From: a virus | Length of the DNA: 31,800 bases | IMG/VR virus record: IMGVR_UViG_3300042549_007292 | Span: 1-31,800 of that record | Reading direction: 5' to 3' (one strand) | Part shown: positions 1 through 31,800 of the stretch, one piece after another | Numbering within the stretch: the first letter of the stretch is position 1 | Layout of the letters: every line of letters begins with the position of its first letter | Translations under genes and position numbers: made by a program | Notes under the pieces: generated by a model | Told to the model about the DNA's origin: nothing | Databases searched by the model: none | The model's input: the letters and a program-made list of their open reading frames with translations, nothing else

Positions 1-126
1 GATGATATGATAGAGTCTCTTTATATTGATATGGATTCAATAAGAGAGGTAGATAGAATAGCGATATTAAGTTGGTTATCATCAAATTATAAATCACCTG
101 TAAAAAGAGACAAACCGAATTACTGA
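1..126 (+). CDS. C-terminal fragment of a cassette-encoded protein
   Basis: An open frame enters from the left edge and gives 41 residues before TGA at 124-126; the start lies outside the window. The fragment is polar and rich in Asp, Ser and Lys, with no motif I recognise. Its stop codon overlaps the first box of the next attC-like site, the same close packing seen at later cassettes, so it is probably the last part of a cassette gene. Function unknown. Confidence 0.6.
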   Translation, partial: DDMIESLYIDMDSIREVDRIAILSWLSSNYKSPVKRDKPNY

Positions 127-257
127 TAACGTTCGGGCGGTTGGCGTTCGTTGCCGACTTTGTAACATAAAACTTTAACTTTAAAATAAATGATAATATG
201 AAATACGAATCTTTGATACCCGAAAAACTCGGCAATGACGATAACCGCTTGTTATGT
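124..257 (+). repeat. attC-like site 1
   Basis: The site runs from TGATAAC (124-130) to GTTATGT (251-257). Inside, GGGCGGTT near the left pairs with AACCGC near the right, and TTGCCGA pairs with TCGGCAA further in, giving an imperfect hairpin with a long loop. A small ORF starts in that loop and crosses the right box. The layout matches integron attC sites (RYYYAAC ... GTTRRRY). Confidence 0.75.
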
Positions 258-290
258 GCAGGGCTTTGTTTGAATTGTAAACACCAATAA
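198..290 (+). CDS. 30-residue ORF starting inside attC site 1
   Basis: ATG at 198 follows an AT-rich leader and is read through the right attC box to TAA at 290. The product has two Cys close to the end (LCLNC). Four later cassette ORFs have the same arrangement, with the start in the attC loop and translation across the crossover, which makes this one more believable despite its size. No function recognised; it could also be a leader peptide for the 309 gene. Confidence 0.4.
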   Translation: MKYESLIPEKLGNDDNRLLCAGLCLNCKHQ

Positions 291-308
291 ACAAAACAAC
301 ACAAGACA

Positions 309-587
309 ATGAAAACATATAATGTAAAGTATGATGTTGGACAAGAAGTATATATACTTTTATCCAAAAAAATATTTAAAAGTAAAATTGAAAAGATTAG
401 AATTGTTCATGGGGTACCTTATATCAAAGGCGAAACAATGGAACAAACGGATGGAATTGAAATTGATTACTTGGTTGTAGTTAATAAACAATTCTATCCT
501 TCAGGTGGACATTCATCTAGTTATGATTGGTATAAACAGGATGATATTTTTTTGAATAAAGATGAACTGTGGCGGAAAATAATTTAA
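309..587 (+). CDS. Hypothetical cassette protein, 92 aa
   Basis: The ORF begins 51 nt after the attC 1 crossover box and stops just before attC 2, as expected of a cassette gene. It is a soluble, probably beta-rich protein: residues 1-45 contain a DVGQEVYIL strand followed by a Lys-rich KIEKIRI segment, and the C-terminus has a WYKQDDIF motif followed by KDEL. Small Bacteroidota proteins with a GxEVYxL start and a DDIFxxKEEL end are familiar to me as uncharacterised families. Function unknown. Confidence 0.75.
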   Translation: MKTYNVKYDVGQEVYILLSKKIFKSKIEKIRIVHGVPYIKGETMEQTDGIEIDYLVVVNKQFYPSGGHSSSYDWYKQDDIFLNKDELWRKII

Positions 588-591
588 TTGT

Positions 592-645
592 TTATAACGG
601 TTGAGGATATAAAATCGTTTTAATGTTTTATATCCTTTGTTATGG
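592..645 (+). repeat. attC-like site 2 (54 nt)
   Basis: TTATAAC at 592-598 and GTTATGG at 639-645 flank a perfect 11-bp inverted repeat (AGGATATAAAA and its complement) around the loop TCGTTTTAATG. Sites 3 and 4 have the same length and almost the same loop, so the three form a close family. Confidence 0.88.
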
Positions 646-684
646 TTTAGTTGAATTATTGTTTTACCTTAAAAAAAATAAAAT

Positions 685-948
685 ATGAAAAAATCGGAAA
701 ATTTCAATGAAGCACAAAAAACCAACTTGCGGTTAGCTGCTGTTATAAGCCGTTTTTTATTTCCATATCAAACTTGGATAAAGATGCGAGAAGAATCTAA
801 AGATGAATATGGTGAAAAATTATGCTACTGTGGACACACATATAAATGCACTTGTGGAAATCCAGATAAGAAATGTTTTAATGAAAGTGTAAAGCGAGGT
901 AGCATAATTTTGTGGGATGAAAAAAATGGTTGGAAAAATGGATTATAA
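685..948 (+). CDS. Hypothetical cassette protein with Cys cluster, 87 aa
   Basis: The only notable feature is a Cys/His cluster at about residues 47-63 (CYCGHTYKCTCGNPDKKC), which looks able to bind a metal such as zinc; this is inference from spacing. The stop codon TAA lies inside the first box of attC 3. The ATG follows an A-rich leader of the host type. No known family recognised. Confidence 0.72.
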   Translation: MKKSENFNEAQKTNLRLAAVISRFLFPYQTWIKMREESKDEYGEKLCYCGHTYKCTCGNPDKKCFNESVKRGSIILWDEKNGWKNGL

Positions 949-996
949 CGTCTGATGATAAACAATCGTTTTAATGTTGTTTATCATTTGTTATAT
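943..996 (+). repeat. attC-like site 3 (54 nt)
   Basis: TTATAAC (943-949) and GTTATAT (990-996) enclose a 10-bp inverted repeat (TGATAAACAA and its complement) with the loop TCGTTTTAATG, identical to the loop of site 2. The stem sequence differs completely from site 2, so structure and loop are conserved rather than stem sequence. Confidence 0.88.
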
Positions 997-1039
997 GAAT
1001 GTGTTATTTTTGTTTTACCAATTAAAAAAAATATAAATT

Positions 1040-1213
1040 ATGAAAAATGTTATGAAAGACAGAAAGATTGTTAAAATTGAAATACCAAAAGTGATATGGG
1101 ATGCTGAAATGTCTATATTCAACTTTAGACCAATATTCAAAACTTGGATGGAAAGTATCCAAGACGCTGTTAATAAAACACACGATAGTTATAAACCCTC
1201 AAAACAAAAATAA
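1040..1213 (+). CDS. Hypothetical cassette protein, 57 aa
   Basis: ATG at 1040 follows an A-rich leader; TAA at 1211-1213 lies 6 nt before attC 4. The product is basic at both ends with a central segment containing two Trp and many hydrophobic residues. An alternative start is Met5. No function recognised. Support comes from its place: it fills the only coding space in the cassette between sites 3 and 4. Confidence 0.6.
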   Translation: MKNVMKDRKIVKIEIPKVIWDAEMSIFNFRPIFKTWMESIQDAVNKTHDSYKPSKQK

Positions 1214-1219
1214 CATTTC

Positions 1220-1273
1220 ATATAACGGTTGAGTGTAAAAAATTGTTTTAATGTTTTTTACACTTTGTTATAA
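1220..1273 (+). repeat. attC-like site 4 (54 nt)
   Basis: ATATAAC (1220-1226) and GTTATAA (1267-1273) enclose an 11-bp inverted repeat (AGTGTAAAAAA and its complement) around TTGTTTTAATG. TTCATATAAC (1217-1226) is the exact reverse complement of the cassette start GTTATATGAA (990-999). Confidence 0.9.
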
Positions 1274-1305
1274 GTATGTAAAACAAAAATTATACAAATA
1301 AAATT

Positions 1306-1524
1306 ATGGAAATTAAATATACAATAAGAATTAAGGAAAAACACAACCCACCAACTTTTAAGGAAGAACTTGGTAAAGGTGTTGTTGCAACACAAATTGC
1401 AGATTTCAAAGGTGCAAATGAAAAGGACTTAGATAAACCAAATTTGCAACGACAGATATTTGAATTAGCAGAAAAGTTAAAGAACGAATGGTTTGAGGTT
1501 GTGTTTGAAATAAACAATCCATAA
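1306..1524 (+). CDS. Hypothetical cassette protein, 72 aa
   Basis: A small, highly charged protein with a beta-type N-terminus (MEIKYTIRIKEKH) and a C-terminal helix with WFEVVFEI. The pattern suggests an alpha/beta fold but no family is recognised. It begins 32 nt after attC 4 and ends 15 nt before attC 5. An antisense ORF over the same bases is rejected because the plus-strand ORF fits the cassette layout. Confidence 0.72.
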   Translation: MEIKYTIRIKEKHNPPTFKEELGKGVVATQIADFKGANEKDLDKPNLQRQIFELAEKLKNEWFEVVFEINNP

Positions 1525-1539
1525 TTTTTGTTTTATTGC

Positions 1540-1741
1540 TTATAACGGTTCGCGGGTTGGCGATAGTAATTTTACGGATTTAAAAAACGAAACAAAATGG
1601 AAGATAAAATAAAAGAAGTATTTAAGAAATACAGCAAATCAGTTGATACGGAGTACAATGTTTACAACTGCTTAATAGAAGAAGATTGGTCAAATATAGC
1701 AGAGGAGTTAGTAAAATTATTTCGCCAACCTGCTGTTATGC
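1540..1741 (+). repeat. attC-like site 5 (long loop)
   Basis: TTATAAC (1540-1546) and GTTATGC (1735-1741) are the ends. GCGGGTTGGCGA on the left pairs with TCGCCAACCTGC on the right with one mismatch. The loop of about 150 nt holds the start of the 1597 ORF. CTTATAAC (1539-1546) is the reverse complement of the cassette start GTTATAAG (1267-1274). Confidence 0.8.
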
Positions 1742-1842
1742 CTTCGTTGCCAAATGGCAAAAGGGTGTTAGCAGCACTAAAGGAATTGTCTGATTGCTTC
1801 ACTGATGAAGAACGAAAAACTATGTTTGGCAATGAGGCATAA
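1597..1842 (+). CDS. Hypothetical protein translated across attC 5, 81 aa
   Basis: The ORF starts in the attC 5 loop after an A-rich leader. Residues 1-46 come from the attC site; the crossover box is read as codons for Ala-Val-Met near residues 46-48, and the rest belongs to the downstream cassette. An ATG at 1738 in the same frame could also start a 34-residue product wholly inside the cassette. The N-terminal half looks helical and acidic. The stop overlaps attC 6. Function unknown. Confidence 0.62.
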   Translation: MEDKIKEVFKKYSKSVDTEYNVYNCLIEEDWSNIAEELVKLFRQPAVMPSLPNGKRVLAALKELSDCFTDEERKTMFGNEA

Positions 1843-1957
1843 CGGAATACAAATAAACGCAGTTTTATGAAGAACTTAATAGAAGAAATACAGTACCAAT
1901 TTGAAATGCTATGCCGATGGATGCTAGAACAAAAATTGCGTTTATTTGGTGTTAGCA
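1837..1957 (+). repeat. attC-like site 6
   Basis: GCATAAC (1837-1843) and GTTAGCA (1951-1957) are the ends. AATACAAATAAACGCA pairs with TGCGTTTATTTGGTGTT on the right. AGGCATAAC (1835-1843) is the exact reverse complement of the cassette start GTTATGCCT (1735-1743). Confidence 0.85.
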
Positions 1958-2052
1958 GAGCGTTTTATTGCCAGTCAGAAATTGAAGGTAATAGAAAATG
2001 CACAAATCAATGCGAACACTGTAAAGAGTATTACAAACCGTTGGAGCAATAA
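1867..2052 (+). CDS. Small Cys-rich protein translated across attC 6, 61 aa
   Basis: The start codon lies in the attC 6 loop. The first 28 or so residues, a helical segment, are encoded by the attC site, and the crossover is read through as FGVSRAF. The C-terminal half has four Cys (YCQSE ... CTNQCEHC), which suggests a small metal-binding knuckle; this is inference only. It ends 6 nt before attC 7. Confidence 0.6.
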   Translation: MKNLIEEIQYQFEMLCRWMLEQKLRLFGVSRAFYCQSEIEGNRKCTNQCEHCKEYYKPLEQ

Positions 2053-2058
2053 AATGTC

Positions 2059-2190
2059 TGCTAACGTTTTGCAGCTATATTTAGTTGCGGATTTTGAAAA
2101 CGAAAACTTTAAATAAAGATAAAATGAAATTAGAAGAACAAAACTCGAATGAACCACAGAAACCGCAATTGAATATAGGTGCTGTTAGCA
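2059..2190 (+). repeat. attC-like site 7
   Basis: TGCTAAC (2059-2065) and GTTAGCA (2184-2190) are the ends. CAGCTATATTTAGTTGCGG pairs with CCGCAATTGAATATAGGTG with few mismatches. TCTGCTAAC (2057-2065) is the exact reverse complement of the cassette start GTTAGCAGA (1951-1959). Confidence 0.88.
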
Positions 2191-2330
2191 GCAGTGTTTT
2201 GATGAAGTATATTAATATGACGAGAGAGGAAGAGATTCGGTTTATGAGTGAGTGTATAAATGGGAAACCGAGATATTCAGATAGCGAAATAGCTTTAGGT
2301 TTAGCAATGATGTCAATTAGTGGTAAGTAA
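2124..2330 (+). CDS. Hypothetical protein translated across attC 7, 68 aa
   Basis: I chose ATG 2124 because it directly follows an A-rich leader like its neighbours; an in-frame ATG at 2085 would add 13 residues and lies closer to the attC stem. About 20 residues come from the attC loop, then the crossover is read as GAVSSS. The cassette part contains a helical segment (MTREEEIRFMSECI) and a hydrophobic end. Function unknown. Confidence 0.6.
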   Translation: MKLEEQNSNEPQKPQLNIGAVSSSVLMKYINMTREEEIRFMSECINGKPRYSDSEIALGLAMMSISGK

Positions 2331-2336
2331 CATTGC

Positions 2337-2457
2337 TGCTAACGGTTTGCAGATTGGCGTTGTTGCCTCACAAATGTTTAATTGAAACACTAAATTTAAT
2401 AATATGGAAAATGATAATTTGAAAGACGAAAGCAATAACGCCAATGTGCTGTTAGCG
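2337..2457 (+). repeat. attC-like site 8
   Basis: TGCTAAC (2337-2343) and GTTAGCG (2451-2457) are the ends. GCAGATTGGCGTTGTTGC pairs with GCAATAACGCCAATGTGC with two mismatches. TGCTGCTAAC (2334-2343) is the exact reverse complement of the cassette start GTTAGCAGCA (2184-2193). Confidence 0.9.
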
Positions 2458-2862
2458 GATAGTAAAAATGGGCTAACTCCGATGCTCTTTGAATTGGGCT
2501 GGGGATGGTATGAAGATTGGAGTTACCATCTATTTATCCATTTCGGTAAAACGCAGGAGCAATTCAAAGAAGATGTAAAATTGCTTCTTGTAAAATATGG
2601 AAAGGATTATTTGAAAAGCGAAACAAGTTGGGCAGGTGCGAATGGGTGGGTGGATTTCATTGCCGATAAAATGCCTGAACTTGGCTACCAACCGATAAAG
2701 CCAATTAGAGAAAGTTTCTTTGGTGCATATATAATTGAAGGCAATCAAGATGATGACAAGCAGTGGGGAGAAGTTGTTGGAGATGAGCTTTTACAAGAAG
2801 CAATTTTACACAATAATAAATTGCGTGAGGAAATGAACAATAGTAACAATGAAGCCCAATAG
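2404..2862 (+). CDS. Hypothetical cassette protein translated across attC 8, 152 aa
   Basis: This is the largest cassette gene here. Residues 1-19 are encoded in the attC 8 loop, including the start codon, and the crossover is read as VLLAD. The rest (about 22-152) is a Trp-rich soluble protein with ELGWGWYEDWSYHLF near its start and an acidic C-terminus. Without the attC-provided start the cassette has no early in-frame ATG until residue 27, so the attC may supply its initiation. No family recognised. Confidence 0.75.
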   Translation: MENDNLKDESNNANVLLADSKNGLTPMLFELGWGWYEDWSYHLFIHFGKTQEQFKEDVKLLLVKYGKDYLKSETSWAGANGWVDFIADKMPELGYQPIKPIRESFFGAYIIEGNQDDDKQWGEVVGDELLQEAILHNNKLREEMNNSNNEAQ

Positions 2863-2876
2863 CCCATTTTTATTTC

Positions 2877-3005
2877 CGCTAACGGTTGGGTGTATATGTA
2901 GTGTGAGATTAGAACCACTACACTTGATTTAACCACAAATGTTTATTAGAAATAGAAATTTGAATATATCACTTAACCTCACATTACATATACACCTTGT
3001 TATGT
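2877..3005 (+). repeat. attC-like site 9
   Basis: CGCTAAC (2877-2883) and GTTATGT (2999-3005) are the ends. GGTGTATATGTA pairs with TACATATACACC, extended by TGTGAG/CTCACA. TCCGCTAAC (2875-2883) is the exact reverse complement of the cassette start GTTAGCGGA (2451-2459). The loop shares TTAACCACAAATG with site 11 and a close variant with site 10. Confidence 0.9.
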
Positions 3006-3102
3006 GTAGGTGTGGATTATTAAGATAAATGTTTATTCGGAGAACTGAACAAAATTTTAAAAGAAAAAGAAGGGTGGATTTTTTTATTTAAAGAATTATT
3101 GG

Positions 3103-3110
3103 TATATTTG
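3103..3110 (+). promoter_or_regulatory. Possible cassette-borne promoter (-7 TATATTTG)
   Basis: TATATTTG matches the Bacteroidota -7 consensus TAnnTTTG exactly and lies 17 nt before the ATG at 3128. No clear TTTG -33 box is seen upstream, only a T-run. If active, this cassette would be transcribed independently of the rest of the array. Confidence 0.45.
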
Positions 3111-3127
3111 TAAAAAAAATAAAGGAT

Positions 3128-3409
3128 ATGAAAATCGAAGATATTAAATACGAAAAACATAAATTTGAAATTGTTCAATGGTTTAAGAATGATGGAACAA
3201 TTTTAGGTGAAATTGAAAACGAACATGACTTTAATAATCTTAGAATAGAGTTAGTTAAAAATAACATAACTAAAGATTGTTATTTTATGTGGAACGATAA
3301 AAAAATAACTTTAGACGAAGAAGGTAATATGTCATCATTTCCTAGAGGATTATACGACCATGTTCAAGTAGCGATGATGAATTTATTCAATCTAAGAAAA
3401 CGTGTGTAG
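3128..3409 (+). CDS. Hypothetical cassette protein, 93 aa
   Basis: The start follows an A-rich leader with AAAGGAT, a weak Shine-Dalgarno look-alike that is unusual in this window. The protein is charged, with EIVQWFKNDGTILGEIE near the N-terminus and LYDHVQVAMMNLFNLRKR at the C-terminus, probably alpha/beta. No family recognised. It sits alone between attC 9 and attC 10. Confidence 0.75.
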   Translation: MKIEDIKYEKHKFEIVQWFKNDGTILGEIENEHDFNNLRIELVKNNITKDCYFMWNDKKITLDEEGNMSSFPRGLYDHVQVAMMNLFNLRKRV

Positions 3410-3468
3410 GTTTTTCTTTTAAAATTTTCAACCGAAATATTGATTGGAACGATAAACGAAACACTTAC

Positions 3469-3563
3469 ACATAACGGTTGGGTGTATGAAACGTAACCTA
3501 ACCACAAACTTTGAAATTAACCACTGAACTATAATAGGTTATGTTTTATACACCTTGTTATAC
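3469..3563 (+). repeat. attC-like site 10
   Basis: ACATAAC (3469-3475) and GTTATAC (3557-3563) are the ends. GGTGTAT pairs with ATACACC and GTAACCTA pairs with TAGGTTAT further in. TACACATAAC (3466-3475) is the exact reverse complement of the cassette start GTTATGTGTA (2999-3008). Confidence 0.9.
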
Positions 3564-3671
3564 ACAGTACGGTTTAATTAAGTAGAAGTTTGATACGAAG
3601 AACAATAAAAACTTTTTAAAATGTGCGGTGGAAAATTTAATTTCAAATATTTATATATAAACTAAAATATT

Positions 3672-3926
3672 ATGAGTAAAGAAATGAGAGAACAAATAGA
3701 CAGAGTAAAGAATTGGAAACAGTTTAATGAGAATATATATAAACCAACATTTAAAGATATAGATAAACCGTTATATAAAGAACCTAAAACTGGTAAAGAA
3801 CATTCATTAAACTATGAAGATATAGATTCTGAGTTTTCAAAATATTTAAGACAAAATTACTATAATGTGAAACTTAGTAATGAGGATGTTTCTTTAATTA
3901 GAAAAGAGTGGAAGGAAAATTTTTAA
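3672..3926 (+). CDS. Hypothetical cassette protein, 84 aa
   Basis: A small Lys/Glu-rich soluble protein with many Tyr and Asn; no hydrophobic segments or recognisable motif. It starts 108 nt after the attC 10 crossover, behind a long AT-rich leader that could hold a promoter, and ends 48 nt before attC 11. Function unknown. Confidence 0.72.
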   Translation: MSKEMREQIDRVKNWKQFNENIYKPTFKDIDKPLYKEPKTGKEHSLNYEDIDSEFSKYLRQNYYNVKLSNEDVSLIRKEWKENF

Positions 3927-3973
3927 AAAGTTTTTTACACAGAACTTAATTTGAAACATGAAAGTAGTATTGT

Positions 3974-4066
3974 GTATAACGGTTGAGGCTATGAGCAGTT
4001 GCCTTGTAAATACTGCTCGATTAACCACAAATGCTAATAGGCAATTGCTTATAGCCTTTGTTATAA
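3974..4066 (+). repeat. attC-like site 11
   Basis: GTATAAC (3974-3980) and GTTATAA (4060-4066) are the ends. GGCTAT pairs with ATAGCC, and GCAGTTGCCT pairs with AGGCAATTGC with one mismatch. TGTGTATAAC (3971-3980) is the exact reverse complement of the cassette start GTTATACACA (3557-3566). Confidence 0.92.
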
Positions 4067-4076
4067 GCCGTATTTT

Positions 4077-4304
4077 ATGGAAAATTCAAAGATATTAAAA
4101 GCAAGACAATTAAAGAAAAACGAAGCACTTAATGAAATTCGTAAAATATTCAATCCAAAATATAAATTTCCATATAGTCAAGCAGACCCTTATGGTGATT
4201 GGGATGATTTACCAAGTTGTGCAGAAGAAAGAGAAAAACGAATTTCATATATTATCGAACAACTTGAAAGAGATTTAAAAGAATTGAAAGTTGTCGGTTC
4301 TTAA
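4077..4304 (+). CDS. Hypothetical protein of the last cassette, 75 aa
   Basis: The ORF starts 10 nt after the attC 11 crossover, so there is almost no leader; its start may depend on translation from upstream. It is a highly charged helical protein with FPYSQADPYGDWDDLPSCAEER in the middle (residues about 35-56) and a long amphipathic helix at the end. Function unknown. Confidence 0.72.
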   Translation: MENSKILKARQLKKNEALNEIRKIFNPKYKFPYSQADPYGDWDDLPSCAEEREKRISYIIEQLERDLKELKVVGS

Positions 4305-4307
4305 TAT

Positions 4308-4317
4308 GGCTTATAAC
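4308..4317 (+). other. Unmatched attC half site at the array end
   Basis: GGCTTATAAC is the exact reverse complement of the start of its own cassette, GTTATAAGCC (4060-4069), so it is a true attC left box. No attC-type stem or well-matched right box follows. The next 50 nt hold only a GATTATATAATC palindrome, AT-rich repeats and a GTTACAT at about 4359, just before the recombinase gene. The attC was either truncated or recombined here. Confidence 0.7.
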
Positions 4318-4369
4318 ATGATTATATAATCAACTCTCTATAACTAATTAATAATTAATAGGTTACATA

Positions 4370-5173
4370 ATGAAAAATCAAAAAATTATAAAGATTTGTG
4401 AAGAAAAGTTTATATACTTAAATTACTCACCTCGAACAAGAGATAACTATCTCTCACATATCAGACCTTTCTTAGAGAGTTTAGATGATAAACAAGTAAT
4501 ACACTGCAATTCCCAAGATTTCCAATCTTATCTAGATAATTATAAATTCACCTCAGTGTCTCAACAAAACCAAGTTATTAACGCTATACGATTCTTATAC
4601 AAGTTTGGTCTAAATAAGAAATATGATAAAGTATCATTTAGAAGACCTAAATCAGAGAAAAAACTACCAAAAGTAGTTGACGGAGAGTTTATTATAAACC
4701 AATTATCCAAGATTAAGAATATCAAACATAAAGCAATACTAACTTTAACATTTTCTGTTGGATTAAGAGTATCTGAAATAATTAATCTTAAAATTGAGAA
4801 TATTGATTCCAAAAGAATGTTGATTTATATCAAAAATGCTAAAGGTAGAAAAGACAGGATTGTTCCACTCTCAGAAAAAGTACTAATATTACTTAGAGAA
4901 TATTTTGTTCAGTATAAACCAAAAGAGTATTTATTTAATGGTCAAAATTCAAATCAATACTCAGTAGGAAGTTGTCAAGTAATTTATAAAAAGTATATAG
5001 ATTCTACAGGACACATTCATACATTACGACATTCATGCTTTACAAATTTATTAGAAAACGGGACAGATTTAAGGATTATTCAGAAAATCGCAGGACATTC
5101 AAATATTAAAACTACTGAGATATATACGCATGTATCTAATCAAATTTTAAGTAAAGTAAATTTACCAATTTAA
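4370..5173 (+). CDS. Tyrosine recombinase (XerC/D-like integrase)
   Basis: The 267-residue protein has a SAM-like N-terminal core-binding domain (about 5-85) and a catalytic domain with all expected residues: Arg133 in GLRVSE, Lys158 in AKGRKDR, His217 and Arg220 in HTLRH, His243 in AGHSN and the nucleophile Tyr252 in EIYTHVS. It would cut and rejoin DNA at short core sites through a 3'-phosphotyrosine. Only about 28 residues separate YLF (187-189) from HTLR, so the extra segment that lets IntI handle folded single-stranded attC is not evident. It lies directly after the cassette array in the same direction. It could be a divergent integron recombinase, or a prophage integrase whose target was the array. 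Confidence 0.95.
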   Translation: MKNQKIIKICEEKFIYLNYSPRTRDNYLSHIRPFLESLDDKQVIHCNSQDFQSYLDNYKFTSVSQQNQVINAIRFLYKFGLNKKYDKVSFRRPKSEKKLPKVVDGEFIINQLSKIKNIKHKAILTLTFSVGLRVSEIINLKIENIDSKRMLIYIKNAKGRKDRIVPLSEKVLILLREYFVQYKPKEYLFNGQNSNQYSVGSCQVIYKKYIDSTGHIHTLRHSCFTNLLENGTDLRIIQKIAGHSNIKTTEIYTHVSNQILSKVNLPI

Positions 5174-5205
5174 TTAGGCCTTCAGGATTTTTATTTATAT
5201 ATTTA
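5174..5205 (+). promoter_or_regulatory. TTAGG-N19-TATATTTA promoter
   Basis: First copy of the phage promoter family, immediately after the recombinase stop codon. The spacing is exactly 19 nt, but the next ATG is 63 nt downstream, farther than usual. None are seen in the array to the left. Confidence 0.65.
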
Positions 5206-5268
5206 AAATAAAAATAATTATAAAAATAAAATTTGATAATATTGAGAATAAAATACTAGATAAAACTT

Positions 5269-5562
5269 ATGAAAAATAAAATAGACCAACCAAAAGTATT
5301 TATAGATTTGATGAAAGATAATTATATTCTAACTCGTTCAGATGATGAAAAACAAATTACAGTATCAGTAATTAAGTTTATAGAATGGAGTGAAGATGGA
5401 ATAGGAGGATTAACTCATGATGAACCAGCAATAGGAAGATCTATCATAGTTAATCCAACAGTTGGAGGAAATTATAAACTACTAACTACAGTCATCACAG
5501 AAATTATTAATGAAAATACATTTAAAACTAAAAATAATACTTATACAATACATAAATTATGA
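5269..5562 (+). CDS. Hypothetical protein, 97 aa
   Basis: A soluble, probably all-beta protein with alternating hydrophobic residues and a run of Gly (DGIGGLTHDEP) in the middle. No catalytic motif seen. Its stop overlaps the next start (ATGA), suggesting translational coupling with the small membrane protein at 5559. First gene on the phage side of the recombinase. Function unknown. Confidence 0.78.
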   Translation: MKNKIDQPKVFIDLMKDNYILTRSDDEKQITVSVIKFIEWSEDGIGGLTHDEPAIGRSIIVNPTVGGNYKLLTTVITEIINENTFKTKNNTYTIHKL

Positions 5563-5747
5563 AAAAACTATTTACACCTGAAAATTACTTAACTGGATTT
5601 CTAGTATCCGCAACATCATTTGTATTGTACTTCTTAATCACAACAACTAATAGTTGGAAATATATTTTAGGATTAGCAGTTATGGTTGCTGGATTCTCAG
5701 CGATTGGTTATGTTGTAAATAAAGCAATTGAAAAATTCTCAAAATGA
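5559..5747 (+). CDS. Small membrane protein, 62 aa
   Basis: Two predicted transmembrane helices: about residues 12-28 (LTGFLVSATSFVLYFLI) and 33-52 (WKYILGLAVMVAGFSAIGYV), with a short loop between and a basic tail. ATG overlaps the stop of the gene before by 4 nt. Could be a holin-like or inner-membrane protein, but nothing specific supports that. Confidence 0.75.
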   Translation: MKKLFTPENYLTGFLVSATSFVLYFLITTTNSWKYILGLAVMVAGFSAIGYVVNKAIEKFSK

Positions 5748-5788
5748 AAATTTGGTAAATTGAGTTCAAACGGAAATATATTTGAAAT

Positions 5789-6055
5789 ATGAGTGATGAA
5801 TGGAATACATTTAACGTAAAATACTTTGCAATACCTATGACTGCATTAGTATTCGGATTGGTTATAGGATTTGGAATATCTAATTCTAAAAAGAAACCAA
5901 GTAAACATTATCCAGTTGAAGTACAGTGCTATTGGAGTACTAATGGATATTCAAGTTATCCAACTATGGAGTGTGACTCAATCAAAGGAGACACATTATG
6001 GAAGGATGGAGGAAAAATTGTAACTAAAAATATCATAAACATATCATTCAAATGA
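5789..6055 (+). CDS. Membrane-anchored small protein, 88 aa
   Basis: One N-terminal transmembrane helix at about residues 11-28 (FAIPMTALVFGLVIGFGI) is followed by a basic stretch (SKKKPSK) and a soluble domain with two Cys that may form a disulphide or bind metal. The orientation is uncertain. Its stop overlaps the start of the next gene (ATGA). Function unknown. Confidence 0.75.
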   Translation: MSDEWNTFNVKYFAIPMTALVFGLVIGFGISNSKKKPSKHYPVEVQCYWSTNGYSSYPTMECDSIKGDTLWKDGGKIVTKNIINISFK

Positions 6056-6249
6056 CACCAAAAGAAAAAGCAAAAGAGTTATACTGTAAATACACAGATG
6101 CTCTTAACATAAGAGATTTACAAATAACTGCTAATCCATTTGCTAAACAGTGTGCATTGATTGCAGTTGATGAAATATTACTTGGATATATGTCAAATCC
6201 TAAAATATCGTATTGGCAATCAGTATATGAAGAAATAGAAAAACTATGA
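6052..6249 (+). CDS. Hypothetical helical protein, 65 aa
   Basis: A mostly helical small protein starting MTPKEKAKELYCKYTDAL, with a conserved-looking CALIAVDEIL segment in the middle. Short proteins with this EKAKELxxKY ... CAxIAVDEIL pattern are common in Bacteroidota phages, as uncharacterised families. Four-base overlaps with both neighbours indicate coupled translation. The antisense ORF over the same bases is rejected. Confidence 0.8.
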   Translation: MTPKEKAKELYCKYTDALNIRDLQITANPFAKQCALIAVDEILLGYMSNPKISYWQSVYEEIEKL

Positions 6250-6380
6250 AACAAACATCAATAGAATGGCTACTTCAACGATTTGAAGATGGTGATATGT
6301 ACAATGTTGAAGATGCTCAATTCATCAAGCATCAAGCAAAACAGATGCGCAGGGAGGCGATGAAGAATATGGTATATTAG
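6246..6380 (+). CDS. Hypothetical small protein, 44 aa
   Basis: ATG at 6246 overlaps the upstream stop (ATGA), and TAG at 6378-6380 is part of the TTAGG box of the next promoter. The product (MKQTSIEWLLQRFEDGDMYN...) is a charged helical peptide ending in a Lys/Arg/Met-rich tail. The coupling supports it as the last gene of a short operon with 6052. Function unknown. Confidence 0.7.
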   Translation: MKQTSIEWLLQRFEDGDMYNVEDAQFIKHQAKQMRREAMKNMVY

Positions 6381-6408
6381 GCTTATGGAACTTTATTTCA
6401 TATATTTA
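6377..6408 (+). promoter_or_regulatory. TTAGG-N19-TATATTTA promoter
   Basis: The TTAGG box contains the TAG stop of the 6246 gene; TATATTTA ends 23 nt before the start of the ATPase gene at 6432. Confidence 0.75.
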
Positions 6409-6431
6409 GTTTACACAAAAAAATAAAGATT

Positions 6432-7241
6432 ATGAAAAAACGAGGCCGTCCATCAAAAAATCCAACAGAACAACTAACACACGTTGAAATTGACTTTAGT
6501 CAAATTAGTAAATTAAAAGATCTTCATATTGATGCTCGAATGATGGAGCAGATGGAATCAGGAACAATACTTGATTTATTATTCAGTCATGAAGGTGGAG
6601 TACCAAGCGCGACTAATATTATCGCCTGTGGAGATCCAGGAATAGGTAAAACTACAATATTATTAGATTTATTAGCAGCAATACAACTTAAAAATCCTAC
6701 TAAACGATGTCTATTCATATCAGGAGAAATGGGTAAAAAACAGATGTTTAAATATACACAACGATTTCCTCAATTTGGAGTAGTAGATACTATATTTGTA
6801 TCTGATTATGTTGACCATAATGTTAAAGATGTAATGGAACAAGCCATGAATATAGGATGGGATCTGATATTAATCGATAGTATCGCTGAGGTTTTAGATG
6901 GAGTTAGAAATGATAATGGATGGGATCGAAAAATAGCTGAATCATGGTTAGTGGATGAATGTGTCAAGAATAATAAAGGTGATAATTTAACAAACAAATA
7001 CACAACATTTATTTGTATTCAACAAGTAAGAAAGGATGGAGGAGCAGTTGGTAGTAATAAATTAAAACATATGACTGATGCTTTATTAGAGGTGCGTCGT
7101 GAAAAGGAAAGTAATGGAGGTGGAACATATTTAGAATTTACTAAGAACCGAAATGGAAAGATTGAGAATAAGTTATATTTTCAATTAACTGGAACACAAA
7201 TCATTTATTCAAATATTAAAGAGGTTGAAGTAGAAGATTAG
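6432..7241 (+). CDS. RadA/DnaB-like P-loop ATPase
   Basis: A 269-residue RecA-fold ATPase. Walker A is GDPGIGKTT (67-75), the SGEM motif at 98-101 resembles the RadA/DnaB segment after strand 2, and Walker B is DLILIDS (144-150). Toward the C-terminus, QQVRKDGGAVGSNKLKHMTD (197-216) resembles the matching segment of RadA/Sms. The RadA zinc finger and Lon-like domain are absent. The protein likely acts in phage replication or recombination, as a branch-migration or helicase-type motor; which of these cannot be told. Residues 2-10 (KKRGRPSKN) form an AT-hook-like basic motif, shared in type with the GRP-repeat proteins at 12049 and 14500. Confidence 0.88.
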   Translation: MKKRGRPSKNPTEQLTHVEIDFSQISKLKDLHIDARMMEQMESGTILDLLFSHEGGVPSATNIIACGDPGIGKTTILLDLLAAIQLKNPTKRCLFISGEMGKKQMFKYTQRFPQFGVVDTIFVSDYVDHNVKDVMEQAMNIGWDLILIDSIAEVLDGVRNDNGWDRKIAESWLVDECVKNNKGDNLTNKYTTFICIQQVRKDGGAVGSNKLKHMTDALLEVRREKESNGGGTYLEFTKNRNGKIENKLYFQLTGTQIIYSNIKEVEVED

Positions 7242-7269
7242 GATTTCTAGATTTTCAAACATATGTTTA
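7238..7269 (+). promoter_or_regulatory. TTAGG-N19-TATGTTTA promoter variant
   Basis: TTAGG includes the TAG stop of the ATPase gene. The -7 box has G in place of A (TATGTTTA) and ends 22 nt before ATG 7292. Confidence 0.68.
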
Positions 7270-7291
7270 AATAAATTAAAAAATAAAAGTT

Positions 7292-7543
7292 ATGGATAAA
7301 AAAATCAAATTAGATCTAGTTGGATTAGACGGAAACGCGTTTGCATTAATGGGAGCATTCCAAAAACAAGCACAACGTGAAGGATGGACTAAGGATGAAA
7401 TCAAAATTGTCCTAGATAAATGTACAAGTGGTGATTATGATAACCTAATTATTACATTATTAGATAACTGTGATCCGGGAGATTGTTTTGATGAATATGA
7501 CTATGACAACTATGATAACGAAGTATATGATGATGAATACTAA
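7292..7543 (+). CDS. Hypothetical acidic protein, 83 aa
   Basis: The N-terminal half (IKLDLVGLDGNAFALMGAF, then QREGWTKDEIKIVLDKC) has a pattern I know from uncharacterised small proteins of Bacteroidota and their phages. The last 25 residues are almost only Asp, Glu, Tyr and Asn, giving a strongly negative tail, which is typical of nucleic-acid-mimic or ion-binding tails; that is inference. Its end overlaps the start of the membrane protein at 7533. Confidence 0.82.
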   Translation: MDKKIKLDLVGLDGNAFALMGAFQKQAQREGWTKDEIKIVLDKCTSGDYDNLIITLLDNCDPGDCFDEYDYDNYDNEVYDDEY

Positions 7544-7730
7544 AAATGATGGATCATCACTAACAGGAATACTATTAGTAGTGTTTATAGTGTTAAAGCT
7601 AACTAATCTCATTAATTGGAGTTGGTTATGGGTTCTAAGTCCATTATGGATACCTGTTAGTATAGTAGTGATACTTGTATCATTAACAGCACTATTAGTA
7701 TTAATTATGGAGGCTTTTAAGAGGTGGTAG
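7533..7730 (+). CDS. Small two-helix membrane protein, 65 aa
   Basis: The start at 7533 is chosen because it gives MNTKNDGSS directly before the first hydrophobic helix; the longer frame from 7470 would read through the upstream gene. Helix 1 is about 11-23 and helix 2 about 34-60, with NWSWLWVLSPLWIP between. This W...LSPLWI pattern recalls small phage proteins annotated as transmembrane Fragile-X-F-associated proteins. Its stop TAG lies in the next promoter. Role unknown. Confidence 0.72.
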   Translation: MNTKNDGSSLTGILLVVFIVLKLTNLINWSWLWVLSPLWIPVSIVVILVSLTALLVLIMEAFKRW

Positions 7731-7758
7731 GCTTACAGAGTAGGCAAACATATATTCA
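7727..7758 (+). promoter_or_regulatory. GTAGG-N19-TATATTCA promoter
   Basis: The left box contains the TAG stop of the 7533 gene. TATATTCA, the C variant, ends 23 nt before ATG 7782. Confidence 0.72.
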
Positions 7759-7781
7759 TTAAAATTAAAAAAACATATAAC

Positions 7782-8150
7782 ATGAACTTACAAGAAATCA
7801 GAACACAATTAGACGTCTTAAACAAGGCCGTAACGGAAATGGAAACTGCTAAAGCAGATTACACATTTACCAAAGAACAAATGGAACGTTTTATGAAACA
7901 TATTACTGAAACATTAGTTAAAGCAATTAATCAATCAATCGATTATGAATTTGAATTAGATGAGGACTTAATTGAAATGGAGATAAGTAGTAATTATAAC
8001 AAAACATTTGATATAGATTTAGAAATTGATCAACGTGAAATAAAACAAAACATCAAAGACATAATTGAATCATCATATGACGATAATGGAATGATGGAAG
8101 AAGTAGAGAATTGTTATCCAGCGATTATAAGTGAACCAGTTAAGAAGTAG
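7782..8150 (+). CDS. Hypothetical acidic coiled-coil-like protein, 122 aa
   Basis: Helical N-terminus with heptad-like spacing (LQEIRTQLDVLNKAVTEME, 3-21), followed by a second helix and two acidic segments with alternating polar and hydrophobic residues. No domain is recognised. Monocistronic: it has its own promoter and is followed by a hairpin at 8171-8192. Confidence 0.8.
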   Translation: MNLQEIRTQLDVLNKAVTEMETAKADYTFTKEQMERFMKHITETLVKAINQSIDYEFELDEDLIEMEISSNYNKTFDIDLEIDQREIKQNIKDIIESSYDDNGMMEEVENCYPAIISEPVKK

Positions 8151-8170
8151 TAGTAGAGTAAGTGAAGTAG

Positions 8171-8192
8171 GGGGCTTGGATTACCAAACCCC
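8171..8192 (+). terminator. Hairpin after the 7782 gene
   Basis: GGGGCTTGG and CCAAACCCC pair around the tetraloop ATTA with a single C:A mismatch. No T-run follows, so termination is uncertain. Its right arm overlaps the next promoter. Confidence 0.5.
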
Positions 8193-8206
8193 TTAATATA
8201 TATTTG
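8176..8206 (+). promoter_or_regulatory. Promoter TTGGA-N18-TATATTTG
   Basis: This copy has spacing one base shorter than the others and ends in TTTG, the host-type -7 box. It would start a transcript near 8212 that reads through the structured leader, tRNA-like element E1 and the 8394 gene. Confidence 0.6.
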
Positions 8207-8292
8207 ATAAGTACAAAGATACGGAATCAAATTAGTAGATTCAAGTCTCGCGGAATACAACGGGACACAAGCAGGTGGGAGTCCTGCTATAT
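8207..8292 (+). ncRNA. Structured leader RNA upstream of E1
   Basis: Three consecutive hairpins can be drawn: GAATC/GATTC, GTCTCG/CGGGAC (one G:U) and AGCAGG/CCTGCT with a 7-nt loop. Their sizes recall the D, anticodon and T arms of a tRNA, but no acceptor stem closes them and the T loop lacks TTCGA. It could be a decayed tRNA or a separate small RNA. Confidence 0.4.
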
Positions 8293-8371
8293 AGTCAGGT
8301 GGGTGTAATGAGGGACGGTTCCCAAATCCAATTATATGGTTACTTATTCGGTTCGAATCCGGCTCTGACTA
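8293..8371 (+). ncRNA. tRNA-like element E1 (79 nt)
   Basis: The acceptor AGTCAGG pairs with TCTGACT (one G:U), and a T-arm with loop TTCGAAT is present. The D-arm is weak and I cannot fold a canonical anticodon arm in the middle 30 nt. E2, E3 and E4 share the same acceptor and the 3' tail ACTAAAA. It may be a noncanonical or decayed tRNA. Confidence 0.55.
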
Positions 8372-8393
8372 CTAAAAATAAAAACAAAACAAT

Positions 8394-8630
8394 ATGCCAC
8401 ACACAGAAACATTTTTTGTATCAACAAAAACAAATAAAGTTAAACCTGTTGATGGAAACACAAGCTCCTATTTTAATCCCGATTGGAAAAGTAAAAATTT
8501 AGGAAAAGCAAAGTATATCATTGAGGTATTTGGTTATAATCATCAAAAAGTTGCTGAGGAAATCCGTGATATTATTGATGAAAAACAACTAAGTGATAAA
8601 TTATTTCATATAAGAGTAGAAACAAAATAA
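8394..8630 (+). CDS. Hypothetical protein, 78 aa
   Basis: The start at 8394 lies 23 nt after E1; an overlapping longer frame from 8275 is a shadow running through E1. The protein looks alpha/beta: a basic N-terminal part with NTSSYFNPDWKSKN, then KYIIEVFGYNHQKVAEEIRD (39-58) and a C-terminal strand FHIRVET. Position between two tRNA-like elements suggests one transcript processed at the RNA ends. No function recognised. Confidence 0.78.
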   Translation: MPHTETFFVSTKTNKVKPVDGNTSSYFNPDWKSKNLGKAKYIIEVFGYNHQKVAEEIRDIIDEKQLSDKLFHIRVETK

Positions 8631-8635
8631 ACAAT

Positions 8636-8806
8636 AGTCAGGTGGCGGAATGGTAGACCGTCTCTTGGTTGAGAAGGCTTATAGTCTATGTTTGGAGATT
8701 AACTCTTTGGCGTACCAACAACTATGGTGAAGTATGAATGTACCTCTCCCAATGTAGCAACAGAGTTCTAACTATAAGTATGCAGGTTCGAATCCTGTCC
8801 TGACTA
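8636..8806 (+). ncRNA. tRNA-like element E2 with long internal insert (171 nt)
   Basis: AGTCAGG pairs perfectly with CCTGACT. A D-arm (GCGG/CCGT around AATGGTAGA) and a T-arm (GCAGG-TTCGAAT-CCTGT) are clear. Next comes a hairpin TCTC/GAGA with a 6-nt loop TTGGTT. An 8-bp helix CTTATAGT/ACTATAAG then closes an extra domain of about 80 nt just before the T-arm. This is either a huge variable arm or an insert; it is too small for a normal group I intron. Confidence 0.6.
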
Positions 8807-8822
8807 CTAAAATTATAATGAT

Positions 8823-9017
8823 ATGAAAAAACTTAGTCTTGTAATTAAACATAATAGTGAAGATAGGGAACTACGTCTTCATGCCGATAATATGAATGAA
8901 ATGATAGAGAAAATCATTGATTGGCAAACTATGAATGTTGGGGATAAAAAATACTATGACAAAAAAGGAAAATTACAAAGCGAAATTGAAAGTGGCTGGT
9001 ACTATATAGAAAAGTAA
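8823..9017 (+). CDS. Hypothetical small protein, 64 aa
   Basis: A charged alpha/beta peptide: a first strand KKLSLVIKHN, a helix MNEMIEKIIDWQTM and a C-terminal strand with GWYYIEK. It starts 16 nt after E2 and no promoter of the phage family lies directly upstream, so it is likely co-transcribed with E2 and the 8394 gene. Function unknown. Confidence 0.72.
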   Translation: MKKLSLVIKHNSEDRELRLHADNMNEMIEKIIDWQTMNVGDKKYYDKKGKLQSEIESGWYYIEK

Positions 9018-9021
9018 GGAA

Positions 9022-9053
9022 TTAGGCTTTCAAAATAAATTAACATATATTCA
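9022..9053 (+). promoter_or_regulatory. TTAGG-N19-TATATTCA promoter
   Basis: Lies in the gap after the 8823 gene; TATATTCA ends 17 nt before ATG 9071. Confidence 0.75.
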
Positions 9054-9070
9054 GATAAATAAAAAAACAT

Positions 9071-9397
9071 ATGAAAATCACAAGAAAATCATTAAATGTA
9101 AATTTTGAACATGACGTTACAGTTGGTAACGCGATCGAAGCAACACTATGCCACATAGCGTGGATAAGTGAAAATGATAAGGGTGAAGTAGATATTGAGC
9201 TCGATTTTGCAGATATCGAGAATGTCAAATTCATGGGTATTCCTATTGAAGGATATGAAGGTTATAAAAAGTTTAAAGAAACAATGAAGGGAATGGGAAT
9301 AAACGTTAGTGAATTAATGGACAAAAAAGCAGCAGAACTGATCACAGACGAGGATATGGAACAATTAAAACAACTGTATCGTAACACAGTTAAGTAA
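9071..9397 (+). CDS. Hypothetical protein, 108 aa
   Basis: Soluble and acidic overall. Residues 1-55 look beta-rich with a basic start (MKITRKSLNVNFEHDVTVGNA); residues 60-108 look helical with GYEGYKKFKETMKGMGINV and a final LKQLYRNTVK. No family recognised. Own promoter upstream, and a strong hairpin directly downstream makes it a single-gene unit. Confidence 0.8.
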   Translation: MKITRKSLNVNFEHDVTVGNAIEATLCHIAWISENDKGEVDIELDFADIENVKFMGIPIEGYEGYKKFKETMKGMGINVSELMDKKAAELITDEDMEQLKQLYRNTVK

Positions 9398-9401
9398 AAA
9401 T

Positions 9402-9432
9402 GGGGGCCTTTAATTAGGCCCTCTAAGTTTTT
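9402..9432 (+). terminator. Rho-independent terminator
   Basis: GGGGGCCT and AGGCCCTC form an 8-bp stem (one G:U) with loop TTAATT, followed by AAGTTTTT. The right arm supplies the TTAGG box of the next promoter. Confidence 0.75.
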
Positions 9433-9445
9433 GAATATATATTTA
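9414..9445 (+). promoter_or_regulatory. TTAGG-N19-TATATTTA promoter
   Basis: Embedded in the preceding terminator: TTAGG is made by the hairpin loop and right arm. TATATTTA ends 21 nt before ATG 9467. Confidence 0.72.
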
Positions 9446-9466
9446 CTTCAAATAAAAAATACAAAC

Positions 9467-9607
9467 ATGAAAGAAGAAACACAATTCACAGAACTATCAA
9501 AGCATACTGAGAAATTATATGACGAATATGATATGACTGAAGGTCAATATGATTTATGGGATGATATTATGGAGAAAATTAAGGAATTGGCTTCCAAAAC
9601 AAAATAA
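9467..9607 (+). CDS. Hypothetical small acidic protein, 46 aa
   Basis: A short ORF with its own promoter and the normal A-rich leader. The product is helical and strongly acidic (HTEKLYDEYDMTEGQYDLWDDI), ending in a basic tail. The end of the gene also carries the next promoter, whose box starts inside the coding sequence. Function unknown. Confidence 0.68.
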   Translation: MKEETQFTELSKHTEKLYDEYDMTEGQYDLWDDIMEKIKELASKTK

Positions 9608-9617
9608 CATATATTCA
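9586..9617 (+). promoter_or_regulatory. ATTGG-N19-TATATTCA promoter
   Basis: The left box lies within the last codons of the 9467 gene. The -7 box ends 15 nt before the ATA codon at 9633 and 57 nt before ATG 9675. Confidence 0.7.
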
Positions 9618-9674
9618 GATAAATTAAAAAATATAGATCGAGATTTAAAAGAAACAGTACTAGATTATGTACAT

Positions 9675-9959
9675 ATGAAAAACCAACAAATAATAGATCA
9701 GATTATTCTACAACTCAAACAAATAGACGTGGACGGTGAAACAATGGAATATATCATCACACAAGTGGGAATGAAGGATCAAATGTTACATCAATTAAAA
9801 AGTGACTACAACGTGACACGATTCGAAGTGATTAACCACGCCAAAAACGATATGGGAATAGGACGGGTTATGACGTTATATAAAGATATGAACCATTTTA
9901 CAAATATTGAACTATCATATCAAGACAATGGTAAGACATTGAAGGTGTTTTTGGGTTAA
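9675..9959 (+). CDS. Hypothetical protein, 94 aa (start uncertain)
   Basis: ATG 9675 is the first conventional start near the promoter. Coding-type sequence clearly extends upstream to an ATA codon at 9633 (IDRDLKETVLDYVHM), at the spacing where neighbours have ATG, so the original start may have been lost or be ATA. The protein is helical, with QIDVDGETMEYIITQVGMKDQMLHQL in the middle and a beta-type end. I know this pattern from small uncharacterised proteins of Bacteroidota phages. Function unknown. Confidence 0.72.
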   Translation: MKNQQIIDQIILQLKQIDVDGETMEYIITQVGMKDQMLHQLKSDYNVTRFEVINHAKNDMGIGRVMTLYKDMNHFTNIELSYQDNGKTLKVFLG

Positions 9960-9973
9960 TGAGTGACAAACAC

Positions 9974-10021
9974 ATGACATATGTCATTATGTGGAGTACA
10001 TAATGTAAGGCACATAATGTA
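9974..10021. repeat. Cluster of inverted and direct repeats, possible operator
   Basis: ATGACATATGTCAT (9974-9987) is a perfect palindrome. It is followed by CATTATGTG (9985-9993) and two copies of ACATAATGTA (9998-10007 and 10012-10021), spaced 14 nt apart. Such spacing and symmetry suit a DNA-binding protein, but the sites follow rather than precede the nearest gene. Confidence 0.45.
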
Positions 10022-10036
10022 GTATAGGACAAATGT

Positions 10037-10099
10037 GAAGTGGGTGGGTGTGGTGAGAGTTGTGGAAAGGTAACCCCCTGTCGCGATCCCGCCCACTTC
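10037..10099 (+). ncRNA. Long GC-rich hairpin
   Basis: GAAGTGGGTGGG and CCCGCCCACTTC form a 12-bp stem (one G:U) closing a 39-nt loop. The GC content stands out from the surrounding AT-rich DNA. No T-run follows. It could be a small RNA, an RNA stability element or a terminator of unusual form. Confidence 0.5.
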
Positions 10100-10128
10100 C
10101 GCCGTATATAAAAGATATAGTTATATAA

Positions 10129-10160
10129 TTTGGCTTCCAAGATTCGCCTTCATATATTTA
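10129..10160 (+). promoter_or_regulatory. TTTGG-N19-TATATTTA promoter
   Basis: The left box is the host-like TTTG form. TATATTTA ends 25 nt before ATG 10186. Confidence 0.75.
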
Positions 10161-10185
10161 AGTATAATAAAAAACACAAAAACAT

Positions 10186-10386
10186 ATGTACACATTCGAA
10201 GAATATCAAAAAGCAAGCTCATTAGGAGCATTAACAACAGGAACAGTTATAGGTTACATTAAGTATAGTAATTTACCTGACAGTGAAAAGAAATCACTAG
10301 CCAAACAATTATTATGGTGTTATGAAGAGTCAGGAGCACAAATAACTGAATCAACCAAGAAAGAATTAGAAGATCTTTCAGCCTAA
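10186..10386 (+). CDS. Hypothetical small protein, 66 aa
   Basis: A soluble helical protein; the segment TFEEYQKASSLGALTTGTVIGYIKY (3-27) followed by LPDSEKKSLAKQLLWCYEESGAQ is unrecognised. Single-gene unit between two phage promoters. Function unknown. Confidence 0.76.
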   Translation: MYTFEEYQKASSLGALTTGTVIGYIKYSNLPDSEKKSLAKQLLWCYEESGAQITESTKKELEDLSA

Positions 10387-10388
10387 AA

Positions 10389-10420
10389 TTTGGCTTTCAA
10401 AGTTCAACTTCATATATTTA
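10389..10420 (+). promoter_or_regulatory. TTTGG-N19-TATATTTA promoter
   Basis: Begins two bases after the TAA of the 10186 gene; TATATTTA ends 24 nt before ATG 10445. Nearly identical to the copy at 10129. Confidence 0.75.
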
Positions 10421-10444
10421 ATTTACACAAAAAAATAAAAAATT

Positions 10445-10639
10445 ATGAGACACCCAGCACTTGAAATGATTGCCGAAGGCCACTCAGTAGAAATAGTAAT
10501 GAATATTCTCGGATTAGAGCTGGAGGAAATGTTAGACATAATAAATGGAGCGTTAGGGGAAAAAATTCATGTAGTAGAATTTATAACACAAATAATAGAT
10601 TCAAAAATAATAGAAAAATTCGAAGTAAATTTAAATTAA
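10445..10639 (+). CDS. Hypothetical small protein, 64 aa
   Basis: The first 35 residues look like a helix-turn-helix-type fold (HPALEMIAEGHSVEIVMNIL, then LELEEMLDIINGALG), which could mean DNA binding, but the similarity is only in pattern. It ends 1 nt before tRNA-like element E3, so gene and RNA probably share a transcript. Function unknown. Confidence 0.7.
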   Translation: MRHPALEMIAEGHSVEIVMNILGLELEEMLDIINGALGEKIHVVEFITQIIDSKIIEKFEVNLN

Positions 10640-10640
10640 T

Positions 10641-10723
10641 AGTCAGGTGGCTGAATGGTGAGGTAATTAAAGTTATTCACATATTGATGGATAAGTATAT
10701 AGGTTCGATTCCTATCCTGACGA
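10641..10723 (+). ncRNA. tRNA-like element E3 (83 nt)
   Basis: GTCAGG pairs with CCTGAC but the outermost pair is A:G. D-arm GCT/GGT and T-arm ATAGG-TTCGATT-CCTAT are present. In the middle, a 7-bp hairpin TTATTCA/TGGATAA has an 8-nt loop (CATATTGA) and sits 8 nt after the D-arm instead of the usual single base, so a normal anticodon cannot be assigned. Confidence 0.58.
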
Positions 10724-10732
10724 CTAAAAATT

Positions 10733-10805
10733 AGCGGAGTGGTAGCAGAGGTAGCTCGCCAGGCTCATAACCTGGAGGTCACAGGTTCGATTCCTGTCTC
10801 CGCAA
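10733..10805 (+). tRNA. tRNA-Met (CAT), initiator-like
   Basis: Anticodon stem CCAGG/CCTGG with loop CTCATAA puts CAT at 10766-10768. The T-arm is ACAGG-TTCGATT-CCTGT. The acceptor is GCGGAG with CTCCGC, while position 1 (A) and position 72 (A) do not pair; an unpaired 1:72 is the hallmark of bacterial initiator tRNA. The D-arm has one extra base relative to E. coli tRNA-fMet. CCA is not encoded. Confidence 0.88.
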
Positions 10806-10885
10806 CTAAATTGGTGGGTAAATAGATCACATAAAAGTTCGCCTAGTCAATTCAATTTATAAAGAATTTTCATGTGTGTGTTTTA

Positions 10886-10918
10886 GGAGGGCGCTGTTGT
10901 GGGCGCTCTCCGCTTTTT
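10886..10918 (+). terminator. Strong rho-independent terminator
   Basis: GGAGGGCGC and GCGCTCTCC form a 9-bp stem (one G:U) with an 8-nt loop, followed by GCTTTTT. It ends the transcript carrying E3 and tRNA-Met. Confidence 0.82.
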
Positions 10919-10944
10919 AAAGCGCTTATTTCCATTTTTAATCG

Positions 10945-11235
10945 TATTTAACCTGAATAACACCCCAAATCAATTTTACCTATCTTTCACCATATGTATT
11001 ATAGAATGAAAGGGTGCCCCGCCAGTGGGCCAACGAGAGCTAATTTGTATGAAGGACTGACCTCAACCAAGTATTTCAAAACAACTAACTATAAGCTGAG
11101 CTAAACAGTACAAGAAATGGAAAAAAGTAGGTGTCGAAGAACCTATTAGTGAATAAAAAACGGGAGTACAATTATACTATGTTTCAAAGCTGACCATTTA
11201 CTGTGTCGGCTATCTTACTGCTTGGATAGGCTTTC
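10945..11235 (+). ncRNA. Candidate structured RNA in a 400-nt gene-free stretch
   Basis: No ORF of note lies between tRNA-Met and 11276. Hairpins can be drawn: CTTTCA/TGAAAG near 10984-11012, GCCC/GGGC just after, and TAGGT/ACCTA near 11130. GC-rich blocks alternate with A-rich linkers, as in compact folded RNAs. Its position next to phage tRNA genes is typical of large RNAs such as GOLLD or ROOL, but I see no conserved motif that identifies one. Strand is assumed from the neighbours. Confidence 0.35.
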
Positions 11236-11257
11236 CTGGTTTTAGGACATATATTTA
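11226..11257 (+). promoter_or_regulatory. ATAGG-N19-TATATTTA promoter
   Basis: Directly ends the gene-free stretch; TATATTTA ends 18 nt before ATG 11276. Confidence 0.73.
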
Positions 11258-11275
11258 GATAAATAAAAAAAACAC

Positions 11276-11473
11276 ATGAAAAAACTAGAACGTAAAAAAT
11301 TGATCGAAGATCTACACACAATCGATAACCGCCTAAAATTCACTAATTTATTATGGGATGATGAGATTAAGAACGCCTTTAACAGTTCAGGTAGTTTCGA
11401 CTTCATCAACTTAGTAAGTACTAGTCCTAAAAGGTCAATTGAATTAGTGGAGAGATTTAAGTTAGTACGTTAG
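11276..11473 (+). CDS. Hypothetical small protein, 65 aa
   Basis: Basic start (MKKLERKKLIEDL) with a helical pattern, then a polar middle and a helical end (SPKRSIELVERFKLVR). Possibly nucleic-acid binding by charge, but nothing diagnostic. Its stop TAG is in the next promoter's TTAGG box. Function unknown. Confidence 0.75.
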   Translation: MKKLERKKLIEDLHTIDNRLKFTNLLWDDEIKNAFNSSGSFDFINLVSTSPKRSIELVERFKLVR

Positions 11474-11501
11474 GATTACAAAATTCAGCAACATATATTT
11501 A
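11470..11501 (+). promoter_or_regulatory. TTAGG-N19-TATATTTA promoter
   Basis: Contains the stop of the 11276 gene; the -7 box ends 25 nt before ATG 11527. Confidence 0.75.
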
Positions 11502-11526
11502 GACAAATAAAAAAAAAACATGAAAC

Positions 11527-11688
11527 ATGAAACAAACACTTATTGATTTATTAAAAAAAGCATCTAATTTATGTATAGATAATATTGATAAAGCTCACAA
11601 CATTGATTTACATCAAATGTATGAAGATTTAGATTTAATGATTGATCAATTAAATGAAATTGAAGATTTTGAAACATATAATGAGTAG
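11527..11688 (+). CDS. Hypothetical small acidic helical protein, 53 aa
   Basis: An earlier ATG at 11520 in another frame gives only 8 codons, so 11527 is the start. The product is a helical, strongly acidic peptide with Ile/Leu/Met at heptad-like positions (DLHQMYEDLDLMIDQLNEIEDF), possibly a short coiled coil. Function unknown. Confidence 0.68.
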   Translation: MKQTLIDLLKKASNLCIDNIDKAHNIDLHQMYEDLDLMIDQLNEIEDFETYNE

Positions 11689-11689
11689 G

Positions 11690-11721
11690 TTAGGATTACA
11701 GGATACGATTACATATATTTA
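11690..11721 (+). promoter_or_regulatory. TTAGG-N19-TATATTTA promoter
   Basis: Begins one base after the 11527 gene ends; TATATTTA ends 25 nt before ATG 11747. Confidence 0.75.
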
Positions 11722-11746
11722 AATAAATTAAAAAAACATAAAACAT

Positions 11747-11974
11747 ATGAAAATCAAAGACATGATTAAATTACTAGAAACAATGGATCCAGAAATGACC
11801 ATATTAGGAGAATATGATATGGATGGAGATGATTTCATGACAAAAGTCCATATTAGTGGAATTAGAGAAGATAATGGAATGGATGATTGTGGAAACAGTG
11901 ATGATGAGGAAACAATGTATTGTATTATTAGATTAGATACTGAAGGTGATTTTGATGAGGATGATGATGAGTAG
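11747..11974 (+). CDS. Hypothetical very acidic protein, 75 aa
   Basis: Starts with IKDMIKLLETMDPEMTILGEYD (3-24), a pattern common in small phage proteins, and ends in an Asp/Glu-only tail (GDFDEDDDE). The middle has two Cys. Could bind metal or mimic DNA charge, but this is only inference from composition. Function unknown. Confidence 0.78.
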   Translation: MKIKDMIKLLETMDPEMTILGEYDMDGDDFMTKVHISGIREDNGMDDCGNSDDEETMYCIIRLDTEGDFDEDDDE

Positions 11975-11975
11975 G

Positions 11976-12007
11976 TTAGGGTTACAGGGTACAGTTACAT
12001 ATATTTA
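11976..12007 (+). promoter_or_regulatory. TTAGG-N19-TATATTTA promoter
   Basis: Starts just after the TAG stop of the 11747 gene. The -7 box ends 41 nt before ATG 12049, a longer leader than at most copies. Confidence 0.72.
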
Positions 12008-12048
12008 AAATGTTAAAAAGATAAGTTAAACAATTAAAAAACAAAAAC

Positions 12049-12336
12049 ATGACAAACACAACAGAAACAAAACAAATTGGAAGACCAAGTAATCCAAACA
12101 GTGCTAGACAAATAAAAATTCAAGAACGTTTGGAAAAGAAAGAAGCCGGATTATTGAAACGTGGTAGACCAGTAATTGAGGGATCCAAAAGACAAGAAGT
12201 ACTTTCTAAACGAAGTGAGAAAGTTAGTAACGGAATTGAGCTTAAGAAGGGAAGACCGGTTAATGTGAATTCAAAACGCCAAGTTGAGTTAGCCAAAAAG
12301 AGTAATTCGGATGTAGTTGAATTAGAAAGAGATTAA
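12049..12336 (+). CDS. AT-hook-like triple-repeat protein, 95 aa
   Basis: Three GRP cores occur at residues 11-13, 39-41 and 68-70, each followed by a segment ending in S-x-R-Q or SKRQ (GRPSNPNSARQ, GRPVIEGSKRQ, GRPVNVNSKRQ), at 28-29 residue spacing. GRP flanked by basic residues is the core of AT-hooks, which bind the minor groove of AT-rich DNA. The linkers are helical and basic. It is a clear paralog of the 14500 gene. Likely a DNA-binding or DNA-compacting phage protein; function inferred. Confidence 0.82.
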   Translation: MTNTTETKQIGRPSNPNSARQIKIQERLEKKEAGLLKRGRPVIEGSKRQEVLSKRSEKVSNGIELKKGRPVNVNSKRQVELAKKSNSDVVELERD

Positions 12337-12339
12337 TTA

Positions 12340-12384
12340 GTGAGTAGGGGGAAGGGGTCCGGTTAGGACCCCTAAGTCCCTCAC
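12340..12384 (+). terminator. Extended GC-rich hairpin, probable terminator
   Basis: AGGGGTCC/GGACCCCT (8 bp) is enclosed by an outer GTGAG/CTCAC helix. There is no T-run, so it may act as an RNA-stabilising hairpin instead. It overlaps the next promoter. Confidence 0.6.
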
Positions 12385-12394
12385 CTTATATTTA
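12363..12394 (+). promoter_or_regulatory. TTAGG-N19-TATATTTA promoter
   Basis: TTAGG lies in the loop and right arm of the 12340 hairpin; TATATTTA ends 25 nt before ATG 12420. Confidence 0.7.
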
Positions 12395-12419
12395 GAACAT
12401 AATAAAAAATTATAACACT

Positions 12420-13268
12420 ATGAAAACACTTATCATTCACCCCGACGATCGATCAACAGATTTTCTTTGTCCTATCTATCAAGATATAAAAGATATTACA
12501 GTATTAAGAAAAAATATCTCACTTCGTGAGATGGAGAAAGAAATTCGCACGCATGATCAGATCTTGATGATGGGACATGGTTCGCCATCTGGCCTGTTTA
12601 ATGTTTCACAAATAGGTAAAGGGACATATGTGATAGGAGAAAAACAAGTACCACTTTTGAAGGATAAGAATTGTATTTTTATTTGGTGTAACGCAGATAA
12701 ATTTGTTAATCGTTTTCATCTGAAGGGTTTATACACCGGAATGTTTATTAGTGAGGTAAGTGAAGCAGAATTCTGCAAAATATCTGCAGATCAAAATACA
12801 ATTGATATCTCAAATTCTAGATTCGCCGGTACCTTAGGAAAGAAAATGTCAGACGGTTTATTTGATTATAAGATGATTTTCGAGTATGTAAAAACCTCCT
12901 ACGGAGAACTTGCCTTAATAAATGAAGTTGCTAACTACAATAACCAGCGTTGGTATTTTACATCTGAAGTAACACCTACGTTATGTTTAAAAATTAAAAA
13001 TGCGATGAAGAAAATATTTTTCCTAATGTTACTAATTTTCAGTTTAAGCTCTTGCTCACCGTATGTTTATGAGGTCACATATTATCAAGAATTAGAAAAT
13101 ACAGGTATATTAACAACTACAGATTTTGTCTTTGTATCTAGAAAAGATACCTCATGTTGGGAGTGGTATAAGGAAACACCTATGTTTAAGGAAATGGTAA
13201 TTAAATCAGATTCAGTAAAAATCTCATATTGGGGTACTCGTGGAAAGTTAAGAATGTTAGGTAGATAG
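12420..13268 (+). CDS. Caspase-like protein fused in frame to a lipoprotein
   Basis: Residues 1-195 form a soluble domain with ILMMGHGSPSGLF (48-60, His53) and NCIFIWCNADKF (84-95, Cys90). A GHG followed by a strand ending in Cys is the layout of clan CD (caspase/CHAT-type) cysteine peptidases, so a protease-like fold is plausible but unproven. Residues 196-282 begin with a full lipoprotein signal (MKKIFFLMLLIFSLSSC), which makes no sense in the middle of a cytoplasmic protein. The likely explanation is two genes whose separating stop has been lost, with an internal start at 13005. Confidence 0.78.
   Translation: MKTLIIHPDDRSTDFLCPIYQDIKDITVLRKNISLREMEKEIRTHDQILMMGHGSPSGLFNVSQIGKGTYVIGEKQVPLLKDKNCIFIWCNADKFVNRFHLKGLYTGMFISEVSEAEFCKISADQNTIDISNSRFAGTLGKKMSDGLFDYKMIFEYVKTSYGELALINEVANYNNQRWYFTSEVTPTLCLKIKNAMKKIFFLMLLIFSLSSCSPYVYEVTYYQELENTGILTTTDFVFVSRKDTSCWEWYKETPMFKEMVIKSDSVKISYWGTRGKLRMLGR
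13005..13268 (+). CDS. Probable separate lipoprotein gene nested in the 12420 ORF
   Basis: In-frame ATG 13005 starts an 87-residue protein with a basic n-region, a hydrophobic core and a lipobox ending at Cys17 (SLSSC). TATGTTTA at 12982-12989, a variant of the phage -7 box, lies 15 nt upstream with an A-rich leader between, like a normal start here. The mature part is soluble and polar. It would sit on a membrane facing the periplasm or, in Bacteroidota, possibly the outer membrane. Confidence 0.6.
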   Translation: MKKIFFLMLLIFSLSSCSPYVYEVTYYQELENTGILTTTDFVFVSRKDTSCWEWYKETPMFKEMVIKSDSVKISYWGTRGKLRMLGR

Positions 13269-13296
13269 GCTAACCTAATTCTTTTACTTATATTTA
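13265..13296 (+). promoter_or_regulatory. ATAGG-N19-TATATTTA promoter
   Basis: Overlaps the TAG stop of the 12420 gene; the -7 box ends 18 nt before ATG 13315. Confidence 0.73.
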
Positions 13297-13314
13297 ATCC
13301 AAATAAAAAAAGAT

Positions 13315-13497
13315 ATGAATAATATGCTTACTATAGTAATCAATGAATTAATCAATGATATCATATTTTTATACCCAGAAACATCTCACGAGATAGCTGA
13401 GGAAATAGTAGCTACTATGATACGAAATCCAAATATGTTACTTGCGTTAGCAACAATGGTAAAAGATAAACGCGGTACTATTAGAATTACAGAATAA
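13315..13497 (+). CDS. Hypothetical small protein, 60 aa
   Basis: Mostly helical and moderately hydrophobic (MLTIVINELINDIIFLYPETSHEIAEEIVATMI) without a clear transmembrane helix. The next promoter lies inside its last codons. Met4 is an alternative start. Function unknown. Confidence 0.72.
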   Translation: MNNMLTIVINELINDIIFLYPETSHEIAEEIVATMIRNPNMLLALATMVKDKRGTIRITE

Positions 13498-13512
13498 CAT
13501 ATCATATATTTA
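13481..13512 (+). promoter_or_regulatory. TTAGA-N19-TATATTTA promoter
   Basis: The left box has A instead of the last G and lies within the coding end of the 13315 gene. TATATTTA ends 27 nt before ATG 13540. Confidence 0.66.
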
Positions 13513-13539
13513 ATTATAATTATAAAAACATAACACACT

Positions 13540-13731
13540 ATGAAAAACTTAATCATCACCATCATCGTTTTATTTAGTATCTCTTCATTATTAACATCTT
13601 GTTCATCAACACAAGAATGTTGGGCGTATAGGGATACTCAACATTACTCTAAAAAGAATAAAAGAACACCATCTAAAATGGCTGCTAAAAATTATTTTAG
13701 TAAAAAATCAAGAATTGCAAAATATAATTAA
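13540..13731 (+). CDS. Small basic lipoprotein, 63 aa
   Basis: Signal peptide with hydrophobic core (NLIITIIVLFSISSLL) and lipobox LLTSC at 18-22, so the mature chain starts at Cys22. The rest is short and very basic (KKNKRTPSKMAAKNYFSKKSR). Could protect against superinfection or act at lysis, as small phage lipoproteins sometimes do; nothing here shows which. A strong terminator follows. Confidence 0.78.
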   Translation: MKNLIITIIVLFSISSLLTSCSSTQECWAYRDTQHYSKKNKRTPSKMAAKNYFSKKSRIAKYN

Positions 13732-13744
13732 TTTGTGTTTAGGA

Positions 13745-13778
13745 TAGGTAGGTCATTATTAGACCTACCTAGTTTTTT
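13745..13778 (+). terminator. Rho-independent terminator
   Basis: TAGGTAGGTC/GACCTACCTA form a perfect 10-bp stem with a 7-nt loop, followed by GTTTTTT. Confidence 0.88.
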
Positions 13779-13791
13779 ACTTATATATTTA
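13759..13791 (+). promoter_or_regulatory. TTAGA-N20-TATATTTA promoter for E4
   Basis: Built partly from the terminator's right arm; one base longer than the standard copy. The -7 box ends 12 nt before the first base of E4, so transcription would start close to the mature 5' end of the RNA. Confidence 0.6.
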
Positions 13792-13803
13792 AAGAGTAAA
13801 AAT

Positions 13804-13947
13804 AGTCAGGTGGCTGAATGGTTAAGGCAAAACACGACATTAAAGGCAGAGAGCTTGGCTGCCACTCGAAAGAGTAAACCGTAGGAGTTTCAGCGTTCGT
13901 CGTGCGGGTAAACGGAAGCGGTGCAGGTTCGAATCCTGTCCTGACTA
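13804..13947 (+). ncRNA. tRNA-like element E4 with long internal insert (144 nt)
   Basis: Perfect acceptor AGTCAGG/CCTGACT, D-arm GCT/GGC, and T-arm GCAGG-TTCGAAT-CCTGT. The central 94 nt begin and end with CACGAC and GTCGTG, a possible extended anticodon stem, and inside hold hairpins GGCAG/CTGCC and ACTC-GAAA-GAGT. AAAC/GTTT plus CCGT/ACGG could form a further, perhaps pseudoknotted, pairing. The RNA has its own promoter. Confidence 0.6.
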
Positions 13948-13964
13948 CTAAAAAATTAAAACAT

Positions 13965-14123
13965 ATGCATAAATATCATTACACATTAGCTTATGCTATC
14001 GAGTGCCTAGAAATAACATCAAAGAAATCAGTTGTGTTTATCGAATATGAAGACGGCTCAGGTAAAACATTTAACTACCGTTTAGCGGGCGAAACAAAGA
14101 ATCGATTCGTTAGGTTTACTTAG
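13965..14123 (+). CDS. Hypothetical small protein, 52 aa
   Basis: ATG 13965 is chosen because the longer frame from 13902 would start inside E4. The product has a helix (YTLAYAIECLEITSK) then a beta-type half (VVFIEYEDGSGKTFNYRLAG). It is presumably on the E4 transcript. Function unknown. Confidence 0.7.
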   Translation: MHKYHYTLAYAIECLEITSKKSVVFIEYEDGSGKTFNYRLAGETKNRFVRFT

Positions 14124-14141
14124 TTCGTTATCATATATTTA
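14110..14141 (+). promoter_or_regulatory. TTAGG-N19-TATATTTA promoter
   Basis: The left box lies within the last codons of the 13965 gene; TATATTTA ends 27 nt before ATG 14169. Confidence 0.72.
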
Positions 14142-14168
14142 AACATAATTTAAAAAACAGATACATAT

Positions 14169-14432
14169 ATGAAAACACTTAATCCAAACACACAATTCTT
14201 TAATGACATGATTGATGAGTCAAAAACATTAAACGTGAACAATGGTACAATGCCTTTAGGTTATTGGAATCTGATTATCAGTATTCGTGATTGTAAATTA
14301 TATTCAAAAGGTATTAAACCAAATCGTCATTGGAAAATAAATGATGTAAAGACATATTTTGGATTAAAAGGTGATGCTAGTAAGTTAGTAGTACAGTTAG
14401 AGGAAATTAAGAACGCGTTAACAAATAGTTAA
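14169..14432 (+). CDS. Hypothetical protein, 87 aa
   Basis: Two halves: a polar N-terminus (MKTLNPNTQFFNDMIDESK), then NLIISIRDCKLYSKGIKPNRHW and a helical end with VKTYFGLKGDASKLVVQLEEIKNAL. The last part resembles a small helical DNA-binding-like unit by eye only. Single-gene unit. Function unknown. Confidence 0.76.
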   Translation: MKTLNPNTQFFNDMIDESKTLNVNNGTMPLGYWNLIISIRDCKLYSKGIKPNRHWKINDVKTYFGLKGDASKLVVQLEEIKNALTNS

Positions 14433-14437
14433 CGCGG

Positions 14438-14469
14438 TTAGGTAAACAGGGAATATTAACATATATTCA
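14438..14469 (+). promoter_or_regulatory. TTAGG-N19-TATATTCA promoter
   Basis: Starts 6 nt after the 14169 gene; the -7 box ends 30 nt before ATG 14500. Confidence 0.73.
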
Positions 14470-14499
14470 GTTAAATAAATAATTAAAAAACACAAACAC

Positions 14500-14823
14500 A
14501 TGAGCAAGAAAAAAGAAACATCAATCGTATCAGCAGTAGTGAACGTTGAGAACAATGTAACAAAAGCATTAGGCCGTCCATCAAATCCTGATAGCGCTAG
14601 ACAGAAGAAAATCGCCGACCGCGAAGCAAAACGTACAGCGGGAGAATTAAAACGTGGTCGACCATCAGTTGCAGGATCAAAACGCCAAGTGGTATTAGCA
14701 GCACGTGCTGAAAAAATTGCAAATGGAGGTACGTTAAGTAAAGGTCGTCCGGTGAATGTAAACAGTAAACGCCAACAGGCGCTAGCGGCGAAAACAGTGA
14801 TCGCGGAAGTAGTAAGCGCGTAA
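14500..14823 (+). CDS. AT-hook-like triple-repeat protein, 107 aa (paralog of 12049)
   Basis: GRP cores at residues 25-27, 53-55 and 82-84, spaced 28-29 apart as in the 12049 protein. The flanks match almost word for word (GRPSNPDSARQ, KRGRPSVAGSKRQ, KGRPVNVNSKRQ). It has an extra N-terminal 14 residues or so and an Ala/Val-rich C-terminus. Codons are more GC-rich than the paralog's, suggesting the two copies have separated for some time or one was acquired. Long antisense ORFs over it are shadows of this composition. Confidence 0.83.
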   Translation: MSKKKETSIVSAVVNVENNVTKALGRPSNPDSARQKKIADREAKRTAGELKRGRPSVAGSKRQVVLAARAEKIANGGTLSKGRPVNVNSKRQQALAAKTVIAEVVSA

Positions 14824-14838
14824 TTAAAAGTGTGTGAT

Positions 14839-14866
14839 AGAGGAAGGGGCCGTAAGGCCCACCTCT
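14839..14866 (+). terminator. GC-rich hairpin after the 14500 gene
   Basis: GGGCC-GTAA-GGCCC is extended by AGAGG/CCTCT across a small internal loop. There is no T-run; it is probably a terminator or 3'-end stabiliser. Confidence 0.55.
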
Positions 14867-15122
14867 GTACTCCTGTGCGTGTACGTACGCATATATGTAC
14901 CTGTGATATAGGACCACGCGCGTTATTATCCATGTAACGGTACGTATTGGGTAAACGGGAAAGGAGATTAATTTTCAGATCTTATACAATTTTTACGGGC
15001 CGATGCGTATATACTTATATAACCTATTTTAAAATTTTTATATATCGACAAAATATATACTTATATTTGGCTTTTTGAATCTTTTATCGTATTTTTACTA
15101 TTAAACCAAAAAAATATAAAAT
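14867..15122 (+). other. Gene-free stretch, 256 nt
   Basis: No convincing ORF. It holds alternating purine-pyrimidine DNA around GTACGTAC (about 14882-14889), a GC-rich patch near 14910-14990, and then very AT-rich DNA. ATTTGG near 15064 and TATTTTTA near 15090 could be a weak promoter for the 15123 gene, but they do not match the 32-bp family. The stretch marks the end of the promoter-rich small-gene region. Confidence 0.4.
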
Positions 15123-15323
15123 ATGGGAAATTTAAGACAAAAATATACAGATGAGGAATGGGATGAATTAACTCAAAAAGATCCAAAAAAGAAAAACGAT
15201 ATATATCAAGAACTAGCAAAAATAAATAATATGATAGAAATAGGTCATAATCAATGGATTGATAAATATAATCAACCATATATTTTAACTAAAAAAGGAT
15301 TTATACAATTATCTAAAATGTAA
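15123..15323 (+). CDS. Hypothetical small protein, 66 aa
   Basis: Charged helical N-terminus (RQKYTDEEWDELTQKDPKKKNDIY) and a Tyr/Ile-rich second half (NNMIEIGHNQWIDKYNQPYILTKKGF). No family recognised. The antisense ORF over it is rejected because it lacks a leader. Confidence 0.74.
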   Translation: MGNLRQKYTDEEWDELTQKDPKKKNDIYQELAKINNMIEIGHNQWIDKYNQPYILTKKGFIQLSKM

Positions 15324-15356
15324 AAAAAATAATATTTATCATAAAACAAAATAATT

Positions 15357-15446
15357 ATGTCAAAAAACAGTCCAAAACAAAACATCCAATGCCTAAAAGA
15401 ATGGCTAGCATTTATGAAATTTAAACCTAAAACAAAATCAGAATAG
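15357..15446 (+). CDS. Possible 29-residue basic peptide
   Basis: ATG 15357 follows an AT-rich leader and the stop is 2 nt before the next ATG. The product is short and basic (MSKNSPKQNIQCLKEWLAFM...). Its even spacing between two better-supported genes is the main support. Function unknown. Confidence 0.45.
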   Translation: MSKNSPKQNIQCLKEWLAFMKFKPKTKSE

Positions 15447-15448
15447 TT

Positions 15449-15598
15449 ATGATAATTTGGATTTTATTAGGAATATGTGTATCATTAATAATAGATAAAT
15501 TAATAGATTGCTCTAAAGAAACAATTGATATGCTTAATACTCGTATAAAAGAATTAGAAAAAATAAACAAAGATCTACTTAATAAAAACGAATCTTAA
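15449..15598 (+). CDS. Small membrane-anchored coiled-coil protein, 49 aa
   Basis: An N-terminal hydrophobic helix (MIIWILLGICVSLII) with few flanking charges is followed by a helix with a repeated hydrophobic pattern (TIDMLNTRIKELEKINKDLL). The layout recalls small spanin-like or Rz-type proteins, but there is no other support for lysis. Likely translated together with the 15357 peptide. Confidence 0.6.
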   Translation: MIIWILLGICVSLIIDKLIDCSKETIDMLNTRIKELEKINKDLLNKNES

Positions 15599-15652
15599 GA
15601 AAGATCACGATTATTATTATCTTTTAAAATAAGTTTTTATAATTAAAGTTTA

Positions 15653-15660
15653 TATATTTA
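15653..15660 (+). promoter_or_regulatory. TATATTTA box upstream of the 15675 lipoprotein
   Basis: The -7 box alone is present, 14 nt before the ATG; no TTAGG box is found at the expected distance. Confidence 0.45.
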
Positions 15661-15674
15661 TCAACAAAATAAAA

Positions 15675-15812
15675 ATGAAAAAATTTCTTGTCATCATGGT
15701 AATGTTTACTGCTTGTACAACAACAAGCTCCCCTACTCTAACACCTACATCAGATTCACTAGTTGTAGATTCAATCAGTTTAGATTCTGTAATTGTAGAT
15801 TCTGTAAAGTAA
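15675..15812 (+). CDS. Tiny lipoprotein with VDS repeats, 45 aa
   Basis: Signal peptide MKKFLVIMVMFTAC gives a lipobox with Cys14 as first mature residue. The mature chain is Thr/Ser-rich and then repeats (V/L)DS(I/V) four times with a near-regular 5-residue period. Such a short lipid-anchored, repetitive tail may only be a linker or surface tag. Terminator follows directly. Function unknown. Confidence 0.7.
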   Translation: MKKFLVIMVMFTACTTTSSPTLTPTSDSLVVDSISLDSVIVDSVK

Positions 15813-15823
15813 AAAAGTTAATT

Positions 15824-15858
15824 ATTGCCTCATATTTATGAATGTGAGGCAATTTTTA
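15824..15858 (+). terminator. Rho-independent terminator
   Basis: ATTGCCTCA/TGAGGCAAT form a perfect 9-bp stem; the loop is 12 nt and the stem runs into TTTTTA. Confidence 0.85.
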
Positions 15859-15862
15859 TATT

Positions 15863-16288
15863 ATGATAAACTTAAATAAAATATTTGATTTATTTGATAA
15901 AGAATATAGTGCTAATGATGAAACATCATTGTTGGTAGATTTTTCTGAGCATCCTCTTTTTTGGATTAGCGGCTTTAATAAGTTGATTAATAACCATTTA
16001 TTTTTTAAACAGTATACTGTTAAGACTTTTAAAAATATATCTCCAGATATCAATATTAATGAGTTAGAGAAAGCTGGAGAAGAACTAATGTTTAGAAAAG
16101 CTTGGGATTATATTAAATTTATTGATTTAAATAAAATATTCCATATGGAGTGCCTTAAACTTAAGGCTGATGAACAATTTATTGATAATTTACAAGTATC
16201 TATTTCATTTTTTGAAGTACTTGAAGAGTATGAAAAGTGTGCATTATTAAAACATATTGAAGGTAAAGTAAAAAAGTTTTTAGATTAG
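15863..16288 (+). CDS. Hypothetical protein, 141 aa
   Basis: A soluble, mostly helical, acidic protein with a Trp/Phe-rich region at about 29-50 (FSEHPLFWISGFNKLINNHLFF). No catalytic motif. Starts immediately after the terminator's T-run, so its promoter must overlap the terminator or lie upstream. First gene of the late half. An antisense ORF over its 5' half is a shadow. Function unknown. Confidence 0.8.
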   Translation: MINLNKIFDLFDKEYSANDETSLLVDFSEHPLFWISGFNKLINNHLFFKQYTVKTFKNISPDININELEKAGEELMFRKAWDYIKFIDLNKIFHMECLKLKADEQFIDNLQVSISFFEVLEEYEKCALLKHIEGKVKKFLD

Positions 16289-16303
16289 TTTGGCCTCTTA
16301 AAG

Positions 16304-16375
16304 ATCCTCACGTATATTATAATTACGGGTTTTAAGGAAGAGAATATGAGGATGAGAAAAACGAATAACGCGTAA
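16304..16375 (+). promoter_or_regulatory. Inverted repeat and 9-codon micro-ORF before the 16376 gene
   Basis: ATCCTCA (16304-16310) pairs with TGAGGAT (16347-16353). The right arm overlaps the start of a 9-codon ORF (ATG 16346) whose stop touches ATG 16376. This could be a translational attenuator or simply chance. Confidence 0.35.
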
Positions 16376-16606
16376 ATGAGTAAACGGGTAAAATATAAAA
16401 ATAAATTTATGAGAAACAGAGAAGCAACATTAAGAAAAATCGACAGTATCGATTCAGGGTTAAATAAAATTGTTTTAACCTTAAACCAAGGTAATCGTGA
16501 AGCATGTTATGAGACAATTGATTCTCTTAGAGAACAACTTGATCAATTACGTACATATATTGATATAGAACCTATTACAGGTAATGAATTAAATCGTATA
16601 TCCTAA
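16376..16606 (+). CDS. Hypothetical small coiled-coil protein, 76 aa
   Basis: Very basic N-terminus (SKRVKYKNKFMRNREATLRK) followed by a helical region with heptad-like spacing (IDSGLNKIVLTLNQGN, CYETIDSLREQLDQLRTYI). A DNA- or RNA-binding dimer is possible by composition only. Lies 14 nt before the HD hydrolase gene, so probably the same operon. Confidence 0.75.
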   Translation: MSKRVKYKNKFMRNREATLRKIDSIDSGLNKIVLTLNQGNREACYETIDSLREQLDQLRTYIDIEPITGNELNRIS

Positions 16607-16620
16607 TAAACTAATCAGTT

Positions 16621-17394
16621 ATGAAATTATCAGCAGAACAAATTCAAGAAAATTGGATCGAATTTATGTCCTATATTGAGACATATATCTCAGAACCACG
16701 TAAAACCGCTTTAAGAAACTTTTATGAGAAATATGCAGAGCGTATGATGCTTATGCCTGCAGCTCATAAAAAAGAATATCATAATGCTTTTCCTGGCGGA
16801 TATATTGAACACGTTAATCGTGTCATTCAAGCTGCTCTTAAGTTTGATCAAATTTGGGATGAATTTGGTGTATATAAAAATTATACTATAGAAGAATTAG
16901 TATTCTCAGCTATGAACCATGATTTAGGTAAAATGGGTGATGAAGAAAATGAAGCATATATTCCTCAGACTGATCAATGGCGTAAAGAAAAATTAGGTGA
17001 AGATTATAAATTTAATGATAGACTTGAATTTATGTCTGTTCCTGATCGTGGTTTATATTTACTTACTCAACATGGTATTTCATATACTAAAAATGAGTTT
17101 TTAACTATTAAATTACATGATGGTTTATATGATGACGCTAATAAGCCTTATTTAATAAATTGGATGCCTGAAACTAAACCACGTACTTCATTAATTTATA
17201 TTGTTCATCAAGCTGATTTAATGGCTGCTCGTATTGAGTTTGAACGTGAATGGATACCTAAATTAACAGGAAATTTGGTTACACAGAAAAAGGATAGTAC
17301 ATTGGATAAAAAGCCTACAATTAAAACTAAAGCTCTTAATAATATCAAGAGTGAAGGATTAAAAAATGCAATGAATGATTTTTTTAAAGATTAA
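16621..17394 (+). CDS. HD-domain phosphohydrolase
   Basis: The 257-residue protein carries the metal-binding residues of the HD superfamily: His64 (GGYIEHVNR), the His100-Asp101 pair (NHDLGKMG), His151 or His166 in the middle, and a final His196/Asp199 (VHQADLMAARIEFER). HD enzymes remove phosphate from nucleotides or cyclic dinucleotides using two metal ions. Related HD hydrolases occur in many T4-like phages near late genes. The substrate cannot be told; a nucleotide or a host alarmone or defence signal are options. A terminator follows. Confidence 0.88.
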   Translation: MKLSAEQIQENWIEFMSYIETYISEPRKTALRNFYEKYAERMMLMPAAHKKEYHNAFPGGYIEHVNRVIQAALKFDQIWDEFGVYKNYTIEELVFSAMNHDLGKMGDEENEAYIPQTDQWRKEKLGEDYKFNDRLEFMSVPDRGLYLLTQHGISYTKNEFLTIKLHDGLYDDANKPYLINWMPETKPRTSLIYIVHQADLMAARIEFEREWIPKLTGNLVTQKKDSTLDKKPTIKTKALNNIKSEGLKNAMNDFFKD

Positions 17395-17418
17395 TAAATA
17401 ATAAAAATTAAAAATAAA

Positions 17419-17446
17419 GGTTGTAAGTTTATGCTTACAGCCTTTT
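17419..17446 (+). terminator. Rho-independent terminator after the HD gene
   Basis: GGTTGTAAG/CTTACAGCC form a 9-bp stem (one G:U), loop TTTATG, followed by TTTT. Confidence 0.82.
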
Positions 17447-17459
17447 AATATTTAAATAT

Positions 17460-17741
17460 ATGGTAACAACTATAATTTTATCGATATTATCTGCTCTTGT
17501 AGTAGTATTATTTTCTACTAGCTATAATTTATTACAAAAAAATGAAAAATGTGAAGATATTATTAAATCTTATGAGAATTATATGATTAATTTATCTAAT
17601 ACAATTGAATTTTCTGAAAAGAAAATCAAAGAAATAGATTCTAAAGGTACATTCACTAGTGATGATAAAGTAGGATATTTTTTCCAACAATTAAAATACC
17701 TTCAGGAACAATTAAATAATTTTAAAGTAAAAAAAATATGA
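17460..17741 (+). CDS. Membrane-anchored coiled-coil protein, 93 aa
   Basis: Residues 2-24 form one hydrophobic helix (TTIILSILSALVVVLFSTSY), the rest is a long charged helix with heptad-like spacing. It may reach into the cytoplasm or periplasm. The next gene starts within its stop codon (ATGA), so translation is coupled with the sigma-like gene. Function unknown. Confidence 0.75.
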   Translation: MVTTIILSILSALVVVLFSTSYNLLQKNEKCEDIIKSYENYMINLSNTIEFSEKKIKEIDSKGTFTSDDKVGYFFQQLKYLQEQLNNFKVKKI

Positions 17742-18442
17742 GTAAAAATTATTTTACCCAAGATACTGAGGATGCTATAGTAGCTTATAATTTAAGTTCA
17801 GATTTTACCGAACGTAGTAAAATTTATAACGATAAAATTCATTATGCCTTTTTTAAATTAACTCAAAATATTATTCATACATTTAAATTCTATTATACTG
17901 AAGTTGAGAATATCGAAGATTTACAACATGAAATTGTAGTATTTTTATTAAGTAAAATACATTTATTTGATCCATCTAAGGGAGCTAAAGCATATTCATA
18001 TTTTGGTACTATAGTTAAACGTTGGCTAATCTTATATAATGCTAAAAATTATAAAAAACGTGTAGTATCTGTTTCTGTTTTATCATTAGAAGAAGATAGT
18101 AACCACTCTTATGTAATTGAGGAGAATAATTCACCTAGTGATAAATTAGGTCATAATGATAAAATATCATTATTTACAGATTTATATATAGAACATTGTA
18201 CTATAAATATTTATAAATTATTTCCTAAAGAAGGTGATGCTAAGATAGCTGATGCTATACTTGAGTTATTTAGAAAACGTGATAGTTTAGATGTATTTAA
18301 TAAAAAAGCATTATATATCTATATAAGAGAAATGGTAGATGCTAAAACACCTAAAATAACTAAAATAGCGGATCAATTATATAATGTTTATAAAGTTGGA
18401 TATATTTTTTATTTAGAGAATGGTTATATAAAATTTCAATAA
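17738..18442 (+). CDS. Sigma-like protein, T4 gp55-type late sigma candidate
   Basis: Residues 58-97 carry a sigma region 2-type pattern: ENIEDLQHEIVVFLLSKIHLF, then FDPSKGAKAYSYFGTIVKRW and a basic KNYKKR. The FDPSKG-x-x-Y-x-Y(F)-x-x-I-x-R pattern is the core of region 2.1/2.2, which binds RNA polymerase. Regions 3 and 4 are not evident, as in T4 gp55, which directs late transcription together with gp33 and gp45. The gene stands directly before the structural operon, fitting control of these genes. Known marine T4-like phages have similarly placed homologs. Confidence 0.8.
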   Translation: MSKNYFTQDTEDAIVAYNLSSDFTERSKIYNDKIHYAFFKLTQNIIHTFKFYYTEVENIEDLQHEIVVFLLSKIHLFDPSKGAKAYSYFGTIVKRWLILYNAKNYKKRVVSVSVLSLEEDSNHSYVIEENNSPSDKLGHNDKISLFTDLYIEHCTINIYKLFPKEGDAKIADAILELFRKRDSLDVFNKKALYIYIREMVDAKTPKITKIADQLYNVYKVGYIFYLENGYIKFQ

Positions 18443-18476
18443 ATCTAGTATTTATAACAAATAAATATATATACTT

Positions 18477-18836
18477 ATGAGTAGTTTAGATTCTGATATT
18501 TTTGGTGATAAAAAATTAAAAGATATATTTCAAGAAATATACACTAACCAAAAGAAAAAAGAAAAACAAATATCTGCATTAATTGAAGAGTTAAAACCTT
18601 TAATTGGTGATATTGGTGATGCTACTTTAGTTGTTCCATTAATTAAAGAATATCTTGAGATAGGTGTTAAAAACGATGAACAACTTATTAAGATGGCAAC
18701 TATTATTCAACGTTGTTTATCAAATGATGTTAGTAAAGGTGGAGATGGTTATATAATTTCTGATGAAGAAAAAGCTCAATTGTTAGGTGAGATAAATAAA
18801 ATTCAAGAAAATATAAAACAAGATGGCAAAGACTAA
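18477..18836 (+). CDS. Hypothetical helical protein, 119 aa
   Basis: Soluble helical protein; residues 15-45 are charged with heptad spacing (DIFQEIYTNQKKKEKQISALIEELK), followed by a more hydrophobic central region (VVPLIKEYLEIGVKNDEQLI). Small helical proteins at this place in T4-like phages are often transcription co-activators or head/neck proteins; nothing decides. It overlaps the gp5-like gene by 14 nt. Confidence 0.75.
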   Translation: MSSLDSDIFGDKKLKDIFQEIYTNQKKKEKQISALIEELKPLIGDIGDATLVVPLIKEYLEIGVKNDEQLIKMATIIQRCLSNDVSKGGDGYIISDEEKAQLLGEINKIQENIKQDGKD

Positions 18837-20094
18837 TTATGGGTTTTCTGCTATAAGTGAAAGATTTTCTTCTAAACAAGGAAATGACTTTCTTACTAAT
18901 TTAGCTCAATCATCTAATAGTATTATTACTATAGCTAGAGTCACAAACATAATATTAGATAATATTAATAAAGATATATTTAATTCTAATGGTGAATGGA
19001 ATGGTTTAGGTACTATACAATATGAAACAATAGATAAAAGAGTCCAAATAAATGGATTTGCTAAACCTATAGATTCTAATATCAAAAAATATCCACTATT
19101 AAATGAATTAGTATATATTATGATAGCTCCTAATACTGATTTAGGAACTAATCCGTACTCAATTAATGCATATTATATTAGTACTATAAATCTTTGGAAT
19201 CATCCACACCATAATGGTTATCCAAATAATCCTAATAATTTACCTCCATCTCAACAAAAAGATTATACTCAAACTCAAGCAGGTAGTGTTAGACGAGTTA
19301 CAGATAATTCAACAGAAATTAATTTAGGTAAAACATTTAAAGAAAAAGCAGATATACATCCATTATTACCTTTTGAAGGAGATGTAATTCATGAAGGCAG
19401 ATGGGGTAATTCAGTACGTTTAGGAAGTACAGTTAAAACAACACCTAATAATTGGTCATCAAATGGCAATAATGGAGATCCAATTACTATAATTAGAAAT
19501 GGCCAAGGAACCCAAACAGATCAAGGATGGATTCCTATTACAGAAAATATAAATAATGATGACTCATCTATTTATTTAACTAGTACTCAAAATATACCTT
19601 TAGAAGCAAAGGCTACTAGTTATGTTAGTTATAATAAAGATGAAATCCCAACATCACCTAGTAAATACTCAGGGGCTCAAATAATTCTAGACTCAGGAAG
19701 ATTAGTATTTAATGCTTATTCAGATCATATTTTATTAAGTTCAGCTAAATCTATTAATTTAAATTCATTAGAATCAGTTAATATAGATACTAAAAAATTT
19801 ATTACTCAAGCTGATAAAATATTTTTAGGTAAAGAAGACTTAGCTAAAGAACCACTATTATTAGGAGATACAACAGCTCAATTACTAAGAGATTTAACTT
19901 CATCAATTAAAGAATTAGCTACAGCATTACAATTCTTACAATCTGCTCCAGTAGCAAATGGTTCACCAGCTACATTTCCTACATTATTAATCCCCGCTAC
20001 AAAAGCTTTAGGTATTTTAGATTCTTTAAATAATCAATTAGGTACTTCTCCTGATAGTTGTACTATAACCTCAAAACGTAATTTTACAGTATAA
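18823..20094 (+). CDS. Baseplate hub protein, gp5-like (no lysozyme domain)
   Basis: The 423-residue protein has an OB-fold-like middle with LLPFEGDVIHEGRWGNSVRL (about 181-200), the FxGDxxxEGRxGxSxRxGS signature I know from gp5-type hub proteins of T4-like phages. It is followed by SYVSYN and GAQIILDSGRL ... DHILLSSAKSINLNS, short beta repeats typical of the start of a triple-stranded beta-helix needle. No lysozyme domain, unlike T4 gp5. Forms the central hub and part of the spike at the tail tip. Confidence 0.85.
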   Translation: MAKTNYGFSAISERFSSKQGNDFLTNLAQSSNSIITIARVTNIILDNINKDIFNSNGEWNGLGTIQYETIDKRVQINGFAKPIDSNIKKYPLLNELVYIMIAPNTDLGTNPYSINAYYISTINLWNHPHHNGYPNNPNNLPPSQQKDYTQTQAGSVRRVTDNSTEINLGKTFKEKADIHPLLPFEGDVIHEGRWGNSVRLGSTVKTTPNNWSSNGNNGDPITIIRNGQGTQTDQGWIPITENINNDDSSIYLTSTQNIPLEAKATSYVSYNKDEIPTSPSKYSGAQIILDSGRLVFNAYSDHILLSSAKSINLNSLESVNIDTKKFITQADKIFLGKEDLAKEPLLLGDTTAQLLRDLTSSIKELATALQFLQSAPVANGSPATFPTLLIPATKALGILDSLNNQLGTSPDSCTITSKRNFTV

Positions 20095-20903
20095 TGGCAT
20101 CATTTCCAACAGGCTCAGATGGTCAAAGAGATTATAGATATAGTTCCACAGGAGTAGATCTTACTGCTCCATTACGACTTAATCCTAATCCATTAGATAT
20201 TGAATCTCTTGGAGGACGTGATAAAGGATATACTCAAGAAAAATGGAGTGCTTTTTTAAGATTTGTTAATTTAAAAATAAATAAAAATGATACATCTTTA
20301 AATAGTCAAGCAGTATGGACAAAATTAACCACAGATCTGATTAACGAATTTAATACTAGTCCATCATCTAATTGGGTTCAATTTGGTGGTACATCTTCTA
20401 ATAGAGGACTTCAAAATCCACTTACTTTAGCTGATATAACTGCTATTCAAAAATTTACTAATAAAGTTGATCCTAATGCTCAAATAGATAAAACTCCTAT
20501 TTTAGGTACTCAAATTCTTAGAATGGAGTATCCTAAATTATTAACAATGGTAGTTGTTAATAAGGATAAAGATAATAATATTTTAAATAATGCTCCCGAA
20601 CTCTTAATTCCTGTGATTTGGGGAAATAAAAGATATATTATATCAAATGGGGATTTAGAGAAATGGGAAAAAGAAAATAGTAGTATAAGAAAATCACTTT
20701 TTCAAATCATAACACCTTATGATCCAATTAAACACCCTAAGGATAAATGGTCATATAATTTTGATACAAAAAAAGAATGGACATCATTAGCATCCCCAAT
20801 AATACCATCTCAATCAGCAGAAAAAATAAATTCAGAAACAGCAAAATCATCAATTCAAAAACAAACAAAACAACTTCAAACAAAGATAAAAAGTTCATTT
20901 TAA
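20094..20903 (+). CDS. Hypothetical baseplate/tail protein, 269 aa
   Basis: Lies between the gp5-like hub and other baseplate genes, and its start overlaps the hub stop by one base (TAATG). N-terminus is Gly/Ser/Arg-rich and polar; the middle has MEYPKLLTMVVVNKDKDNN and a GNKRYIISNGDLEKW segment; the C-terminus is Lys/Gln/Ser-rich and looks disordered. No family recognised. Structural role is inferred from context. Confidence 0.78.
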   Translation: MASFPTGSDGQRDYRYSSTGVDLTAPLRLNPNPLDIESLGGRDKGYTQEKWSAFLRFVNLKINKNDTSLNSQAVWTKLTTDLINEFNTSPSSNWVQFGGTSSNRGLQNPLTLADITAIQKFTNKVDPNAQIDKTPILGTQILRMEYPKLLTMVVVNKDKDNNILNNAPELLIPVIWGNKRYIISNGDLEKWEKENSSIRKSLFQIITPYDPIKHPKDKWSYNFDTKKEWTSLASPIIPSQSAEKINSETAKSSIQKQTKQLQTKIKSSF

Positions 20904-20906
20904 AAA

Positions 20907-21731
20907 ATGTCTATCCAAAGCATAATTATCACAAATGTTGAAAAATTAATTCAACAAATGATTCCTACTATTTCTCAAATAGTAGAGAAAACAGGTATCC
21001 AAAATATAGGACAGCCTAATATGCAAATGCCTAGTACTTGTTTATTATCAGATGATCTTCAAGATATTTTAAAATTAAGAAATAATTTAATTAATAAATT
21101 AAATACTACTTCTAAAATAATTGAGTCTTTAAGTAAATTATTAAATCCATTATCAACAATAATAGATACAACATCAAAAACTTTACAAACAGTACGTACA
21201 GCTAGAATAGCAGCTAATATAGGTTTAGCTGTAATTACACCACCACTTGTGGTTCCTGGAGCTATTCCTGCTGCTATTAATACTGCTAAAGATCTAGAAG
21301 AATTATTAACACCTCAAATAACTATAACTAAAAATACAATAACTTCTATTGCGACTGCCTTAGATTACGCTAATAGTGTTATATTTAAATTATTAGAAAT
21401 GTTAAAAGGAATAGATCAATATTTAGCTGGATGTAATATTCAACTTCCCTCTTCTCCTGCTATTAATAGTTACGTAGCTCAGGTAGATCAACAATATACA
21501 AATATTCAAAATAATCTAAATAATCAAGGTAATTTAGAAATTTATGAAGGATTTACATTAGAGATAGTAGAAGAACCATATACTCCAACTGTGAATAGAA
21601 GAAAAGCAGTTGCTAAAAATAGTCAAGGTATTACATTATTATCAACTCCATTAACTTTTTCAACAGATAATCAAACTTTACTTACTGCTATTAAACTAAT
21701 TATTGATTCAAATAATTTAAAAGCTAACTAA
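20907..21731 (+). CDS. Hypothetical structural protein, 274 aa
   Basis: Starts with helical, Ile/Gln-rich sequence and contains a hydrophobic Ala/Pro-rich stretch (AANIGLAVITPPLVVPGAIP, about 99-118), followed by a long helix with heptad-like spacing. Such a segment could insert in the membrane during DNA delivery, but this is speculation. The C-terminus is beta-rich. In the baseplate operon, 3 nt after the gene before. No known family recognised. Confidence 0.78.
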   Translation: MSIQSIIITNVEKLIQQMIPTISQIVEKTGIQNIGQPNMQMPSTCLLSDDLQDILKLRNNLINKLNTTSKIIESLSKLLNPLSTIIDTTSKTLQTVRTARIAANIGLAVITPPLVVPGAIPAAINTAKDLEELLTPQITITKNTITSIATALDYANSVIFKLLEMLKGIDQYLAGCNIQLPSSPAINSYVAQVDQQYTNIQNNLNNQGNLEIYEGFTLEIVEEPYTPTVNRRKAVAKNSQGITLLSTPLTFSTDNQTLLTAIKLIIDSNNLKAN

Positions 21732-21748
21732 TTAAATATTTATAATAG

Positions 21749-22102
21749 ATGAAAATTGAAACATTAAAAAAACTTATTAAAGAAGCGGTTAAAGAAGCAA
21801 TTCAAGATGAATTAAAAGATATTCTACTTGAAGCAGTTCGTTCTAATAAACAACCTATTAAAGAATCTTACCAAGTAAGTGATGATAGAACTCTAAATTT
21901 TAATTCTAATAATATTCCTAAAACATCAATAAATACTAAACAAGCATATATGGATATACTAGGTGATATGACTAAAGGACCTAAAACTGGTCTTGAAGGA
22001 GAATTTAAAGTAAATGGACCTATGAATACTATGTCTGAAGGTAGTTCTTTACCTGAAGGGCAATTAGGTTTAGATCAAATAATGAATTTAATTAATAAAT
22101 AA
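21749..22102 (+). CDS. Hypothetical protein, 117 aa
   Basis: The first 33 residues form a strongly amphipathic helix with alternating Lys/Glu (ETLKKLIKEAVKEAIQDELK). This MKxxxLKxLIKEAVxEAI start is common in small proteins beside tail genes of phages. The remaining part is polar, Gly/Asn-rich and probably disordered. Its end overlaps the gp25-like start by 1 nt. Confidence 0.75.
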   Translation: MKIETLKKLIKEAVKEAIQDELKDILLEAVRSNKQPIKESYQVSDDRTLNFNSNNIPKTSINTKQAYMDILGDMTKGPKTGLEGEFKVNGPMNTMSEGSSLPEGQLGLDQIMNLINK

Positions 22103-22509
22103 TGAGTTTCGGAGCAAAGAAAATATTTCCTATAGATACTAAACCTGGTACAGCAGTTGGTGTGGCTATCCCTTTTAATGCTCCTAATGCTTTTTTCTCT
22201 ACATATACAACACAAGATGCTATTAGAAATAATTTAATAAATTTCTTCTTAACAAATCAAACTGAAAGATATTTAAATAACCAATTCGGAGCAAATTTAA
22301 GAGCATTTTTATTTGAACAAATATCCTCAAATAATATAAGTGATTTAAAAGAAAATATACAATCTTTATTATCTCAATATTTTCCTAACATCAGAGTAGA
22401 TAAATTAGATGTTTTAGAAAATCCTGATAATAATGAAATAACAGTTCAATTATATTATAGCATTATCAATACTGGAATTACAGATCAAATACAAATATCA
22501 TTTACATAA
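22102..22509 (+). CDS. Baseplate wedge protein, gp25-like
   Basis: The 135-residue length and pattern fit the gp25/GPW family: N-terminal DTKPGTAVGVAIPF, then RNNLINFFLTNQTERYLNNQFG (42-63) matching the conserved (L)xTxxGERxxxPxFG region, followed by LRAFLFEQI and a beta-type end (ITVQLYYSI). The usual G-E-R is replaced by T-E-R. In T4, gp25 binds gp6 and helps trigger sheath contraction. Sits directly before the gp6-like gene, as in T4-like phages. Confidence 0.9.
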   Translation: MSFGAKKIFPIDTKPGTAVGVAIPFNAPNAFFSTYTTQDAIRNNLINFFLTNQTERYLNNQFGANLRAFLFEQISSNNISDLKENIQSLLSQYFPNIRVDKLDVLENPDNNEITVQLYYSIINTGITDQIQISFT

Positions 22510-24362
22510 TGGTTATTAATAAAAATATAAAATATATAAATAAAAGTTTTGGAGAATATAGAGCTAGTTTAATCGACTATGCTAAAACATATTTTCCTAC
22601 TACATATAATGACTTCAGTCCTGCTTCTCCAGGAATGATGTTTATGGAAATGGCAGCATATGTTGGTGATGTTTTATCATTTTATTTGGATAATCAAGTA
22701 CAAGAAAATTATTTACAATTCGCTCGTCAATCAAATAATTTATTTGAATTAGCATATATGTTTGGTTATAAACCAAATGTAACAGGTGTTGCTATAGTAG
22801 ATATAGATGTATATCAAAAAGTTCCTGCTAAAATTTCTGGTGGATCATACATGCCTGATTTTGATTATGCTTTATATGTTGCTCCTAATTCAACTGTATC
22901 AAATACTTCAAATGTATCTTTTTTAGTACAAGATCCTATAGATTTTACAGTTTCAAGTTCTAGTGATCCTACAGATATTACTATATTTGAAATAGCTGGT
23001 GGTAATCCTCAGTCATTTTTATTAAAGAAAACTCGTAAAGCTATATCTGCTACTATTAATACAACTACATTTTCTTTTAATTCTCCAATCAGATTTAATA
23101 CTGTAACTATAAACGCTAATAATTTAATAGGAATATTAGATTGTACTGATACTGAAGGGAATGATTGGTATGAAGTAGATTATTTAGGTCAAGAAATGAT
23201 TTATGATAGTATTAAAAATACTAATACAAATGATCCTAATTTATCTCAATACTCCAGCAATACTCCTTATTTATTAAAACTTAAAAAAGTACAACATAGA
23301 TTCACAACACGTTTAAGAAATTCAAATATCCTTCAAATTCAATTCGGAGCAGGGACAACATCAGATTCAGACGAAGAAATAATCCCAAATCCAGATAATG
23401 TAGGTATCGGTTTACCATTTGAACAAGATAAACTAACATCAGCATATTCTCCTTCAAATTTCTTATATACAAAAACATACGGAATTGCTCCTTCAAATAC
23501 TACATTAACATTTAGATATTTAACAGGAGGAGGAGTTTCAGCTAATGTAGATTCTAATACATTAACCACATTAAATGGTACTATTAATTTCTTAAATCCA
23601 AATTTATCCAATACCTCTTTAGCTAATAATATTTTTTCTTCATTAGCAGTAACAAATCCAACAGCAGCAAGTGGTGGTGGTGATGGAGATTCAATTGAAG
23701 AAATTAGACAAAATTCATCTGCTAATTTTGCTTCACAACAACGAAATGTAACTCAAGATGATTATTTAGTAAGATCATTAGCTATGCCTTCTAAATATGG
23801 TGAAGTAGCTAAAGCATATATTGAACCAACAAAAGTACAAAATATATCTTCAGGTGAATCTATGGGAATATTAGATTTATACATTTTAACTTATGATATA
23901 AATAAAAAACTAACTCAAGCTTCATTAGCATTAAAACAAAATCTAGTAACTTATCTTTCTCAATATAGAATGATAAATGATGCTGTTAATATAAAAGATG
24001 GTTTTATTATTAATATTGGAGTAAATTTTGATATTATTATATTACCAAATTTTAATAGTAATCAAGTATTAACTAATTGTATAACCGCTTTACAAACATA
24101 TTTTGCTATTGAAAATTGGCAAATCAATCAACCAATTATATTAAGAAATCTTTATAATACATTAGATAGAGTAGAAGGAGTTCAAACTGTTAAAAATATA
24201 GAAATAACAAATTTTGTAGGAGCAAATTTAGGATACTCAGATTATGCTTACGATATCTTAGGAGCAACTAAAAATAATGTAATTTATCCATCATTAGATC
24301 CTATGATTTTTGAAGTAAAATATCCTAACGCTGACATTCAAGGTCGCTGTGTTAGTCTTTAA
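22509..24362 (+). CDS. Baseplate wedge protein, gp6/J-like
   Basis: 617 residues. The N-terminus (FSPASPGMMFMEMAAYVGDVLSFYLDN, residues 37-63) is typical of the baseplate J/gp6 family. EEIRQNSSANFASQQRNVTQ followed by DDYLVRSL (about 397-425) matches the conserved R-x-VT-x-x-DY segment. Residues from about 460 have the alpha/beta repeats of the C-terminal part. In contractile tails, this protein links wedges into the baseplate ring. A minus-strand ORF inside it is a shadow. Confidence 0.92.
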   Translation: MVINKNIKYINKSFGEYRASLIDYAKTYFPTTYNDFSPASPGMMFMEMAAYVGDVLSFYLDNQVQENYLQFARQSNNLFELAYMFGYKPNVTGVAIVDIDVYQKVPAKISGGSYMPDFDYALYVAPNSTVSNTSNVSFLVQDPIDFTVSSSSDPTDITIFEIAGGNPQSFLLKKTRKAISATINTTTFSFNSPIRFNTVTINANNLIGILDCTDTEGNDWYEVDYLGQEMIYDSIKNTNTNDPNLSQYSSNTPYLLKLKKVQHRFTTRLRNSNILQIQFGAGTTSDSDEEIIPNPDNVGIGLPFEQDKLTSAYSPSNFLYTKTYGIAPSNTTLTFRYLTGGGVSANVDSNTLTTLNGTINFLNPNLSNTSLANNIFSSLAVTNPTAASGGGDGDSIEEIRQNSSANFASQQRNVTQDDYLVRSLAMPSKYGEVAKAYIEPTKVQNISSGESMGILDLYILTYDINKKLTQASLALKQNLVTYLSQYRMINDAVNIKDGFIINIGVNFDIIILPNFNSNQVLTNCITALQTYFAIENWQINQPIILRNLYNTLDRVEGVQTVKNIEITNFVGANLGYSDYAYDILGATKNNVIYPSLDPMIFEVKYPNADIQGRCVSL

Positions 24363-24390
24363 TTTCTTCTCTCTTAAATATTAAATAACA

Positions 24391-25503
24391 ATGGCTATAT
24401 ATAAAATATTCCCAACTCAAGATACTACATTATATTCAATTTATCCTAATAAAAATACAGGATTAGATGAAATATTAGAAGCATCTTTAACTGTAGGAGA
24501 AACAGGAATACCTGCTCCTCAATCAAGTCGTTTTTTAATTCAATTTAATTCAAACGAAATTACAGATATTATTAATAATAAAATATCTGGTTCACAATGG
24601 CAATCAAATTTAAGATGCTTTATTGCTGATGTTAGTGGTTTAAATCAAAATACTACTATTGAAGTATATCCTGTTTCACAATCATGGAATATGGGAATAG
24701 GTAAGTTTGCTTATTTACCTGAAGTAACTGATGGAGCAAGTTGGATTTGGAAAGATTATTATGGTGGAAGCCAATGGATAAATAATACTTTTAATCCTGG
24801 AACCACAGGTTCTTATTCTTCCTCAGTAGCTGTAGGAGGAGGGACATGGTATGTTACTCAATCATTAAGTGGATCTCAAACATTTGGATTTTATGATGAT
24901 AAAGATTTAAATATTGATACTACAAATATAATAACGGCTTGGTATAGTAGTTCATATCCTAATAATGGGTTTATTGTAAAACAAAAAGATGAATTTATTA
25001 ATAATGAAAATAATCAACCTAAAATAAAATATTATTCAATTGATACCCATACAATCTATCCTCCATGTCTAGAATTTAAATGGGATGATTGTATTATTAA
25101 TACTGGATCATCAGGTATAGTAACAATTAATACCCAACCTTTTACAATTAGTTTAAATGAAAATCCAGGTACATTTTATCTAGATAGTGTGAATAAATTT
25201 AGAATATATTCAACACCAGAATATCCAACCAGAATATGGTCTACATCTTCATTTTATACTAAAAATTATTACTTACCAACGTCATCATATTATGCTATCC
25301 AGGATTTATATACTAATGAATATGTTATAGATTTTGATACTACATATACTAAATTAAGTCAAGATACTATAAGTAGTTATTTTATACTTTATATGAATGG
25401 TTTAGAACCTGAAAGATATTATAAAGTTGTAATTAAAACTATTTATGACGGTCAAACCATAGTGGTAGATAATAATTATTACTTTAAAATAATTAATGGG
25501 TAA
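24391..25503 (+). CDS. Baseplate/tail structural protein, 370 aa
   Basis: Begins IFPTQDTTLYSIYPNKNTGLDE (6-27), a pattern that recalls DNRLRE-type beta domains found on extracellular proteins and phage structural proteins. The rest is Trp/Tyr/Ser-rich and beta, ending in YYKVVIKTIYDGQTIVVDNN. This fits a jelly-roll or Ig-like protein at the baseplate edge. No precise family; the role comes from its place after gp6-like. It starts 28 nt after the gp6-like stop, the largest gap in this operon. Confidence 0.78.
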   Translation: MAIYKIFPTQDTTLYSIYPNKNTGLDEILEASLTVGETGIPAPQSSRFLIQFNSNEITDIINNKISGSQWQSNLRCFIADVSGLNQNTTIEVYPVSQSWNMGIGKFAYLPEVTDGASWIWKDYYGGSQWINNTFNPGTTGSYSSSVAVGGGTWYVTQSLSGSQTFGFYDDKDLNIDTTNIITAWYSSSYPNNGFIVKQKDEFINNENNQPKIKYYSIDTHTIYPPCLEFKWDDCIINTGSSGIVTINTQPFTISLNENPGTFYLDSVNKFRIYSTPEYPTRIWSTSSFYTKNYYLPTSSYYAIQDLYTNEYVIDFDTTYTKLSQDTISSYFILYMNGLEPERYYKVVIKTIYDGQTIVVDNNYYFKIING

Positions 25504-25865
25504 TGGAGATAATTAATTTAAATAAAAAAGTATATGCTAAAAATCAATACGAGAAAGTTATTGATACTAAATTTTCTCAACTAGCTACTACTCTTACTCC
25601 ATCAGAACAAGTAGCTCAAGCTACTTCTACGATATCAGTTGACCAATTCTTTCAAGATTATCAACAGTTATTTCTTCAAATTCCAAAAGAAGGAACTACT
25701 AATTCACATGAATATCTTATAAAAACAAGTTCCGAATATATTAATTTTACTCCAACAGATGATAATATTCAAGCATTAATAGATGAAATTAATTTACTTC
25801 AACAAACAAACTTAGAACTTAATCAACAATTAGTTAATTTAGCTACCACAGGTTCTCAAATATAA
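25503..25865 (+). CDS. Small structural or assembly protein, 120 aa
   Basis: Soluble; a middle segment rich in Gln/Phe (VDQFFQDYQQLFLQIP) and a C-terminal leucine-rich helix (IQALIDEINLLQQTNLELNQQL) that may trimerise. One-base overlaps (TAATG) on both sides put it firmly in the operon. Possibly a chaperone or connector for the large protein that follows; not supported beyond location. Confidence 0.78.
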   Translation: MEIINLNKKVYAKNQYEKVIDTKFSQLATTLTPSEQVAQATSTISVDQFFQDYQQLFLQIPKEGTTNSHEYLIKTSSEYINFTPTDDNIQALIDEINLLQQTNLELNQQLVNLATTGSQI

Positions 25866-28800
25866 TGGAAAGAATAATCAATATACAAAACGTAGATCCC
25901 AATACACTTCAACTACAGAATTATTCTCCTGAAGATGAATCTCTTATATCTAATTTTACTGAACAAGATATAATTTTCAATCCATCAGAAGATTATATTG
26001 AATATTTTGTCCTTGATTTAAACCAAAATATTTTATTTAGTAATATTGCTGGTTATCCTAATTTTAAACTTAGAGATAATTTAGTAACAATTGATCCCCA
26101 AAATGATTTAGAATTACAAGGATATACTGAAGGACAATATTATACGATATATAATTTCCTAAAAAGAAAACTATCATCTAATATTAGTAGTACTTTTTAT
26201 ATTCAAGATATAAGTTCTGATAGAACAGAATTAAGATTAAATACTACTCAAATTTCTAATACTGATGTAGTTGATCTAACAATTCAACTTTCTAATGATA
26301 TTGCTAACTCAACAGGAACCTATTTAGATTTTTATTTAGATTTTGGAGATAACAAATTAATAATTGCTAATAATATAGCATTAGATAATAATAACCCTAC
26401 TGATCCTACTGTTTTAATTAAACTATATGAGGCTTTACCTGAGGAATTTACATTCAATTCACAATGTTGGGTTGTAGAACAAATAGCAGAATCTCAAGCT
26501 TATCAAATAGAATTAACAACTATTTTTTCACTTGAAGAACAATATAATTATATAAGTGGTCCTAATTTTAATTTAGATCTTCAAGATCAAATAAATAATT
26601 CTACTCCTTATACAAATAAAAATGCTTTACAATCTAACATTTCATTACTAGGATCAGGTAGTTTATTATATCAAATTAATAGTTTATTAGTTGAAAAAGG
26701 AATTGAAATTAATATAGATTACACTGATTACTCTCAATTTATTCATTTTTCATCTGCCCAAACTCGTTTAGAAAATTTTTATTATAAACTATCTTTAATT
26801 GAACAATATAATAATAATGCAAGTTATTCTAATAGTGGTTTACCCCTTAATTTATATACTTCGGATAGTCAAATCATATGGCAAAATAAAATAAATGAAA
26901 TCATAACAGGATTTGATGGTTATGAATATTATTTATACTACGAATCAGGAAGTTATACTTGGCCTAAAACTAATTCAATTTATCCATATATAAATGCTTC
27001 TACTACATCTACACCAGCTTTAAATTGGTTTACAACTCAAAGTTTATCTGCTTCTTTATATGATAGAGATAATGTAGATGCTTTAATTAATACTATACCT
27101 AATTATCTTTTAGATGATTCAAATAATGACCAATACCGATTATTTACTCAAATGGTTGGACAAAACTTTGATAATATTTGGATTTATTTAAAAGATATTA
27201 CTAATAAGTTTGATGCTGATAATAGATTAAATTACGGTATATCAAAAGATATAGTAGCACAAGCAATTCGTGATTTAGGAGTAAAGATATATCAAAATAA
27301 TTTTTCATCAAATGACCTATACTCAGCATTATTAGGTATTACTCCAACTGGAGATTTATTTAATTTACCTTATATTACAGGTTCTCTACCTACACCTACA
27401 GGATACGAATATATAAATACATTTATAACTGCTTCGGCTACAGGTTCGTTAGAACCAGTAGATGATGTAAATAAAGAAATTTATAAAAGAATTTATCATA
27501 ATCTTCCAATATTACTTAAGAAAAAAGGAACAGTAGAGGGTTTAAGAATGTTATTAAATATTTATGGTATACCTGATACTATTTTAAGAATAAATGAATT
27601 TGGTGGTAAATCATATGAAAATCACTCATGGGATAATTTTGTAGATCAATTTAATTATGCCTTTACCACAACAGCTTCTGGATGGGTTGATGTAACTTTA
27701 CCTGGAATTACATATTTTACCTCTAGTAATTTACAATCTATTGAATTTAGATTTAAAACATTTGGTATCCCTGAATCAACTCAGTATAGTCAATCTATAG
27801 CTCAAATTTCTAATGTATTTCATTTAGGATTACAATATACAGGAAGTGGATATTCAACAGCTAGTTATAGTGGTTCAATTCCAAGTTCATACAATCAATA
27901 TGGAACTTTAATATATAGAGATTTAATTAATACTACTAAATCTGCTAGTGTGTATTTACCATTTTTTAATGGTGAATGGTGGTCTGTATTATTAACAAGA
28001 AATGATTCGTCAAGTAAAGTTGATTTATATGTAAAAAACAATATATATTCAGGATACGATGGAAGTCAAATAGGCTTTAGAGCATCAAGTAGCTTTTCAG
28101 GTTCTGAAGTTTGGGTAACAGGATCAGATAGTAGAAATTTTTATTTAAGTCAAACTCAACCTACCTTTAATCCAGGAGGTCTAGGATCAACTTACAAAAA
28201 ATTCTCAGGTTCATTTCAAGAAATAAGATTTTATCATAATATATTAGATGAAAGTAAATTTAATAATTATGTAATGAATCCTTATTCTATTGAAGGAAAT
28301 ACATTAGAGGGAAGTGATAATTCTTTTAACCAGTTATTTTTTAGAGCACCTTTAGGTTCAGTTCTAGATAATGATATTACAATGGTTGGTAGAACATCTA
28401 TTCATCCATCCATAACTCAATATCCTGTTACTGAATCTTTTGGGAATGGAAGTAACTATACATTAGGAGGAACATTTACTTTTGAACCTAATTATGAAAC
28501 AATATATCAAGACCAATTTACATCTGGCATTAAAAATTCAGTATCTGAAAAAATTAGAATAGTTGATACAATATTACCATCAGGTAATACTTTATCTCAA
28601 TATATTTCAATTCAACAAAACTCTCCAACTAATGAACAATTTATTAAAGATATAAATTATGTTGAAGCGGCATTTTCCCCTCAAGATGAAGTTAACGATG
28701 ATATTATATCTCAACTTGGATATTTCAATATTGGTTCATATATTGGTGATCCAAGATATTTAATTTCTGGTTCATTAAATTATTATCCTGATTTTAATAA

Positions 28801-29059
28801 GTTAAGAGATAATTATTTCTCTAAATATACTCATAACTATGATTTAAATGATTATATAAGACTTATTAAATTCTTTGATAATTCATTATTTAAAATGATT
28901 AAAGATTTCACTCCAGCGCGTGCTGGTTTAGCTTCAGGTATAGTAATAAAACCTACATTATTAGAAAGATATAGGTATCCACAACCTAAAGTTAATACAC
29001 AAAGTACAATTGCTTTTGTAGGAAGTCCGACCTCAAAAATACTTAACATACCAAACTAA
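25865..29059 (+). CDS. Large tail protein with LamG-like domain, 1064 aa
   Basis: Residues about 1-540 are repetitive beta and Asn/Ser-rich. The segment IYHNLPILLKKKGTVEGLRM (about 541-560), followed by LLNIYGIP, resembles the LP-x-L-x-x-KGT-x-x-GL-x-x-L-x-x-YG motif of P2 gpI-type tail proteins, which attach fibres to baseplates. A LamG/concanavalin-like beta sandwich follows (about 580-800, with SIEFRFKTFG, WWSVLLTRND and FQEIRFYHN), suggesting carbohydrate binding on the host surface. The C-terminus is helical. It likely links the baseplate to receptor-binding parts. Confidence 0.82.
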   Translation: MERIINIQNVDPNTLQLQNYSPEDESLISNFTEQDIIFNPSEDYIEYFVLDLNQNILFSNIAGYPNFKLRDNLVTIDPQNDLELQGYTEGQYYTIYNFLKRKLSSNISSTFYIQDISSDRTELRLNTTQISNTDVVDLTIQLSNDIANSTGTYLDFYLDFGDNKLIIANNIALDNNNPTDPTVLIKLYEALPEEFTFNSQCWVVEQIAESQAYQIELTTIFSLEEQYNYISGPNFNLDLQDQINNSTPYTNKNALQSNISLLGSGSLLYQINSLLVEKGIEINIDYTDYSQFIHFSSAQTRLENFYYKLSLIEQYNNNASYSNSGLPLNLYTSDSQIIWQNKINEIITGFDGYEYYLYYESGSYTWPKTNSIYPYINASTTSTPALNWFTTQSLSASLYDRDNVDALINTIPNYLLDDSNNDQYRLFTQMVGQNFDNIWIYLKDITNKFDADNRLNYGISKDIVAQAIRDLGVKIYQNNFSSNDLYSALLGITPTGDLFNLPYITGSLPTPTGYEYINTFITASATGSLEPVDDVNKEIYKRIYHNLPILLKKKGTVEGLRMLLNIYGIPDTILRINEFGGKSYENHSWDNFVDQFNYAFTTTASGWVDVTLPGITYFTSSNLQSIEFRFKTFGIPESTQYSQSIAQISNVFHLGLQYTGSGYSTASYSGSIPSSYNQYGTLIYRDLINTTKSASVYLPFFNGEWWSVLLTRNDSSSKVDLYVKNNIYSGYDGSQIGFRASSSFSGSEVWVTGSDSRNFYLSQTQPTFNPGGLGSTYKKFSGSFQEIRFYHNILDESKFNNYVMNPYSIEGNTLEGSDNSFNQLFFRAPLGSVLDNDITMVGRTSIHPSITQYPVTESFGNGSNYTLGGTFTFEPNYETIYQDQFTSGIKNSVSEKIRIVDTILPSGNTLSQYISIQQNSPTNEQFIKDINYVEAAFSPQDEVNDDIISQLGYFNIGSYIGDPRYLISGSLNYYPDFNKLRDNYFSKYTHNYDLNDYIRLIKFFDNSLFKMIKDFTPARAGLASGIVIKPTLLERYRYPQPKVNTQSTIAFVGSPTSKILNIPN

Positions 29060-31800
29060 TGCCGTTACAAGATATAACAATAACTGGATCAATAGGTAGT
29101 ATAGCTACTCAATCATACGGACAGAGAACTTATATTTCTTCTACTGATGAACAATCATTTCCTATAGAACATATTACAGGAAGTGATGCTAAAGCATGGC
29201 CAAATTTTTCTCCAGGTACAAACTATACTGTAGATTTAGTAGTAAATGTTACTCAATCATGGTCTGGTTCTAATGTTACTTCATTAGGAATAGTTCCTTA
29301 TACCCATGATACAATGGAGGAATTTATTAATGGAGAATTTAGTGGATCTAATTATATTGTAAGTGATGGAAATTTAAATGATGCTCAAAGTGAACAATTT
29401 TTAACTGTTGGTACTACACCTACAAGTTATAGTATGTTTCCCTATTCTACAGGTTATACTGATGCAGTATTTAATTCATCAACTGCTTCTTTAGATTTAT
29501 TTTTAGATAGAAGAACTGTCCCATCTAATGGACAATTTTTAATGCATTATAATGTTTATACTTACACAGAAGTTCCACCAACATATAATATAAAAGAAAT
29601 TGATTATATTAAAGTAGCTAGAATAGATCAAGAAGGTAAAAATAATACTTTATCATTACAAGAATTAATACAATTTATTTGGACAGATAATACAGCGGGT
29701 GAAATTAGTTTAGAAGTATTAAACATAACAGAATACCCTACTTATTATTTATATAAAGTTAGATCTAGAACATGGAAAGATCTTATATATTATGCTGATG
29801 ATAATGTCTTAAACTATGCTTTCTCAGCCTCATCAGCCGCACCTATGACTGCGTCTTCTAATTTATTTTATTTAAATAATTGGAATGTTATTAATAATTC
29901 TACAGGACAATTCAGTGGTACATTTTATACATTTGCATTAACTCCAAATTGCAATATAATATATACTGCTTCTATAAATATAAGAAACCCAAATACATCA
30001 TCAGTTAATTTTAATTTTGGATTTTGGAGTTCTAATGACTTTACTTCATTTAATCCTATAAAAACTAGTAGTCTTCAAACTCTTGCTTCAGGTGCATCTA
30101 CAACTGTTACTCTAAAAGATACAAGTTATGATCAATTTTATGGACAAACAAGTTATTGGTTAGAGACTAGGGATAATACTCTTCCTCTTATTATTACTAG
30201 TGCTTCTTGGTTATTAACTCAATCTCAAGATCCACAACTATTTACTAGTTCTATAGTTATTGAACCCTATCTATTAAGTACATTTAAAAATAGTGACTAT
30301 GATGTATTAATAAATAATGCTAGTGAAAATGATATTAGTCAAACTCGTCAAAGAGTACTTTATGAAAATGGAGGAACAATTCCTTCAAATTTATCCCAAA
30401 TAAAAGCAGGTATAGCAGAATATGCTGAAATAAATGATTATTTATATAATGCTAAGGCTAACACTACCCCTAGATATACAGGCGTTAGAACAACAAGTCC
30501 AGATTTTAATTTACCATCTCAAAATGGTCTTACTAATGAAGAATTAGCCAATATTAATAACTCCTCAGACTTAATTATAAATAATGGAATACCAAATGTT
30601 GAAAGTACCACAACATATTTTGGGTATTTTACCTCACTAAAAGCTAATTACCCAATACTCAAAGAAACAACATCTCCTGTATTAAAATATTTAATTAGAG
30701 AAGATGGAGAAATATTCAACCCAGCAACAGATGAAGCTACATATTATAATATGGTAGGTTCATTTCCTAGAGGGTCTAAAGCCTATACTAATTTATTATT
30801 TAATACAACCACAATATTTAATTCAACTCAATCTATATTATTATCTGGAGAATCATATACTCCTATATTATATACTATATCTGCTTCTACTCCATCTATA
30901 GCAGCTTGGACTGATAAAATAGATTTTGAGAGTCTTGATGGTGGAACATTTGTTGGTGGTAATCCCCCAAATTATAATCTACGAGTCTTTGGCCTTCCTC
31001 CTACTCCTTTAGTTATTGGATCTACATATAATGCTTTATTAACTACTACTCTTACTTCATATGATTCATCTAGCGGTTGGGATCCTACACCAAATAATCC
31101 AATTCAGCCTCGATATAAATTCAATAATGTACCCCAGACATCAGTTAATATATTATCACAAATTTCAGTATCTTTCCCAGCAAATAGTATAGTTAATTTA
31201 TTCTCAATATGGAATACTACTTTATGGAGTACTTTTGATGGAATAGTTAGTACATCATTAGCCACCTCTGGAGATCAAACTATATCTGTTCCTCCTTGGT
31301 TTAATTCTCCAACAAATCCATTTGTCACACGTAAAGATTTTTCTCTTAAAAAAGATAACTATTTTCCTACAACTGGAGAATATATATATGTGACTGTAAC
31401 TAATAAAGGTCCAAATAATTTAAATACAGCAGGCGGTGCTGGTAATATATATAATAATTTAGTTATATCTACTAATAATGCTATAAACCCAAGTATAGGT
31501 AGTGGAATCTTCTGGCTTACAGGATCAAATAATAGCACTTCCATAACAAGCTCAGAAGCTTTAGGCCAATTTATATTAGGTAATTACAGACAAAAAGATA
31601 TAATAAATTCAGGTTTTGATCCTATAGAATCAACTTGTGATATTATAGTTGGAGATGAAATTAGATTTGAATACGATGAAAATAATACATATAGGATAAT
31701 AGATATTTATCCTACTAGTTCTATTAGTGGATCTGCAATATTTTATTATACTTTAGATAGGATAGTTCCTACTTCACCATCTTTAAATATAAATCATTTT
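29059..31800 (+). CDS. Very large structural protein (C-terminus cut off by window)
   Basis: ATG 29059 overlaps the previous stop by one base, and the frame stays open for 914 codons to the window end. The sequence is rich in Ser, Thr, Asn and Tyr with repeated beta-type blocks such as GSLD/SASLDLFLDRR, FTFALTPNCNIIYTAS and IYTFALTP-like strands, and contains YTLDRIVPTSPS near the edge. Composition fits a tail fibre or peripheral baseplate protein. No enzyme motif seen. Confidence 0.85.
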   Translation, partial: MPLQDITITGSIGSIATQSYGQRTYISSTDEQSFPIEHITGSDAKAWPNFSPGTNYTVDLVVNVTQSWSGSNVTSLGIVPYTHDTMEEFINGEFSGSNYIVSDGNLNDAQSEQFLTVGTTPTSYSMFPYSTGYTDAVFNSSTASLDLFLDRRTVPSNGQFLMHYNVYTYTEVPPTYNIKEIDYIKVARIDQEGKNNTLSLQELIQFIWTDNTAGEISLEVLNITEYPTYYLYKVRSRTWKDLIYYADDNVLNYAFSASSAAPMTASSNLFYLNNWNVINNSTGQFSGTFYTFALTPNCNIIYTASINIRNPNTSSVNFNFGFWSSNDFTSFNPIKTSSLQTLASGASTTVTLKDTSYDQFYGQTSYWLETRDNTLPLIITSASWLLTQSQDPQLFTSSIVIEPYLLSTFKNSDYDVLINNASENDISQTRQRVLYENGGTIPSNLSQIKAGIAEYAEINDYLYNAKANTTPRYTGVRTTSPDFNLPSQNGLTNEELANINNSSDLIINNGIPNVESTTTYFGYFTSLKANYPILKETTSPVLKYLIREDGEIFNPATDEATYYNMVGSFPRGSKAYTNLLFNTTTIFNSTQSILLSGESYTPILYTISASTPSIAAWTDKIDFESLDGGTFVGGNPPNYNLRVFGLPPTPLVIGSTYNALLTTTLTSYDSSSGWDPTPNNPIQPRYKFNNVPQTSVNILSQISVSFPANSIVNLFSIWNTTLWSTFDGIVSTSLATSGDQTISVPPWFNSPTNPFVTRKDFSLKKDNYFPTTGEYIYVTVTNKGPNNLNTAGGAGNIYNNLVISTNNAINPSIGSGIFWLTGSNNSTSITSSEALGQFILGNYRQKDIINSGFDPIESTCDIIVGDEIRFEYDENNTYRIIDIYPTSSISGSAIFYYTLDRIVPTSPSLNINHF

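Follow-up and report, generated by a model that had tools for sequence, protein, structure and literature searches.

Integrons in phages were already reported in 2023. Specifically, Qi et al. (PMC9892861) describe them as captured bacterial integrons or as integrase-less attC clusters, in 21 phages. Treponema-type integrons have an intI gene that is transcribed toward attI (PMC3607928). In IntI integrons (class 1 and Vibrio-type; IntI4 structure 2A3V), cassettes contain one gene and a hairpin site, the R boxes with GTT/AAC are complementary, attI is fixed next to the start codon of the recombinase, and the best-folding strand is the "bottom" strand relative to attI. Here, we describe a locus that shares these IntI-type features but resides in phages. 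It lies in a window of 31,800 nucleotides, positions 1 to 31,800 of the IMG/VR virus record IMGVR_UViG_3300042549_007292. Large viruses of Bacteroidota-type bacteria, our analysis shows, own an integron-like array beside a virus-encoded recombinase. Taken as a whole, the array in the window is very likely the cassette store of the phage's own active integron-like system, in which the cassettes are flipped.

The array comprises at least 11 attC-like hairpins (124-4066) on the + strand and a terminal half-site at 4317. Its left end is outside the view because the window's contig is a fragment, open at its left end. Hairpin A (124-257, R'' to R') is weak. Hairpins B (592-645, loop TCGTTTTAATG), D (943-996), and E (1220-1273) belong to a short class, and hairpins F (1540-1741), G (1837-1957), H (2059-2190), and I (2337-2457) have an ORF start in the loop. 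These are followed by J (2877-3005), K (3469-3563), and L (3974-4066); K folds at -14.1 kcal/mol on the + strand and -8.8 on the - strand, and L at -17.1 and -13.0 kcal/mol, respectively. From B onward, each hairpin and the body on its right make up one + strand cassette unit: B, 599-949 (ORF 685-948; boundaries set by analogy with indels in phages Freya and Danklef, discussed below); D, 950-1226 (ORF 1040-1213); E, 1227-1546 (ORF 1306-1524); F, 1547-1843 (ORF 1597-1842); G, 1844-2065 (ORF 1867-2052); H, 2066-2343 (ORF 2124-2330); I, 2344-2883 (ORF 2404-2862); J, 2884-3475 (ORF 3128-3409); K, 3476-3980 (ORF 3672-3926); and L, 3981-4317 (ORF 4077-4304), the last of which is joined straight to attI. 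As in integron arrays, cassettes in the window and in related arrays mostly contain one ORF and one attC each.

Ten cassette bodies of the form GTT...AAC can be chained across 639-4317. The first-pass annotation of this DNA had reported nine cassettes with complementary ends, and that observation is borne out: in nine of the 10 bodies, the ends are reverse complements over a run of 8-10 nt. All three pairs that it quoted are present, namely GTTATACACA at 3557 with TGTGTATAAC ending at 3980, GTTATGTGTA at 2999 with TACACATAAC ending at 3475, and GTTAGCAGCA at 2184 with TGCTGCTAAC ending at 2343. Its layout needs revision: the hairpin goes with the body to its right, not with the one to its left. 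In the tenth body (639-949), the complementary run is only 5, but an internal GTTATAAGCC at about 744 matches the body's end at 9 of 10 positions. The mean run in the window, 9.0, was not reached once when the ends were permuted 20,000 times. Complementarity persists in related phages, where 201 bodies have a mean run of 8.66 versus 4.89 when permuted (permuted maximum 5.14). Run length is exactly 10 in 102 of these bodies and exceeds 10 in none; thus, the box is an inverted repeat with a sharp limit at 10 bp, more than a GTTA core. The sites have the makeup of attC, with complementary GTT/AAC boxes, here of 10 bp, around an imperfect palindrome and a preference for bottom-strand folding, which supports the annotation's proposal of attC-type cassette ends. 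An Rfam search returned no attC match. Boxes in IntI-type sites are, by comparison, 7 bp. Phage hairpin spacers measure about 5 and 1-2 nt. In the scanner output and the folds, the outer 8-12 bp appear to pair without a bulge at most phage sites, which would set them apart from IntI-type attC stems with their extrahelical bases, but the scanner required ungapped stems.

The annotation drew the array to 4317 and overlooked the array's own recombinase gene, which starts about 52-53 bp downstream of the last cassette. This gene (4370-5173, + strand) encodes a tyrosine recombinase of 267 amino acids with invariant catalytic residues R133, K158, H217, R220, H243, and Y252, and its start codon is its attI-proximal end. 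At 4315-4340 (+ strand) is an attI-like junction, AAC joined to ATGATTATATAATCA. In relatives, the junction is AAC joined to TATTATATATA, mostly 43-60 bp upstream of the recombinase start codon, and the adjoining cassette ends are unrelated to one another. Since the junction is conserved while the adjoining cassettes differ, we interpret it as a recombinase-proximal attI. Cassette changes in phage Freya also occur there. This conservation excludes an assembly artefact at 4318, and the finding of one junction with differing cassettes in related phages is what the annotation had proposed to look for.

The recombinase is not a canonical IntI. It matches TIGR02249 at 145 bits, under the cut-off of 265, and lacks the IntI insertion, with 59 versus 106 residues between KGxKxR and HxLRH. 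The closest HMM is XerA_Arch (178 bits, under its cut-off of 220), and the closest folds are Xer proteins (the dif recombinases XerA/XerC/XerD) and IntI4. In a tree whose row L125, a wrong ORF, is disregarded, the IntI clade has support of 100/100 and excludes the recombinases of the window and the related phages. The latter form one clade with those of Freya and Ingeline (support 98/93). An IntI with the additional domain, placed in the IntI clade, is therefore not what these phages encode. Xer proteins likewise form a separate clade, and they target one dif site, not cassettes.

To place the locus in a wider context, we consider 62 viral contigs of up to 362 kb, a few of them duplicates, that encode a relative of the recombinase. 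AttC-like hairpins lie upstream of the gene in 61 of the 62: 297 upstream on the + strand, 2 on the other strand, and 3 downstream. For the first set of loci, dinucleotide shuffles gave 0.2 hairpins versus 83 actual ones. Phages P12002L, one of the phages of Qi et al. (PMC9892861), and P12002S lack an annotated integrase and were dropped. Some contigs carry both the recombinase and homologs of the window's baseplate protein (32-61% identical), and several contigs of more than 200 kb hold the array well within the contig. Together with cultured phage isolates, these contigs support the earlier suggestion that the array is part of the phage. The genes found to the right of the window's recombinase do not keep that place at other loci; thus, array and recombinase form a module without a fixed position. 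In some contigs that retain arrays, the recombinase is broken. Near-identical IMG/VR sets (L156/157/158, L170/176, L208/209, L217/219, and L159/213) each represent the same phage and show no indels. Among the first-set phage arrays, hairpins are shared but no identical whole cassette is. One candidate, a cassette of locus L041 likened to window positions 3473-3980, was rejected: only the two ends and the leader are common, and the middle differs.

Cassette genes point toward attI in 79 of 79 phage cassettes, and the hairpin thus sits 5' of its gene. Reading away from attI, from Pc, as in IntI integrons, is not found in phage cassettes. In 31 of 78 cassette ORFs (about 40%), the start is inside the hairpin, so a crossover at the GTT box would cut these ORFs. 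Mismatches in the stems are G.T on the + strand in 475 cases versus A.C in 38; the + strand, which G.T mismatches favor, is the "bottom" strand relative to attI. Consistent with this bias, 263 of 279 sites fold better on the + strand. Like Treponema-type integrons (PMC3607928), the phage loci have recombinase and cassette genes that share a reading direction. In contrast to those integrons, the recombinase start adjoins attI, the canonical arrangement, and the flip affects the cassette genes instead; intI transcription toward attI is not observed. Related chromosomal arrays occur in Chryseobacterium and Epilithonimonas (L048, L051, L059, L060, L068, and others). Their recombinases, 37-42% identical, also lack the IntI insertion, and the arrays show the same end complementarity and folding strand and, in the clear cases, the same spacer geometry (the bacterial spacer table was mostly mis-paired, and its clear sites alone were used). 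These arrays differ from the phage arrays in having genes that read away from attI (23 of 23) and a separate recombinase clade. The + strand gives the better fold at 10 of 10 of their sites, although there it is not the mRNA strand.

A concrete link between cassettes and DNA gain and loss comes from cultured phages. Plaque-purified isolates of the marine Polaribacter phage Freya have a common 43,513-bp backbone with 0-4 substitutions, yet their arrays diverge by as much as 4.9 kb. Every breakpoint is at a cassette-end AAC, and the differences are whole AAC-bounded units, gained or lost exactly. Specifically, Freya_6/7 carry a different 470-bp cassette at attI, Freya_8 has an internal loss of 902 bp, and Freya_9 and Freya_10 differ by one cassette at attI. 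In phage Danklef, isolates 1 and 5 possess a 777-bp methylase unit that is absent from Danklef_2-4. Breakpoints in both phages have only AAC or a few bases in common, not hairpin sequence. A 1,169-bp unit with AAC ends is 99.6% identical in Freya_10 and Danklef_1, its neighbors differ, and whole-cassette sharing is seen only between these phages. Freya provides the strongest evidence for gain and loss, with an integrase only 35-36% identical to that of the window. The Danklef integrase gene is truncated (43 amino acids), yet its isolates differ by one cassette; thus, the cassette change may be older than the truncation or the work of a different recombinase. The available text of Qi et al. (PMC9892861) mentions neither Freya nor Danklef.

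We propose the following mechanism. Each cassette unit consists of hairpin, GTT, one small gene, and AAC. When single-stranded, the + strand would fold, pairing the two 10-bp end boxes and closing the hairpin stem, and so present a two-armed site to the adjacent Xer-like recombinase. The recombinase would join the folded site to attI, a fixed, double-stranded site immediately before the start codon of the recombinase gene. Cassettes would consequently enter there, and be lost singly or in runs, with the same polarity relative to attI as in bacterial integrons. Flipped inside the cassettes, the genes could be transcribed along with the phage operon, in the direction of the recombinase, and each cassette would supply its own leader. 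As an outcome, phages would rapidly exchange small accessory genes. We infer catalysis by this recombinase, a single-stranded substrate, and cassette circles.

A different account treats the array as a passive attC cluster (CALIN): a host IntI would move the cassettes in trans, and an ordinary lysogeny integrase would be adjacent by chance. IntI1 does recombine some virulent-phage attC sites, according to Qi et al. (PMC9892861), IntI exceeds its cut-off in 57 of 198 sampled Bacteroidota genomes, and the Danklef isolates vary despite their truncated integrase. We nonetheless regard this account as unlikely. A CALIN has no associated integrase, and here one is adjacent, as it is in the relatives by construction. 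In 61 of 62 loci, the array directly adjoins the recombinase on its start-codon side, and the sequence where they meet is conserved. The recombinases that have this junction fall in a single clade, and new Freya cassettes arise exactly at attI. The right flank is not conserved, and so the association does not reflect descent of one genome order. Far less probable is the idea that the hairpins are RNA elements, leaders or attenuators with start codons in their loops, and that homologous recombination among repeated hairpins relocates the cassettes. In favor of this idea, hairpin similarity between phages is 70-90%, the + strand doubles as the mRNA strand, and start codons lie in loops, but the Freya and Danklef breakpoints lack shared hairpin sequence, the same attI-relative strand folds better in Chryseobacterium-type arrays with genes opposite, and the complementarity of body ends is left unexplained. 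Scarcely credible is a host-phage junction or chimera, either a prophage inside a bacterial integron or a misassembly at 4318: the contig is short with the array at its end, and a tyrosine recombinase at a junction resembles a prophage edge, but dozens of independent viral contigs, among them several larger than 200 kb, show the same junction beside differing cassettes, as do cultured, circular phage genomes.

Returning to a phage-owned system, the likeness to the account of Qi et al. (PMC9892861) is that attC sites and cassettes, some with DNA methyltransferases, exist in phage genomes, virulent phages included; the difference is that the phages here possess a recombinase clade and an attI of their own. 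They probably host an independent branch of cassette-collecting systems, one that relies on a Xer-like enzyme devoid of the IntI-specific domain to recombine hairpins folded from single-stranded DNA. In this branch, gene orientation would be reversed in keeping with phage transcription, and phages would trade cassettes with one another. With the related chromosomal arrays (Chryseobacterium-type, possibly Patescibacteria), the known IntI integron would be one branch of a wider family. If so, the IntI-specific domain, held to be necessary for integron activity, may be dispensable in cassette systems. Integrons are regarded as bacterial, and a phage-owned lineage would alter the view of how cassettes originate and travel. 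Phages, including those with contigs larger than 300 kb, would gain machinery dedicated to exchanging small genes, and part of the rapid turnover of their unknown accessory genes would be explained in this way. Regarding cargo, the 79 cassette proteins include one DNA methylase and one DUF7446 protein, and few others have any match. Freya, whose isolates already differ almost only by cassettes, offers a culturable model.

The window is an entire, linear IMG/VR record of 31.8 kb. Baseplate wedge proteins are encoded in its right half, along with further phage-like proteins, and almost every larger ORF near the array lies on the + strand. Ten GTT...AAC bodies chained with attC-like sites occupy positions 639-4317. 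The first-pass annotation had reported nine cassettes with complementary ends. Nine of the ten bodies do have runs of 8-10 nt, and all three quoted end pairs are present in the sequence where it placed them. The complementary run averages 9.0 over all ten bodies, a value reached by 0 of 20,000 end permutations; in 201 bodies from related phages, the mean is 8.66 versus 4.89 for permuted ends. Of these 201 runs, 102 measure exactly 10 nt and no run exceeds that length, which defines the box as a 10-bp inverted repeat, with AT before it and GT after it in most cases. Farther along the window, a 144-nt tRNA (13804-13947; 37 bits) is called by Rfam and absent from the ARAGORN calls; it resembles a tRNA split by an insert of ~70 nt, possibly an intron.

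The window's 267-aa tyrosine recombinase (4370-5173, + strand) starts about 53 bp past the last cassette. Its top profile model is XerA_Arch (178 bits, cut-off 220), and the integron integrase model TIGR02249 gives 145 bits (cut-off 265); thus, it falls below both cut-offs. Its sequence matches are Xer proteins and IntI4. By structure prediction (mean pLDDT 85), its fold is closest to those of XerA and IntI4.

Relatives of this recombinase in viral contigs numbered 35 in a first scan and 167 in a profile scan, of which 80 were kept. Sites were located with a home-made scanner requiring a TAAC...GTTA core and an ungapped stem. Among 62 viral loci with 1.5 kb or more of sequence upstream of the recombinase, a few being one phage recovered from different metagenomes, 61 have attC-like sites upstream: 297 sites on the recombinase's strand versus 2 on the opposite strand and 3 downstream. 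The first 20 loci contain 83 sites versus 0.2 in shuffled sequence, and all seven viral contigs >200 kb have sites upstream of the recombinase. Homologs of the window's baseplate protein share contigs with the recombinase in relatives, and many of these contigs also carry a large terminase. Therefore, the array is phage-borne, as first suspected. Comparison among relatives revealed no conserved genes on the recombinase's other side.

A conserved sequence approximating TATTATATATA directly follows the cassette-end AAC in nearly all relatives. From this attI junction to the recombinase start codon is 43-60 bp in most of them, and the sequence before the AAC differs. Related phages thus possess arrays with different cassettes, which the first-pass annotation had proposed looking for. 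The array's recombinase-side end is a body without a hairpin and its far end begins with a hairpin, so the cassette unit is a hairpin plus the body to its right. Three other observations agree: short-hairpin homology extends rightward through the leader up to the start codon, 31 of 78 cassette ORFs start within the hairpin and cross the GTT box, and indels among isolates follow the same unit.

Natural gain and loss is visible in cultured phages. Specifically, the Polaribacter phages Freya_1-10, plaque-purified North Sea isolates (PMC8776804), are among those encoding a relative of the window's recombinase (35-36% identical); the main text of that paper does not use the word "integron". The backbone common to six full Freya genomes (43,513 bp) has 0-4 substitutions, yet upstream of the integrase the isolates diverge by up to 4.9 kb. 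The same AAC|ACCCC is joined to different cassette ends in Freya_1, 2, 5, and 9; Freya_8 lacks one internal 902-bp unit, and in Freya_6/7 the junction carries another unit, of 470 bp. Every breakpoint in the Freya arrays falls at AAC. A 1,169-bp unit is 99.6% identical between Freya_10 and Danklef_1, with different neighbors. Similarly, a 777-bp adenine methylase unit bounded by AACs is present in Danklef_1 and Danklef_5 and absent from Danklef_2-4. The integrase gene is truncated to 43 aa in all of Danklef_1-5 (L142-L146), and still the isolates differ by this one exact cassette.

Other phages have an array and a broken recombinase (L021 8753-9004; L025 10001-10401; L027-L030 10001-10114; L035 10001-10057): the match stops after ~84, 38, or 19 residues, or a deletion removes residues 70-197. 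Beyond the break, L021 carries a second array.

In the recombinase tree, the phage recombinases, Freya, Ingeline, and L041 form one clade (support 98/93). L041, a 5.8-kb contig, is the sole Bacteroidales MAG contig with phage-like gene orientation. IntI (100/100), Chryseobacterium-type (100/99), and Xer (100/99) recombinases form separate clades, and Patescibacteria, together with one other MAG, group as the sister of IntI (97/96). Viral rows L020, L022, and L024 lie outside the phage clade; row L125 is a wrong ORF. The spacing from KGxKxR to HxLRH is 106 residues in IntI; the window's clade has 59, the few longer phage rows 63-64, Chryseobacterium types 64, Patescibacteria 66, and Xer 68-72. 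Therefore, all groups but IntI lack the IntI-specific domain. Our verdict is that the window's system works like an integron and lies outside the IntI integron family as that family is defined.

The + strand is the better fold in 263 of 279 distinct phage sites (mean advantage 2.6 kcal/mol), and non-Watson-Crick stem positions are G.T on that strand in 475 cases versus A.C in 38. Seen from attI, the phage + strand corresponds to the bottom strand, the preferred one in canonical integrons (PMC9892861); in phages, it is also the mRNA strand. In ten Chryseobacterium-type sites, the + strand again folds better and the genes lie on the opposite strand, which favors selection for recombination over selection for RNA structure. 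The notion is that replication, or another process, most likely exposes the + strand, whereupon cassette sites would fold. The recombinase would then pair a folded site with its own attI, and cassettes would be inserted there or excised. Cassettes would bring their own leader and start codon.

Cassette genes point toward the recombinase in 79/79 phage cassettes versus away in 23/23 Chryseobacterium-type cassettes; they also point away in a class 1 integron control. The flip would let the genes read along the phage's transcription direction, given the + orientation of nearly all larger ORFs. The 2023 report of integrons in phages (PMC9892861) describes captured bacterial integrons and integrase-less clusters, whereas the present system has its own recombinase clade. 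The literature searched, whose scope excluded preprints and most subscription journals, contains no description of a recombinase clade that belongs to phages and is paired with flipped cassettes.

The loop TCGTTTTAATG of the short hairpins (window 592-645, 943-996, and 1220-1273, plus relatives) is almost invariant across phages, which suggests a second role, perhaps as a promoter or protein site. Window 3473-3980 and L041 698-1241 are 87-90% alike in hairpin, leader, and 3' end and differ in the gene middle, as if cargo had been swapped within a conserved frame.

In bacterial genomes, the best recombinase relative is 56% identical, and most full-length ones are 34-47%. Chryseobacterium, Epilithonimonas, and others show the same 10-nt end complementarity upstream of the recombinase. 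Specifically, L048-L069 (Chryseobacterium, Epilithonimonas) are chromosomal arrays adjoining a recombinase without the IntI domain, and IntI-based tools likely miss them. IntI scored above cut-off in 0 of 11 bacterial genomes tested. Among 198 sampled Bacteroidota genomes, 57 have IntI above the curated cut-off, far more than the single complete integron that IntegronFinder 2.0, in surveying complete genomes, named in Bacteroidetes proper (PMC9024848). Three Patescibacteria loci (L072, L073, L076) share the junction AAC|AGTGTNTNTGCGCACC or a near variant. Their genes seem directed away from it, and their related recombinase is sister to IntI; they may represent a further integron-like group, one of ultra-small bacteria. 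Finally, an Acinetobacter plasmid (L119, NZ_CP104336.1) encodes at 4025-4690 a tyrosine recombinase ~50% identical to the window's over 219 residues and adjoining tet(X3), which ties this group of recombinases to the setting of a clinically relevant resistance gene.

Follow-up and report, generated by a model that had tools for sequence, protein, structure and literature searches.

The stretch of DNA analysed here (the window) is a 31.8-kb viral record which carries genes for tail and baseplate between 18 and 31 kb, with PHROG baseplate wedge matches, and eleven attC-like hairpins within positions 124-4066. All array features of the window described below lie on the + strand. The hairpins have the R''-L''-L'-R' architecture, many per array and in the same orientation, and in 96 of 100 loci all attC are on one strand. 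A first, loose R-box finder was too noisy; nine of the eleven sites were obtained with a tightened version, and the other two, sites 6 and 9, have poorly matching R boxes and had to be picked out by eye. Among the sites given by the finder, site 2 (592..645), which has no leader, site 3 (943..996) and site 4 (1220..1273) form a 54-nt class, and sites 10 (3469..3563) and 11 (3974..4066) belong to classes of 95 and 93 nt. Site 9 (2877..3005), seen in the sequence, also lacks a leader, and its gene has its own ATG at 3128. On the 3' side of the array, and on the same strand, follow one more gene, a candidate attI-like element, TTATAACATGATTATATAATCAACTC (4311..4336), which is a diverged form of the TAACTATATTATATATGTAA of relatives, and the gene of a 267-aa tyrosine recombinase (4370..5173) of a conserved kind which adjoins attC arrays in many phages.

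The sequence-only reading had described for sites 5 to 8 an ATG inside the attC loop, from which a frame runs through the GTT of the R' box into the next gene, with this GTT falling in one phase, as a valine codon, at sites 5, 6 and 7 and in another at site 8. This description is confirmed, the phase being 0 at the first three sites and 2 at the last. The long leader-coding loop of site 5 (1540..1741) carries an ATG at 1597, and the ORF that begins there (1597..1842) crosses R' (GTT at 1735) in phase 0, joins MEDKIKEV...LFRQPA to VMPS and ends on a TAA within the R'' box of site 6. Site 6 (1837..1957) is discernible by eye as CAAATAAACGCAGTTTT...AAAATTGCGTTTATTTG, its R boxes agreeing at only 4/7, which is why the finder skipped it; its ORF (1867..2052) crosses R' at GTT 1951 in phase 0 and joins MKNLIEE...KLRLFG to VSRA. 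From site 7 (2059..2190), whose class was used for sampling other phages, the ORF 2124..2330 crosses GTT 2184, again in phase 0, and joins MKLEEQNSNEPQKPQLNIGA to VSSS, and from site 8 (2337..2457) ORF8 (2404..2862) crosses GTT 2451 in phase 2 and joins MENDNLKDESNNANV to LLAD. Sites 5, 7 and 8 score as attC hairpins. ORF8 also contains a perfect 22-nt inverted repeat (2574-2595 and 2789-2810, with 193 nt between) and gave no match when searched in genome contigs.

Site 1 (124..257) had been thought probably to supply an N-terminus too, and this part of the description fails: its loop ORF, from ATG 199, crosses R' (MKYESLIPEKLGNDDNR followed by LLCAG...), stops 37 nt later, at 289, and the gene has its own ATG at 309. 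The loop ORF of site 1 is a short upstream ORF. Another ORF of the window, at 685..948, has an N-terminus resembling a captured leader, MKKSENFNEAQKTNLRLAA joined to VISR; its R' box GTTATAA lies at 742, there is no matching left attC arm, and it may be read as a captured leader made permanent.

Crossing frames are general in Bacteroidota phages, being common and not universal. Among viral attC of 115-145 nt, 90 of 137 cross into an open frame of at least 90 nt, as against 2/137 on the mirror strand and 3/21 for attC of the same length in bacterial genome contigs; viral attC shorter than 100 nt cross in 7/75 cases, and a crossing ORF is lacking in 54 of 157 long viral attC. The frames extend 90-960 nt beyond R', and the leader encoded by the attC has 13-46 residues. 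By the mirror-strand and bacterial controls, crossing is more frequent than chance allows. The earlier note had asked whether the phase across GTT is kept in other arrays: phases 0/1/2 are distributed 92/2/26 across 120 leaders and 51/2/22 across 75 attC clusters (defined at 70-75% identity, since 62% lumped all sites). In phase 1, GTTA(A/G) would be read as a stop, which is why this phase is disfavoured. To avoid bias, attC were sampled by the left arm alone, from viral as well as bacterial collections. An in-frame leader, for example MLENENLNEPQKPQLNIGA joined to V, is present at most of the 131-134-nt sites of the site-7 class on viral contigs, and the related phage copies keep the loop frame open; where the same arms occur in bacteria, the loop between them differs, is non-coding and mostly lacks a crossing frame. 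When two bacterial families were searched by pattern, hardly any additional arrays appeared. Viral loci L072, L076, L083, L085, L087, L103 and others contain an attC class of 76-77 nt that shares the left arm and lacks a leader.

The loop starts carry an initiation signal of their own. An A stands at -12 of the loop ATG in 89% of 75 attC clusters against a background of 45% (93% of 112 leaders), in keeping with the earlier proposal that the A-rich Bacteroidota leader is a genuine initiation signal; for other genes of the same phage, in the window, the A signal peaks at -13/-14. The region of the loop ATG is mostly unpaired (0.69), and the hairpin arms are unpaired at 0.22. The idea that AT-rich hairpins simply happen to be free of stops agrees with the weak constraint on leader sequences, but it is refuted by the mirror-strand count (2/137), the bacterial count (3/21), the phase bias, the A at -12 and the conserved body frames, and we consider that it can be set aside.

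Selection on the downstream part of the fusions (the body) argues in the same direction. In body A, 57 codons are readable from the attC start alone, and over this stretch pN/pS is 0.06 in frame and 2.0 and 11.4 out of frame, with differences distributed 15/0/77 over the three codon positions; no ATG, GTG or TTG occurs for 58 codons. These codons are selected before any possible start of their own, which supports the claim that attC supplies the translation start to bodies that lack one. Body B gives a pN/pS of 0.31. Functional constraint on the leader sequence was sought and none was found, pN/pS being 0.71 versus 0.72 and 1.09 off frame. The bodies are therefore the selected proteins and the leaders loosely constrained tails, whose peptide sequence may be of no importance in itself. 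Among the bodies are several DNA methyltransferases, conserved from the junction onward, and GenBank annotation places starts of such methyltransferases inside attC loops. Taken as statistical and selection evidence, these data make it very likely that the loop starts are real. They also bear on another explanation, in which the loop ORFs are regulatory short ORFs acting by termination and reinitiation, as proposed for attI1 ORF-11 and attC short ORFs of class 1 integrons (PMC8876359), and translation of the bodies begins within them. In the window, site 1 fits such a mechanism, but the crossing ORFs do not end near R', body A offers no start codon over its strongly selected stretch and the methylase bodies are conserved directly after the junction, so that we regard reinitiation as very improbable for the crossing frames.

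A different question is what unit moves. Neighbour sharing was scored at identities of 0.80 and above, since a cut-off of 0.72 had proved misleading in AT-rich DNA. Among 401 sites, 59 pairs share the attC and the downstream body and not the upstream neighbour (-AD), 56 pairs share the downstream body with a different attC, 14 share the upstream body with a different attC (U--), and the canonical sharing of a body with its 3' attC (UA-) was observed in 0 pairs; all the recent cases with 100% identity break at R''. The way the sites were fetched enriched the set for body B, which was therefore analysed alone: over 13 contexts and 78 pairs, the 5' attC core is shared in 22, the left neighbour in 0 and the 3' attC core in 1. 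Cultured phages decide the question. Between the Baltic Flavobacterium phages filifjonk9-1 and tooticki6-1, the only difference in 6.2 kb is one 506-nt cassette, inserted at TAACGTT (R'') and consisting of attC, leader and body. Ten cultured Flavobacterium phage genomes gave 80 distinct array breakpoints: R'' (TAAC) accounts for 61, R' for 1, and the other 18 lie elsewhere; several of these 18 are R'' breaks where a short piece of the arm is shared. The ten arrays all end, after different last cassettes, at the same TAACTACAATATTACA, which by its sequence is an attI-like junction equivalent to the TAACTATATTATATATGTAA of the window's relatives. From the breakpoints and this common end we conclude that the cassette consists of a 5' attC, a leader and a body, with the genes pointing at the attI-like site, and therefore that in most recombination events leader and body stay together. 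The attC thus travels with the downstream body instead of standing at the 3' end of a gene as in integrons, and in many bodies the end coincides with the TAA of the following R'' box or lies directly ahead of it.

The GTT of R' had been proposed as the crossover, and as the main crossover it does not hold. In such a scheme a canonical cassette (body plus 3' attC) would recombine at R' and every event would give the body a new leader. Exact R' breaks with the frame retained do occur for bodies A, B, C and others, and the longer left arm resembles a canonical attC in this orientation; against this stand the absence of canonical sharing among the 401 sites, the R'' breaks of every recent identical case, the single R' break beside 61 R'' breaks in cultured phages and the attI-like element, which lies where the gene array ends on its 3' side, and together they make this scheme improbable.

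The earlier proposal that recombination swaps N-terminal leaders stands in part, since the same bodies do occur behind different leaders with the frame kept, even though R' is not the main crossover. Body A is found behind 4 unrelated leaders, all in frame and joined at GTT, and where homologues occur outside arrays, they start at the junction point with an ATG of their own. The family is an ordinary gene with its own start in large phages, namely Tenacibaculum phage pT24 (L210), where it adjoins Pnk, and Sphingomonas phage PAU. Body B stands behind 7 leader types across 17 loci, all in phase 0 and joined at GTT; its cassette had no match in the phage isolate collection. The body of ORF8 has a second leader in L199, with the break at GTTAGC and phase 2 retained, and between L102 and L114 the leader switch is visible base by base. 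Conversely, in filifjonk9-1 a single leader, MNTNKTQAEQLPQDA, precedes two different bodies. Judged from these sequences, leader exchange is real but secondary, a minor and evolutionarily visible outcome. The joining at R', and this step alone, could be due to homologous recombination of attC arms or to a replaced attC core, with selection then retaining in-frame products, rather than to site-specific recombination: the leader of L189 is chimeric (MTNKAQKP plus ALRKTP), and L137 and L150 have common outer attC arms with a different loop. The L102/L114 switch and the body A and B swaps nevertheless change to unrelated attC cores and break at GTT, and we hold this route to be possible, though doubtful.

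The recombinase of the window matches Pfam Phage_integrase and SAM_4. Against TIGR02249 (IntI) it reaches 144.8 bits, for a cut-off of 265, with the match in two pieces; the alignment with V. cholerae IntI4 is likewise in two pieces, and the Arg-His spacing is 84 throughout the clade. By sequence the enzyme is Xer-like, without the IntI insert (the I2 region), and is not of the IntI type. Relatives occur in 35 viral loci, and in most of these an attC array immediately precedes the gene on its own strand. An element like TAACTATATTATATATGTAA, a candidate attI, is conserved before the recombinase in relatives; the corresponding candidate in cultured phages is TAACTACAATATTACA. Phage filifjonk9-1 has an array and no annotated integrase among 68 CDS, so that its array corresponds to a CALIN, a category which does not apply to the window, where the recombinase is present; the enzyme acting in filifjonk9-1 would therefore come from elsewhere.

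Other modules were seen in the arrays. Leaderless attC (L021:8278-8460, L088, L006, L129, L069, L099) have in common, after R', a conserved 40-60-nt 5' UTR, such as GTTATGTGCTGGGCGGTTTATCAGCACTGAATTTAATTTGAAAACGAAATG, which ends at the ATG; we read it as another type of start module, located downstream of the site. Mini cassettes without a gene, such as GTTATAAAATCGTTTTAATGTTTTATAAC, are found at L004:9920-9955, L027, L035, L080 and L141, and a CGTTTTAATG loop is common to mini cassettes and 54-nt attC. Few homologues of the small bodies were found.

Phage integrons and CALINs are known: attC arrays occur in temperate and lytic phages, including a Polaribacter phage (Qi et al. 2023, PMC9892861). 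The sections of that article considered here describe, as in our case, attC arrays, a Bacteroidota phage and DNA methyltransferase cassettes; they do not mention attC that contain start codons or N-termini, cassettes with a 5' attC or in-frame leader exchange. In class 1 integrons, attI1 ORF-11, ORF-17 and ORF-18 and the attC short ORFs (PMC8876359) are similar in that a recombination site supplies a translation start, which benefits cassettes without one and can overlap the crossover; those ORFs end at or just after the junction and act by reinitiation, whereas in most long attC of our arrays the frame continues and becomes an N-terminus, and it does not terminate at the core site like the ORF-11 enhancer. 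In the integrons of atypical orientation of Treponema (PMC3607928), too, the recombinase gene shares its strand with the cassette genes, but intI is transcribed toward attI, whereas here the genes point to an attI-like site just upstream of the recombinase start and an attC lies 5' of each gene. Fused cassettes (PMC4670013) link the coding regions of two cassettes as well, but arise by attC loss, whereas here the attC is intact and coding. In the open-licence literature we found no description of attC supplying an in-frame start codon and N-terminus, of 5'-attC cassettes or of in-frame leader exchange; prior work may exist elsewhere. The cultured Flavobacterium phages MN812206-MN812241 (L211-L228) have attC arrays in their first 9 kb, full of DNA methyltransferase cassettes, which vary between co-isolated phages. 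Nilsson et al. (PMC7077304) proposed methyltransferase content as the reason for plating differences on related hosts; the words integron and cassette are absent from that paper and the array was not noticed.

We are confident that these loci are phage integron-like arrays in which an attC lies 5' of each gene and the unpaired loop of its hairpin is the translation start region. In the sequence, the loop provides an A-rich start region of the Bacteroidota type and an ATG, the 3' arm and the R' box are coding and form the leader, and the frame continues, in phase 0 or less often in phase 2, into a body often without a usable start of its own. Ribosomes starting in the loop would open the hairpin and produce a leader-body fusion, such as the predicted peptide MQKTLFENENLIEPLTPAFCIGAVSR. 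By comparison of the loci, the cassette normally moves as a whole with its junction at R'' and joins an attI-like TAAC element where the array ends on its 3' side; the recombination would be carried out by the neighbouring Xer-like recombinase or, where the phage has none, by a host or co-infecting enzyme. Bodies have also been re-paired with unrelated leaders exactly at the R' GTT with the frame retained, which would come about either by recombination of the opposite attC strand or by exchange between attC copies. As its sequence is little constrained, the leader would mainly be a tolerated start module. A stronger version, which we put forward only tentatively, sees in the array an exchanger of N-termini in which start-less bodies and start-supplying attC share a fixed GTT frame interface and which, with a Xer-type recombinase instead of IntI, would both move genes and swap exon-like first segments.

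A start inside the recombination hairpin would be one way to express cassettes anywhere in an array without a common promoter-proximal start, and may explain the odd, unrelated N-terminal tails on small proteins of Bacteroidota phages. It would connect cassette shuffling in cultured lytic phages with their DNA methyltransferase repertoire, and it makes testable the idea of a Xer-type recombinase running an integron-like system of opposite gene polarity.

Follow-up and report, generated by a model that had tools for sequence, protein, structure and literature searches.

A phage-encoded, integron-like cassette platform is very probably carried by the linear IMG/VR record IMGVR_UViG_3300042549_007292, whose whole length of 31,800 bases is called the window here. 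The window contains phage tail genes, including baseplate wedge matches, and two tRNAs (ARAGORN). Its host is probably a member of Bacteroidota, because the genome-borne relatives of its recombinase come mostly from this group. An array of cassettes leads up to a tyrosine recombinase gene (Table 1), and since the record begins within the array, further cassettes may lie upstream of the record start. For the half attC site between the array and the gene, the original prediction had offered two readings, either a non-IntI recombinase that runs a cassette system with its attachment site at 4318–4369, or a prophage integrated in a chromosomal cassette array. Sequence comparison shows the unit boundaries, entry position, polarity, natural gain and loss, presence in phage genomes and absence of the I2 insert described below.

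Table 1. Features of the cassette platform in the window
Feature	Position	Strand	Remark
Cassette array, 11 cassettes	127–4316	+	record begins inside array
attC 1, TAAC to GTTA	127–254	+	unit 130–597, ORF 309–587
attC 2	595–642	+	unit 598–948, ORF 685–948
attC 3	946–993	+	unit 949–1225
attC 4	1223–1270	+	unit 1226–1545, ORF 1306–1524
attC 5, long loop containing start of ORF 1597–1842	1543–1738	+	unit 1546–1842
attC 6	1840–1954	+	unit 1843–2064, ORF 1867–2052
attC 7	2062–2187	+	unit 2065–2342
attC 8	2340–2454	+	unit 2343–2882, ORF 2404–2862
attC 9	2880–3002	+	unit 2883–3474, ORF 3128–3409
attC 10	3472–3560	+	unit 3475–3979, ORF 3672–3926
attC 11	3977–4063	+	putative newest cassette, unit 3980–4316, ORF 4077–4304
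End box GGCTTATAAC of last cassette, joined to putative phage attachment site	4308–4317	+	10-base match to cassette's own start
attI-like site, phage side (C ATGATTATATAATCAA...)	4317–~4345	+	matches relatives' TAAC followed by TAT(T)ATATATA...
Tyrosine recombinase, 267 aa	4370–5173	+	Pfam Phage_integrase 1.3e-35

Half site and attI-like site

The attC finder, which looks for TAAC, a short spacer, stem, loop, stem, a short spacer and GTTA, gave 11 attC-like hairpins in the window, all on the + strand between 127 and 4063, and none after 4370 or on the − strand. The chance expectation was 0.02 sites on average (Markov-1 shuffles of 1–4370), and the symmetric version of the finder gave no attC site on either strand of 55-kb stretches of E. 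coli K-12. The predicted cassette end box at 4308–4317 is real: it is the reverse complement of GTTATAAGCC at 4060–4069, at the start of the same cassette. The finder gave no site beginning at 4314, and therefore no attC stem follows the box, as had also been predicted. The half had been called unmatched. Nothing is missing from it, and 4308–4317 appears to be a cassette/attI hybrid, the junction of the newest cassette with the phage's own attachment site. The crossover would lie between A4316 and C4317.

Relatives of the recombinase were fetched from IMG/VR and their upstream DNA was lined up. The 93 starting loci included 3 with too little upstream DNA and 14 missed by the junction rule (the window among them; several show the junction by eye); the other 76 gave 66 unique junctions. 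To the right of the box, these 66 share TAAC followed by TATTATATATA with up to 1.9 bits per position. The DNA before TAAC differs in nearly every phage, and little is conserved there save an ATT/ATG-like element with its T 11 bases upstream of the junction. Four loci (L159, L160, L161 and L163) have recombinase genes with 100% identity (801/801 bp) and 55 upstream bases in common, which end at the C of TAAC; beyond these bases they carry three different cassettes, the same one in L159 and L161. L176 and L177 likewise have different cassettes at TAAC, and the same switch is seen in L157/L158 and L165/L166, judged from the printed junctions. The conserved right side, the variable left side and the switches in L159, L160, L161 and L163 indicate that the attachment site, from 4317 onward, is constant, and the half box is therefore a property of the latest-arrived cassette. 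The attI-like junctions, the phage contigs with identical recombinases and unlike adjacent cassettes, and the Freya isolates (below) support the first of the two original readings.

TAAC junctions like those of Freya also occur at L197:5950–6003 (Cellulophaga phage Ingeline) and L198:5890–5962 (Polaribacter phage Leef), where they precede genes annotated as 'integrase'. This suggests that Ingeline and Leef have small or empty platforms annotated as lysogeny integrases.

A phage promoter family had been placed right after the recombinase gene, from 5174. The promoter-like repeats TTAGGCTT ... CATATATTTA do follow the gene, but their first site is at 5197; our own pattern found 18 sites in the window (5197–18974) and none in 1–4369, which leaves the array outside the phage's own transcription pattern.

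Cassettes as mobile units in phage genomes

The cassettes of the window open with GTTA and close with TAAC. Within one cassette, the two ends match over 8.6 bases on average; the figure is 5.0 when the ends come from different cassettes and 5.5 between both boxes of a single attC in the array. The last cassette fits this rule, with GTTATAAGCC at its start and GGCTTATAAC at its end. Across all phage loci, 269 cassettes were compared; their own ends match better than the in-array R boxes in 220 of them and less well in 18. The better match of own ends is therefore taken as the trace of a circular phase. The mobile unit consists of a hairpin and a small ORF, with a putative crossover at TAA^C. 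Consistently, the cassettes common to L129/L141, L129/L166 and L021/L133 each begin at a TAAC, include stem and ORF, and stop at the following TAAC, and the L129 copy is internal in its array while the L141 and L166 copies abut attI. The first 130 bases of the attC 9 unit are 100% identical to an attC of locus L136. Sharing is less clean in other pairs (for example L006/L145, L147/L176 and L156/L176), where similarity begins or stops within a unit.

Among the 62 viral loci having at least 1.5 kb of upstream DNA, 57 have at least two attCs upstream of the recombinase on the same strand. Same-strand attCs numbered 391 upstream versus 25 downstream in 88 viral loci, a count that leaves out L021 and L025–L036, which were scanned separately. 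The viral loci are metagenome contigs that include near-identical copies, and these counts are not independent. By the attC finder, more distant relatives (L022–L024, 33–35% identity) have no array, with one lone site in L024, and L175 (65–66% identity) has no attC although its junction is present. Arrays in L025 and L027–L030 lie beside recombinases with internal deletions and are perhaps frozen. In L025 residues 1–69 are joined to 198–267, and in L027 (L028–L030 are identical) residues 1–38 are followed by 250–267 in another frame. At L021:8753–13640 the recombinase similarity ends at residue 84 and nine more attC-like sites lie downstream, which looks like a second array next to the recombinase.

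Gain and loss of units can be followed in isolates of Polaribacter phage Freya, of whose 10 records 7 were compared (Freya_3, 4 and 7 were left out). The flanks of these 7 are identical across all 1,902–2,500 bases compared, and the arrays are nested, F1 in F2 in F5 in F9 in F10, with F6 equal to F5 plus other material. Freya_10 is Freya_9 with one 307-base unit added adjoining the integrase, and Freya_8 is Freya_10 minus 902 internal bases. The isolates differ by cassettes alone, and every breakpoint lies at AAC. The authors of the Freya paper inferred temperate potential from the integrase (PMC8776804); a word search found neither 'integron' nor 'cassette' in its main text.

The second original reading, in which the prophage used an attC of a chromosomal array and the other half of that attC lies at the far phage end, gains some appeal from the phage-type recombinase and the promoter-like repeats that border the half site, and the record starts inside the array, so that the window alone cannot decide. 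The relatives speak against it. In three large phage contigs the recombinase and array lie inside the genome, with terminase on one side and a baseplate gene on the other: terminase, recombinase and baseplate are at 64, 197 and 263 kb in G016, at 206, 86 and 2 kb in G017, and at 175, 170 and 131 kb in G018. The array is also present in complete genomes from isolated Freya phages, and each relative joins the same attI to a different half site. Because the array is flanked by terminase and baseplate genes in these three contigs, integration of a prophage into a chromosomal array is rejected and is hardly credible at all.

The array could also be a CALIN, an orphan cluster of attC sites on which a host integron integrase acts, with the adjoining recombinase unrelated and serving lysogeny. 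Integrase-less CALINs in phages are described in PMC9892861, and isolated relatives were interpreted as carrying lysogeny integrases in PMC8776804. However, the entry site is conserved 36–91 bp upstream of the recombinase match start in all 66 junctions, the array adjoins the recombinase in the 57 loci counted above, and the attI sequence differs between the main clade and Freya. Moreover, IntegronFinder reported In0 alone in Bacteroidetes proper at first, and one complete integron later (PMC9024848). This explanation is therefore considered unlikely, and the neighbouring recombinase is probably the cassette enzyme of the platform. Cassette movement by a host enzyme in trans is possible.

Recombinase and probable folded-strand substrate

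The recombinase beside the half site, which matches Pfam Phage_integrase, was expected to lack the IntI insert, and its motif spacing bears this out. Residues R133, K158, H217, R220, H243 and Y252, which we take to be the catalytic set of tyrosine recombinases, are invariant in 42 of 42 aligned sequences. The distance from KDR to HxLRH is 53 residues in the window protein and 53–58 in 34 viral relatives, compared with 100 in IntI1, 62 in XerC and 65 in XerD. Spacing was measured for 34 of the 35 virus rows and for 69 of the 73 genome rows, 6 of the latter giving 25–27, probably from wrong motif matches; for the second IntI row no spacing was taken, and the insert is visible in the printed alignment. 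In the AlphaFold2 model (pLDDT 87.6) there is no helix at the I2 position. The best PDB match of the model was the V. cholerae integron integrase 2a3v ('integron recombination'; E 1.0e-13, TM 0.77), with XerA just behind. Against curated models, the protein scored 178 bits for XerA, 148 for XerD, 145 for XerC and 144.8 for the integron integrase (TIGR02249). It falls below every Xer equivalog cut-off (XerC, XerD and XerA) and below the 265-bit cut-off of TIGR02249.

A tree was built from 73 of 80 genome rows and 36 viral rows, one of which is the window and 35 of which were selected. In it, most phage enzymes fall in a crown group within a family from Bacteroidota, Chlorobi and Calditrichota genomes. 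The two IntI rows and the two E. coli Xer rows fall outside the family, and L020, L022, L024 and Leef branch elsewhere within it. On an Acinetobacter plasmid (L037:2967–3632), a 'xerD' gene beside tet(X3) encodes a relative 50% identical over residues 49–267 and shorter at the N-terminus than the window recombinase; L074, L080 and L082 are listed likewise. tet(X3) may once have been carried in such a cassette system.

The hairpins of the phage loci carry a strand-biased signal. On the ORF strand, stem mismatches comprised 471 G-T and 74 A-C when both were scored alike. This symmetric finder replaced an earlier one that scored G-T above A-C (747 versus 43); the greater stability of 309 of 325 sites on the ORF strand and the pair table are results of that biased finder and are not counted as proof. 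Unpaired bases are one-sided, since the 5' spacer is mostly 5 nt after AAC and the 3' spacer mostly 1–2 nt before GTT. The base after TAAC is G in 337 of 346 attCs and T in 62 of 66 attI junctions, and the two kinds of site overlap in TAAC with no common region beyond it. The usual duplex exchange uses a 6–8 bp overlap. Because attC and attI diverge right past TAAC, this exchange is not expected to work, and the strand-biased G-T pairs together with the missing shared overlap therefore imply integron-like recombination of a folded single strand.

The substrate would accordingly be single-stranded on the cassette side. The recombinase would act on a double-stranded attI-like site (about 4305–4345) just upstream of its own gene and also on the attC hairpins. 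A cassette, in which a single hairpin precedes a small ORF on its own strand, would enter most likely as a circle, and the folded ORF strand of its attC would be cut at TAA^C in the 5' box and then linked to TAA^C of attI, with exchange of the second strand presumably avoided. The incoming cassette would land next to the recombinase and push older ones away, and excision would be the reverse reaction between two attCs. In the so-called unmatched half, the bases left of C would then come from the newest cassette, as its 3' end, and those to the right from the phage attI. Classic integrons have the same geometry, with the cut in the 5' AAC box of the folded bottom strand. In the phage loci, the folded strand carries the cassette ORF, directed toward the recombinase, in 251 cases versus 4. 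Since the folded strand also bears the ORF, the cassettes mirror classic ones relative to their genes.

Ordinary double-strand Xer-type recombination at the TAAC core, with incidental hairpins, would suit a recombinase that lacks the I2 helix and is nearest in sequence to the Xer models (scores above), and the attI resembles, by eye, two inverted arms flanking a short spacer. This explanation does not account for the single TAAC in common between attC and attI, for hairpins retained with strand-biased G-T wobble, or for boundaries that require one box only, and we regard it as quite unlikely. As for the cassette platform, PMC7790495 describes the I2 helix as necessary for cassette capture, which counts against it because the window protein has none. 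On balance, we consider it somewhat more probable than not that Bacteroidota and their phages share a tyrosine recombinase family which, although I2-less, acts on attC hairpins as folded single strands, and that phages use it to gather and reshuffle small genes.

Known systems and cargo

The platform resembles an integron in several respects. Its recombinase adjoins an attI-like site where cassettes enter, the single-gene cassettes are ordered, their attCs are inverted repeats with AAC/GTT boxes, cassette start and end match as in a circle, and the nearest solved fold is that of V. cholerae IntI. In contrast to classic integrons, where ORFs read away from attI and attC is downstream of the ORF, the phage cassettes have the polarity given above, and the platform is carried inside phage genomes. 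Because it differs in the I2 insert, the integrase cut-off and ORF polarity, it is not an IntI integron as defined. It presumably works like one, and its chemistry would be that of an I2-less, phage-borne integron variant. It differs from a CALIN, which has no linked recombinase, and from Xer/dif, whose equivalog cut-offs the window protein does not reach and whose central 6–8 bp overlap its sites lack, although it shares the Xer sequence family, including the tet(X3) xerD.

The phage CALINs and integrons of PMC9892861 (Qi et al. 2023) are similar in that attC arrays occur in phage genomes with methyltransferase cassettes, but they were found with IntegronFinder and an attC pipeline and have classic IntI or no integrase. 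One example from that paper, P12002L, was rejected as a member: none of its 82 features is annotated as a recombinase, and our finder gave no clear array. That paper was the one report of phage integrons found in the open-access literature, with preprints outside the scope, and a search of the same literature found no I2-less cassette recombinase, with preprints and subscription papers outside its scope. Integrons are very rare in Bacteroidetes in the IntegronFinder surveys described in PMC9024848.

Chromosomal arrays of Bacteroidota (Flavobacterium, Arundinibacter and others; L117, L098, L118 and L072) have recombinases of the same family (41–44% identity, no I2) and nearby attCs of the same build; the attCs of L143 and L154 are 79–81% identical to those of L098. 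In contrast to the phage loci, these arrays lie downstream of the recombinase with ORFs on the unfolded strand, as in classic integrons (0 folded versus 15 unfolded in 8 loci). Arrays downstream of recombinase relatives with classic polarity were seen on the Bacteroidota/Ignavibacteriota contigs L117, L118, L098, L072, L064 and L126. Many other genome contigs end just past the recombinase gene, perhaps within arrays.

Median length over 396 cassettes is 388 bases, and most of them contain a small ORF. The longest ORF is on the attC strand in 352 and on the other strand in 13, while 31 have no ORF of 50 residues. The Pfam scan covered 88 cassette proteins, 8 of them from the window and the others being the 80 longest among 247 cluster representatives, and at most 12 matched. 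Four of the 12 matched families are DNA or adenine methyltransferases, and the others include RNA ligase, exoribonuclease and phosphatase. Counter-defence is a plausible use, and the cassettes presumably help the phage. The host promoter motif TAnnTTTG, tried as a cassette element, was rejected: it occurs within 90 nt after GTTA at 36 of 345 sites, which is no enrichment over shuffles (mean 27, maximum 38).

Large phages of Bacteroidota-type bacteria appear to carry their own gene-capture platform, a dedicated device whose cargo mostly has no Pfam match and would in part be anti-restriction. According to PMC7790495, recombination between single-strand and double-strand sites is unique to integron integrases. 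Natural attC arrays without I2 in many phage contigs make the I2 requirement directly testable, and the isolated Freya phages are an existing test system. If the reading is true, cassette capture is possible without I2, and integrons may predate I2 or arise without it. A phage 'integrase' need not imply lysogeny, as it was taken to do for Freya in PMC8776804.

Two further kinds of structure in the window were also observed. The ORF of cassette 8 contains a perfect 22-base inverted repeat (2574–2595 / 2789–2810). tRNA-like 5' and 3' halves (GTCAGGTGG ... TTCGAATCC..CTGACTACTA) occur at 8294–8374, 8637–8809 and 13804–13947, with about 80–170 bases from one end to the other; Rfam recognises a tRNA only at 13804–13947, and ARAGORN recognises none of the three. 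They are possibly tRNAs with long inserts.
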